Below, in pieces: positions 1 through 64,000 of a DNA stretch of 64,000 nucleotides. Position 1 is the first letter of the stretch. The number at the start of each line of letters is the position of its first letter. The DNA lies in the NCBI GenBank assembly GCA_948567375.1, contig OX419757.1, positions 48,109,665-48,173,664 on the forward strand, in the 5' to 3' direction. The notes under the pieces are model-generated. The model made no database searches, had not been told where the DNA came from, and saw only the letters and a list, made by a program, of their open reading frames with translations. The stretch is from Lunularia cruciata. Its lineage: Eukaryota; Streptophyta; Marchantiopsida; Lunulariales; Lunulariaceae. A program made the translations under genes and the position numbers.

Positions 1-658
1 ATTGTTACTTGAGTTTTGTTTCAATTGTGTGGATCTTGAGCAAAAGCACTACTTGATTTGCTATAGATTTGACAAATGGGGCAGACAATGTGTGGAAACA
101 TTGCCAAAATTTGGTGAAATTGAAGAATGGATATTCAATTTTACTAATCATAGATGTCTATTTGAGAAGGAAAGGTCCAATTTGCAATTGAGGGTTGCAA
201 GTTGTAGAATTAGAGGCAAATTTGAGAGGTTTTGATCTCCTAAAATTGAGGATTTGGAGGTCTCTATCCACTCTATTTGACTTGATTTGATAGTAGCAAT
301 AGATTTGGAGGTCAATCAAACTATAGTAGATGTCTATCAGATTGGTAGAGGTTGTCTAGGATTGAAGATTGCTCAAGTTTGCATTGGTCATCCAAAGTTG
401 GAGGTTGCTTGAGTTTGGCGGAGGTTTGACCATAATTGGTGCTTGAGTTGGTGGAAGTTAGCTTGAATTTACAGGAAAAGAAGCCTAATCTTGGCTAAAT
501 TTTGGCATTTAGAGGATTTGAGATATAGGTTTATGCCCTAGAGAGGTTATGAAGGCCTAGAAGGGCAAACAAGTATGGCAAGTTAGCTATTTTAGTTTAG
601 TTTTTGGTAGTCTATGATAGCTTTTTGGCAAAATCTACCCACCCTTAAGGATTGTACA
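1..658 (+). mobile_element. Leader fragment of DP-family Ty3 element (copy Z)
   Basis: No gene here. The text aligns by eye with the untranslated leader of copy D (about 39.1-39.54 kb): a run of phrases built on 'ggaggtt' and 'gagttggtg' ending in 'tttttggcaaaatctacccacc'. The match stops at about 650, where the terminal repeat of copy A begins on the other strand. I infer that A inserted into this leader, and that Z, B and C may be parts of one plus-strand element. The short open frame at 2-235 has no recognisable product. Confidence 0.6.
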
Positions 659-1210
659 TGTCGTGCATATATACATCGCTACTCAACATACATTACTATC
701 AACATCATACACTATAGAAGCACATCTCACACATAAGTCATACATAAACTCTAAAATGCCACAATAATCAGATTGCTTACAACTCAAATCAATCAAAATT
801 AGATCAATACTTGATCTAATCTTTAACAACTTGCCAACAACAGGGCATTGATTACATTCAAGCCACACCCACTCTAGCTAAGAGACTCTAGGTGATGCTC
901 GCCGGCTTTCTATCCACTCTAGCCAGGAACTCGAAGGCTCAACATCAAAGAAGTGAGCTCTCTGGAGCTGCACTTCCAGAGTATACTCCAGATTTTGACC
1001 TAGGTCTCATCCCAATGGTCCCGCTGATGGCACACCTGACGGTGCGGATGCTGCAAGTGATAGTGGGCCCCACCATGAAATCAATACCCAAAACACAAAA
1101 TCTAACTGTTGGAAAGTAGTCTATGAGTAATTGCCAAAATGCCTCTAACTACTATCACTAGAACTCTAGTGTCCAAGCAATCTAGATGCGACACTACAAA
1201 TGACGTGACA
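659..1210 (-). repeat. 3' LTR of copy A
   Basis: About 552 bp beginning TGTC and ending GACA on the plus strand. It aligns along its length with 46,478-47,032 (copy F) and 41,287-41,840 (copy E). Its outer 106 bp (659-764) recur just inside the LTR at 1,213-1,318, next to the purine-rich tract 'ggggggc' (minus strand, near 1,321-1,327). Confidence 0.8.
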
Positions 1211-1516
1211 GTTGTCATGCATATATACATTGCTACACAACATACATTGATGTCAACAATATACACTATAGAAGCACATCTCACACATAAGTCATACATA
1301 AACTCTAAAGTGCCACAATTGCCCCCCTAGCTGGCGGTTAGGTCCCTCTAACTCCAGATAGCCATCTACTCCAAGTATATGGTATACCCTATGATGGGCA
1401 AAGATCAGGAGGCCGGGTGCTATGGAGCTCCATTGTTAGTCGCATGTCTGCAATCTATACCATATAAAGAATGAACTAGCTATAGGTCAAGTACATCTAA
1501 GACATAACCACTGTCC

Positions 1517-1804
1517 CTAAGGAACCACCGTGAGGGGAGGAGTCATACATGCCATATGCCATCCTCTCAAACAACTATCACACACTAACATAGTAGTAGC
1601 TTCACCAGAAGAACCACATAACATACACCTCAAGCCTGCACATACAAGTGCCAAGCTTGGGTCCATAGTACCATCACTGTTTGGGAGGTGGCATGGTGCA
1701 CAATTGCACACACGATCCTTCCAAACAACATCATCACGTCCTTCTAACACAAGGACTCCATATGGAAAAACCTCATGCCCTCTCAAGATAGTGCGGCCTA
1801 TCAA
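1517..1804 (-). pseudogene. PHD-finger module of copy A polyprotein
   Basis: The open stretch on the minus strand reads from the post-integrase segment (ILRGHEV...) into a PHD finger. Visible ligands are CMLC, CDSC and the H-x2-C of WHMAC, followed by the hallmark PPL..VP. The last Cys pair lies beyond a stop. Copy F (47,309-47,596) keeps the whole C4HC3 pattern. In other families a PHD reads histone H3 tails; here it occupies the place where chromoviral integrases carry a chromodomain. It is a decayed part of a retroelement and not a host gene. Confidence 0.75.
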
Positions 1805-1859
1805 AACATCAAGTGTTATCGGTGTTGTTTGCTTTAGATATACATAGTCCCTAGATGAA

Positions 1860-2720
1860 ATTGACGGATCAAGGGTCTATAACCTCCTCCTCAAATAGTA
1901 GCATAACATAAGGTATCCCTATGCTAAGCAATTACCAAGTTTGCAAAGGCCATCGACATCACTCTCCAAAAGATCTTTGCCTATTGAGAACATGTGCTCA
2001 CCCATACATCTAGATCATCCAAGTCCAATACTACAATAGCATCTTGACAGACGGCTGTAGGTAAATCGGGATCTTGTCCATAGAGTAGAAAGTAAGGAGA
2101 GAAGGATGCTAAGGAGGCTTGCCAGCTGAACCGATAGCCCATGGCCAACCAAGGTAATTGGAGATTTTAATTTCCCAAGTAGCCTCTCTACAAACCATAC
2201 TTTTGCAATCCTCTCTTCACCGTTTGAACCACTCTCTCTGCTAATCCATTTGCCTCAGGGTGATCTTGGGATGTAGTATGATGATCAATCAAAGCCTTGT
2301 CACATAAAAACTAAAACTCTCCCAAGAACTCTATACCTTGATACAGTCAAAACCTAAGCTTGTGCACCAAAATGACTAAGAACTTGATCTAGGAACAAGT
2401 AAGCCGTCCCTTCATTGGACTTGTCAAGAAGTGCCACCAACTCAATCAACTTGGAGAAGTGCTCCACCATCACCAAAACATATCAATGATGTCTCATAGT
2501 CAACCGTAAAGGTCCGGCAAAATCCAAAATCCAATGGTAACCCAAACCCATGATAGGCAATGGGTATAACTATGGTATAGGAGCATTGAATGATGCTCTA
2601 ATTCAGTCACAAACCACACATCTTGCAACAAACTGTTGTATCTTGGTTTGCATACCGCGCCACCAATAATGACTCTGGAGTAAGCTATATGTATGCTTTA
2701 CTCCAAAATGTCCTAGCTCC
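1860..2720 (-). pseudogene. Integrase remnant of copy A
   Basis: Minus-strand text that parallels the open integrase frame of copy F (47,895-48,560) almost base for base, including the zinc-binding N-terminal part (near 2,600-2,700) and the DDE core, but with stops and small indels in all frames. No intact integrase can be made from it. Confidence 0.7.
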
Positions 2721-2819
2721 TCATGAGCATGACGGACCAACTGTAGTCTCTAAGATGGAAATGGTACTGCTCTCACTCTACCATCCTCCCATACACACAA
2801 AAGGTGCCTGCCCTCCAAT

Positions 2820-4330
2820 CTGAACCGTTTGGCTCGCTAAAGAACACTATTTCTCTCCTTGGCCCCAACTATGCTACCCACATCACCAGTGCAAAGATAG
2901 TCCATCACTAAGTTGTCCCTATGAATGTCTTGCTGAATTGTACCAATATCTTCACTCTTTGGACCATTGACCTCAATAACTCCTCTTGTATGCGCTAAGA
3001 GAGATACCACCAAAGCCTCAAAAGTTCTACTTAGAAAGGTAGATGCATGCTACCTTGGCACCATCTCCTCATCTATCTCACCATGCCAACATGCTCCGGT
3101 CTGATTCTATTGGCTGGGACATGGGTTTCTACTCAACCCATCTGCATCATGGTGAACCGTGATGGTCTGTGAACAATTGTGAAATCATACTCCTATAAAA
3201 TCAGAGCCTATCATGCAAGCTTCCCTGAGGGAGTCTGACAAGCGTCAGACTCTCTCAACCACTTCAGCGGCTGATGGTCAGTGATGAGAGTGAAGGGGTT
3301 ACCAAATAGGTAACATCAGAAATGTACTACTGCCCAAATTGCTACCAAGCACTCTCCCTCATATGAACTATACTTTGCGTCCGCTGAATTGTTGGAGTGA
3401 CTAGCATAAGCGACCACAAACTCCTTTCCCTCATCATCATGTTGGGTGAGCACTGCTCTGAGCCCCAACATACTCCAATTAGTATGAACCTGAAATGGTC
3501 ATCCTTTGATCGGTCTCCTCAAAATAGGAGAAGATATCAACAGGGGCATTCTTAAACCCAAATGGTAAGACCTCCACTGATATAACTCATCCTTGTCATG
3601 AGGATCGACAGCCCAAAATGTTGTCTTGGACTTCCTCCTCCTTGATCGGCAACTGATGATATCCCGCTCAAAGATCCAAAGTACTAATGATCTTTGCATG
3701 CCCAATCACATCAAAAATCTCCTCCGGTGTAGGCATGGTATACCAATCAGCCCTAGTCTGTTGGTTGATAGGACGATATCTCCACACATCCGCCTATCTG
3801 TGCAGTTACCATGCATATCCTTCTTGGTTGGCATCATTGTAGTTAATGCATACTCTTCATGTGAGATCTCCACCAAACTAGCCTCAAAAAGGTCTCTACT
3901 CCGGCTTTGAATCAATGTCTTCTCCATGTCACTATAGCGATAAGGACGTCAGAAAACTAGTGTATCACTAGTTAGCTCAATGTGTATACCAGGTCCTTTT
4001 AGATCACCCAGATCCTTCATACTAAAGGCAAAACAACTCGTGTAGGTCCTCAAGAACCTCCAAACTCTCTGTCTTTCCTCTCTTGTAAGCTTGGGTCCAA
4101 GATCTGGCTCCCAAGTATCCTCTATTATTGTCATAGGAGAGGAAGACGTATTGACTGGCTACTACACTTGGCCCTTGGGAGCAATAGTGTCATGCTCCCA
4201 ACTACTAGAGGTCCTAACTTTTGCGTGAAAAACTCCCTCCACTTTGGCTGCAAGCTCCACACATCCTCTAGCTGCATCCCAAGTGGACCAAGGGTGTAAT
4301 CCAAGTAGCCCATGCTCACCTAGATGGACT
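2820..4330 (-). pseudogene. RT/RNase H remnant of copy A, with internal deletion
   Basis: RNase H text is recognisable around 3,250-3,500. RT fragments lie at 3,499-4,134, and residues matching the segment before the RT at 4,131-4,319. Compared with F, about 440 bp (F 49,350-49,791), including the YIDD catalytic box, are missing near 3,540. The join lies at the short shared string tca(a/g)c, which suggests a microhomology deletion. Non-functional. Confidence 0.7.
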
Positions 4331-4482
4331 CCAAGTAGACCACTCTCCCTAGTAGCTATTGGTTGTGTCCCAAGAAGACCATGTCCACTTGGTTCATTAC
4401 CCCCAGCATGTGCCTAAATCATCTCGATAGGCACATGGCTCATAAGTGTCTGAGTGGTAATGCCTATCAAGCACATCCTATG

Positions 4483-5515
4483 CTATTCTGCCAACCTAAG
4501 GCTCACAATCCAGGTCAAACAGTTCAAGTCCATAGCCTGACCTAACACTTGATGCCTAGATGCCTTTGACATTGCTAGAATAGCGATAATACCGGTGCAC
4601 AAACCCATCACCCACTCTTTCTCATCGGTGTTGGGCTCCACCAATTGCTTTAATTGTGAGTCCCAAACAAGTCCAAGTCCTCCCTCTTGAAAAGCATGAG
4701 AGCTTGGGAAAATCATAAGTGTGGGAAAAGCGGCTCTAGGTTGTCCAACTAGGTTCACCACTGCCATAGGTGACCTATCAACCACTACCAATATCTGAGA
4801 TTGACGCCCAACATCCAAGATGTCATCAACAAGGATGTGGTCAAGTCGTTGAATCCCATCATAAGCATGTTGTAAAACCTCTTTGGGTAAGAGGTTTGTC
4901 CACCAAAGACAAAGATAATGAGCAAGTGATCCCACTCTGGCTGCATCCAACAATACAACAGGTCCCATTCAAGAATGGAACTAATGTGTACTTGCTACCA
5001 CTTTGGTGCAAGAATTACCTATCAAAGGAATGTTCTCCAGAAGGTAAGTTGGAGAAACGGACTGATGAACCTAGAGATATTGTAGTATCCGTAACATCTC
5101 CCAAAACACACCTGAACAAGGATCCTAAAGACCCAAACCTTGGCCAGCACGTGCATGTCCCTAACATGGCCATCCAGAAATCACCAAGTGAACAAGTCCA
5201 TGTCGCTCCAAATCATGCACCTCCAGTAAGGAAATGTCTACTGGTAAGACCCTCTGGTGACCTTTGATTGCTGACATTGGTAATAACTCCGGATATTAAT
5301 AGGCCAAGTGTGCCACATGATGTAGAGAGACTTGCCTAGCAGTCTCATCTCTCTCCACATACAAGTACCTCTGTACTCGTATACCCGCCAATAATACTAT
5401 AGCTAGTCCGGTGCTAATCCCACCGAACAACTCCAATAGACATACTTCCTCTATTAGATACTACCAAGCAATGAGTGTGGTATCCAGAGGTGTCAAGGTA
5501 ATCAACTTTGGAGGC
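4483..5515 (-). pseudogene. Retrotransposon-borne cytosine-5 DNA methyltransferase, copy A
   Basis: One minus-strand frame, broken only by stops, contains the DNMT motifs in canonical order. Motif I is LLELFGGISTGLA (about 5,390-5,440), then the ERDETARQV segment. Motif IV is GWPC followed by a stop where Gln is expected (Cys codon at 5,164-5,166, stop at 5,161-5,163), then GHARAG. The ENI motif VI comes next. An open stretch of 161 codons (4,483-4,968) has the LDAARVGS motif VIII region, a PTLM..SSHAF segment and the motif X-like LGQAMDLN. The catalytic Cys is present here although it is Tyr in copy F. It lies between protease and RT of the element. Family assignment is by motif; activity of this copy is impossible. 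Confidence 0.8.
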
Positions 5516-7040
5516 TCATCCTCACACTCATCCCCTGGTGGTACAAAGGCTCCACTCCAAGCCTGTTGCACCAACTGATATGCATGCTGCTACAATGCCT
5601 CCTCTAAACTCCATGATAGAATATCTAAGGTGGATGGAACAATCCCATACTCCAAATCTGAGTGATCTCCTCTGGTACTAGAGTATCCTTTGCATGGGTG
5701 TTCCACTCCAATAAATCACCAGGCCAAGTAACTGCACAACTAAAAGCTAAAATTGATGTTGCCATGGTCCCAAACTATAGTGAGCCAAGATTGCCACTAC
5801 TGAAGCGTATTGGTAGGCAACATACCCACCCCTCACCAGACTGCCAACTTGGTCTATAGGAGGTTGTCTCCTCCCAATAGTCAATATTGAAACCCATGGG
5901 GTATAACACTACTCCCCCAACTAGCACATCATATGACTCAACTATTGTCACAATAGCTTGAGCTCTCACCACTAAGCTATGAGTTGGGTGACTAGGCTAA
6001 ACCTAGACAACAAGCTCCCCATGTGTGATGTATTGTGTCAAACCACCACCTAGAGATGTTTGGATCTGAAATGGACACCTCTCCACATGAGTCTTTTATA
6101 ACTCCAAACCGACTACTATAGCTTTCCCCAACATAAGGGGTTGTGCACCAGAGTATAACAAGGCTCTCTGTGGTGTATAGACCTTCCCTGAAGGTCCTAC
6201 CAAACAGAAAATCCCCCTCTAGTTATCCAATAGGACAACATCAGGTGTGAACCATGCTCTCTCAAAGGCCGGTCTAGCTGGCAACTCCTCCAGTCTAGCC
6301 AATACTACCTACCATAAACCACTAGTTGCTGAACCCAAGCTCCTCAACCAAGTCAGTTCCACTACCAACCACCTCTGCTCTAGTAGTAGGAACCGCATCA
6401 TCCCTACTCTCACAAAGCATGGAAGCCAACCGAAACACTAGGGCTAGGTCAACTCCCAATGTAAACATTTCATTGGTTGAAAACAAAGGGCACCACATAA
6501 TCAGCCGAGCCGCCCTCAACATCATGATATACTCAGTTTGTGTAGTAGCAGGTGGCTAACTAGTAGGTAGTCCATCATGCACTCCATCACCACCTACCAC
6601 ACCTGCATTGGGATGTTTAGGAGCCATAGATGTCATCTACAATGCCTCAAATTGCGTGAAAGACTAGGGAAGTCTGACCTATCTCCCAACCTCTCCTCTC
6701 TATGGGTCCAACTCCATTGATGCTCCTCTAGGCTCTGGAGCATGCACTACATTCCTAGTCACTATTGTAGATGCATCCACCTGAGTTGCTCCGCACATGA
6801 AGTCCAAAGCATCTCTATCACCAGTATATGAAGCCTCAGTACCCAAATCTGATCTCCTTTGAGCAATGGCCATACTAGCCAATCTTTGCTCCAACTGCTC
6901 AATCCAAGTAGCCATAGCTATATCAAAAGTAAGGGCAAGTATTGCACCTCTACTAGGTGTAGATCCTCTACTACCTTGTCCTCCATGATCCGGAGCTCCT
7001 CTACTACCTGCCATAGCAGCCCTACCACTCTGTAACTCCG
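5516..7040 (-). pseudogene. Protease and Gag-linker region of copy A
   Basis: Minus-strand matches to F: the SYDVLVGG and YPMGF..YWEETTSYRP segments at 5,775-5,972, the LVEELG and CESRDDAVPTTRAEVVGSG segment at 6,322-6,525, and the MAGSRGAP..GG start at 6,700-7,014 with a low-complexity Gly/Arg stretch. The segment between zinc knuckles and protease has no family I recognise. Several frame breaks are present. Confidence 0.65.
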
Positions 7041-8543
7041 AGTGTAGGTCAAAGCACCGATCACTAGTGTGACCAAATCTATGGCAATGCTCACACTGCC
7101 TTTGTGCTAGCTATGATGCACTCGAGGTGTCAGGTCCACTGCCTTGAGTACACTCTCTCCTATGCTGAGGTTCACCACAAGTCCAACCAACAACACTACC
7201 ACTCACTGGCTACTGCTGACCCAAAAATGAAAGTAAGGGTCTAACTATAGTAGGCTCCCCACTTGCTCCATAGGATTTGGGCTATCCATCCTATCCTCAA
7301 AAACCAACTGGCGTGGTGCACTACACTCTAGAAGAAGTCACAGTTGTGGACGAGGTCTCCCTACCAAATCTAAATGTCACCACTCTCTCCTCCACCATAT
7401 TGAGCTCAATATGCTCAGCCAAACCAAAGACCACTACCAAAGTGGGCAAAGTAGCGTGTAACAACGTAGCATCATGAACTCTACGTTGCAACTCCCTATC
7501 CAATATCCCATACCAAAATTGGACTGCTTGGACCTTAGTAACTCCCTAAGTGAAACTGATCAGCCGCCTCATGCAAGTGTATGCCTCGCTTAGGCTCTCT
7601 CCAGCCTTTTGCTGGAACTCTTGCAAGCTCCTCAGCTTGTTAGTCCATACTCCTTGGTAGTTTTGCCTCAAACACTGGAAGAACTCCACCATGGCATTAA
7701 ACCCCGGTACCACACCATCTCTTGTAGCGGTACCTCCACCCGTGGTAGCATTATCTCCAACTAGTGCACCTCCACTAGCTCCACCAACACTACTTGAGCT
7801 AGAACTCGTGAGACATCCAATCTACTCCTGGCAACCAAGCTTGAAGTGATAGAGACATAGTTTGGAGACCAATATTGTCTCCATAATTCAATCTCATCCA
7901 AATGAGCTCTCTTGAACTCATGGTAGTCATCCATTGGTGGACCTTCCAAGTGCTGAAACAACCCGTTCCATGCCATGAAGGGCATAAACAAAGTTGGGTT
8001 CTGCATCTGCTGTAGATCACACCAACTATCAAACTCCTAGATGAAGTCATCCAACTCAATGGTACCCACTATACCAAAGTAATGCTTAGGGCCTTTGGAG
8101 GCCCCATAAATCTTGTCCATGTCCCACAATAATAGTGCGGACATGCCAAGTGCACTCTCAACTGAATTAGCTCCTGTGTCAAACTCCAACTTAGAGTCAA
8201 TCTCCTCCCTCATTAGGACCTAAGATACAAGCTGATATTGAGCACCACTTCGAGTAAACCTAGTGCGTACTACATGGCTAACTTCTCTAGAATCCCCAAA
8301 GAACTCCGTCATGACAAAGTAACCACAATTGCAACCACAAACTGGAACCACCAAATTCAACCACAAACTGCAACCGCAAGTACCCCACCAAGTGCCAATG
8401 CCAACTAAGTGCCACCAAGTGCCAACACCAACCAAGCACCACCAAAGTGCCAAAACTAATAGAACACTACCCACTAATGTAACTCTAATTGAGACAACTA
8501 CACTAGGGGCAAGGGTGACCTGTAACTTGCCATCACAACACAT
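7041..8543 (-). pseudogene. Gag remnant of copy A
   Basis: Capsid-like text matching F: MQNPTLFMPFMAW and DDYHEF at 7,761-8,006, a segment ending FGRETSS at 7,321-7,503, and zinc-knuckle remains near 7,050-7,180. A stretch at about 8,388-8,455 is expanded relative to F by degenerate repeats of 'aagtgccaccaa'. Frames are disrupted throughout. Confidence 0.65.
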
Positions 8544-8900
8544 ATTCTCATGGTCTGCAAGTCATCACTTCCTACCTCACCGGAGAGAAACAAAGATAGT
8601 CTGATTGGTTATCACTCTAGCCTCACTACCAAGAGCACACTAGAGCACCAACACCCAAAATTCAGGGCACTTCACACAAATACAGTGCACAAACAAGAAC
8701 TAGAGAATGGAGGGGTCCAATCACAAGAATGCTTAACAGAAACCCTCCATCTCATAAATCAACATGGGACTGAGTTTGCCACCATTTGGCATTTGACATA
8801 ATTGGAGTACCTATCTTCTTCCTAAGCTACGAGGATCACCGGGGATTGGATCAATGTTCTTCTTGCCAAAATCTAACGTAACTCCTTCACAAAATTAATC

Positions 8901-8985
8901 AACTTGCCAACAATAGGGCATTGGGAAACAACTTGCCAATGACAAGGCATTGGAATCAACTTGCCAACAACAAGGGATTGATTAT
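8901..8985. repeat. Three tandem copies of a 28-29-bp unit
   Basis: Units start at 8,901, 8,930 and 8,958, each containing 'aacttgccaa' then 'gggcattg', 'aggcattg' or 'gggattg'. The unit resembles a piece of the DP LTR (about 826-852: 'aacttgccaacaacagggcattgattaca'). It is a local LTR-derived expansion at the broken 5' end of copy A. Confidence 0.75.
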
Positions 8986-8990
8986 AACAA

Positions 8991-9034
8991 GAACTTATGG
9001 TAGTCATCCTCCAATGGATGACTACCATAAGTTC
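8991..9034. repeat. Perfect 19-bp inverted repeat with 6-nt loop
   Basis: The arm 8,991-9,009 (gaacttatggtagtcatcc) is the exact reverse complement of 9,016-9,034, with loop tccaat. The right arm is gag sequence of copy B and the left arm is the same gag sequence inverted. The palindrome therefore marks a head-to-head junction between minus-strand copy A and plus-strand copy B. Confidence 0.9.
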
Positions 9035-11341
9035 ATGAGAGCTCACTTGGAGGAGATTGAGCTATGGAGATAGTATTGGTTTCCAAACTACATCTCCATC
9101 ACTTTGGGCTTGGTTTTCATAGGTAGATTGGCAATACCCACAAGTTCTAGCTCTAGTAGCGATGGTGTATCCAATGGAGTTGCACTAGTTGAAGATAGTG
9201 TTACTATGGAGATGATGGAATATTAGGAGTTTAACTCCATGGTGGAATTCTTCCAATGCTTGAGGTAGAACTATCAAGGTGTGTGGATTGACAAGCTGAA
9301 GAGTTTATATGAGCTCTAATGGAAGGTTGTAGAGAGTCTACATGGGGCATATACTTGCACGAGATGTCTGATCAATTTCACGTAGTAAGTTATTGAGGCC
9401 TAAGCATTCCAATTTTGGTATGGGATACTAGATAGGGATTTTTGATGTAGAGTACTTGATGCCACATTGTTATGGCTATCTCACCAACTTTGACAATGAT
9501 TTTTCGTTTGGCTCAACACTTTGAGCTCAACATGGTGGAAAAGAGAGTGGTGACATATAGATTTTGTAGAGAGATCTCATCTACAAATGTTACTTCTTCT
9601 AGAGTGCAATATAGTGCATCACACCATGTTGGCTTTTGAAGGCAAAGTGGACAACCCATATATTATGGAGCAAGTAAAAAGCCTAGTGCACCTACATGCT
9701 TCTCTCATTTTTTGGTTAACAATAGCTAATAGGTGGTGGTGTTTCTTGTTGGACTTGTGGTGAACCTCACCACAAGAGAGAATGGCCCTAGGGTAGCACG
9801 CATGATACATTTAGAGCACCACAACCAAGTCACATAAAATGTGACTTTTGCCACATATGTGGTCATATTAGTGATAAATGCCTTGACTTGGAGTTATGGA
9901 GTGGTAAACCTACTATGGCAGGTAGTAGGAGAGCTCCAAGTCATGGAGGATGAGGTGGGTAGAGATGGTGGTAAAGGACCTACACTTGTTAGGGGCCCAG
10001 TACATGCCCTTGCTTTTGATACAACCATGTCTACTTGGATTGAGCATTAAGAGCAAAGATTGGTTAACATGACCATAGCTTAGAGGAGATTAGATTCAAG
10101 CACTAAGGCTTCCACCTCTTATGTTAGTGATAGAGATGTTCTTGATTTTATGTGCATAGCAATATAGGTAGATGCATCTTCAACAATGACTAAAAGTGCA
10201 ATATGTGCTCTAGAACTTAGAAGTGCATTAGTGGAGTTGGATCCTTAAAAGAGGAGAGGTTGGTAGATAAGTAGACTTCCCTAGTCTTTTACACTCTTGG
10301 AGGTACTACAAACAACATCCATAGCTCCTAGACGTCCTAGTGTAGGTGTGCTAGGTGGTGATAGAGTGCATGATGGACTAGATACTATTCACTCTCCTAC
10401 TACTACATAGATTGAGTCTAGCACATTGTTAGGGGCAGCTTAGTTGGTTATGCACTCCTCTTTGTTCTCAACTAATGATATGTTTACATGGGGAGTTGAT
10501 CCAATTCCAATGTTTGGTTGGTTGTTGCACTTTGTGAGAGTAAAGATGATGTGGTTCTTGCTTTTATAGCAAAGGTGGTTGATGATGGAGCTGACTTGGT
10601 TGAGGAGTATGGGATTTGTTTAACTACCAATGGATTATGGTAAGTAGCAATTTCTAGGTTGGAGGAGTTACCAACTAGACCTACATTTGAGAAAGTTTGG
10701 TTCACACTTAGAATTGTCCTATTGGAAAACCAGAGTGTGATGTTCTATTTGATGAGACCTTCAAGGAAGGTCTATACACCATATAGGGTCTTATTTAGAC
10801 TTTGGTGCATAGCTCCTTATGTTGGAGAAGGATATAATTATTGGTCTTGGGCTACAAAAGACCAATGTGGAGAGGTGTCCATTTTAAATCTAGATATCTC
10901 TAAGAGGTGTACATAGTACATCACATGTAGGGAGCTCATTGCTCAAATTCAGCCCGGTCATCCAATTGACAGCTCTATGGTGAGAGCTCAAGCATTGTGA
11001 CAATAGTAGAGTCATATGATGTGCTAATTAGTGGAGTAGTGTTATACCCCATAGGTTTCAACATTGACCATTGGGAGGAGACAACTTCTTGTAGACCAAG
11101 TTGACAATCAAGTAAGGGACGTGTATGCTGCCTACCGGTGTGCTTTAGTATGGTAATCTTGGCTCACTACAATTAAGGACCATGGGATTAGTTTTAGCTT
11201 TTAGTGGTTTCATTACTTGGCCTAGTAATTTTTGCAAGTGAATGTTCATGCAGAGTATACCCCAATACCAAAGGAGATTATTTAAATTTGGAGTACAAGT
11301 GGTGTTGTTCTATCTACTATGGATATTTCATTATGGAGTTC
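9016..11341 (+). pseudogene. DP element copy B: gag, zinc knuckle and protease region
   Basis: Plus-strand match to F gag from DDYH..HLEEIELWR onward, through a zinc-knuckle remnant near 9,745-9,880, the MAGSR-like linker and the protease-adjacent text YTPYRV...APYVGEGYNYW (10,659-10,916), to SYDVL and YPIGF near 11,030. Stops are frequent. It ends at 11,341 in the codons that in F precede the DNMT. The continuation is found at 21,076 (copy C), so B and C are two halves of one element. Confidence 0.75.
11337..11341 (+). repeat. Left target-site duplication AGTTC
   Basis: AGTTC here and AGTTC at 21,076-21,080 flank the 9.7-kb insert. Joining the flanks with one copy restores 'tggagttctaaggaggcattgc', closely matching uninterrupted copy F ('tggagttcagaggaggcattgc', minus strand near 51,850-51,873). 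Confidence 0.75.
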
Positions 11342-11373
11342 TATAATGTTCTAAGGATAGGAAAACCCGTGTG

Positions 11374-13445
11374 GTACCCACAATTTTTTGTTTTGGATAG
11401 TTTTAGGAAAATTGGAAGAAGAAGTATGTGGATAGAGCCTAAAGAGTGCTAACCAGGGCAGAAATAAGAAGAAGCGGGAGTTTGAAGTAAAACCCAAAGT
11501 TGACCTTGGGCAAAGATCTGAAGACCCAAAGATACGAAGACAAAGATGAAGAAGGAGAGACTTTGTATCGGGTGGCGTGAGCAGATCCAAAGAACTTATA
11601 ACAAACTTCTTTGGAGTTGGCCCAATCAAGAAAGTATGCGGGAAGAAAGTAATGATTTCGTAATCAAGAACTTCTTGATAGTGACAGGAAACAATTTCAT
11701 CAAGTCGGAGACAAAAGAGGAGGAGCAACTGAAGAATGACCTATTACGGAAAGACTATAAAATTACAAGTTATGCAAGTAAGTAGAGCAATGTCCAGTCA
11801 CTACCCGATTACTATTCAGAGTCAACCCAAAGTAATGCAAATTGCATATCAGCAAGTCGAGGAGTGGGTTAGGATCTTGGGAATGATCTTCCACAAGAAG
11901 AAGGTGAGGAAGCACACAATGACCCCAAAAGAGAGTAAGCAGAGTACAGTGAGGGGGCTTGCAATTTGTAGATTAGAAGTGATAGCACGGATAGAAGTCT
12001 TGACAAGACTTCATATCACATTCCTGGCCTAGAACTGGAACTTCAGTTTTCCATGTTTCATGGTAGAAATTGCTGCAAGTAATTGCAAGGATGGACCAAA
12101 GCACAGGGGGAAGAGAGGGAATCCCGGTGGATGGACACAGGCAAATTGGAGAGTAGTTTTGGGAAGAGAGGCAGGAGAGGTAGGAGGGACCACCTTCTAT
12201 CGGAAGTGTGAGGCTTCAAAAGAGACTGCCAAAGTGAGGAAGTCGTTCAATCAACCTCACACTAAGAATGGGTACAAGGTGGACAGTTAAAGAGACCCCA
12301 AGTAGAGAGGGACAGTAAGCGCAATGATTGCAATGTTCAAGCCAGAGCGAACCACCTATGTTACTATGTAACAGGTGGTGTTCTTTCACCAAATGTTTGT
12401 GGGGGAGGCAGTAGATGGGCAAAATGTCTACATCAGAGAGTAGAGCATATGATTTTGGGATGGAGAATGGATATGCCACCACATTATTTTGTGCCCTATG
12501 CAGAGCATTTTTATTTTGGGTTAAACTTGCTGACTTTGGAAGAACAAAATCAAATGTGCTTGCACTTTCATCCGGATTTGCGGAAGGAGGCAGATGTAGA
12601 TGAGCAATATTATATAGGGAGAGTGCAAGATGGAGATGAATACTACAAGAAGAGTAGGAAGGAGAAAATTGTAGCAATTGACCTTCCCAGAGCTAGAAAG
12701 AGAGCCAAGCCTGAGAGTCATGTTGTGACAGTCCAGCCCCGAAAAGTTCCAAAGCTGAACCCAATGGCGGTGGTAGTGAAGACGAAGGAAGCCACGCTTG
12801 AAGTAGAAGACAAGTCGGAAGGAGAAACTAGATCAAAGGAAGGAATGTTGGGAGAAGAAGAGGAGTTAACCCTAAGGAGTGAAGAATTGAGCAGTGGAAG
12901 CAAAGGCAAAGCGGGAGTATAGCAAACGCGACAGCCGGTGATCAAGGCAAGAAAGTCGAGTCCCGAGGTTTCCATGGTTGAACAAGGAAGTGAGAAGAAG
13001 AAGGTAGAGCAAGTCGTGGCACAACCTCGGCCTGCCAAGTATAAGAATGAAATGCATGCAGCTGAAGTGGGGCCTAGTAAATTTACTCTTGAAGGTGGAG
13101 AAATTTTAGAGGAAGAAACTTTGAAGGTACGAAGATCACGACTTTGAGGCAAGGTGCAAGAAGTAGAGTGGTCGGAACCCAAAGGCCGAGCTGAGGGTGC
13201 AAGGTGCAAAGGAGTGGACTATTTGTCTAAAGTAGTTGCTCCACTATTGACATTGCTACAAGAGAAGAAGATGGAGATGGTGAGTGCCAATCTCGAGGTG
13301 CCAGATGAATTGGCAGTAGTAAAGACTTGGAGTGCAGAACCTTGTTGTTGCAAAGTAAATTGACAAGGGTGGAGATGGAAGTCAAAGAACTTTGGGTTGA
13401 GGAGGTTCTTTGGAGTAAGCACTTTGAGGTGATGAGGGAGGTGTT
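11374..13445 (+). pseudogene. GH-family Gag fragment (G2)
   Basis: It aligns with the gag region of element G (44,246 onward): both start at 'tacccacaatttttgttt', share 'ctttgtatcggg', and share the block encoding KPERTTYV and a VVFFHQMF-like stretch (here near 12,330-12,400). The longest frame, 12,449-12,922, runs from GWRMDMPPHYFVPYAEHFYFG into a highly charged Lys/Glu-rich C-terminal part. Frames are broken. It is truncated at the right by a K-type LTR. The function is inferred as retroelement capsid protein. Confidence 0.55.
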
Positions 13446-13813
13446 AGCCTTGAAAATAATTTATCTTTCCTTATTTTGAAGAAAAGATGTTTTTTTCTTC
13501 CCCCCTCCCCCCTTTTTTTCTCATTGAGAGCTTTCTAATGATACCTCATACATGTTGTTTTAAGCTTTTTATAAGAAGATTCTCTAAAGATTCCCTCTAG
13601 TCAAACTTGTTTGACCAACCAAATAGGACAAAGACTGACATGTCACCCATCCATGCAACTAATCTAAGGGTGGAGCTTCCTTTGAGGAGTTCTGCTTTGC
13701 TGTATAGTAAAAACAAGGTGCTCCTTTAGGAGCATTAGAGTATTGGGGGTTGAAGCTTTGTATTTCTTATCTTTTGTTTTTTTTGGGGGTTCCCATGTCC
13801 TCGAGATATTACA
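13446..13813 (+). repeat. 5' LTR of element K (left part missing)
   Basis: It matches the 3' half of the solo LTR at 37,791-38,386: 'ctcattgagagctttc', 'caaacttgtttgaccaacc', 'ggtgctccttt.ggagcat' and the end 'atattaca'. A pyrimidine-rich run sits at 13,494-13,520. It ends with CA at 13,812-13,813, one base before the primer-binding site. Confidence 0.75.
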
Positions 13814-13814
13814 A

Positions 13815-13826
13815 TGGTATCAAAGC
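13815..13826 (+). promoter_or_regulatory. Primer-binding site of element K (initiator Met tRNA type)
   Basis: TGGTATCAAAGC differs by one base from TGGTATCAGAGC, the usual plant site complementary to the 3' end of initiator tRNA-Met. Its place, one base after the LTR end, fixes the LTR boundary and the plus orientation. Confidence 0.85.
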
Positions 13827-13899
13827 AGATGTTTAATCCAAGAGAGTGGATCACCCTCCTTGGAGGAATATGGGCTACATAGTGCAATTGATATACTAT

Positions 13900-15425
13900 A
13901 ATTGTTTTAGAGAGAGGATGGGATGGAGGTTCTTGGAGGACAATTTCATGCACCTTATTTTCTATCCTTGAATCCATTCTACATCAAGTTTATGAACATC
14001 CAATGTGAGCAAGTGAGAGTATATCTCATTTACCATTTTGGAGTAGAGTTTATGGACATGGTGATAAATTCACCAAACCCAATGATTCTACCTATGGTGA
14101 TATACAATAGAGAGTAGTATTTGACAATCTACATTCTATTATGATACAATGAATCTGAATATACTAAATCTTCTCCTTTTAATCACTCAAGTAGAAATTT
14201 ATTATATGGTTAGACCAAAGTGATATTTAGGGATTTAGTAGTCTGTAATTTTAGTGAAAAATATTATCAACAAGTGATAGCTTCTAAGGTCCCAATGGTA
14301 GGCCCAATAGTTGACATTCTATCCCAAGTGATCATGTTAACCCTCTATTGAAGTAGGAAGTAGCAATTGCGTGTTTTCCGTGTACAAATCAAGGAGCTGT
14401 AGTTGCAAGATTTAACTCAAGGAATGCAAGGTATGTTGAACAAGTTTTGGGAGATCAAGATCAAAATGGAGGCATTGCAAAGTCAAGTATGTACCTTCAA
14501 GAATGATGAAGTAATGCAAAAAAGAGAACCAACCCAAAAGCCAATACTATCAACCAAAGTACTTGGAGAGTCACTCATGCCAATGATATCATCTCTTATC
14601 AATGATGAAGCCATATTTTTACTACAGCTAAAGAAGACATGCAACATCAAGCCTTACAAGGACCAATGTTCCATGGGAATAGTGGAAATTGGATTTCAAG
14701 AATTAATGGATATTCTTACTATTCACAATTGAGATCACTAATCATTCTACAAGCGTGTTTTCATGTGGGTACTTAACCAATAAAGCACTCACATTGTATG
14801 ATGCTTGGGAATGATCATTGTTGGTAGAAAGAATACATATCACTTGGATAGAAATGCAAGAAAGGATGCTAAAGAATTTCCAATTTGTGGTTCCATGTGG
14901 ATGGTCTAAACTTGACTATGCCAATTGAAGAAAAAGAACAACATACAAGACTACATGGAGGTATCTCTTGATCTACAAGTCGTGATAACCAACAGGAGTC
15001 CAACTAAAGCTCTTGAAAATTTCAAAAAGGTTGGTCAAAAGAGAAAATTCACCAAGAAGTCATGACACAAAATCCTCAATTTGTTTTTGAAGCCATTGCT
15101 TGTGCTCAAAGAATAGTAGGGTGCGTGGAGGAGGTGAAGGAGTAGTCCCAATGCAACACTATTGGGTTGAGATACCCCACTTTGGTGGACCAATTCTTAT
15201 GAAATTGGTCCACCAAAGGAGAGATGGAGTCACATGAGGAGAAGGGACTCAAGAAAAACAACAACATTGTTACAATTGTGGCCAAGTTGGGCACATAGCT
15301 ATCAATTGTCATGCTCATCTTCTTAAAGACCCTTGGCCTCAATACAAGTGACCTTTGAACAACATGGGGGGAAAAATTGAAGAAGAATATGCTGAAATCA
15401 AATAGGAAAACAAAGTTTACCAATA
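13900..15425 (+). pseudogene. Gag of element K
   Basis: Broken plus-strand frames include 13,923-14,117 and 14,403-14,732 (QDLTQGMQGMLNKFWEIKIK..). A clean zinc knuckle CYNCGQVGHIAINC (C-x2-C-x4-H-x4-C) lies at about 15,269-15,310. Such knuckles bind genomic RNA in Gag. Many stops are present. Confidence 0.65.
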
Positions 15426-15499
15426 AATGTACCTTATGGCCTTATTGGCTCAATAAAGAAGAGTAAAAGTTGGGGGAGGAAAAGAACAAGTGCGCAAAG

Positions 15500-17860
15500 G
15501 TTGAGGAAGAAAAATGCATAGCTAATTTTTGTAAATGGAGTACTAGAAGGCAATCAAGTGAGAGCATTGATAGATCTTGTCTTGTCTTACTCTATTGCAA
15601 TAAGGTTAGACATGGAATAAAAGAAGGATGAGAATGAAGAAATAGAGTTATCTAATGATCAGATAGAGAGGATTGAGTTGTTACATGAAAAGATAACACT
15701 CTCTATAGGAGAGTATCAAGAAGAAATTGAGTGGCAAGTGATATGGTTAGCTTATTACAATGTGATCTTAAGCACATTGTGGATAGAGCAATACAACCCT
15801 ATGGTCAATTGGAGAAAGAAAGTAGTGAGAACTAGCCAATGAAAGATCATTGGGGTTAAAGAAAGATCACAAAGACAAGAATTGCCTCTCTATGTTGTAG
15901 TGATATAATTATTGGGAAGATAGATAAATGTTTCATGGATCTAACAAGAGAAGTCCAAAGTGCACAACTTGATAGAGAAATTCCTTAGAATTTGAAAGAT
16001 GTGTTCAATGAGTTTTAAGATGTCTTTTTGGATGATTTACCCTAAAGATTACCACCAAAAAGGAGAACAGATTATAGAATCAAGATATTTCTTGGGAAGA
16101 AAACTCCTTGTAAGGCCCTATATCTATTATCACCTCATGAGTTGGAGGAGTGTAAGGCTCAAATTGAGGAGATGCTATAGAATGGGTTTATCTAACCTAA
16201 CATATCACCATAGGGGGCTCTTGTCTTGTTTGTGAAAAAGAAAGATGATACAATGCACATGTGCATTGACTACCAAGGCCTAAATCAAAAAATAGTGAAG
16301 AACAAATACCCATAACTCCATATGAATGACTTGTTTGATCAACTAATGGAGCAAAACACTTTACCAATCTTGATCTATAAAGTGGTTATAATCAAATCAG
16401 GATAACCGAGGAAGACGTTTACAAAACTACCTTTTGAACAAGGTATGGTCACTTTGAGTACTAGGTGATGCCTTTCTTGGCCTCAGCAACACACCAACCA
16501 CTTTCATGAGTATGATGAGTGACATATTTTCTCCATACTTGGATAAATGTATTATCATTTTCTTTGATGACATATTATTCTACAATAGGACAATGACAAA
16601 GCACAAGCAATATCTATAAGAAGTCCTCCACATTCTATGACAAAATCAATTGTATGCCAAAATCTCAAAGTGCAAGTTTTTCAAGTCTAAAGTAGACTTC
16701 TTGGGGCATAGAGCAAGTGAAAAAGGTATCTAAGTGTTAACAAATAATATATAGATCACTCAAAAATAGGGTGCTTTAGAAGATAAGACTCACTCAAGAG
16801 CTTCTTGGGATTGATGGGGTTCTATCATCAATTTTTCAAGGACTTCTCCAAGGTTATATAACCTATAATGGCACTACTTTGCAAGTTGAAGAAATAAATG
16901 TGAGGAACCACATAAAATTAGCCCTTCAAGATTGAAAGGCGTATTACTAGATGCACTTATCTTGAAATGGTATGACCCAAAACTTCCAATCAAGCGGGCT
17001 ATAGATGCATCAGGCATTGCAATAGGAGTAATCTTACAACAAGAATGAAATAATAGATGGCACCTAGTTACATATTTCTCTTAAAATTTATTACTATTAG
17101 AATGCAACTATCACACCATTGAATAAGAAGAGTTGGCCATTGTACTTGCAACCAAATATTAGAAGCACTATCTTGGCAAGAAGGCATTTGTAGTGGGGAC
17201 AGACCAAAAAATTATAGTCTTCCTTGAGACATAAAAAGATCCACCTCATCAACATCTTTGGTGGGTGGAGTAGAGGTCAACATTAAACTAGTTCAACATG
17301 ACAATCACATATGTGGAAGGCAAGAAGTAACTTGCATATGCATTCACCCAAATGCTTATGGAAAACCATAGAGTGATAGAGGTCAAGATGAATCTAGAAA
17401 TATGGCCAAGGATTCTTATTGCTACAAAAACTAACCCATAGATTAGTTGGATAATTGAGCTCAATCATCCAAAGGCACAACAAAGACCCAAGGACTCACC
17501 TTTTGTGGCAAGTTATGGATCTTGAATGCTCCATACCTAAGGACAACAATCCTAGCAAAATGTTATGATTTTGCCATTGAGATCATGATGAAGTTAACAC
17601 CACACATGAAGATCCACCCAATGTTCCATGTTTCCTTACTACACATATATGCACCCCAATTGCCCCACTTTCCTTCCATATAAGAAGTTAGACCTTGTCC
17701 AACACTCATTGATAGCATGAAGAAATATAAAGTTGAACACATTTTCCAAAAATGCATTTGTCGTACCCACCATCTACATGTGGAATATCTTGTACATTGG
17801 AAAGGGTACTCATTGTATGAGGCAACTTGATCCATGCACCAGTGTTAGTGCAATCTTTTG
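15500..17860 (+). pseudogene. Pol of element K with chromodomain remnant, integrase core missing
   Basis: RT text at about 15,990-16,700: [18 protein letters not shown], an FFDD-like box near 16,560, and LGHRASEKGI near 16,690. RNase H at about 16,975-17,220 has DASGIAIGVILQQ and TDQ. The sequence then passes quickly to an integrase C-terminal phrase (KIHPMFHVSLLH, about 17,610-17,645), so the DDE core is largely deleted. At 17,716-17,835 comes a chromodomain-like end with VEHIF, EYLVHWKGYS and EAT. This marks K as a chromovirus, unlike DP or GH. Confidence 0.7.
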
Positions 17861-17894
17861 AGCAACAATTTTGTTATGAGGTTGTTATATCTTA

Positions 17895-17907
17895 AAAGGG
17901 AGGAGGT
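17895..17907 (+). promoter_or_regulatory. Polypurine tract of element K
   Basis: AAAAGGGAGGAGG lies directly before the LTR start TGTAAGACC at 17,909. It is the expected plus-strand primer of an LTR retrotransposon. Confidence 0.8.
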
Positions 17908-17908
17908 T

Positions 17909-18484
17909 TGTAAGACCATTAGCTAGACATATTATCTAGAGGTATAAATTGGCTTGGTAAGAATCTAGAATAATTTTATAAATGATGGGCTAAGTAGACT
18001 AGATAGAGATGTCAATACAAGAGTACTTCTACTAATAGGGTAAAGATTGAAAAAACCCAAAAAACTTCTAAGCCAATTTTGGAGGCCTAAACGGATGAAT
18101 TAGAAATTGAAAATAGACTTATGTTCTTCCTCTTTAGAAGAGTGGATTCTGCCTTCTTCTCCCATATCTTTCTTGCTGAGAGCTTTCTAACAATACCTCA
18201 CCATGCTGTTTTGAGCTTCCTTTAAGAAGATTCTCTAAATATTCCCTTTGGTTAAACTTATTTGACCAACCAAATAGGACAAAGACCAACATGTCACCCA
18301 TCTATGCAACTAATCTAAGAGTGGAGCTCACTTACATATCACCAATTCATTTATCTGATCCAGGGGTAAAGCTTCCTTTGAGTGTTCCTTGTTGCTATAT
18401 AATAAAGGCAAAGTGCTCCTTTGGAGCATCGAAGTATTGGGAGTTGAAGCTTTGTGTTTCTTATCTTATGTTTCTCTTAGGGGT
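17909..18484 (+). repeat. 3' LTR of element K, truncated at its end
   Basis: It starts TGTAAGACCATTAGCTAGAC after the polypurine tract and matches the solo LTR 37,791-38,386 until '...gtttctcttagggg'. The terminal ~30 bp ('...atattaca') are replaced at 18,485 by unrelated sequence starting TGTGACAACCC, so segment M interrupts it. Confidence 0.75.
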
Positions 18485-19290
18485 TGTGACAACCCGACAA
18501 ATATCACTTTTGTGGTAATCAGGTAAGTAAAGTTTGTTCTCGTAGAGATACGAATCAGAATTGGTCAAATACAAAGCAAAGTAATAGTTTAGTTCTTCTT
18601 GGGTTCTTCTTTAATCTCTCAAGTAGCAACTACACCCAAAAGAGAGTAACAAGTTCACAATCTTGACAACTTGTCACAAATGCACACTCCCATAATCACA
18701 ACATCACAAATTCTATCCAAACAAATCTTGATTGTGATGATTCAAATTCTCCCAAAGGCGGCACTTCACTACAAAACAACTTCACCTTAGAATTGTGTTC
18801 CATCCCTCCACTGAAGGCACAACTTCCTTGATCAAAATTGCTTCATATCAACTTCACGCTGCACTCACAAATGCAGAATACTACCAACACTACAATTCCT
18901 CTCAGATCTGTCAAGGCATTGCTCCATTTGCACTTCTCTCAAGATCAAACACACATAATGAAAATCAAGGCTGCAAAATCCAACATCCAAAAAGCACATT
19001 GATTTGCACTTCAAATCTCTTTGCACACTCACAAACACATACACAAAGTTGACACTCGGAATTAAGCTCAAACAATGAGCACTAAAATCAACACTTTGCT
19101 TTATCTATCTTCAAAAATATAAATACTAAACAACATAATACAATGAATGCCACCCTTAAATAGTGAAGCAAACGATAGTTACTAACAAAAATACCGTTCT
19201 ATAACAACTCTTCTTACCTATAGATCCAAACCGACAATGCAACTCTTCATATCTACCTCTTTAGATCTCAAATCTATTACTACTCCGATC
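18485..19290 (-). repeat. Possible LTR of minus-strand segment M
   Basis: Unrelated to the other families here and AT-rich. It begins TGTGACAACCCGAC at its junction with the K LTR. The TG start, the abrupt junction and the minus-strand coding region to its right suggest a 3' LTR. No second copy is present, so this is a guess. No gene is seen. Confidence 0.35.
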
Positions 19291-19386
19291 CGATGTCAAC
19301 CTTGACTTTGCCGTTCAAACCCGATGATCCCACTATAATTTCACCATTATTGGGTCTATCTAATCCTACTCTTAACTCTATTATTT

Positions 19387-20133
19387 CTATAATTCTTCAC
19401 TATAAACTACAATTGAGGTCATGGGTAACTCTTCTATCTCTTTATCTCTTGACCCACTCTTCTCCAATGTGTCAAATAACAAGTCCGAAGACACCTGAAG
19501 TCCTACTTCTGCAACATCGGGTCTTTGTACTTCTTGTACTTCACTATTAATTTTAGCTAACTTTGTTCGGACAAGATCTAGTCTGAGACACACATTGTCT
19601 CCCACCTCTAACATCTTCCTATCTACACGATCCTACAAACAAATTAATAGATTATTCACTTCCGTGTCCTTTGCTTTCCTCTTGCGCGTCTCCTGCACTA
19701 ATAACTTCAGCTCATGCAATCTCGCCTCTTTGAGTCTACCTTCAACTTCTGTGCTTAGCATTGCCTTGATTTCATTGACAACTCCTTCTACCTCATCAGC
19801 TTCTCCTATGACCATAAGCTTCTCCTTCTTCCTTTCTTCTTCCAATTCAATGCAATACATCTGGAGCTCGTCTTCAAATTTGGACTTCAATGCCTTCTTC
19901 TCCCTTTGATGCATAAGGATTTTCTCCTTTTCCTCCCGCATCAACCCCCACAAACAATTTTCTTCCCTATTGCGCTCCGCTAACTCTTGTTGCCATGCTT
20001 GATCTTTCTCCGCTGCTTTCTTCTTTAGACTCTCCAACTCTTGCTCCATCACCATGGTACTTGCTTTGGAGTGAATTAACTCTTCACGCACATCTGAAAT
20101 TTCCACTTTCAACACTGCAACCAACGCATTCAT
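19387..20133 (-). pseudogene. Coiled-coil protein ORF (one in-frame stop) of segment M
   Basis: A minus-strand frame of 166 codons, then a TAG, then the same frame for about 80 more codons. The protein is rich in Glu, Lys and Leu with heptad-like spacing (EQELESLKKKAAEKDQAW, RKRKAKDTEVNN), consistent with a long coiled coil. No catalytic motif or zinc knuckle is visible. It could be a retroelement Gag-like or accessory ORF, or a captured host fragment. The stop reads TAG where CAG would keep the frame open. I do not recognise a family. Confidence 0.5.
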
Positions 20134-20152
20134 CTCCCTCGCCTCCTTGCAA

Positions 20153-21075
20153 TTAAGCCTCCAAAATTGACATTAAAGTTTTTTTTGGTGTTTTTGACCT
20201 CTGCTTTATTAGTGGAAGTACTCTTTTGGCGACACCCTTATCTGATCTACTTAGACCATCATATATGACATACTTCTAGATATTACCAAGCCAATTTCCA
20301 AACCTCTAGATTATATGTCTAGCTAATGGTATTACTATAATACTCCAAGGATAAGAGAAGAAAGAAAACATAGATTACACACTCAACATTTGGTGCCCCA
20401 AAGGAGCACCTTCTCTTTATTATATAGATAAAGAGGATCTCTTCCAAGGAAGCTCCACCATAGGATTAGGCACACAGATAGGTGACATGTCATCAAGCTC
20501 CACCCTTGGATTACTTACTTGGATGGGTGACATGTTGGTCAAAGTCCTATCTGGTTGGTCAAACAAGCTTTGACCAAAGTGAATCTTTTGTGGAATCTTC
20601 CTATGGGAGTCTCAGAATCATGTAAGGGACCATTGGAAAGCTCTCAATGAGACAAACTAGGGGGGAGTGAAGGCCAGCCTTACCTCCGGTGGAGATATGG
20701 AATTAGCACATTTTTGAGGCCTAATTCATCCGTTTAGGCCTCCGAAATTGCCTTCAAAGATTTCAAGCATATTTTGGTTCCTACTCTATTAATAGAAGTC
20801 CCCTTTTGGTGATCCCTCTTTTTGATCTGTACAGTCCATCATGTGTAACATCCTTCCAGATGTTACCAAACCAATTCTCACCTTTATATCATCTGTCGAG
20901 CTATTGGTCTAAGGTTCTCAAGTCTATTTTGGTTCCTACTCTATCACTAGAAGTACTCTTTTGGTGATACTTCTATCTGATCTATTTTGACTATCATGTA
21001 TAAAATCATTCTAGATGTTACCAAACCAAATTTTACATCTAGATCATATGGCTAGCGTGTGGTATTACAATTACA
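20153..21075 (-). repeat. Cluster of reversed K-type LTR pieces
   Basis: Reversed K LTR sequence: 20,153-20,337 ends '..gctaatggtatta'. A second LTR runs from about 20,338 ('ataatactccaaggataag') through 'tttggtgccccaaaggagcacc' and 'gttggtcaaacaagctttgacc'. The LTR start region is then repeated twice more (about 20,755-20,925 and 20,930-21,070), each with a 'ttggtgat..ct.tctgatct' phrase. No coding sequence. Confidence 0.7.
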
Positions 21076-21229
21076 AGTTCTAAGGAGGCATTGCCACAAT
21101 ATGCAAATCAAATGGTGTAGTAGGCTTGGAGTGAAGCTTTTATACCACTAGGTGACCAATGTGACGATGAGTCTCTAGAGTCTATTGCCTTGTTACCTTG
21201 GATACCACACTTATTACTTGGCAATATGC

Positions 21230-22220
21230 AACAAAGGGAGTATGCTTATTGGAGTTGTTTGGTGAGATTAGAATTGGACTAGTTGCAGTACTACAAGCAA
21301 GCATATGAGGTTAGAGGTACTTGTGCATAGAGAGATGAGACTATTAGGTAAGTCTCTTTACATTTTATGGCACACTTGGCTTATTGGTATCTTGATTTAT
21401 TACCAATGTCAACAATTAGGAGTTACCAAAAGCAAGCAAACACCTATACAAGCAAACATTTCCTTGTTGGGGGCATAAGATCTAGAGAAACATGGTCCCA
21501 TTTATTTGATGATTTTTGGATGACCATGTTAGAGATATATTTATCTTGGCTAAGATAGTGTTTATAGGATCTCCATTCTTGTGTCTTTAGGGAGATGTTA
21601 TATATACTATGACATCTTTCGGTTCATCAAGTTATTTTTCTAGTCTACATTTTGTAGAACGTCCCTTTGATGGGTGGTTCTTGCACACAAGTGGTGGCAA
21701 GTACACACAAGGTCTTTTCTTGGATAAAACCTATTGTGTTGGTGGATGCAACCAAAGTTGAATCATAGGCTCTTCATCTTCATGTTTGGTGGTTTAAACC
21801 TCTTACCTAGAAAGGTTTTACAATGTGCCTATGATGGGCTTCAATGGCTAGTTCATCTTACTTTTAATGATATTCTAGATATTGGGCATTAGTCTTTGAT
21901 AAAGGTTGTAATTGATATGCCACCAATGATAGTTGTGAACCTTGTTGGGCAGCTTAGAGCTTCTTTACCCACACTCATGAGTTTCCCAAGTTCACATGAT
22001 TTTTGAGAAGGAGATCTTGGGACTCATAGTTATAGTAGTTGGTGAAGCCCAATGCCATTGAGAGAGAGAAAGTGATGGGATTTCATACCGGTATTTATGT
22101 TATTTCAATAGTGTTAAAGGCATCCAAGTTTCAAGTATTAGGTAAAGCTACGGAGTTGAACCATTTGACCTAGATGACGAGCCTTGGATTGGTTGAGCAG
22201 TGTAGGATGTACTTGATAGG
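21230..22220 (+). pseudogene. DNMT remnant, copy C
   Basis: Motif I remains as LLELFGEIRIGL (about 21,247-21,282), followed by the ERDET segment near 21,330. Motif IV at 21,518-21,532 reads G-stop-P-C-stop; the Cys codon TGT (21,527-21,529) is kept. A motif X-like QGKATELN-type stretch is near 22,140. Together with copy A this shows that Cys, not the Tyr of F, is the ancestral residue at the catalytic site. Confidence 0.65.
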
Positions 22221-22554
22221 CACTATCAGTAGGGGGGAGGGAGGAGCAACGGACTAAGTGGGCATGGTATTCTTGGGACATAGCAAATAGCTACTAGTGA
22301 GCATGGTCTACCTAGGTTACACTCTTGGGCTACTTGGGATGTAGCTAGAGTACATGTGGAGCTCCTAGCTAAAGTAGAGGGAGTTCTTTGCCTTTAGGTT
22401 GGAGAATCTAGAGGTTAGGAGCATGACATTATTGCTCATGAGGCCCAATGTAGCAACTAGTCATAGTGTGTCCTCCACTCCTACATCAGTTAAAAGGATA
22501 CTTGGGAGCCAAACATTTTTTCTTTGGCTCCCAAGTATCATTGAACCCAAGCTT

Positions 22555-23045
22555 ATAGAGGAGAAAAATAGAGAGTTTGGAGGTTCTTGAGGAGCTACAA
22601 AAGTTATTTTGCCTTCAATATGAAATATTTAGATGCTCTAAAAGGACACAATATTTAGATTGAGTTTACTAGTGATACATCAAATTTTTTTATGTCCCTA
22701 CAGATATAAGGACATGGAGAGAGTGTTGATTTAGAGCTAGAGTAGAAATCTTTTTGAGGTTGGTTTGGTAGAGATTTCACATGGAGATATGCTTTAATTA
22801 CAATGATGCTAGCAAGAAGGATATGCATGGTAACTACACAAATAGGCAAATATGTGGAGATAATTGTCCTATCAACCAATAGATTAGGGTTGATTGGTAT
22901 GCTAAGCCTAGACATGAGGAGAAGTTTGATTTCATTGGGTATGCAAAGGTCTTTAGTACTTTGGATCTTCAAGCAAGACATAATCAATTGCCAATCAAAG
23001 AGGAAGACAAGTCCAAGATAACATTTTGGGTTATTGATTCTCACA
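22555..23045 (+). pseudogene. RT N-terminal remnant, copy C
   Basis: Matches to the segment before the RT of F and to its fingers region: 'ttgaggagctacaaaagttattttgcc', 'gtttggtagagatttcacatggag', 'ggatatgcatggtaactac', 'tttagtactttggatcttcaagca'. The match ends at a junction near 23,045, and the palm with YIDD and all of RNase H are absent. Confidence 0.6.
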
Positions 23046-23224
23046 AGATTCTCACGAGACATTGATGATGATATCTTAGTGATGGATTATCTTTGCAATG
23101 ATGTTGTGGGTGGGATAATTGGTGCCAAGGAGATAGACTGTATTCTTCAAGAAGCTGGATGGTTTAGATTGGATGGCACCTTCTTTATGAATGGGAGGAT
23201 GATAGAGTGCAAATAATACCATTT

Positions 23225-23895
23225 TTATCTTAGAGATCGCAGTTGGTACGTCATGCTCATGAGGAGCTAAGACATTTTGGAGTAAAATGCACATACACAT
23301 TACTCTAGTGTCATTATTGGTGGTGCAACATATAGACCAATGTACAATAGTTTGATGATAGATGTGTGGTTTTTGACCAAGTTAGAGCATCAATTAATGC
23401 TCCTATGGCATGGTCACACCCATTACCTATCATGGAGTTAGGTTACCACTGGAGTTTGGATTTTGTTGGACCTTTATCATTGATTGTGAGACTATAATAT
23501 GATGTGTTGGTTATGGTGGAGCACTTCTCCAAGTGGATTGAGTTGGTGGTACTTCTTGAAAAATCTAGTGAAGGGATAACTTACTTATTCTTAGTTCAAA
23601 TCCTTTAGTCATTTTGGTGCACGAATTGAGGTTTTGATTGATCAAGGTACAAAGTTCTTGGGAGACTTTTAGGTCTTGTTTGGCAAGGCCTTCATTGATT
23701 ACCACACTACCTCTTGAGATCACCTTGCAGCAGATGGCCTAGCAAAGAGAGTGGCTCAAACGATGAAGAGAAGATTGCATAAATATGGTTGGGAAAGAAG
23801 CCACTTGCAAGATTGGGATCTCCAATTATCTTGGTTGGCTATGGGCTATCAATTCAGCCGGCAAGCTTCCTTATCATTCTTCTCTCATTAATTTC
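23225..23895 (+). pseudogene. Integrase remnant, copy C
   Basis: Plus-strand equivalent of F 47,895-48,560, from the HAHEEL.HFG zinc-binding start (near 23,250) through LDFVGPL (near 23,460), the DQGTKFLG core (near 23,640) and the GL.KRVAQT-like helix (near 23,735, with Glu apparently changed) to the end of the core. Stops and substitutions are frequent. Confidence 0.65.
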
Positions 23896-24216
23896 TACTC
23901 TATGGACTAGATCTAGATTCTGCCTATAGCCATTCATCATAATGCTATTGTAGTTTTATGATGATCCAAACATATGGATAAGTGCATGTTCTCATCAAGA
24001 AGAGATCTTTTGGAGAATGATGCCAATAGCATTCGAGAACTTAATGATTGCTCAACATAAGATACTTTATGCTATGCTATTATTCAAGGAGGAGGTTATA
24101 GATCGTTGATCCATCAATTTATATGTATATCTACAACAAATTGCATTGATGATGCTTGATGTGACTACAGGTTGCACTATCTTGAGAGTGCATAAGTTTT
24201 TCCTTTCAAAGTCCTC

Positions 24217-24408
24217 ATGTTGGAAGGATGGGATGGTGTTTTTTGGAAAGATCATGTGCACAATTGTGCATCATGTCACCTTCCAAACATTGATTGCCCT
24301 AGGAATCCAAGCTTAGCAACTGTATATGCAAGCTTGCGGTGTATGTTATGTGGCTCTTTTGGTAGAGTTGCTACTATCTTGGTGTGTGATAGTTGTTCAA
24401 GTGGATGA
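24217..24408 (+). pseudogene. PHD-finger remnant, copy C
   Basis: The open stretch keeps NCASCHLPNID, then CMLCGSFG and CDSC; a stop replaces the next residues and the second half is unreadable. It confirms that the PHD module belongs to the element family and not to one insertion. Confidence 0.65.
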
Positions 24409-24636
24409 AAATGGTATGTTTTATTCCTATAGTCACAATGATTCTTCAATGTCAATGTCTATATATTTGAACTATAGCTAGTTCACTCTTTATGTGATAT
24501 AGATTGCAGACAAGCAAGTAATGATGGGACTCAATAGTACATAGTCTGTTGGTCTTTGCCCACCATATGCATATCATATAGTTGGAGTAGATGGCTATCT
24601 AGAGTTAGAGGGATTAACTACAAACTAAGGAGATGA

Positions 24637-25255
24637 TTGTGGTACTTTAGAGTTCATGTATGACTTATGTATGAGTTGTGCTTCTATAGTGTATAATGTT
24701 AACAACAATGTATGTTGTGTAATGATCTATATATGCATGAAAATTGTTTAGACATTTGTAGTGCCAAAGCTACAAACGTTGGAGTAATATCTTGGTGGTT
24801 AGAGTTACATTAGTTGTTGCTCAAAGATTACTTAGTGGCAGCCAGATTTTGTATTATGGCTATTGATCACAATGTTAGACTCACCATCACTTGCACCATT
24901 TGCATAGTCAAATGTGCAATCAACAATACCGTTAGGGTTGAAGATGTAGGTCGAGCAGAGGGGTATATCTTTGAAGTGCGATTCCAAGAAGCTCATTTCT
25001 TTGATGTTAGTTTTTGAGTTTCTAACTCTGTTGGTTAGCATCACTTAAAATCTTTAACTAGAGTTGGATATAGTTTTATTGTAATTAGTGTTTATTGTTA
25101 ATACATTATTAAGTTGTCTATTGAATTTTGATCCAAATTGAACCGTGATTTGAATATAAATTGAACTAATTATTATCATATTTTAGAATTCACGTATGAA
25201 TTCTGCTTCTATAAGGTATATTATAAATATATATAGTATGGATATTTACACCGAA
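24637..25255 (+). repeat. 3' LTR of copy C with flanking 106-bp units
   Basis: The first unit runs about 24,637-24,742 ('ttgtggtactttagagttcatgtatgac...'). LTR body follows from about 24,745, with 'caccatttgcatagtcaaatgtgcaatcaac' and 'gttggttagcatcactt'. A decayed second unit is at about 25,180-25,255 ('ttttagaattcacgtatgaattctgcttctataaggtata'). The arrangement is the same as in A, E and F. Confidence 0.65.
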
Positions 25256-25581
25256 AAATTTGTGTGAGCCTATCTAAATAACGATTCAACATCATCTTGG
25301 CGACGGTGGTGCCTTTCACTCACGCATATTCATCGTCTCTTTTATAGAGGAGAAGCACACCAGAGAAGAAGTCAAAGTCAAAGCTATGGGAGTTGTCATT
25401 GTACGCACCTCTTTTGAGACACCGAATTGAGAAGTACTCGACTTGGTAGATGTTTCATTGAAATGAACCTCGTTAACCGAGATCATGAGTGCAATCTCGA
25501 TATCTTCGTTAATTATTATGGGAGAAGCTGTGGTTAAGACTAACCAATCATATAATTTTACAATGTTATGGTTCTCAGATG

Positions 25582-26186
25582 AGATTGCTCTTGTTACCAC
25601 GAAAAGCGGCTTTGGTTTCATACGACCCAAATCAAACATGCTTTCTATATCCAAACATCGCTGAGGAATGAGTAGCAACTAGCTCGGCAAAAGAATCAAT
25701 CATGGAATGACATATTTTTTCTTATGGAGGACATTGCTCTTGTTACCATCGAAAGCGGCTTTTGGTTCCACACGATCAGAATCATATTTGTTTCTAATTC
25801 AAACATCAAAACGTTGTTTGCGAGGAATGATTATAAACTAGTTCAGCTGTCGGTGTTTAGACCTATGAATCAACAGAAATATAGAAATCTCCTGTTTCTG
25901 TTTCTCTGATGGAGGGCAATGGTTTCGTTACCACGATAAGCGGTTTGGTCCCACTCGAGCTTAATCAAACATGTCTCAAATCTAAACGTCCAAACATTGT
26001 TTGCGAACTAGTGGTTATACTAGCTCGGCGGTTGGTATTTGGACGTACGATTCGATCACACTATTCAGAACTTTCCTGTTTTTCTGATGTAGGACATTGC
26101 TTTAGTTGCCACAAAATTTATCTTCGGCTCCAGAATCAAACATGTTTTTAATTCCGACCATACTCTAGTTAGTTCGCCGAGGAAGG
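25582..26186 (+). repeat. Tandem repeat of about 150-185-bp units (four imperfect copies)
   Basis: Unit starts are near 25,582, 25,727, 25,911 and 26,090, each opening with a form of 'aggacattgctcttgttaccacgaaaagcgg' and followed by 'tca.acatg.ttctaattc.aacat'. Later units add 'ctagctcggc.gttggt.tttaga' and 'tcctgtttttctgatg'. Open frames inside the units are short and not conserved between them. They lie at the border of the TE block and the gene island. Confidence 0.8.
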
Positions 26187-29100
26187 AGGATAATCTGGTG
26201 TAAGTGGCTGATTGGCTCGGAAGTAAAGTGGCTCCCTACATTCGAAAAATCCATTGCAACCGGGATACCGTAGCATCGGATGTTCTCCAGTGCTTTCACT
26301 GCTGGTTACTCGACACCAACACGCGTCTCGCGCTTGTTAGGTGAAGCAGATTTGGGAAACCAATAGTACATGCGAAATTACTCCTTGAACTTGGTGTGAT
26401 CATTTTCTCTGGTTGTATTTGTTCCGGAGCATCAGATCACCCGATCACCCGGACCTGAAAGGACAGGCAAGCTACACAGAAAGGAAAATACAGGAGATCT
26501 CGTGGTCGATCGTGTTTTTGCCCTCATGAATGAGAAGGTATTAACACCTGGTCACCTGGCTCAGACAGGTGCCTCGGTTTGTGGCTAAAGGTCATGATGG
26601 AAAAGAGAACGCTCAACTTGCAATCCAGTGTAAGGTATGATCTTATCAAATCGGTGTCCATGGAGGCTTGCGTATCTCCCTTCACCTCCAAACGTCTGTG
26701 GGCGGGAGTGAGAGGCGGATACAAACATTTCCATAGAAACACCTCGCAGCAAAGTCATGTGGTTGACGAATTCCGAAATATGCTAAACATGAACATTTGT
26801 AGATGCAAGAGACAATCCGAGAAGAACATCAGACAAATCTTAGAAACTAGGGGTAGGGATGGGGTCCTTCTTGCCTCCCCTAAAGAGGCGTAACAGCGAT
26901 TCCACCTGGAAGGCATAGCTATTTGGCAGGAACCATACGCCCTCCTATGTCTCTGTATGCACGTGGATGAGATCACAAAGCATTCAATTTATTGGCACCT
27001 GAACGGATGGTCCAATATATCAAAAGCTTAGCCCCATGTTACCTTTTTTGTCTCTCCCTTGTACGGCTTGATGGGGTTTTCCCATCCTTCGTTTTTCCTA
27101 CGCGGTCGCCTTTCACACATATATCAAAAGCACTAAAGCCAATTTGCCAATGTGAACCAATTAATGCTCAGTCGTTTACTGGTCTTCTTCGACTGGTTGA
27201 TCGTTGGAAAAGGTCCTTATAGGGTGCTCTAAGCAGTTTCAAGCGCATGATGTTTAGCCCAGAAATTAATGTCTTGTAACAAGTTTGATGTCAAGCTGCC
27301 AGGTTTGCAAATCTCCAGATTATTTGTCAAGTCTTCATATTAACATCTGCTCCGAAGCTTCTTCTTGATACGAAATCGTGGCTAACGTAGTGCATTAATA
27401 TTTGTCCGATTCTTGCCTCATGAAGCTGCTCGTCTTTAGCATCTTGTAAAGGAGTCATAGGAATAAAACCTCGTCACGTAGCTGTGTTTGGTGGAGGGGT
27501 CAGAGAACCACTTCAGAACAGACCTGTGCCGCGTGTGTTGCATTGTTGGATAGCACTGCAATTCCCTTTCACGAGATCGCTTTTACCACGGTCGGATATG
27601 TAATGAGTGCTGCGCGACTTTTACTCGAACCCAGGAAACATGATAGGCAATGCATCTTGAATCGCAACGTCTCACCTCTTGACGGCCAGGTAGGAGTGCT
27701 TAGGTGGCAGAAAAATCAACAAGGATTTGTCCTCCTCATATTCGACTCCTGCTGCGTCAGGGCGAAATCATGCGTCTATTCATCCTATGAAAGTGGGAAC
27801 GAGTTCCAAAATATTCGCTTATTCTATGAAACTGGAGCATACCTCAGCCGTGACTCAACCTAAAGCGTCGATTCTGAACTTTGCAATCTGCTCTGATCCG
27901 CGACAATCGGACTCGAAACAAAAGTACGATAGCAGACTGCCGTAAGCATCTCATGATCACCATTAACAACAGACCTGGTTCTTCTAAGCTCCAGGCAATG
28001 ACCACTACTGGCGATATGTACAACAAATTGAGGTTCTGACGTTAACTGGTGGTCGACTGACCCTACACCACGAGTTCGTGTGTAACGAACACCGTAGATG
28101 CAGCATCTTTCGCATTAATTATTTGTAAAGAAAATAGCTTAAGTAATACTAAGCAGCATCACCCAGACGGTGCGGTGTACTCATGAGAATCGCAATCAGT
28201 GAGTATTTTGGTCCGCCGTTAGAAAGGTCTCTCTACCTCTGCTAGAAAGATTTGATCCGGACTGTAGTGCCCTGAACCTCCCTCACCTTCGGCCGGAGCT
28301 CCCTCGACACGTGGTGAACTTCCTTTGCATTGATTTCAAAGGAAGAGAGTTTCAATGCAGGGACTCGAGTAGGTGACACTCTTAAATGGTAAAAATAAGT
28401 TTCTGCTTTCTTATCGCCTATGAACAGGGAATTGCCTTGCTTCCGTGTTGCAGTTGAAGCAAAGGATTGGATGAACCGATGTGTTTAATTAGAAATGCTA
28501 ATTTTCCGTACTCAGGTGCTGCTAAAAACCGTATAGGTAACATGAGCCCCACTCGTTGGACAGGTGACATGATGTAACGGGTGAACTACAGCAGAAGTCT
28601 ACCACAGATTTTGATCATCTCGGCTTGTTGTTAACGCTAGCAGAGGAAAGAAGCAAGTCGAGCATAATAGGTGCATTTCACGGCTTATCGGAGCGAACTG
28701 TCCTACACAATGTTGTTTCGCGCCTTGTTGTGGCCAAGAAAGTTCCTCTTGCATGTCGTACTCCCGGATGCGACACACATCGGATACAAGAAGGAATGGG
28801 AAGGCCCCACCATCAAAGCGAACAAGGGTCAAGAAGGGTTTAACATAAGAGGTAAAGTGGGGGTAAGCCCACCCAATAGCATCGGCATGAGAAATCTGTC
28901 CCACGATCTTAGGGAATGATTGATTTTAGGTGTAAGGCAGACCACCACCAGAACAAGAAGGAATGAAAGTGTATACAGTATTATGGGAAAGGAGAACTGT
29001 TGTGAAAGAGATGTGAGGATGCACTGCGCCAACGAAGTACAGGTCACCTCTTCTAGGGAGAGAAAGGGACCACAAACCGGAGATCATCGGAATGCGGTGA

Positions 29101-30572
29101 TTGAGTGGTGCGCTGCCAAATGTAGAAGACAACATAATTTGGGTGCAGTGAACAGTCAACCTTAACTGTCTGCTGACAATTTTGCCGGACCTTTGAGTGG
29201 TCTACAAAGAAGCTTGGAAAGAAAATTTTGCTAACATCTTTACTGGCAGCCAAATGCCAGGGTCTCGGAATTTGTACCCTTCTGTTGACAAGACGTGACC
29301 AATGGAGACATGGTCTAAGAAGCACGATCGATGACCGGATTTCCTTACAAGGGAATTGCAGGATATGTCCGCCACTTCTGCTGGAGACCACAACACAATG
29401 TCCCGAAGGTAATCGCGAACCGTTCCACAGATGCTAGCCATGCTGGCCGGCTTCTTTCTATATCGCCGTCTACCAGTTCTCCCAAGATCTAACTTTTCCC
29501 GATCTTCACTGTAATAAGGATCTAGAGTGCTGCCGAGCAAGTGATTGGATACAAGATAATCCCAAAGGAAGTGCCAGGAACGATTGCCTTCTCCCTCAAT
29601 GGTAGAGGTTTCGAGGTGTAAAAGATACCGAGTCTCTCTGTATATAACGCTTGAAAGCAGAAGAGTTGTTGGAAGTCTAAGGCGCAGCCAAGCAGAAAGA
29701 AAGACTCCAGCGTCTGTTTTACCCAGTCGCATGAGTTAGGTGAAGGTCTCGTGTAGCCACTGAGGGGACGAGTACGAGCGTAAGAAGCGAAGGGCAAGGT
29801 CATTCGTCAATAGATTGCACCATACCAGTCGCGCCGACATCCTTCGGACGTTTTGTTTGGGGCAAATTACATAACCGCGAAAAGAAGCGAAAGAATCAAG
29901 GGCATAGTGTCTCACGAGAAGCACCACCGACCCGTCGGAAGTGAGTGGGACAGCCACCCGGAAAGTGAAGGCTCGGCTTGGAGATACTCAACCTGGGAAC
30001 AATCTGTGTTGCTGCTAACCTCCCCGACAACGGAAAGCAATAGTCAGTTGCGTTACCTTACGAGAAAGGGTTGGGGGATGCTGTACAATCCGAAGTGCTG
30101 GGAAGACAGAGCAGATGACGACATGGATGAGCGAGCGCTGAAACTGTTCAGGGCAGTGGCGAAACCAGAGCGCGCTTTCCTTGCGGAGAAGTGTTGAGAT
30201 GGGAGACGTAGGACAGAACTAGAACTGGCGTAGGAGAGATCTACAGTAGATGCTGGGGGGCATTCACTAGTGTTACTACTGTACATTCTTCCTTCTGTCT
30301 TCTGTGCAAGTAGTGATAAAAGAAAGAGAGAAAGGAAGGAAAGCCCAGGTTGCCTTCCCCGGCCGCAACGCACGCTGGAAGTGAGGGAGCAGCACTGTTT
30401 GCTGATTCTTTCTTAGCGCATTATCCCAGCAAGGCTAGCGCACGGAAAGCCTAGGAAAGTGCTTTAGCGTGCAGGATCAAAACCTGCGAGCTGGCGTGGT
30501 ATCCTGCCCACGGCGCAGGACGTCGAGGAAGCGAGCTAATAAAACTACAGGGCTTGGAATTGCCGGCGAACA
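26187..30572. other. Unique, CpG-rich sequence upstream of the stress-protein gene; no gene recognised
   Basis: No match to the repeats elsewhere in the window. Frames stay open on both strands (for example 26,579-26,893 plus, 29,202-29,732 minus, 29,853-30,197 plus) because base composition is balanced. None shows a motif, a domain pattern or a frame preference that would support a gene. It may hold promoter and 5' UTR of the gene at 30,573. Confidence 0.5.
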
Positions 30573-32522
30573 ATGGACGCTCTACTTGGAGAACCACGCA
30601 CTGTCCTCATCGCGCTCGACCAAAGTCCCGGTACTTTCCGCTACCTTCGATCTGATTTCGCTCCAGAGACCGTGTGCTCTGCGTCGTGAGTATATGCTGG
30701 ACGAGAATTGCTTGATTGCTCTCGCGCAATTTCTAGCCATTTGGTGCCAACGATACCAAATAAATCCAAGATTTGCCATCCCAATAAGGAAGGAACTTTG
30801 GCGGACAGATTGATTGTTTTTGATTGTTGTCAGAATCGTAACTTAGTTCATATTGTAGGCTTGAGAGGCTAGGAGGCTAGCTTCCGTCTACCTTCAACAA
30901 GACATGCATTTTGACAGTCAGCTGAACTCTCATCAAAGTGAATAACCTCTTGTAGAATTAATCTCCATGTTTGGAATTTGAATTGATTGTCGCTGCTAGT
31001 TAGAGTTCGCTTAGGAGAGTGAGATTAGCTGGAGTAGGAAGATACGTGGTCTTGGATGCTGATTGTTAAAGCTCCTGAAAATCCACGGAGCTTTTTGCAT
31101 TCGTTCAAGTCATAGCGAATATGGACAAACCGGTTTGCGATCCGATTCATATGAGGGCGCTACTTCGCGCTAGCGGCACAAATTGAAGTGGGGGCTAGGT
31201 ATAATGCTCTGTCCTGTCATTTAGTGAGGAACGCTAAGGTGATTCGCCCTTGGAAGGTGTGTGTCATCAAGCACTCATGCAGTCATCTGCTTCTTGTGCA
31301 GGGGCGGAATGTGCTTTCGACTGGGCTGTGAAGAACTACTGCAAGCAAAACGATAGTGTGCATCTCCTTTATGTGCGACGCACCATAGATGGTTGGCTTA
31401 GCTCCTCAGACTCAGACTTACCCGCCCTTGGTGAATCATCTGGTCATTTTCCCTTGAATGCACGCAATTCAAGTAGATCTCCTGTCTGTGAGGAGTGGGA
31501 GATCCGTCAGTCATTAGGTTGGATCTAGGTTTTGCTGTCAATTTTCTGTTCTGCTGATTATTCTATTGTATGTTGCTCGTAGACCTCGGGCAATGGCGAC
31601 TTCCAGCAGATGTAGCTGCAAGAGTAGAACAAGAAGCAGAGGCAGGAGCCGCAGCCCTTCTGCAGAAGTACATCGAACGTGCCAGCCAAGCCAAGGTATT
31701 CATCTGTACATGGAATACGTCCTCCAGAAGCCCCACTAACCAGGGCCTTGATTGGATAATCCAAGATTTGGCACTGTTACCGGTGTGCTGTCTACTCTGT
31801 CCTGAACGTGCCCGAATCTGAACGCGGAGTTTTTTCTCAGTTAATGTGCAGAGGCAGGACGGTAGTTGGTGATGAACGTGAGGAGATCTGCAAAGAAGTT
31901 CTATGGGTGTGTGCAGACGTACTTATTGTTGGTAGCAGAGGACTAAACTGCGTTCAAAGGTGTGTGTGTGTGTATCTTTGCTAATACACGATGACTTTTC
32001 CAAGCACTTGCCGAGAATAGTTGTGTTTGGGAGGTTTTGAAGCCTTTAGCGTTCGCAGATTGTACTTAGAGCTTGTGCCTACATATCTGTTACATCTTCC
32101 TACGACGGATTCTATCTGTCACCAATGTGGACAAAAGTGTATGGTCTCGACATCCGTTCTTGGTTCTTTCTTCGAGGAAATGTACAACGACGATTTCTAG
32201 TAGACTTGCCAGATGAGATATGTTTGTTCATCACGTAGAGGAAGAAGATAATGTACCTGTAGCAGCCGTCTTGATGTTCTGTCGAAGTAGTCCTGCGCGG
32301 GAAGTTGTGACAATTAACTAACGGGGAAGTGGCTACTGATTGAACAGTGTTGTGCGTAGGGTATTTCTTGGCAGCGTGAGTGATTACTGCGCGAAACATT
32401 CTGCGTGTCCTGTTATCATCGTCAAACCAAATCCTTCTGTAAACAAAGGAACTGACGCCGACTCTGCCGATGCTAGCTGCGAGATGCATATTACCGGTCT
32501 TGACAATTTGGAAGATACGTAG
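30573..32522 (+). CDS. Universal stress protein (USP) family gene, five exons
   Basis: Proposed exons: 30,573-30,630; 31,302-31,517; 31,583-31,695; 31,841-31,959; 32,360-32,522. All introns are GT-AG and phases match (1, 1, 0, 2), giving 669 nt and 222 residues ending in TAG. The ATG has A at -3 and G at +4. The fold is read from RTVLIALDQSPG (first strand), AFDWAVKNYC (helix), VHLLYVRR, the helix around residues 100-129, the DVLIVGSRG strand, and the ATP-site pattern G-2x-G-9x-G-S at G160, G163, G173, S174, followed by CPVIIVK. USP proteins of this ATP-binding type are small soluble nucleotide-binding proteins tied to stress responses; the exact role cannot be read here. A Ser-rich insert (about residues 48-80) and an acidic C-terminal tail are family-variable. 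No stops or frameshifts were found. Intron 2 (65 bp) is short, so the exon 2/3 boundary is least certain. Confidence 0.88.
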
Positions 32523-35000
32523 TCACTTCACACAACTTCACGTTGCCTCATTCTATCTCGCCAAGAGTATAATCTACATAACAGTCATTCGTTTATCTGG
32601 CTAGCTGATGCAAGAAGTTAACACACAATTCCTGTAAACAACAGTCACTTTTGCATCACTAGCGTTATAACTCTCAGTCATGAATGGGATATCCCATTTT
32701 CATCATAATTCTTACAGTCATCTCTCAGGAAGATGATGCAGCACTTGATTGAGGTCTGCAAATCTTGGCTGGCAGCTGGAATCTGTTGTCAATTACTCAA
32801 TGACAAATTTTAATTGCAAATCCAATTAGCTGAACAGGGCCGTTGTCAGATCCTTCTCTCTCCCACCATCAAGTCAGTGTTATATACATGGAAGCCGGTG
32901 CAACATTGGCTGATTGCAGTTGTTCTTCTGCGTGAAGCAGGGAACTGAACCCAGACTTCATTATACAGCGTTTCTGAGCTACTTGTATAGCAAAGCAATT
33001 GTTCTTCGTAGAGAAGCATCACAGGTTAATTTAGTTTGATTCCACAGATGTATGCAGAGAAACAAACTATATTGTAACCTCTTGGAGCACTCGCAGAATT
33101 GTAGATCGTTCATGTGTGCTGGTGATGTGTTATTCAAATTCTCAGCTGAAGGTATTTGAATCACGATGTACGGAGACACCTGTGTACAATAAGTGAAATT
33201 AAATGATGTGGACAGACTTCCATGAAATAATTTTCTCCAATTTCCGCGTATTAGTGTTCCCGTGCTAAGATATGTTTCTTTGTTGACCATACAGTGCCCT
33301 GAAATGAATTTGATTTCATCTGCTAATGAAAGTCTATATCTGTAGCATGTAACTTTCTGGTTTTCTGTGTCAAGTCGTAGCTCAGTGAATTATCACGATA
33401 GTCTCCCTCCCAAGTCTTGCAATTCAGACATTTGCCTCGACTGAACTGTAACGGTTATCATTCATTTAATGGAAGAAGATTCGCTGCGCAGAAGTGGGGT
33501 GGATGGATTGTTGTAGTTTGGGCCATATATATACCTCCAGCCCACGTTGTGTTTGCTCACTCTTCGGGAGACGTCGTGTTGTTTGGATGTAGGCGGGAAC
33601 GCCCATCCAAACAGCGTCAGCGTAGACGGAGAACTCTGCTTTAACGGGTTCTTGACTAAGTTCTGAAAAAATGCTAAGACTTGGTTAACTTGCATTCCTG
33701 GTTGTAACTTTTTTATTTTCTTGGGCTGGCGGTGTGATGAAGGAAAGGCATACATCGGAGTAGTAAATTTGGGGAACTTTTCTCAGGAAATATCATTCGC
33801 AATCATTTTGTCACTCAAATCATCCGAGTGAGTGTACCATGAAGAACTTGACCTTGATTAGTTGGATCTTGAATAATTTAGTTTTAAGAAGTTTGATTTG
33901 TTAAAATAAGATCTTGAAACACAGCATTATTGACGAAGGAATGGACTTAATACTCCAATACTCATCGGAACCCTTGGAACCGACCCTTGAGGAAAATGTC
34001 GAGGTTGAGGGTGAATGTAAATGGTTAATCAAACCTGAATTTTATCTGGGCCAAACAACTTAGATTTAAACATCAAGTGTAAACATGTGACCAACCAACT
34101 TACTTGTTACTCTGAGCATCTCAAATATGACAACATAATGAAAAACTCTAAGCGAAGTTCAACGGATGGGAGTCTCTTGGATATGAGAGTGACTCGACGA
34201 TCAATCTCAATCAATAGAGTTCAGATCATCCATCTCAATCGATATCAAATTATATATCAAATTCCGTCTTGAATTGCTAATACAATGTAAGTGCTTGAGT
34301 TAGATAATACTTCTTTTCATCCAAATACTCCTTGTGCCAGCTAATATCTTGCAATTATGGGTTACTAGTAATCTCTTCACCTTGGTAATATCTCCCCAAG
34401 ACGACCATCATACCAAGAAGATGTAAGATTGGATTGAGAAGAAGTAACTAATATCGATGGAAATTATTTAGCTACTTATATAAAATAAATGAAGACAGTT
34501 TAGAGATGTCAGCTGAATTGAGTTTTAGAGAGTGAGCAAGAAGATGCTCAAGCTCTCAATACCACAATGCGAACTCAAATGATAAAGATGATAGTTTGAG
34601 TGAAAAAGTAAGTAAAAAGTAGAGTTAGAAGTAGAAGAACTAAAAGCATTGATAGTTGTAGTGCTTTATGATACATATGTGTGGTTGGAGAAGGATCAGT
34701 ATGAATAATTTATAGCTAAACTAAGCAAAACCAATAAAGCCATGGTTCTTTTTTATATAGTTGAGGTGAAAATTATGTAAAGTTAGTATTGGAATGCATC
34801 CATGTATAATGTATGTGATAGTGAAAAATTTAATATTTGGACTGTGGACCACCTTGATTTTTTTATTTGGAAATCTACATGGAATTCTTGAATTCTTAAT
34901 CTATATGTTGTGTATTTATCAAGGGAGTAGAGAATATAAGATCTAAGGAAAAACTTGATCAGATGAAGATAGAAGCCTTACCATGTTTACACATTTTAGA
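32523..35000. other. Intergenic sequence after the USP gene; no gene recognised
   Basis: It includes the likely USP 3' UTR. To about 33,800 it resembles the CpG-containing island; from there it becomes AT-rich and CpG-poor. I see no coding motif, repeat match or RNA gene. Confidence 0.5.
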
Positions 35001-37600
35001 TCCTCCATTTATGATTGAATAAGGATAAAGTATCTCATAAGAAGTTCTCTATAGATTAATAAATACACAACATATAGATTATTCACGAAAAAGACATAAG
35101 ATCCAGAAGGTGGCTCTTTTTATCAAGACCTTAAAGATCAAGCCAAGATAAACATTAGATTACAGGATCATAGAACTTAACTTATACCAAGTTGACTTTT
35201 ACATGGAAAATTGTAGAAAGATCTTCAACACATAGGAGAGTGAAAGATTGGTGAAAAGTGCACAAAGGCCAAAAATTACACACTGAAGGAAAAATAGAGT
35301 ACAAAAGCATTGAAAACTGCAAAGCTAGAACTTGAGCCAAAGGCCCAAGCCAAAAGGGCTGAAAGCCAAGGAGAAACAATGGTCCAAGCCCTATATGAAG
35401 AAAATATTGAGAAATCACTAAACTACTCTACTCCTGAATTGTATGAGAGGTCCTTCAAAGGTTAGCCAATAGATGGGAAGGGAGTGGCCTAGAAGTATTG
35501 AGAGCTCTTATTGTCATTGCCCATTGGTGCCCACTTGTGATTGTTGTAAGGTGACATATACATGTTGCCAAAAGTAGGAGGTGAGCACGGTTGGCAAGAT
35601 AGCTAGTGCTCTTCTTTTCTATATGGAGCCTCATGTTATATCAAGAAGGAGACCATCAAAGTGGTGATAGAGCCGGCCAAAGATCTCTACCGCCAAAGTT
35701 ATGAAAGTGTTAAAGGCAAGCCGTGGAGCATAATGGTCCTCCTTCTTCTTAGCACCCTTATTTGTGTGCTAACCAAGGACTTTGATTGGAATGGGTTTGT
35801 GACTACCAAATCAAAGAAAGTATGTTGGCCACCCATGAATGAGACTATATTAGCTCTCACCTTCCAAGGAAGAGGTCCAAGAAGGTCTAACCATCACTCA
35901 ATTTGAACTTAAGTACAAATGGATTGTAAGATCTAAGTTATTGTATCTTGGAGTCCATTGTGAACTATGGAGGGCTCTCCACCTATGGCTCATCATAAAA
36001 TGTAGATCCCTTATGTGTTGTTTGTAGAGCAACAAGTGCATTGGTCTGGTAGCCCTAAAAGTGTTGGATATGGTAATCTTAATCATTGGCAAAGAGCAAT
36101 GGTAAACTCCTCCAAAGTGAACTGAAAATCCTCAATCAAAGGAGAGGTGTAATGCTAAGCACTAGATCCATTTCCTCCGCAAGAGAGAGTCCAAGCTCTG
36201 TCAAGAACAAGTGTCTCAATGAGGATGCTAAGTAAGGGTGTGAGTGTGTATGCACTCACCAAGATCTACATGAATCTTCCTATAATCTAAGGAAACAAAG
36301 TCAACAAACTATTATGCATGTTGGTCATGGTAATAGGTCAAGAGCCAACCAAAGATAAGATAGAAAAGCATAAGGGCCAAAATTTACTACCATGATTGAT
36401 GCCAATTAACAAGGATGACCTTGTGTAAGAATTTATCTAGAGGGGCAAGCCCCTAGATATGTTGCCTACATAATCGCCTCTTGCAATATAAGACCATGGG
36501 AGGCTATGGGAAGAGCTATATGTAATCTATGATACTCATTTGATAACTATGAGAGCATGCATAGTCCTAATAGAGTGGAGAAGGTATAACACATGGTGCT
36601 ATCAAAGCCTCATAGATGAGGAAGGAGTACCTTTGTGGAAGTGTATGTAGATAGGAGGCCTTTGGGACATAACAATGTGGAAGGATAGAGTAGGCCACTT
36701 GGGTACTCTTTAAAAAATGGAGGAGATAAATTTAGGCCATAGCTTGCACCAAGGTTTTTAAGATAATTGCACTACAAAAGTCATACTTTTGAAGGAGAAA
36801 ACCCAAAACCCTCAAACCCCCTATTGGAAACCATAATTGAAATTGTATATGGACTCCATACCTTGCATTTATGATTTGGACTCATAAACCCAAGGCCTTT
36901 AAGTTGAGAATGAATGCCAATATGGCCCAAACTATATCCTTTGAAGGTCTAACAATGTGCATATCATTTAAGAAGGAAGGAAAAATACATAAAGGAAAAG
37001 CTATTGCAACCTCCCACATAGTTGTTTAGTGCGCTATGGCAAATAATGGTCCTCTCCAAGGATCTCCTTGGTGTCTCTCCTCAATAGATGCAAATTTCAT
37101 GAAATTTCCTATAGGAATATGGTGGCTATACAATAAAGGTGTCTCAATACCACCAAGAGTAGCTCAAAGGGGATAGGAGAATTTGATCCACTTGGGAGCG
37201 AAGTGCCTAAAACAAAGCTAGATGAGAAATGATATTGAAGGCATTTGAAACATCCACTTGTACTACCATCTAATTGAGATAGATGTCTAAGGAAGCTCTA
37301 ATGTCCACAATGACCATGTTGTAACCTTTTGGAGTAGCCACTACATATTGATGGAGAGATAAGAATGATGAAAGGGAATGTTGAAACTATAAATATATAG
37401 TATGTGCAACTAAACATAAGAAGATATCTCCAATTGCTATAAGGCAAGGCATGGGGTTGAGTAGCAATTATAATCCATATGGTTGTTGCCAATGCCCAGA
37501 TGGTGTACTCTATTTTTAAGGTTGGTCAATCTTCTTGCAACAATGGTTGAATCCAAGAGGAAGTGTCACATTATCCTAATGCATTCCCATGGACAAGGAA
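35000..37600 (-). pseudogene. LINE-like (non-LTR) reverse transcriptase remnant
   Basis: On the minus strand an RT palm is readable. Motif A is VQVDVSNAFN (37,234-37,263). About 160 bases on comes LYSHH, then the RT phrase QGDPWRGPLFAIAH (about 37,031-37,072). Motif C is decayed to FLNDMHIVRPS (about 36,937-36,975), with Asn and Met where a DD-containing box is expected. The text downstream to about 35,000 is too mutated to assign. The QGDP..GPLFAIAH phrase is typical of non-LTR RTs and differs from the LTR-element RTs around it. Confidence 0.6.
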
Positions 37601-37785
37601 GAGAAAACTCCATTGAGGAAAGAGTACTAATAAAGTCCAAGTAGAGATATCTCTCTCTCTCTCTCTCATGGTCAATCCACGAAGATAGCAAGTAAAAGTA
37701 AAGAGAGTGTAGAACCTACTAGGTGTTGCAAGGGCATAAGACTCTCATTATACATGTAGTGTCTTTGTCATGACGTTTGTAGCAC

Positions 37786-37790
37786 CAAAG
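37786..37790 (+). repeat. Target-site duplication CAAAG (left) of solo LTR
   Basis: CAAAG at 37,786-37,790 is repeated at 38,387-38,391, exactly flanking the K-type solo LTR. Confidence 0.85.
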
Positions 37791-38386
37791 TATAATACCA
37801 TTAGCTAGACATATTATCTAGAGGTGAAATTTGGCTTGGTAACATCTTGAATGATATTATATATGATGGGCTAAGTAGATTAGATAGATATTTCACCAAA
37901 TAAGTACTTCCATTGATAGTGCAGGAGTTGAAAACACCTTGAAAACTTTAGAGCCAATTTTGGAGGCCTAAACAAAGGAATTAGGCCTAAAAAATAGAGG
38001 GATTTCCCCCCCTTGGAACAAAAGGTTTACTTTTCCTCCCCATTGTTTTTCTCATTGAGAGCTTTCCAATGGCACCTCATCCATGTGATTTTGAGCTTCC
38101 TACAAGAACATTCCCTAAAGATTCCCTCTGGTCAAACTTGTTTGACCAACCACATAGGACAAGAACCAACATATCATCCATCCATGCAAATAATCTAAGG
38201 ATGGAGCTCACTCACATATCAAAATTCCATGTATTTGATCCAAGGGTGTAACTTCCTTAGAGAGAATCCTCTTTGCTATATAATAAAGACAAGATGCTCC
38301 TTTGGGGCATCAAGTATTCAGTGTGAAGCTCTGTATTTCTTCTCTTGTGTTTCTCTTGAGGGATTTTCTTTCCTTGGAATATTACA
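37791..38386 (+). repeat. Solo K-type LTR
   Basis: A 596-bp LTR from TATAATACCATTAGC to ...GGAATATTACA with no internal region. It has 5-bp direct repeats CAAAG on both sides and splits the 5' LTR of copy D. It aligns with the K 3' LTR at 17,909-18,484. The standard explanation is recombination between the two LTRs of a former full element. Confidence 0.85.
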
Positions 38387-38391
38387 CAAAG

Positions 38392-39611
38392 TTAGTTTTC
38401 TTGGACATTGGAGTGGTAGTGCTTGCAATCATAGTTATTTTGGTAGTTACTCATGGACTACTCAATAAGGGTTGGATTTCATGTTAGGGCTATTTATCAC
38501 ATGGTGGGACCTTTTTTCACTTGTACAATTCACACTATCAAATGTGCCGTCAATGGTGCCATTAGGATTAGAGACCTAGATCAAGCAAAGGAGTATACTT
38601 TTGAAATGTAGCTCCAAAGAGCTTAGTTCTATGATGTTGAGCCTTTGAGTTTCTAACTATGGTGGATAGAGTGCAGTGAACCTAGAGTCTCTTAGTTAGA
38701 GTGGGTGTGGCTTGATTATAATCAATGCAAGATTACTTGCAAATTATTGAGTGAAGGATCAAGTACAAATCTGCATGATTGCTTGCATATTGTTGAGTGA
38801 GGGATCAAATACACATCTTATTTGAGTGTGGTTTGAATGGAAGAGTTGAATTGATTGTATCTAAAGAAGTGAGTAAAGTGGAAATTGGGTGCAAGAATTG
38901 AGGTTGTTTGTAGTATATCCAAGCCTAGCTGATCATTGGCACATTCAGTCATGGTCCTAGATTTCCCTAAGATTGATTGTATGCAGAAACCTATTTGAAT
39001 TGATGCAGATTCAGCAATGAAGGAGACGGTGTGTAGAAGTGTTGGCCAAATGTCTAAGAATTGAGTCAATTTGAGATAGTGTGTATTTGATTTGAGCACA
39101 ATGAGGTGAAATCAAGGTTGATTTGGTGCAAATTGAGCCTAAAGTGCAAAATTGGAGGTAGATTTGGGAACCCATCTCCTCAAATTTAGGATTTGGATAT
39201 CCTTATCTTCTCAATTTGGCTTGAGTTGTTAGTCAATGGAGGATTTGGCTATCAACCAATTGTAGGGAAGGTGTGTCAAATTGGCAAAAGTTGTCTAAAT
39301 TTAGAGGTCAAGTTGGTGGAGGTTTTTTAGAGTTAGAGGTTGTTTGAATTGCCTTCGCTAATGCTTGAGTTGGTGAAGGTTAGCCAAATTTGGAAAGGAT
39401 TCAAATTAGCAAGAAGAAAGGACTCATTTGGCTGAGAAGGGCCAGCAAGCTAGCTTGTTGGCGGGAGGCTAGCCAATTTAGCTAGACTTTTGGTAATTTT
39501 TGGTAATTTTTGGCAAAATCTACCCACCTTTTTGGACCCTAGATCTATGGTTCTTAGTCTAGTGCCCTAACCAATTGGTCCATCTTCCTTGTTGTCCTAA
39601 TGACAGGTCGA

Positions 39612-39672
<61 letters not shown>

Positions 39673-40230
39673 CTTTGGCTAGGAGAGGTAGTTTGATCCA
39701 TTCCTTGGTGATCTTGGTAGCTTAGGAGTATAGAAACATTCCTATTATATCAAATGGTGGTGGCAAAGTCAGCCCAATGTTGATTTATAAGACGTGATTT
39801 AGACTTGATTAGATTTTTTACTTTTTGTTGTTTTTTTAGAGATGATACAATTTTTGTTTAGACTTCTTGTGATTGGACTTTCTCTATTTTATCTTCTTGT
39901 TCATGCACCATGTTTGTGTGAGGTGCCTTGACATTAGGGTGTTGGTGGTCTGGTGTACTCTTGGTTGTAAGGTTGGAGTGATGACTAATCAGATTACTTA
40001 TGATTCTCTTAGGTGAGGCAAGAAATGATGACTTGGAGACCATGAGAGTGCATGTTGTGATAGTAGGTTATAGATCACTCTTTCCCTTAGTGTAGATATC
40101 ACAATTAGAGCTACATTAGTGAATGGGTGCTCAATTGGTGGTAACACTTGGTGATGGCACTTGGCAATGATTCTTGGTGGAGTACTTGTGGTGATTACGG
40201 TTGCAATTTGAGTTACATTGCCATGATGGA
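38392..40230 (+). other. Rest of the 5' LTR and untranslated leader of copy D
   Basis: LTR text continues to about 38,850 (compare the reversed 55,851-56,301). The leader has 'ggaaattgggtgcaagaattgagg' (compare F near 55,820), repetitive 'ggaggttt' text, a minus-strand tRNA-like segment at 39,533-39,593, and an (AT)28 array at 39,615-39,670. Near 39,858-40,043 the text matches the F segment 54,750-55,000. No gene. Confidence 0.6.
39615..39670. repeat. (AT)28 microsatellite
   Basis: An uninterrupted 56-bp AT dinucleotide array in the leader of copy D, at the position where copy F has 'acatgtgtatagata' (near 55,086-55,100). It is an expansion specific to this copy. Confidence 0.95.
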
Positions 40231-41286
40231 GTTCTTTGGGGATTCCAAAGGAGATATCAATGCAGAACGTAGTGGCTCTTGGTATCAGCTTGTATATCAA
40301 GTCCAAGTGAGAGAGTAGATTGACTCTAATTTGGAGTTTGATACAAAAGTTGATTCAATTGAGAGTGCACTTAGTGTGTCTACACTATTGTTGTGGGATA
40401 TGAACAAGATTTATGGGGCTTCTAAAAGCTCTAGGTGCTATTTTAGTACAATGGGTACCATTGAGTTAGATGACTTCATCTAGGAGTTTGATAGTTGGTA
40501 TGAGCAACAACAAATATAGAACCCAACATTGTTCACATCCTTCATAGCATACAAGGGGTTGTTTCAACACTTAGAAGCTCTATCAATGGATGACTACCAT
40601 GAGTTCATGAGATCTCATTTGGAGCTATGGAGATAGTATTGGTCTCCACACTACATCTTTGTTACTTTAGGCTTGGTTGCTAGGAGTAGATTGGCAGTAC
40701 CCATGAGTCCTAACTCTAGTAGCAATGGTGTATCCAATGGAGATGCACTAGTTAGAGATGGTGCTACTACAAGTGGAGATATTGCTTCAAAGGTGGTACA
40801 ATATTGGGGTTATTGGTCTTATCCCAAGGTGGAGTTCTTCCAATGTTTGAGGCAAAACTACTAGGGAGTGTAGACTAACAAACTAAAGAGCTTGCATGAG
40901 TTCTAGTGAAAGGCTAGAAAGAGCCTATGCAAAGCATACACTTGCATGATATGGTTGATTAGTTTCTCTCAAGGAGTTATTGAGGCCCAAGTAGTCTAGT
41001 TTTGGTGTTGAATCCTAAATAGGGAGTTGCAATATAGAATTTGTGATGTTATGTTGTTAAATGCTACCTCACCTACTTTGGTAGTGGTCTTTAGTTTGGT
41101 AGAGAATATTGAGCTCAACATGGTAGAAGAGAATGGTGACATTTGGATTTGGTATTTGGTAGGGATACCTCATCCACAATTTTTACTTCTTCTAGAGTGC
41201 AATAGAGTGTACTACACCGTATTGGCTTTCAAGGGCAGAGTGGATAGCCCATATCTTATAGAGTGAGTGGAGGGCCTAGTGCAGCT
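40230..41286 (+). pseudogene. Gag remnant of copy D
   Basis: Plus-strand match to F gag: MEFFGDSKGD, the DSIESALSVSTLLLWDM segment (near 40,360-40,400), DDYHEFM near 40,590, and the segment ending FQGQSG near 41,230. It contains several stops and is cut by copy E. Confidence 0.65.
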
Positions 41287-44245
41287 TGTCATGGATATGT
41301 ACATTGCTACACAACATAAATTTTTATCAACATCACACACTAAAAAAGCACAACTTACACATAAGTCATACATGGACTCTAAAGTACCACAATTAATCAG
41401 TTCATTCACACAACTTGAATCACACTCAATCAGATCAATACTTGATTTGCTGCTCAATAATCTGTCAACAATTATGCACTAAATACAGTCGAGCCACATC
41501 CATTCTAGCTAAGAGACTCTAGGTGACGCTCACCGGCTTTCTATCTACTCCAGTCAAGAACTCAAAGGCTCAACAAGAAGAAGTGAGCTCTTTGTAGTTA
41601 CACTTCCAAGGTATACTCTTGATTTTGACCTAGGTCTCACCCTAATGGTCCCATTGATGGCACACCCAATGGTGCAAATGGTGCAAGTGCTGATGAGCCC
41701 CACCATGTAGTTAATATCCCAAACACAAAATCTGACAATTGGAAAGTAGTCTATGAGTAATTGCCAAAATATCTCTCACTACTATCACTGCTTCTCTAGT
41801 GTCCAAGCAATCTAGATGTGATGCTACAAATGGTGTGACAATTATCATGCATATATACATTGCTACACAATAGACATTACTATCAACATCACACACTATA
41901 AAAGCACAACTCACACATAAGTCATTATATGGACTCTAAAGTACCATAATTGCCCCCCTAGATGGCAATTAGGTCCCTCTAACTCCAAATAGCCATCTAC
42001 TCCAAGTAAATGGTATACCTAATATTGGGAAAATTATCAAGAGGCTGGGTGCTAACGAGCCTCATTGTTAGTCTCCTATTTGCAATCTATACCATATAAA
42101 AGATGAACTGATTATAGGTCAGGTACATCTAGGACATAACCACTATCCTTGAGGAACCACCGTGAGAGGAGGAGTCATACATGCCGTATGCCATCCTCTC
42201 AAATAGCTAATCACACACTAACATAATAATAACTCCACCAAAAGAGCCACATAACATACACCTCAAGCCTGCTTGTACAAGTGCCAAGCTTGCATCCATT
42301 GAACCATCAATGTTTGGGAGGTGGTATGACACACAATTACACACATGATCCTTTCAAACAAAACCATCATGTCCTTCCAACACAAGGACTCTAGATGGCA
42401 AAACCTCACGCACTCTCAAGATAGTACGGCCTATAAAAACATCAAGTGTAGTCAATGCTGCCTGTTATAGATATACATAGTCACCTCGATGAAATCAATG
42501 GATTAAGGGGCTATAACCCCCTCCTCAAATGGTAGCGTAATGTAAGGTATCCCTATGCTGAGCAATTGCCAAGTTCTTAAAGGCTATTGGCATCACTCTC
42601 CAAAATATCTATGCCCGTTGAAAACATGCGCTCATCCATACATTTGGATCATCCAAGTCCAACACTATGGTAGCATCTCGATGAATGGCTATAGATAAAT
42701 CTAGATCTCGTCCATAGAGTAGAAAGTTAGGGGAGAAGGATAATAAGGAGACTTGCTGGTTGAACCGATAGCCCATGGCCAACCAAGGTAACTAGAGATC
42801 CTAATCTCCCAAGTGGCCTCTTTGCAAACCATACTTTTGTTGTACTCTCTTCATTTTTTGAACCACTCTCTCTGCTAAGCCATCTGCCTCAGGTTGATCT
42901 TGAGAGGTAGTACAATATCAATCAAAGTCTTGTCACACAAGACCTGAAACTCCTCCAAGAACTTTGTACCCTGATCAGTCAAAACCTCAACTGGTGCACC
43001 AAAATGATCGAGAACTGGAATGGATAAGCCGTCCCTTCATTGGACTTGTCAAGAAGTACCACCAACTCAATCTACTTGGAGAAGTGCTCCACCATCACCA
43101 AAACATACCATTGATGTCTCATAGTCAACGACAAGGGTCTAGCAAAGTCCAAACTCCAACAATAATCCAATCCCATGATAGGTAATGGGTGTAATTCTGG
43201 CATAGGAGCATTAAATGATGCTCTAACTCAATCACAAACCACACATCTTGCAACAAACTATTGTACATTGGTCTATATACCACGCCACCAATAATGACTC
43301 AAGAGTAAGCTATATGTACGCTTTACCCCAAAATCTCCTAGCTCCTCATGAGCACAATGGACCAACTATGGTCTTTGAGATAGAAGTGGTACTACTCTCC
43401 CTACCATCCTCCCATACTTGCAAAAGGTGTTTTCCTCCAATCTAAATTGCCTAGCTTGCTGAAGGGCACAATCTCTCTCCTTGGCCCCAACTGTGCTACC
43501 CACAACACCGGTGCAAAGATAGTCCATCACTAAGACATCATATCATGAATATCTTGCTGAATTGTACTACTATCTCCACTCTTTGGATCTAAGACCTCAA
43601 TAGCTCTTCTTGTATGCGTTGAGAGAGATACCACCAAAGCCTCAAAAAATATATAGAGGAAGGTAGATGCATGCCAACTTGGCACCATCTCCTCATCTGT
43701 CTCACCATGCCAATGTGCTCCGGTCTGATCCTATTGGCTGGGACAAGGATTTCTACTCAACCCATCTGCATCATGATTCACCACTCCAAGTCTATGAATA
43801 ACCGTGAAATCATACTTTTGTAAAATCAAAGCCCATCATGCAAGCTTCCTTGAAAGCTTGTCGGACTCTATTAACCACTTCAGTGGCTGATGATTAGTGA
43901 TAAGAGTAAAAGGGTTACCAAATAGGTACCAAAAAAAATGTGCTACTGCCCATATTGCTGCCAAGCACTCTCCCTCATATGAACTACACTTTGCCTCAGC
44001 TGAATTGTTGGAGCAACTAGCATAGGCTACCACAAACTCCTTCCCCTCATCATCATGTTGGGTGAGCATTGCTCCATGCCCCAACATACTACAATCAATG
44101 TGAACCTAAAATGGTCATCCTCTGATCTATCTCCTCAAAATAGGAGCAAATGTTGACCTCTCCTTGAGCTCTTTTAAAGCTCTTGCCTACTCATCTCCCC
44201 AACACCACTCTTATGTCAGCTTTGTTAGCTTTTTCAAGGCCTTGC
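41287..44245 (-). mobile_element. DP element copy E (3' part)
   Basis: Minus-strand 3' LTR (41,287-41,840) with the 106-bp unit at its outer end (41,287-41,392) and again inside it (about 41,843-41,949). PHD remnant follows near 42,170-42,300, integrase at about 42,700-43,400, and RNase H (open stretch 43,836-44,087, with AYAS, ECLAAIWA and TNHQPLKWL, where Asn replaces the catalytic Asp of TDH). RT text stops at about 44,245 at the start of element G. No intact protein. Confidence 0.75.
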
Positions 44246-46477
44246 GTAGTACCCACATTTTTGTTTTTTTTCTCAATTTTGAAGAAGTGTACAGAGAAGT
44301 CAAATTGTGCCTGTATGGCTAAAGAAGGCAAAGAAAAGTGTCCTTGGGATGTAACCCAAGGTAACATGACTTCAAGTCATAAGGCAAGGTACTCAAAATT
44401 TCCTTGTCAGCATAAAACCTAAAGGAAGAAGTCTTTGTATCGGGGGTGCTCAATCCCAAGGCAAAGACAATGTAATAACTTTCCTTTGAGCAAGACATTC
44501 AAGAAGGTATCGTTCAAAACCGGCTGTCATATGCTTGAAGGACACTTGATAGTGATAGGAGCATGCAAGAGGTGTGATTTCTTGGTAGAAACTCAAATTG
44601 AAGAAAGATAGAGAAGGTGCAACTCTATAAAAATTGGGCTAAAGACAAAGCGATGACAAGCAATTTCCCATTGCCATTAAGAAGTTGTCCTATAGGAGAT
44701 CGTGGGAAAGGAAGTATAATCAAAGATGCACTGGTATGTTGAGAGGAAGTTGAGAGAGTTAATCCGGGAATTGGTAGGAAGAATAGTCCCCAACCCAGAG
44801 TGGAAGAGAGAGAGATGGGAGGTGGGAAGAAGAACTCCAAATTTGTAGTGAGAAATCATGCAATTCAAAGGTTAGATGTGATCACAAGAATTGAGGTCTT
44901 GAGCAAGCTTTGGAACACATTCTTGGCATGGAACTGGAATGTTAGCTTTCCGAGGTTCAAGACTTAGATCATCAAGAGTAAGTGTCTCAAGGGCTTTGAA
45001 AAAAGAAGGGAAGAGAGGAAATCTGGCTCGATGGATAGAGTCGGATTGGAGGTTATTACTCGGGAGAGAAGCAAGCGCAAAGCATGGTACCACGTTCTTG
45101 GGGAAGGGAGAAGTAGCCAAAGAAACCCAAGAAGTGAGAGATGCCTTCTCTTTGAAGCATACAAAGAATAGCTACAAAGTGGAGAGCTATAAGGATCCAA
45201 TCAAGAGAAGGATCATGAATGCTCTAATGGCAATATTGAAGCCGGAGAGAACAACTTATGTGATGAAGCACCAAGCGGTGTTCTTCCATAAGATGTTTGC
45301 AGGAGAGCCAATTAACTGGGCAAAGTGTCTTCATCAGAGGACGAGACCTGATTGGTACGAAGGACCAAAGGAAGCCCTCATCATTTGACAGATCCAATGT
45401 ATGGTGCACCGCGTGTGGCAAGTCAGGCCATGCAAACACGGAATGCAATACTCGCAATGCATTCTCGGTGCAGCAGATTGATTAGGTTACAGGATGGAAC
45501 CACGAAGAGGAAGAGGAAGCGGTGTACCAAACTCAAGAGGTACAGCCTTAGGTAAGTGCATTGTATCAAGGTCTGAGGTACGGACCAAGGGAGTATAACC
45601 CCAATGCTCCTCCATGAAGACCACCAATGAGCAACCAAAATTGACCTTAGAATGTTGCATCCGAGGCATGTTGTAATTGTGGCTTGATGGGACATTGGTC
45701 TCCAAACAATCCGGAGCCAAGAAGGCAAATTGGGTATGTTCTCTTGTGTGGAAATTGCAAAGGATTGGGTCATGTGGGCAACCAATGCCCTCACCCACTA
45801 AACCCAAAGCCGCCTGTAAAGTATGTACAAACCTCAGTTGAGCATGCAGCGCTTCAGGCAAAGGGTGATACAACTATAAATTGTATAACACTTGAGGAAG
45901 AGAGACCCCAAGAAGGGAGTTTGGCCTTGGAAGGAGAATGGCCGGACCTTGAAATTTTGAAGGTTGAGACACACACTAGTAAGAAGAAGCGTGATCCTGA
46001 ACAACTGAGTACGACCTTGTTGTCTTCAAGAAAGGCAAAGAAGCTGCACCCAAAGGCAATCCTTTCTGCCAAGGGGGAAAAGATCCTTGCAAAAGCCAAA
46101 GCTCAAGCCTTGCAGAAAGAACTCAAGGAAGCAATACTAAGGACCCGGGAACTGATTTTGGAGGAGGAGACAAAGACAAAGCCTCTATTTTCCGGCGGAT
46201 ATCCGATCCAAAGTGAAGGGTCTGATTTTAGCTGAGGTGGACCAACCCAAGGAACCTTGGGTCAAGACCACTAGTACTCTCATCACCATTATGAAGCATC
46301 CCAAAGTCAAATTTGAACATGGAGAGACTTCAAACCCGAAGCCGAAGGCAAAGACGGTGAAATTAGGGGGAGTGCTCCAATACAATATTGTAGAGGATTT
46401 GGCAGCCACAAATGCAAATGTCACATTTAGGCAATTGTGAGAAGACAACAAGCTGTACAAGAGGTAGCTGAATTTGG
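44246..46477 (+). pseudogene. Gag of GH-family element G (left half)
   Basis: Plus-strand Gag. A capsid-like block lies at 44,939-45,388 (RRIMNALMAILKPERTTYV and FFHKMFAGEPINWAKC). Then come zinc-knuckle units: CTACGKSGHANTEC (45,405-45,446), a degenerate CNCGLMGHWSPNN with Asn for the last Cys (about 45,670-45,712), and CGNCKGLGHVGNQC (45,747-45,788). A charged Lys/Glu-rich linker follows (45,854-46,235), and text before the protease (AATNANVTFRQL) is cut at 46,477 by the insertion of F. The frame changes several times. It resumes at 56,302. Confidence 0.7.
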
Positions 46478-47032
46478 TGTCGTGCGTATATACATTGCTA
46501 CACAACATACATTGCTGTCAACATCATACACTATAGAAGCACAACTCACACATAAGTCATACATAGACTCTAAAGTGCCACAATAATCAGATTGCTTAAC
46601 ACTCTCAACTCAACTCAACTCAGATCAGTACTTGATCTGTCACTCTATAAACTGCAAACAACTGGGCACTGATTACAATCAAGCCACACCCACTCAAGCA
46701 TAGAGAATCCAGGTGACGCTCGCCGGCCTCTGTCCACCATAGCCAAGAACTCGAAGGCTCAACATCAGAGAAGTGAGCTCTCTAAAGCTCACTTTGAAAC
46801 TATACTCCCTGGACTTGAGCTAGCACTGAAACCCTAACGGTCCCGTTGACGGTACACTTGATGGTGCGAACAATGCAAAGTGACAGTGGGCCCCACCGTG
46901 AAGTCAGTACCCCAAACACAAAATCTAACCGTTGGAAAGTAGTCTCTGAGAATTTGCTAGAATAACTCTAACTACTATCACTGGAACTCCAGTGTCCGAG
47001 CATCTAGATGCGGAACTACAAATGGCGTGACA
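46478..47032 (-). repeat. 3' LTR of copy F, with extra 106-bp outer unit
   Basis: Plus-strand 46,584-47,032 matches the 5' LTR with about 26 differences in about 446 positions by eye, 24 of them transitions. The outer 46,478-46,583 has no equivalent in the 5' LTR and instead repeats 47,035-47,140 (4 differences in 106). The purine run GGGGGGC lies just inside the second unit (minus strand, about 47,143-47,149). Confidence 0.85.
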
Positions 47033-47308
47033 ATTGTCATGCGTATATACATTGCTACACAACATACATCGCTGTCAACATCATACACTATAGAAGCACA
47101 ACTCACACATAAGTCATACACGGACTCTAAAGTGCCACAATCGCCCCCCTAGCTGGCGGTTAGGTCCCTCTAACTCTAGATAGCCATCTACTCTAAGTAT
47201 ATGGTATACCCTCTAATGGGCAAAGATCAAGAGGCCGGGTGCTATGGAGCCCCATCGTTAGTCGCCTGTTTGCAATCTATACCATGTAAAGAATGAACTA
47301 GCTATTGG

Positions 47309-47596
47309 TCAAGTACATCTAAGACATAACCACTGTCCCTGAGGAACCACTATGAGGGGAGGAGTCATACATGCCATATGCCATCCTCTCGAACAACTAT
47401 CACACACTAACATAGTAGCAGCTCCACCAGAAGAGCCACATAACATACACCTCAAGCCTGCACGTACAAGTGCCAAAATTGGGTCCATAATACCATCAAT
47501 GTTTGGAAGGTGGCATGGCGCACAATTGCGCACATGATCCTTCCAAACAACACCATCACGTCCTTCTAACAAGGACTCCAGATGGCAAAACCTCAC
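47309..47596 (-). pseudogene. PHD finger at the C-terminus of copy F polyprotein
   Basis: The pattern is complete: C-x2-C (CMLC), 11 residues, C-x2-C (CDSC), 4 residues, H-x2-C (HMAC), 14 residues, C-x2-C (CLRC), with the usual GWH, PPL, VP and WLC. An additional NCAPCH lies upstream. It follows the integrase C-terminal text (FHPGDYVYL, ILRVREVLPSG). A 2-base loss relative to copy A near 47,571 shifts the frame between the two, and CGA-to-TGA type stops lie before it. PHD fingers commonly bind the histone H3 tail; a targeting role in integration is inference. Confidence 0.85.
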
Positions 47597-47699
47597 GCAC
47601 TCTCAAGATAGTGCGGCCTGTAGAAACATCAAGTGTCATCGGTGCTATTTGCTGTAGATATACATAGTCACCTGGATGAAATCAACGGATCAAGGGTCT

Positions 47700-48560
47700 A
47701 TAACCTCCTCCTCGAATGGTAGCATAGCGTAAAGTATCTCTATGCTGAGCAATCGCCAAGTTCTCAAAGGCCACCGACATCACTCTCCAAAAGATCTCTG
47801 CCCGCTGAGAACATGCGCTCATCCATACATTGGGGTCATCCAAGTCTAAAACTACAATAGCATCTCGACGAATGGCCGTAGGTAAATCTGGATCTCATCC
47901 ATAGAGTAGAAAGTATGGAGAGAAGGATGCTAAGGAGGCTTGCCGGCTGAACCAATAGCCCATGGCCAACCAAGGTAATTGGAGATCCCAATCTCCCAAG
48001 TGGTCTCTCTGCAAACCATACTTTTGCAATCCTCTCTTCACCGTTTGAACCACTCTCTCTGCTAAGCCATCTGCCTTAGGGTGATCTTGGGATGTAGTAC
48101 GATGATCAATTAAAGCCTTGTCACACAAGACCTGAAACTTCCCCAAGAACTCTGTACCCTGATCAGTCAAAACCTCAGCTGGTGCACCAAAATGACTAAG
48201 AACTCGATCTAGGAACAAGTAAGCTGTCCCTTCACTAGACTTGTCAAAAAGTGCCACCAGCTCAATCCACTTGGAGAAGTGCTCCACCATCACCAAAACA
48301 TATCGATGATGTCTCACAGTCAGCGGTAAAGGTCCGGCAAAGTCCAAACTCCAACGGTAACCCAATCCCATGATAGGTAATGGGTGTAACTGTGGTGTAG
48401 GAGCATTGAATGATGCTCTAACTTGGTCACAAACCATACATCTGGCAACAAACTGCTGTACCTCGGTCTGCATACCGCACCACCAATAATGACTCTGGAG
48501 TAAGCTATATGTACGCTTTACTCCAAAATGTCCTAGCTCCTCATGAGCATGACGGACCAA
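47700..48560 (-). pseudogene. Integrase of copy F
   Basis: An open 221-codon stretch (47,895-48,560) holds the HHCC zinc domain (HEELGHFG ... CMVC) and the whole DDE core: D in LDFAGP, D in TDQGTEF, E in GLAERVVQT. A TGA follows YG at the end of the core, with readable text continuing to FHPGDYVYLQQ. Integrase joins the cDNA ends to chromosomal DNA. Catalytic residues are present but the polyprotein is interrupted on both sides. Confidence 0.85.
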
Positions 48561-48969
48561 CTATGGTCTTTGAGATGGAAGTGGTACTACTCGCACTCTA
48601 CCATCCTCCCATACACGCAAAAGGTGTCTACCCTCCAATCTGAACCGTTTGGCTTGCTAAAGAACACGGTCTCTCTCCTTGGCCCCAACTGTGCCACCCA
48701 CAACACCAGTGCGAAGATAGTCCATCACTAAGACATCATCATGAATGTCTCACTGAACTGCACCAATATCTTCACTCTCTGGATCTGTGACCTCAATAAC
48801 TCCTCCTGTATGCGCTGAGAGAGATACCACCAAAGCCTTTGCAAATATACATAGAAAGGCCGATGCATGCCAACCTAGCACCATCTCCTCATCTCTCTCA
48901 TCATGCCAACGTGCTCCGGTCTGATCTTGCTGGCTGGGACATAGGTTTCTACTCAACCCATCTGTATCA

Positions 48970-49345
48970 TGGTTCACCACTCCAGGTCTGTGAACAACCA
49001 TGAAATCATACTCCTGTAAAATCAGAGCCCATCATGCAAGCTTCCCTGAAAGCTTGTCGGACTCCATCAACCACTTCAGCGGCTGATGATCAGTGATGAG
49101 AGTGAAGGGGTTACCAAATAGGTAACATCGGAAATGTGCTACTGCCCAAACTGCTGCCCAGCACTCTGCCTCATATGAACTACTTTGCCTCTGCTGAATT
49201 GATGGAGCGACTAGCATAGGCCACCACAAACTCCTTCTCCTCATCATCATGCTAGGTGAGCACCGCTCCAAGCCCCAACATACTCCAATCAGTGTGAACC
49301 TGAAATGGTCGTCCTTTGATCGGTCTCCTCAAAATAGGAGCAGAT
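48970..49345 (-). pseudogene. RNase H of copy F
   Basis: TDWSMLGLGAVL (first catalytic Asp), VVAYASRS, AECWAAVWAVAHFRCYLFG (catalytic Glu) and LITDHQPLKWL (Asp) are readable. A short indel near 49,186 shifts the frame and stops are present. It degrades RNA in RNA-DNA hybrids during reverse transcription. Confidence 0.8.
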
Positions 49346-49349
49346 GTCA

Positions 49350-50340
49350 ACCTCTCCTTGAGCTCTACAAAAGCTCTCTCCTGCTCATCTCCCCAACACC
49401 ACTCCTGTGTAAGCTTGGTCAGCTTTGTCAAGGCCTTGGCAATGGCACTAAATCCTCTAACATAGCGGCGATAGAAGTTTGCCAACCCAAGGAATGCTCG
49501 CACTCTACTCACATCCATAGGCCAAGGAATACGTGCAATAGCCTCTACCTTGGTCAACTGAACACCAAGTCCTCTGGGGTAGATAGTGTGACCCAAATAC
49601 TCATCCTACTCGTGGAAGAACCTACACTTCCCAGGATGTAGTTTGAAGCCATGAGATCTCAACCTCTCAAACACCTCCAACAATTGTCTCTCATGCTTCT
49701 CCACAGTAGTGCTATAAACCAAAATGTCATCAATATAGCACCGAGCAAAATCCAATCCAGCTAGGATCCTATCCATGACCCTCTGGAATTCAGCAGGAGC
49801 GTTCTTCAACCCAAATGGTAAGAACCTCCACTGATATAACACATCCTTGCCATGAGGATCAATAGCCCAGAATGTTGTCTTGGACTTATCCTCTTCCCTG
49901 ATCAGCAACTGATGATATCCCGCTCAAAGATCCAAAGTACTAAAGACCTTTGCATGCCCAATCGCATCAAAAATCTCCTCCAGTGTAGGCATGGCATACC
50001 GATCAGCCCTGGTCTGTCGGTTGATAGGACGGTAATCTCCACACATCCGCCTATCTGTATAATTGCCATGCATATCCTTCTTGGCTGGCATCACTGTCGC
50101 TGATGCATACTCTCCATGTGAAATCTCCACCAAACCAGCCTCAAAAAGGTCACTACTCCGGCTCTGAATCAATGTCCTCTCCATCTCACTATATCAATAA
50201 GGACGTCGGAAAAGTGGTGTGTTGCTAGTCAGCTCAATCTGTATACCAGGTCCTTTCAAAGCACCCAAATCCTTCATACTGAAGGCAAAACAACTTGTGT
50301 GACTCCTCAAGAACCTCCAAACCCTCCGTCTCTCCTCTCC
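49350..50340 (-). pseudogene. Reverse transcriptase of copy F
   Basis: From the thumb-side text upward on the minus strand: FLGLANFYRRYV (near 49,470-49,510), CYIDDILVYS (catalytic YIDD, near 49,715-49,745), LPFGLKNAPAEFQRVMD, and the fingers region CGDYRPINRQTRADRYAMP. Motif A, STLDL, is followed by a stop where Gln/Ser is usual. The QRV and NAPAEFQ phrases are standard Ty3/gypsy. Only a few stops break one frame. Confidence 0.85.
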
Positions 50341-50719
50341 AGTAAGCTTGGGTCCAAGATCTGGCTCCCAAGTATCCTTTGTAACTGTAGTAGGAGTGGA
50401 AGACGTATTGACTGACTGCTATACTGGGCCCTTGGGAGCAATAGTGTCATGCTCCCGACCACTAGAGGTCCCAACCTCTGTGTGAAAAACTCCCTCCACT
50501 CTGGCTGCAAGCTCCACACGTCCTCTGGTTGCATCCCATGTGGACCAAGGGTGTAATCCAAGTAGTCCACGCTCACTTGGATGGACTCCAATTAGATCAC
50601 TCTCCCTAGTAGCTACTGGATGTGTCCCAAGAATACCATGTCCACTCGGTCCATCGCCCCTAGCATGTGCCTTAATCGTCTTGATAGGCATAGGGCTCAC
50701 AAGTGTCCAAGTGGTGATG
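50341..50719 (-). other. Spacer between DNMT and RT of copy F
   Basis: Polyprotein text with no recognised domain: a His/Gly/Ser-rich stretch (HPVATRESDLIGVHPSERG) and then REHDTIAPKGPV. The same stretch exists in A (4,131-4,480) and C. It is probably a linker. Confidence 0.5.
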
Positions 50720-51753
50720 CCTATCAAGCGCATCCTATGCTGCTCTGCCAAGCCAAGGCTCACAATCCAGGTCAAACAATTAAGGTCCATAGCCTGTCCT
50801 AACACCTAACGCCTGGATGCTTCTAACACTACTGGAACAATGGTAATACAGGTGCAAAAACCCGTCGCATGCTCTCTCTCATCAGCATTGGGCTCCACCA
50901 ACTGCTGTAACTGTGAGTCCTAAACAAGTCCAGGTCCTCCCTCTTGAAAAGCATGAGAGCTTTGGAAACTCATGAGTGTGGGAAATGTGGCTCTAGGCTG
51001 TCCAACTAGGTTCACCATTGCCATAGGTGACCTATCAGCCACTACCACTGTCTGAGATTGACGCCCAACATCCAAGATATCATCAACAAGAATGTGGTTC
51101 AGTCGCTGAATCCCATCATAAGCACGTTGTAGAACCTCTTTGGGTAAGAGGTTCGTCTACCAAAGACAAAGACGATGAGCCCGTGATCCCACTCTGGCTG
51201 CATCTAATAATAGAGCAGGTCCCATCCAAGAATGGACCTGATGTGTACTCGCCACCACTCTGGTGCGAGAATCACCCTACAAAGGAACGTTCTCCAGAAG
51301 GTAAGCTGGAGAAACAGACTGATGAACCTGGAGATGTTGTAGTATCCGTAACATCTCCCAAAACACACCAGAACAAGGATCCTGAAGACCCAAACCGTGG
51401 CCCGCACAAATATGTCCCTGATATGGCCATCCAAAAATCACCAAGTGAATAGGCCCATGTCTCTCTAGGTCATGCGCCCCCAGTAAGGAAATGTCTCCTG
51501 GTAGGGCCTTCTGGTAACCTCTAACTACTGACATCGGTAATAACTCCGGATACCGATAGGCCAAGTGTGCCACATGATGTAGAGAGACTTGCCTAGCAGT
51601 CTCATCTCTCTCTACATATAAGTACCTCTGTACTCGTATACCCGCCTGTAACACTATAGCTAGTCCGGTGCTCATCCCACCAAACAACTCCAATAGGCAT
51701 ATCCCCTCTACTGGATACTGCCAAGCAATGAGTGTGGTATCCAGAGGCGTCAA
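50720..51753 (-). pseudogene. Cytosine-5 DNA methyltransferase domain of copy F
   Basis: One frame with only nonsense mutations contains: motif I LLELFGGMSTGLA (about 51,660-51,700), YVERDETARQV (motif II/III region), motif IV GPIHLVIFGWP followed by Y at 51,421-51,423 where the catalytic Cys belongs, QGHICAGHGLGLQDP, FWEMLRIL, motif VI LLENVP, motif VIII-like LDAARVGSRAHR, a PTLMSFQSSHAF segment and motif X-like LGQAMDLNCLTW (near 50,760-50,800). The motif order is unpermuted, unlike plant DRM enzymes. The enzyme class transfers methyl from S-adenosylmethionine to cytosine C5. It is a module of the polyprotein between protease and RT. With Tyr for Cys and about four stops this copy is inactive. 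Confidence 0.85.
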
Positions 51754-52430
51754 AGCAATTGCCTTTGGAGGCTCATCCTCACACTCATTTCTTCATGGTA
51801 CGAAGGCTCCACTCCAAGCCTACTGCACCAACTGATCTGCATGCTACTGCAATGCCTCCTCTGAACTCCACAATGGAATATCCAAGGTGGATGGAACAAT
51901 CCCACTCGTACTCCAAAGTCGAGTGATCTCCTCTGGTACCAGAGTATCCTCTACATGGGCGTTCCCCTCCAACAAGTTACCAGGCCAAGTAATTGCTCCA
52001 CTAAAAGCTAAAACTGATGTTGCCATGGTCTCGGACTGTAGTGAGCCAAGACTCCCACGACTGAAGCGTACTGGTAGGTGACATACCCGTCCGTCACCAG
52101 ACTGCCAACCAGGTCTATAAGAGGTTGTCTCCTCCCAATAGTCAATGCTGAAACCCATGGGGTATAACACTGCCTCCAACTAGCACATCATATGACTCAG
52201 CTATCGTCGCAATAGCCTAAACTCTCACCACCGAGCTATCAGTCGGATGACCAGGCTAAACCTGGACAACAAGCTCCCCACGTGTGATGTACTGTGTCAA
52301 ACCACCACCTAGAGATGTCTGGATCTGAAATGGACACCTCTCCACATCGGTCCTCCGGAACTCCAGACCAACAACTATAGCCTTCCCCAACATAAGGGGC
52401 TACACGCCAGAGTCTAACAAGACTCTTTGT
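51754..52430 (-). pseudogene. Retropepsin-like protease region of copy F
   Basis: In one frame: VYTPQRVLLDSGV (active-site Asp-Ser-Gly at about 52,405-52,425), then a stop, PLMLGKA, FQIQTSLGGGLTQY, and SYDVLVGG with YPMGFSIDYWEETTSYRPGWQSGDGR. A small loss relative to copy A near 52,441 shifts the frame just before the active site. The protease would cleave the Gag-Pol polyprotein. The stretch 51,760-52,080 before the DNMT has no known domain. Confidence 0.75.
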
Positions 52431-53305
52431 GGTGTATAGACCTAAAGGTCCCACCAAACAAAAAATCCCCCTCTGGTTATCCAATAGGACAACATCAGGT
52501 GTAAACCACGCTCTCTCAAAGGCCAGTCTAGTTGACAACTCCTCCAGTCTAGCCGCTGCTGCCTGCCATAAACCCTTGGTCGCTGAACGGATCCCATGCT
52601 CCTCAACCAAGTCAGCTCCACTACCAACCACCTCTACTCTAGTAGTAGGAACTACACCATCCCTACTCTCACACAACGTGGCAACCAACCGGAATATTGG
52701 GGTTGGGTCAACTCCCAATGTAAACATATCACTGGCCAAAAACAAAGGATGCCGCATAATCAGCTGAGCCGTCTCCAACATCATGCTAGACTCTGTCTCT
52801 ATAGTAGCACGTGGCTGACTAGCAGGTAGTCCATCATGTTCTCCATCACCACCTACCACACCTACACTGGGACGTCTAGGAACCATGGATGTCGTCTGCA
52901 ATGCCTCAGATAGCATGAAAGATTGGGGAAGTCTGACTTGTCTCCCAACCTCTCCTCTCTGTGGGTCCAACTCCACTGATGCTCCTCTAGGCTCTGGAGC
53001 ACGTACTGCACTCCTAGTCACTATTGCAAATGCATCCACCTGTGCTGCTCTGCACATGAAGTCCAAAGCATCTCTATCACCAGCATATGAGGTGGAAGCC
53101 TCAGCACCTGAATCTGATCTCCTCTGAGCAATAGCCATACTAGCCAATCTTTGCTCCAATTGCTCAATCCGAGTAGCCATAGCTGTGTCAGAAGTAAGGG
53201 CAGGTACTGCACCCCTACTAGGTGTAGATCCTCTACCACCACCTCTACCACCTCGTCCTCCATGAACTGGAGCCCCTCTACTACCTGCCATAGCAGCCCT
53301 ACCAC
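52431..53305 (-). pseudogene. Linker region between zinc knuckles and protease, copy F
   Basis: A long open stretch begins MAGSRGAPVHGG with Gly/Arg-rich repeats, then a coil-like IEQLEQRLASMAIAQRR, then SESSMMLETAQLIMRHPLF. I do not recognise a domain. The same text occurs in A and B, so it is a constant part of the polyprotein. The open frame runs past the true frame at its end because of the shift near 52,441. Confidence 0.6.
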
Positions 53306-53330
53306 TCCGTAACTCCGGGTGTAGGTCAAA

Positions 53331-53465
53331 ACACCGGTCACTAGTGTGACCAAATCTGTGGCAATGCTCACATTGCCTCTATGCTGGCTGTGATGCACCA
53401 GAGGTATCAGGTCCGCTGCCCTGAGTACACTGTCTCCTATGGTGAGGTCCACCACAAGTCCAACA
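53331..53465 (-). pseudogene. Two Gag zinc knuckles of copy F
   Basis: CWTCGGPHHRRQC and, 25 residues on, CEHCHRFGHTSDRC, the second an exact C-x2-C-x4-H-x4-C. A TAG lies between them. These bind genomic RNA. They are in a different frame from the capsid part, so at least one frameshift lies at about 53,480-53,600. Confidence 0.8.
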
Positions 53466-53499
53466 AGCAACACCACCACTCACTGGCTACTGCTGACTC

Positions 53500-54628
53500 A
53501 AAAATGAGGGCAAGGGCCTCCACTCGCTCCATAGGATCTGGGCTGTCCACCCTATCCTTGAAAACCAACTGGGCGTGGTGCACTCTGCTGCACTCTAGAA
53601 GAAGTCACAGCCGTGGATTAGGTCTCCCTACCAAATCCAGATGTCACCACTTTCTCCTCCACCATATTGAGCTCAATACGCTCAGCCAAACCAAAGACTA
53701 TTGCCAAAGTGGGCAAAGTAGCCTGCAACAACGTAGCATCACAAACTCTACGTCGTAACTCCCTATCCAGTATCCCATACCAAAACTGGACTGCTTGGGC
53801 CTCAGTAACTCCGTGAGTGAAACTGATCAGCCGCCTCATGCGAGTGTATGCCTTGCATAGGCTCTCCCCAACCTTCCGTTGGAACTCCTGCAAGCTCCTC
53901 AACTTGTCAGTCCGCACTCCCTGGTAGTTCTGCCTCAAATATAGGAAGAACTCCACCATGGGGTTAAACCCCGGTACCACACCACCTCCTGCAGCGGTAC
54001 CTCCACTCGTAGTAGCACTATCTCCAGCTAGTGCACCTCCACTAGCTCCACCAACACTACTCAAGCTAGAACTCGTAGGTACAGCCGATCTACTCCTGGC
54101 CACCAAGCCTAAAGTGATAGAGACATAGTGTGGAGACCAATACTGTCTCCATAACTCAATCTCCTCTAAATGAGCTCTCTGGAACTCATGGTAGTCATCC
54201 ATCGGCGGACCCTCCAGATGCTGGAACAACCCCTTCCATGCCATGAAGGGTGTGAACAAAGTCGGGTTCCGCATCTGCTACAGATCACACTAATTGTTGA
54301 ACTCTTGGATGAAGTCATCCAACTCAATGGTACCCACTATACCAAAGTAACGCTTAGGGCCTTTGGAAGCCCTATAAATCTTGTCCATGTCCCACAACAA
54401 CGGTGCGGACACACCAAGTGCACTCTCAATTGAATCAGCTCTTGTGTCAAACTCCAACTCAAAGTCAATCTCCTCCCTCACTAGGACCTGAGATATAGGC
54501 TGATACCGAGCACCATTTTGAGTAAACCCACTACATACTACAGGGCTAACTCCTCTGGAATCTCCAAAGAACTCTGTCGTGACAAAGTAACTACAACAGC
54601 AAACCCGAACCACCAATTGCAACCGCAA
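53500..54628 (-). pseudogene. Gag capsid region of copy F
   Basis: Open stretches 54,290-54,628 and 53,618-54,274 are in one frame, separated by two TAG codons. Text includes DMDKIYRASKGPKRYFG, TPFMAWKGLFQHLEGPPMDDYHEF, and the retrotransposon-gag phrase RMRRLISFTHGV..AQAVQFWYGILDREL. A Gly/Ser/Thr-rich insertion lies between. Gag forms the virus-like particle. Confidence 0.8.
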
Positions 54629-54639
54629 GTTGCAACCGC

Positions 54640-55850
54640 AAGTGCGCCACCAAGTGCCAACACCGACTAAGCACCACCCACTAATGTAACTCTAACCGAG
54701 ATAACTACACTAGGGGAAAGGGCAACCTGTAACCTGCCATCATAACACGCACTCTCACAATCTGCAGGTCATCACTTCCTGCCTCACCGGAGAGAAACAA
54801 AGGTAGTCTGACTGGTCATCACTCCAGCCTCACCATCGAGAGCACACCAAAGCACCAACGCTCAAAAGTCAGGGCACCTCACACAAACGTGGTGCACAAA
54901 TAGGAAGCAGAGAATGGAGGGGATCCAATCACAAGAAATCTAAACAAAAACCTTCCATCTCATAACACAACACGGGACTGACTCTGCCACCATTTGGCAT
55001 TTGACATAAGAGCAGTTTGTATCTAAGTCCTAAGTTACAAGGATCACCAAGAATGGGATCAAACTGCCTCTCGTAGCCAAAGCTACATGTGTATAGATAA
55101 TAGTGGCAAAGTCACTGGGACAACAAGTGAGGGTGGACCAGTTTGCTAGGGCACCAGTCTAGGAACAAGAGATCTAGGGGTCAAACCCTGTTGTGCACAA
55201 TCTAGCAGGAAAGGTAGATTTTGCCAACCAATGACCAAGATCTACTCTAAACTAGCTAGCCTCACGCTAGCAAGCTAGCTTGCTGGCCTTTCAAGCCCTT
55301 CGTAGCCTCTCATAGCCCACAGCCCTATGCCTCAAAGCGCCAAAATTCAGCCAAATGAGGCCTTTCTTGTTACCACTTTGAACCTCCTCCAAAATTGGCA
55401 AAACTTCTCCAAATCTGCGAAAGTCCTCCAAACAAGCAAAACTCCTCCAAATCTGGCCAAATAGCAAAAAATCCTCCAATTCTGGCCAAAATCTGACATA
55501 AATCCCAACCAAAATCTGACGAAAAATCTGACATAAACCCTAAAGATGGTTGTCCGCCAAATCCCCTACTTACTTTCCACTCGAGCCAAATTGACAAAAC
55601 AGGTTTTTCCAAATCACAATTTCATGAGAAGAGCTTCCAAACTCCACCTTCAATTTAACTTTCTGAGCCGAACTCGCAGCAAATTGGTCCTGCCTCCACC
55701 TCCTGAGCTCAAAATCATCAACTGAACGAGCTTCTGCACACTAGGGAAACACTGAACTTGAATTGAGCTACCAACGATCCACCGAGCTTGGAGATAGCAC
55801 CAACACTCACAGTTCTTGCACCCAATTTCCCCCTGACCTCACTTCTCTGA
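54640..55850 (-). other. Untranslated leader of copy F
   Basis: About 1.2 kb between the 5' LTR and gag, matching Z (1-658) and D (38.85-40.2 kb). The short open frames at 55,291-55,612 are built from the 'ttggaggatttt'-like repetitive text and are not conserved. A tRNA-like segment lies on the opposite strand at 55,131-55,198. Directly inside the LTR (minus strand) 'catcagag' vaguely recalls the initiator-Met primer site, but too weakly to call. Confidence 0.6.
55131..55198 (+). other. tRNA-like segment antisense to the DP leader
   Basis: On the plus strand: an A-box-like 'tggaccagtttgctagggc', an anticodon-arm-like 'ccagtctaggaacaagag', and a B-box-like 'ggggtcaaaccct'. The same segment, more decayed, lies on the minus strand of D (39,533-39,593). 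Both are antisense to their element. The acceptor stem is not convincing, so this is a tRNA-derived relic and not a functional gene. Confidence 0.4.
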
Positions 55851-56301
55851 TGTAATCAGATTGCTTAACACTCTCAACTCAACTCAACTCAGATCAGTAC
55901 TTGATCTATCACTCTGTAAACTGCCAACAATTGGGCACTGATTACAGTCAAGCCACACCTACTCAAGCATAGAGAATCCAGGTGACGCTTGCCGGCCTTT
56001 GTCCACCATAGCCAGGAACTCGAAGGCTCAACATCAGAGAAGTGAGCTCTCTAGAGCTCACTTCAAAACTATACCCCCTGGACTTGAGCTAGCACTGAAA
56101 CCCTAACGGTCCCGCTGACGGTACACTTGACGGTGCAAACGGTGCAAAGTGACGGTGGGCCCCACCGTGAAGTCAGTACCCCAAACACAAAATCTAACCG
56201 TCGGAAAGTAGTCTCTGAGAAATTGCTAGAATAACTCTAATTACTATCACTAGAACTCTAATGTCCGAGCATTTAGATGCGGAACTACAAATGGCGTGAC
56301 A
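55851..56301 (-). repeat. 5' LTR of copy F
   Basis: A 451-bp segment beginning TGTAATCAG and ending GCGTGACA on the plus strand, that is TG...CA in both orientations. It matches 46,584-47,032 and lacks the extra 106-bp unit seen at the other end. Its outer end abuts the TTGG duplication. Confidence 0.85.
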
Positions 56302-57965
56302 TTGGCCCTCAAGAAAGTAAGGTCAATGTCCAAGAAAGACTTGCCCGCCATATATTGTATTGAACAAGAAGATTTGGGATCTCCCGAGGTTGATGCAAAG
56401 ATTACAAGGTGCATGATCACATCGATACCCATTGATTCGGGTTCTGGTGTGAATGTCATGACCGAGGATACTTGAAATCAGTTGGGGTATCATACGTTTG
56501 AACCAACACCCAGAGTATTGAAATTTGCAGACCAAACCAAGAGATGGCCATTGGGCATGCTATCAAATATTACCATGATCATTGGAGGGGTGCCCTTCAA
56601 GTTGAATTACATTGTGTTGCGACTAATGACCAAAACTGGTTACCCATTGTTGATCAAAAGACCCTGGTTGTATAGTGCCCAAGTTGTGGTGGATTGGCAC
56701 TAATAGAAGCTACGGTTCAAGGACATTTCGTGCAAAGACCAGAAGGTAGTGACTGTGAGTTTGACAAAAGTTCCTCATCTCGGGGAAACTAGTTCGTCAA
56801 AAGATGAGGACAAATCCATAGACTCATTGTTTTTGTCTTTGGATTCATCTGAGGATATCGAGGACATCGTCTTCATCCTCAGATGAATCCGAAGACAAAG
56901 TCCAAGTCAATTACTTGGAATGCTACAAGGTGGATGTCAAAGACAAAGATCCATATGACCTCACCTTGGGTGAACCTGACTTGGAGGAAGGGGGTTTGAT
57001 GGTAGTGCACCTCGGATTAAGCCAAGTAAGCCACGTTGAAGGAGTCATCAACTCCAATCACTGTCAAGATGTTGTCTTGACTGAAGAGAAAATTTGAAAA
57101 TTTTGAAGATAGTCACTTTGGAGGAGTTGGCAGGATACATTGCCCTGTTTATGGAATTCCAGGATGTATTTGCCTGGTCTATCAATCAAATGTCGGGTAT
57201 TCCACAAGAATTTGGAGAACACCGGATTGATCTGGTTGAAGGTGCAGTTCCGGCTCGGCAAAGACAATACCGCCTGAACCTAAAGTACTCCCTCTTGGTG
57301 AAAGACAAAATTGACAAGTACTTAGGGGCCGGAATAATATTTCTTGTCTTAAGCATTGAATAGGTTTCACCCATTGTCATTGTCCCGAAGAAGAAAATGG
57401 GAAAGATTTGCGTGTGTAAAGATTTCTGCAAGTTAAATGTAGTCACAAGGAAGGACCATCATCCTTTGCCTTTTACTAATACAATTTTGGACCAAGTAGC
57501 TGGTCATCCTTGTTACAAGTTTTCTTGATGGATTTTTTGAGTACAATCAAGTATCCATCCAAGAAGAGGACAAGGATAAAACTACATTCACTATCGATTG
57601 GGGCAATTTTGCTTACAATCAAATGCCCTTTGGGTTGTGTAATGCTCCCGCTACTTTCCAGCGGATGATGAATTCAATCTTTAGGGATTTCTTGCACAAA
57701 TTTGTGGAAGTTTTCATTGATGATTTTTGTGTGTTTGGGCAAAGAGATGTACATTTGGATTACCTTTGCCAAACTTTTGAAAGGTGTTATTTTGCTTGTT
57801 TGTCATTACACCCGAAGAAATGCTTCTTTGCAATGAAGGAGGGAATTCTTTTGGGGCATTGGATGTCAAGCCAAGGTATTGAAGTCGATGTCAAGAAGGT
57901 CAAAGTAATCTTAGCTTTGGAATCCTTGAAGAACATCCAGGAGCTGAGAGCCTTCTTGGGACCCG
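56302..57965 (+). pseudogene. Protease and RT of element G (right half)
   Basis: It continues the frame broken at 46,477. LKKVRSMSKKDLPAIYC leads to the retropepsin motif IPIDSGSGVNVM (about 56,425-56,460). An acidic Ser/Asp/Glu linker follows (56,800-56,900), then RT: PARQRQYRLN, SPIVIVPKKK, LPFTNTILDQVAGH, a one-base shift near 57,523, MPFGLCNAPATFQRMM, VFIDDFCVFG (catalytic box near 57,710-57,740), LLGHWMSSQGIEVD and LRAFLG. It ends abruptly at about 57,965. The RT is closest to element H among those here. Confidence 0.8.
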
Positions 57966-58740
57966 TTGTCGTGTCGTGGTTTGCGTAGCCCGTAAAAAGC
58001 AACTTATCATAGTTTATCTCCACGTTAGTGGGGTAGGTTGCATGCTAGATCCGATGGATGAGATGTTGCCATGTGAGCCATCTATGTACATGTATGTGAT
58101 TGGCCATGTGGGTTACAATCTTATCATGTTTGAGGGCTCTGATGAATAAAGATGAGGGTGAGTAGAGAGACGGGTGTGTTTTAGTTTAGAGAGTCTTGAG
58201 GAGAGAAGGAAGTTGGGAGAGAGTTGTAGCAAAGAGCGAGTGTTAGATCATCGGAGGAAAGATTCAAGCATGAGATGTCCCATGCTCCCGATCTGCCACT
58301 CCCAAATCCTTTTCTCATCAGGCTTCAGATTTTACACCGTGACGACTTATAGGATTGGTTGGTAGCACGTTTCGGGGTGGTGTTTGTGGAGTCGGTGATG
58401 GGAAACCCAGATCCTATCATCCTTCCGGTGCTTACTTATGAGAATGTCTGGGACTTGACAATTTATGTTCTTCTATAGTTAGGGAATGCCTAAAATTTTG
58501 CTCATAAGCTTCAAGGTGGAGTTGTGGGGTCCATTTGTCAAAAAGTAAAAAGAGTAAAAGACAAATGTGCAAGAACTTGGGTCTCAAGGGGAAAGTCTGG
58601 AGTCTTTTGACCATTGGGGGAGTTTGGGGAGGGCATTCGAAAAATAAAGGAAATGGTTGGAAAAAAAAGACAACAAGCTACAATTTGCAGACAAAAATTA
58701 CTCCATTTGAGCTGATTATGAGAGGGATATGATCAATTGA
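57966..58740 (+). other. Unassigned sequence between elements G and H
   Basis: No known gene. A short readable phrase, VESVMGNPDPIILPVLTYENVWDL.IYVLL (about 58,385-58,480), resembles the start of K gag (GVEFMDMVINSPNPMILPMVIYNR near 14,040-14,115). This may be the LTR and gag start of another chromovirus fragment. Confidence 0.35.
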
Positions 58741-58744
58741 GTGA

Positions 58745-59778
58745 AGGGGGGTTGAATTGATACCTTGGAGCACAAAGTAGTCAATTGAGGAAGTTTCTTG
58801 AGACCTTTTCACTATTTGTCAGTGGGATTGGAGAGAAGACAATGTTCTTACAGTACTGAGTGCAATAAATTCCAATTTTGAGTCAATCTAAAATCAGATC
58901 CAATTGATTGAAGTTGAAGCTTATGGGATGTAAGGTATTGGAGAAGAGCTAATGATCAGGTTTGGAGTTTTGGTCACTTCCCAAGTTGCAGTTCGAATTT
59001 CCTCATGAAAGTTTCTAGAGTTGTTGGTGAATAGGTTTAGCTCCTCTATGTGGAAGTTTCATGTGAATTCTTCAAATAGAGAAATTAGGATCTTGGATCT
59101 GTGAGCCGGCCTGTCTCTCACTCAAGATGAACCTCTGATGGCTATTATGGTAGCGCACCATGGACTAAGAAGGCAAGGAACCCCAACTCCATCATACTCC
59201 TCCAAGGCTAACACTCCAAGACTCAAGACATTGCTCACTAGAGAACTCAATGAGAGAGAGATAGTTGCAAATGAAAGGATGATGAGTACCTCCTCACACC
59301 TTGTTTATATACTTGTGAAATAGTTACGTACCAAAGTTACTAATTACCGTAGTAACTCAAGTTACTAGACTAAAAGTCAAGTAAAGTCAAAAAGTAGAAA
59401 GGAATATCCATTCACATGGGCATATTCCCCTTATCTTGACCCAACCACTAAAGCAAGGATTCCTTCACATGGGCTATCCTTGGACTAAAGAAGAATCCAA
59501 AACAAAAAGGCTTGCGGGCCCAAGAGTTCTCAACTCTTTCCCCAAAGCCAAACACCTAGGAATAATACCAAGTCAACACACTAAAATCCAAAATAGTGGT
59601 GCTCATCTTTTCTACTTCCTCTAAAGTAAGGTCCCATCTATCTTAGCTATGACTAACTTTAGCTAACCATGACTAATATAGAACCATCCTTTATCTCTAT
59701 ATAAATAATATCTCTTAAGTACTTGTAATACTAAGCTAAATATCACAATACCACACACATGCACAAATGGGTGTTACA
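58745..59778 (-). repeat. 3' LTR of element H (left edge uncertain)
   Basis: The right end is fixed: in element sense the LTR starts TGTAACACCC directly after the purine tract CCGGGGGTAAA (plus strand 59,779-59,789). A TATA-like 'atttatatag' lies about 80 bp into it (near 59,697-59,706). The left end is placed near 58,745 only because the sequence changes there; the partner LTR is outside the window. Confidence 0.5.
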
Positions 59779-59789
59779 TTTACCCCCGG
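59779..59789 (-). promoter_or_regulatory. Polypurine tract of element H
   Basis: CCGGGGGTAAA (minus strand), 37 bp after the pol stop codon and touching the LTR start. It would prime plus-strand cDNA synthesis. Confidence 0.8.
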
Positions 59790-59826
59790 ACTAAGTTTTC
59801 ACTTTGTCCTCAAAGTGAAGGTCTCT

Positions 59827-62800
59827 CTACCTTCTATGGTACATCTTCAACTTATCATGGTTAATCCTATCAAAGTGTCTTCCTCCCAACTCCTTGAGAT
59901 CATAAGTGTAATTTCCCCACACCTTCTCTACTATGAAAGGTCCAAAGTACTTAGGCAAAAACTTCTTTTGCACTCTCTTGAATCGAATGGAATCAAACAA
60001 CATTACCCAATCACCTTCTTTGAAAGGCTCCACCTTCTTCTTGCCTTGCCTCTTGTCATAGCTCTCCTTTTGTTTCCTTTGGGCTTGCTCCACTCGAACC
60101 ATAGCAACTGCTCTTGCCTCTTCCAACTCCATGAGTTGATCCTTCCTTGACTTCTCTGCATCACTTCCTTGTGCTTTCTTCAATCTCCTATGAATGCTTT
60201 GGAAGGTAGGAAGATCAAAGTGAATAGGTAAGGTAGACTCAATACCATACACCAATTGGAATGGAGAATATCCAGTGGAAGTCTTCATGGTTGTCCTATA
60301 CTACCACAAAACTGCATGAATCCTCTTGTCCCAATGATGTTTAGCCCCCTCCATTTCTGCATCTTTGGCCAACATCATGCACAAGGTCTGATTGGTTCTC
60401 TCTGCCAAGCCATTGGAATTTGGCTTATAGGATGTAGTTACTCTATGTGTGATAGAGAAATGTCGTAGCATGGCTGTAGTAATGCTTCCTGTAAACTCTC
60501 CTCCTCTATCAGAAACCAACTCCAAAGGGCATCCAAACCTAGTGATAATGCGTTCATAAAGAAATCTACCCACTTCATCTTCATTCTTGTCCCTCAATGG
60601 TCTAGCCTCAACCCACTTGGTAAGGTAATCAGTAACTACCACAATGTACCGATTGTTCCTTGGGGTTCTATTGAGAGGTCCTACAAAATCAATTCCCCAC
60701 TTCTCAAAGGGTCCTAGCAATGGAATTGATCTAAGTGGTGGAGTGGATGTAGACTTTCTAGCAAAAGCTTGACAAACATGACAAGTTTTGCAATAATCAA
60801 GACAATCCTTGAAAATCCCTCTCCAATGGTAACCTGCATATAGAATCTTGAAAGCAGTCACCTTTCCTGCAAAGTGTCCTCCACATACTAAACCTTCATG
60901 AAACTCCTTTATGAGTAGGATAGACTCTTCCTTACCCACTGCTCTTTGAAGTAGACCATCTGCTCCTTGGTGAAAAAGAATATCCTCCACCATTGTGTAA
61001 GGTCTAGATCTTGCTGCAAGGGCCTTCCTCTCCCTAGCATGCATCCCTTTTGGATAGTTACCTCTTGTCACAAAATCCACAATCTCCTTGTACTCCATTG
61101 GAACCTCTTGAGTGACTGAGATTGTCATGAGCTCCTCATCCGGGAAGGAATCATCTACTGGCTCATCTCCATCATGATCATAGGCTCTAGATAACAAATC
61201 AGCATTTGCATGTTTCTTTCCTGGCCTATCCTCAATTGTGTAGTCATACTCAGACAAGAGTATCATCCACCTTGCTAGTCTCCCTTCAACATTAGGCTTG
61301 TTGAAGATGTACTTCAAAGCCTTGTGATCCGTGACAATTGTGGCTTTCCCTCCAATCAAGTAGTGTCTAAACTTCTTGAGACCAAAGATCACTGCCAACC
61401 CTTCTCTCTCTGTGACAGAGTAGTTCTTCTCTGCTGAAACCATCTGCCTACTAGCATAAGCTATTGGATGATCATGCCCATCTTGGTCTAATTGACTAAG
61501 AGTGCATCCTATAGCTACATTAGAAGCATCAGTGTAGAGGATGAAAGGCTTACTCCAATCAGGTTTAGCAAGAATTGGAGCTACAACAAGGGATTGCTTG
61601 AGCTCCTCAAAAGCTTTGAGAGCCTCCTTGTCTTCCAAAATCACCATGTAATCTACACCCTTCTTCATGTAGATGGTCAATGCATAAGCCTTGTTGGAAA
61701 ATGAGAAGATGAACCTCCTGTAGTACCCAACCATTCCCAAGAATTGGCGTAACTTTGTCAAGCTTGAAGGGAATGGAAGGTCTGAGATTTTCCTCACCTT
61801 CTTAGGATCAACTGCTATTCCATCCTTGGAGATGATGTGCCCCAAAAGTAGACCTTCTTCACATCCAAAAATGCACTTCTCTGGGTTGAGTGATGCATTT
61901 GCCTCATCCAAGCGTTGCAAGACTTTGATTAGGTGCTCAAAGTGCTCCTCCTTGCTCCCATAGACACAAAAGTCATCAATGAAATCTCTCACAAATTTCC
62001 CAATGAAAGGTTCAAATACCTTGTTCATGAACCGTTGGAATGTGGCTGGAGCATTGCAAAGCCCAAAAGGCATGACCTTGAAAGCGTAAGTTCCCCAAGG
62101 TGTGGTGAATGTGGTGAGTTGTTGATGCTCTGGTGCAATCTTGATTTGGTTATATCCACTATAACCATCTCCAAAATTGTACCTCTCATGACCTGCAACC
62201 TCCTCCAAGATCTCATCAATGAATGGCAATGGGTAGTAGTCCTTCTTGGTAACAGCATTGAGCTTCTTGTAATCCACACATACCCGAAGCTTGCCATTCT
62301 TTTTCTTCACAATGACAATTGGAGACACCCATTCTGAATTCTCCACTTCAAAGATAAATCCAGCCTCCTTGAGCTTATCAATCTCCTCCTTCACAACCAA
62401 AGATATTGGTGGGCTAATGCGACGTTGCTTTTGGCGGATTGGTCTTGCATGTGACTCCACCTCTATCTTGTGCTCCTCCAAGGTGACTTCCTTCAAATCC
62501 TTGTAACTAAAAGCAAACACATGGATGAACTTGCGGAAAATCTCCTCAAATCTCACCTTCTCCTCCTTGGTAACATTTGGGCCATACTTGAGGGTAGATA
62601 ACCTTCTCTCTACCTCCTCAAGTGTCAATGGTGATTTATCTGGGTCCTTCAAAACCTCTAGCTTAGGTGCAAAATCCATAGCACATAAAGGATACACATC
62701 TGAATCAGATTCAGATTCATCCTCCTCCGTGGAAGTCTCCTCTTCCATGCTTGTGTCCACACCTGAAGCTCCTCCTTCAGAATCTGATTCCCAATAATCA

Positions 62801-63999
62801 GAAGATGGGGTATCTGAATGTGAAGTGTTGGTGGTGTTAGTCACAGGAACAGTGACTCTATGGTTTGATGGCCCAATCCTTAAGTACCCTTTGTGCCATC
62901 GATCAGTTGTGCGTGCTGCTCTCAACCATGGCCTCCCAAGAAGTAAGTCATAGCTTGAATCCTTCAAGACTTGGAAAGTCATGAGATTTTGGACTCCCAT
63001 AACTGAAACTACCACCTTATCCATCACTCCTATTGGTCGAACTTGTTGCTTGTTTGCCATGCTCACCACAAATGTTGAAGGTCTTGAGGGTATCATACCC
63101 AACTTCTTCATCAACCTTTCTGACATGGCATTCACTGCTGATCCTCCATCAACCAATGCATCCTTGATGTTGTGACCATTCACTCTCACATCAATCTTGG
63201 AGGCATATTCACAAGCCTCCCATGGTGCTGGCTTGGCATCCACCACCCCCATTGATACTGGAACTTTTGCCTTCTTCTTCTTCTTGCTCCTTGTAGAACT
63301 CAAACCACCTCTAAGCTCCTTTCTCAAGGTAGGGTTCAAAGCAATTAATTGGCCCACTGTGATGTTAGCCTTGTGACTACCAACATCCTCCAACACATTG
63401 TAGTTCCATTGTTGCTTTGAGATCAAGAAGTCCTCCATCCCCAACTTCTTCCTTGGAGTCTTTGTTGTTGATGGTGCTGAGGTGCGAGTGCTCCTAGTAG
63501 ACATAGGAGTATCCTTGCTTGAAGTAAATCCTTGAGAAGAGTGAACATCCTCTGCAAAACGAGCTCTCTTCTTCTCTTGTGCCAAAAGCTCCAAATTAGG
63601 ACTCTTGGAGTTTGAGCACTCTCCCTTCTCATACTTGCTCTCAACCACATCTATGGATGCTATCCCCTTACCTTTGTTGGGATTAGGAGCCACTTGGGTT
63701 TCACTACCTCCCTCTTTCCCTCTATTGGCTCCCTCATAACCCCTTCCTCCATGGTAAGTGGAATTTGGGCAATTCCTTTGGATATGGCCTCTTCCTCCAC
63801 AACCAAAACAATTTCTATCATTGAAATTGTTGGCTGGTTGGCCTCCTCTCTATGGATAGTTTCCATAACTCCTAGGCCCTCTCCCTACATTCTGATCCAC
63901 CTCTCTCTTCTCCCATAGTTGCACCACATTGATCTTGAGATCCGCAAGTTGTTCTGTGATGGTTTGGAGTGGATCTTTTGGTGGAGGTGCAAGAACTGG
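59827..63999 (-). CDS. Nearly intact Gag-Pol of Ty3/gypsy element H (5' part outside window)
   Basis: One minus-strand frame of about 1,390 codons with only two stops (plus-strand CTA at 63,850-63,852 and 60,301-60,303). In order: zinc knuckle CFGCGGRGHIQRNC (63,771-63,810). Then, numbering from the internal codon at 63,693: protease DALVDGGSAVNAM (Asp182), an acidic linker (about 292-335), RT (VCVDYKKLN, MPFGLCNAPATFQRF, FIDD at 571-574), RNase H (Asp722, Glu762 or Glu764, Asp789), and integrase (His932, His940, Cys971, Cys974; Asp1002, Asp1062, Glu1098). After the second stop comes the integrase C-terminal GPF-type module (KYFGPFIVEKVWGNYTYDL). There is no chromodomain, DNMT or PHD. It is the youngest-looking element here. 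The protease has DGG where most retropepsins have D(T/S)G. Confidence 0.9.
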
Positions 64000-64000
64000 A

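What the first reader, a model, noticed from the sequence alone, without database searches (positions are those of the whole stretch)
50720..51753. Ty3/gypsy retrotransposon family carrying its own cytosine-5 DNA methyltransferase
Copy F has DNMT motifs I, IV, VI, VIII and X in one frame with flanking protease and RT text, and copies A (4,483-5,515) and C (21,230-22,220) show the same arrangement, so the module is a heritable part of the family. Retrotransposon-borne DNMTs have been reported in some eukaryotes (dinoflagellates and charophyte algae, from memory), but a land-plant-like case combined with a PHD reader would be a notable selfish epigenetic system. It could methylate its own cDNA or chromosomal copies. 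Function is inference.
Basis: partly seen in the sequence, partly recalled or inferred. Interest (0 to 1): 0.92.

Follow-up and report, generated by a model that had tools for sequence, protein, structure and literature searches.

The report
Plant retrotransposon carrying a DNA methyltransferase
A very abundant jumping gene in a plant genome carries its own DNA-methylating enzyme and a chromatin-reading finger, in a layout suggesting that the enzyme is made in bulk together with the element's coat protein.

Summary
Copy F (46,478-56,301, minus strand, CCAA target duplication) is a Ty3/gypsy-type element with a DNMT3-like cytosine-5 methyltransferase domain at 50,740-51,705, between protease-like text and reverse transcriptase; copies A and C agree. 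F's own enzyme is dead (stops; Tyr for the catalytic Cys), but open genome copies pass the Pfam cut-off, and a DNMT tag occurs at 3,121 places in the 566-Mb genome (control 0). New here: ORF1 (gag-PR-DNMT) ends in an in-frame UAG, in 28 of 28 genome copies read, followed by CARYYA (plant-virus type I readthrough context) in 25; ORF2 is RT-RH-IN-PHD. A contig 50% different in the DNMT keeps this layout. Repeats run A-internal-B-A-B (DIRS-like), yet ends are TGTC...GACA with 4-bp duplications (14 of 15 copies, plus F) and a DDE integrase. Relatives occur in liverworts, Sphagnum and Closterium. The nearest published case is KnitGypsy-Dnmt3 of the alga Klebsormidium; ten searches of the open library gave me no land-plant report. 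That it methylates its own cDNA or new insertions is inference (about 50%). Verdict: new variant of a known kind, with land-plant spread and unusual expression layout.

The parts
46478..56301 (-). copy F: complete element, A1-internal-B1-AT-A2-B2, flanked by CCAA on both sides
55853..56301 (-). A1 repeat (449 bp), begins TGTC
52491..54664 (-). gag-like and CCHC-knuckle part of ORF1 (no Pfam match; placed by position and by eye)
52078..52490 (-). protease-like part of ORF1 (LLDSGA motif in L018; no Pfam match in this family, weak in relatives)
50740..51705 (-). DNMT3-like cytosine-5 methyltransferase domain, decayed in this copy
50419..50421 (-). in-frame TAG between ORF1 and ORF2, followed by CAGTCA (fits CARYYA)
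49319..50178 (-). reverse transcriptase
48945..49311 (-). RNase H
47898..48562 (-). integrase, H2C2 plus rve (DDE) core
47456..47896 (-). conserved part between integrase core and PHD
47312..47455 (-). C-terminal PHD finger, open in copy F
46478..47141 (-). B1 (47,035-47,141), AT, A2 (46,584-47,032), B2 (46,478-46,584), ends GACA
659..8854 (-). copy A, 5' end missing; DNMT at 4,487-5,444, PHD at 1,490-1,633
21076..25020 (+). copy C, partial and diverged; DNMT at 21,236-22,200; TAG-CAACTA junction after 22,420
41287..44244 (-). 3' part of another copy, with the same B-A-B end, without the DNMT region

Best explanation
A recently active, very abundant family of Ty3/gypsy-type retrotransposons, in a plant whose nearest named relatives for this element are liverworts, that has long carried a DNMT3-like de novo cytosine-5 methyltransferase. 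SHOWN from sequence (about 97% sure): the DNMT is the C-terminal domain of ORF1, after gag- and protease-like parts; ORF2 (RT-RH-IN-PHD) follows in the same frame after UAG-CARYYA; the inserted unit is A-internal-B-A-B with TGTC...GACA ends and 4-bp target duplications. INFERRED: most ribosomes stop at the UAG, so the methyltransferase is made at Gag level and goes into the virus-like particle, while occasional readthrough gives less RT and integrase (about 75%). The enzyme methylates the element's double-stranded cDNA, or the copy just after insertion, so that it resembles host chromatin rather than foreign DNA (about 50%). The PHD finger at the end of the integrase protein reads a histone mark and helps choose or hold the insertion site (about 50%).
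For: DNMT identity. Inside the element: 20 of 20 fetched DNMT hits, 3,121 tagged places. UAG in 28 of 28 distinct genome copies and in F, A, C; CARYYA in 25 of 28 and in F and C; UAG-CAA-UCA in L030, 50% identical in the DNMT; type I motif in PMC5382211 (passages). Ends and target duplications. Constraint: DNMT 70-73% identical to P0004, P0137, P0138, P0139 against 38-50% in the linker before it; pN 0.34, pS 0.72 against L030. Conserved PHD. A DIRS element's DNMT3 methylated CG in yeast (PMC5890265, passage).
Against: No expression, readthrough or methylation data. In the same yeast assay the Klebsormidium Gypsy DNMT gave no methylation, called inconclusive by its authors. Within the family the evidence for constraint on the DNMT is weak: shared variants 16 N to 12 S, singletons 75 to 23, p=0.056, weaker than for RT, p=0.006. 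Copies carry CG and CHG decay, as ordinary host silencing gives, so the enzyme does not keep copies unsilenced. In a related clade the DNMT lies between RNase H and integrase, so Gag-level expression is not general. The Closterium protein and some Marchantia models run from DNMT into RT.
Confidence: 0.5

Rival explanations
1. Self-restraint: the enzyme methylates chromosomal copies so that new insertions are silenced quickly, which limits harm to the host and so keeps the element in the population.
For: Copies bear CG and CHG transition excess (0.309 and 0.271 singleton transitions per site against 0.016 at A/T). The 2018 authors list slowed retrotransposition as one option (PMC5890265 Discussion).
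Against: The CHG signature points to host enzymes; over 3,000 tagged places and A1/A2 differences down to 0.2% do not look restrained.
Confidence: 0.2
2. The domain now acts mainly on RNA or as a nucleic-acid-binding part of the particle (for example on the genomic RNA or the primer), not as a DNA methylase.
For: It sits at the end of the Gag-protease ORF; the relative P0183 has DNMT-like text that Pfam does not call a methylase; the Klebsormidium enzyme gave no methylation in yeast.
Against: The catalytic Cys and the ENV Glu are invariant in the 24 aligned relatives; the profile is nearest DNMT3, far ahead of DNMT2 (3.7e-20 vs 6e-5).
Confidence: 0.15
3. Passenger: a captured gene that spreads with the element and is hardly selected.
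For: Weak constraint within the family (p=0.056).
Against: Kept in liverworts, Sphagnum, Closterium and metagenome elements with catalytic residues invariant, while the flanking linker and tail diverged.
Confidence: 0.1
4. Chimera, host pseudogene or assembly artefact.
For: Copy F is decayed and under the Pfam cut-off.
Against: 20 of 20 fetched DNMT hits lie inside the element, within units bounded by target duplications; ORF1 is one open frame of 1,428 aa in L015 and L026; an independent contig has the same layout.
Confidence: 0.01

Closest known systems
KnitGypsy-Dnmt3 of Klebsormidium nitens (de Mendoza et al. 2018, PMC5890265; outline and abstract, passages and the Discussion seen)
   Same: Gypsy-type coding region with a canonical-order Dnmt3-type DNMT; the Fig. 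4 legend says the repeats are arranged as in DIRS while the domains are Gypsy; DNMT under purifying selection there.
   Different: There the DNMT is said to lie in the Pol polyprotein ORF; here it ends the Gag-protease ORF before a conserved UAG. No PHD is mentioned in that main text (0 hits). K. nitens is an alga, said to have fewer copies than Symbiodinium; here there are over 3,000 tagged places. Its sequence was not at hand, so kinship is untested.
SymbioDIRS-Dnmt3 and SymbioLINE-Dnmt (same paper)
   Same: Retroelements with a DNMT in their coding region; the DIRS ones have A-coding-B-A-B repeats.
   Different: Tyrosine recombinase or LINE machinery; here a DDE integrase and target duplications.
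Type I stop readthrough of tobamoviruses, UAG-CARYYA (PMC5382211, passages)
   Same: Same bases after the UAG, in front of the polymerase.
   Different: A retroelement; readthrough not measured.
Chromoviruses (Ty3/gypsy with a chromodomain after the integrase; survey PMC6317226, passages)
   Same: Chromatin-reader module at the C-terminus of the integrase protein.
   Different: A PHD finger, and no chromodomain match.

Membership tests
Ty3/gypsy LTR retrotransposon | Pol order RT-RNase H-integrase (rve) | tested here: met
   L018 ORF2: RVT_1 121-279, RNase H 370-471, H2C2 616-669, rve 688-781
Ty3/gypsy LTR retrotransposon | target-site duplication of 4-5 bp | tested here: met
   4 bp in 14 of 15 copies with both ends seen, and in F; 4 or 5 bp is the plant norm in PMC6317226
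Ty3/gypsy LTR retrotransposon | two identical direct LTRs | tested here: not met
   Repeats are A-internal-B-A-B, so it is filed here as Ty3/gypsy-type by its proteins only
KnitGypsy-Dnmt3 | Gypsy coding region, Dnmt3-type DNMT and DIRS-like repeats | tested here: met
KnitGypsy-Dnmt3 | DNMT in the Pol ORF | tested here: not met
   DNMT is in ORF1, UAG before RT
KnitGypsy-Dnmt3 | sequence kinship | not testable with these tools
   no K. nitens sequence was obtained
DIRS | tyrosine recombinase, no target duplication | tested here: not met
   rve integrase and 4-bp duplications; that DIRS lack duplications is recalled
C5 DNA methyltransferase (PF00145) | HMM match above the cut-off | tested here: met
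   L018 31.6 and L015 31.2 bits vs 22; 10 of 10 relatives; copy F 15.8, not met
DNMT3 family | nearest to DNMT3 by profile, motifs in canonical order | tested here: met
DNMT3 family | groups with host DNMT3 in a tree | tested here: inconclusive
   39 retroelement rows stand apart from DNMT3A, own DNMT3 and own DRM (100/99), only 3 host rows, long branches
DRM | rearranged motif order | tested here: not met
   order I to X in F
Type I stop readthrough | UAG-CARYYA | tested here: met
   25 of 28 genome copies, F, C, L030
Type I stop readthrough | measured readthrough | not testable with these tools
   needs a reporter assay
Chromovirus | chromodomain after integrase | tested here: not met
   only a PHD finger found there

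The most novel reading that the evidence does not exclude
An old streptophyte lineage of Ty3/gypsy-type elements carries an epigenetic writer-reader pair: a DNA methyltransferase made in bulk with Gag before a leaky UAG, and a PHD finger on the integrase protein. With them the element marks its own cDNA and picks chromatin, so that each new copy brings its own epigenetic state; with thousands of copies in one plant it may be a real source of that plant's de novo methylation.
Probability: 0.25. Interest if true: 0.92.

Novelty: new variant of a known kind. Interest (0 to 1): 0.76.

Why it matters
Retroelements with their own DNA methyltransferase were described from a charophyte alga and dinoflagellates. 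Here the same idea is a major component of a plant genome, with relatives in Marchantia polymorpha (gene models P0137, P0139 and others), a laboratory plant. That makes an open question testable: why does a target of DNA methylation bring its own methyltransferase? The conserved UAG-CARYYA predicts a protein ratio that can be measured, and A-internal-B-A-B repeats with a DDE integrase and target duplications are a replication layout without an accepted explanation known to me.

Tried and rejected
Rejected: host-gene artefact; DRM identity; DIRS membership. A DNMT-less subfamily: the PHD tag has 4,640 places against 3,121 for the DNMT tag, so I read six PHD-tag places without an exact DNMT-tag partner in the listed rows: 4 of 6 are (near) full length with the DNMT, 1 has a deletion reaching into the DNMT start, 1 is a 3' fragment without it. 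Six is few, so a minor DNMT-less subfamily is not excluded. RNA structure after the stop: none (z 0.65). L029 from viral contigs is a methylase in a phage-like contig, not this family (by eye). No primer-binding site was identified. The host is not identified; Blasia pusilla (377-390 Mb) does not fit. One versus two captures of the DNMT cannot be decided with three host rows. In one search I put P0176 in the wrong layout group; no RT precedes its DNMT. The group of 17 rows was made by exclusion; Pfam coordinates exist for three of them, motif positions for others.

Literature: ten searches, of listings; passages of eleven papers: PMC5890265 (also outline, abstract, Discussion), PMC12344493, PMC9033089, PMC5382211, PMC13182070, PMC6317226, PMC6338049, PMC6453930, PMC10952607, PMC8226279, PMC11244446. 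None of what I saw reports a DNMT-bearing retroelement in a land plant. Preprints and most subscription papers are not in that library, and no whole paper was read.

Full report
WHAT IS THERE. Copy F is a complete element on the minus strand, 46,478-56,301, flanked on both sides by CCAA. In element sense it reads A1 (449 bp), internal region, B1 (107 bp), AT, A2, B2. Open genome copies show the order gag-like region, two CCHC knuckles, LLDSGA protease-like region, methyltransferase, then after an in-frame UAG reverse transcriptase, RNase H, integrase, a conserved stretch and a PHD finger at the very end. Gag, knuckles and protease are by eye: Pfam finds only PF00145 in ORF1, though relatives P0050, P0051, P0003 match protease families upstream of the DNMT, P0050 above the cut-off.

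IS IT A METHYLTRANSFERASE. Copy F is decayed (5 stops in 462 codons; Tyr for the catalytic Cys) and scores 15.8 bits against a cut-off of 22. Its open N-terminal piece still finds DNMT3A/B/C (29 of 31 PDB hits at E<=1, best 0.00099); the C-terminal piece of copy A alone finds nothing. Open copies L018 and L015 pass the cut-off, as do 10 of 10 relatives tested. A 12-row profile ranks DNMT3A first (3.7e-20), then DNMT3C and 3B, plant enzymes including DRM2 (1.2e-11 to 1.4e-8), M.HhaI (about 3e-6) and DNMT2 (6e-5). In 24 aligned relatives the Cys-Gln of motif IV, the Glu-Asn of motif VI and an Arg and His of motif VIII are invariant.

IS IT PART OF THE FAMILY. In the window's genome (566 Mb, 74 contigs, unnamed) a protein search scored 111 of 13,362 candidates; all 111 span at least 365 of 368 residues of P0002 at 72-74% identity, and 10 of 111 lie in stop-free frames of 1,428 aa or more (best-scoring rows only). 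A 28-base DNMT tag (<=2 mismatches) occurs 3,121 times, its reversed control 0 times. If all were full length that is about 30 Mb, 5% of the genome (inference). I fetched 20 copies from the PF00145 list, favouring long open frames; all 20 align to copy F across the DNMT and RT regions. These were found by their DNMT, so they show where it sits, not how often it is kept. The less biased sample is six PHD-tag places: 4 near full length with DNMT, 1 with a deletion into it, 1 a 3' fragment.

THE STOP. Every distinct genome copy read at the junction has UAG: 20 of 20 plus L005, L007, L008, L031, L032, L034, L035, L036 (L006 is the same place as L009), so 28 of 28; F, A and C as well. The next six bases fit CARYYA in 25 of 28; L031 and L034 have TAG for CAG and L011 has CTT. 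F reads CAGTCA, C CAACTA, A TAGCCA. L030 is a contig filed under a cyanobacterial genome but plainly a eukaryotic element; its DNMT is 50% identical, its ORF1 ends UAG-CAA-UCA and a 1,047-aa RT-RH-IN-PHD frame follows. This is the type I readthrough context of tobamoviruses (PMC5382211, passages); no RNA structure is predicted after it. Several relatives' proteins also end just past the DNMT (P0004, P0137, P0138, P0148, P0150), but I did not see their DNA; the Closterium protein P0180 and Marchantia P0142 run from DNMT into RT, perhaps through modelled introns, which I could not check.

ENDS AND AGE. Of 15 fetched copies with both outer ends in view, 14 have a 4-bp target duplication (L028 does not), and F has one. 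A1/A2 differences in 15 measurable copies are 0.2-3.0% in 14 and 10% in L028; F has 5.8%. The sample favours young copies. B1-AT-A2 reads GACA-AT-TGTC, a palindrome like a two-LTR circle junction; I infer, without proof, a circular intermediate cut there.

SELECTION. Among 20 copies, singleton variants in the DNMT are 75 nonsynonymous to 23 synonymous (1.39 of expectation) and variants shared by three or more copies 16 to 12 (0.57), Fisher p=0.056; RT 51 to 34 and 5 to 15 (0.59, 0.13), p=0.006; ten regions together p=7e-7. Variants in exactly two copies, stops, and codons readable in under 12 copies were left out of these ratios. Constraint on the DNMT inside the family is thus suggestive only. 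Over longer spans it is clearer: 70-73% identity to P0004, P0137, P0138 and P0139 against 38-50% in the linker before it and 26-31% in the tail where alignable, and pN 0.34 vs pS 0.72 against L030, with synonymous sites near saturation.

MUTATION SIGNATURE. Singleton transitions per site: CG 0.309, CHG 0.271, CHH 0.061, A/T 0.016. The copies have been methylated in CG and CHG, as under ordinary host silencing; this does not show who wrote the marks, and no DNMT-less family was measured as control.

RELATIVES. Named: Marchantia polymorpha, M. paleacea, Riccia sorocarpa, Calypogeia fissa, four Sphagnum species, Closterium sp. NIES-53. Two layouts exist: PR-DNMT before RT (this family, liverworts, Closterium) and RT-RH-DNMT-IN-PHD (unnamed metagenome proteins; coordinates for P0160, P0173, P0179). 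PHD is C-terminal to the integrase in both, and in Marchantia P0132. The RT tree separates the layouts (100/99); in the DNMT tree the 19 PR-DNMT rows hold together only weakly (93/52) and all 39 retroelement rows stand apart from three host rows (100/99; long branches flagged). One capture followed by a move, or two captures, cannot be told apart. Host genes: L001 is DNMT3-like (DNMT3A 2e-14); L004 (DNMT3-like), L002 (DRM-like, rearranged order) and L003 (CMT-like) are by eye.

COMPARISON AND VERDICT. It works like KnitGypsy-Dnmt3 and shares its odd repeat layout, but its DNMT is not in the Pol frame and sequence kinship could not be tested, so I do not file it as that element. It is a new variant of a known kind: a high-copy form, with land-plant relatives and a PHD finger, whose methyltransferase precedes a conserved readthrough-type stop. 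Identity and layout are near certain; function, methylation of its own cDNA or fresh insertions, is inference.

Noticed in passing
window 60,304-63,849 (-): An unrelated Ty3/gypsy element with one 1,182-aa stop-to-stop frame (protease, RT, RNase H, integrase) and no DNMT match: a natural control family for methylation comparisons.
   Followed up: partly
window 46,478-47,141; 659-1,319; 41,287-41,950: B-A-B repeat ends with the palindrome GACAATTGTC between B and A, in an element with a DDE integrase; replication route unexplained.
   Followed up: partly
window about 55,845-55,860 (-): The end of A1 and the next bases form the inverted repeat TCTGAT-TAC-ATCAGA; no tRNA primer site was identified, so self-priming is conceivable.
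   Followed up: no
L030 (CADCWO010000201.1); P0060: Eukaryotic retroelement DNA filed under bacterial metagenome-assembled genomes (cyanobacterium, Obscuribacterales): likely contamination.
   Followed up: partly
P0183: A diverged relative with DNMT-like text before RT that Pfam does not call a methylase: perhaps a degenerate methyltransferase kept in an open polyprotein.
   Followed up: no
L001, L004, L002, L003 (own genome): Host set: two DNMT3-like genes, one intronless-looking DRM-like frame and a CMT-like exon; only L001 was searched.
   Followed up: partly
window 13,504; 18,155; 38,035: A three-copy 174-nt direct repeat, 74-86% identical, not part of the element.
   Followed up: no
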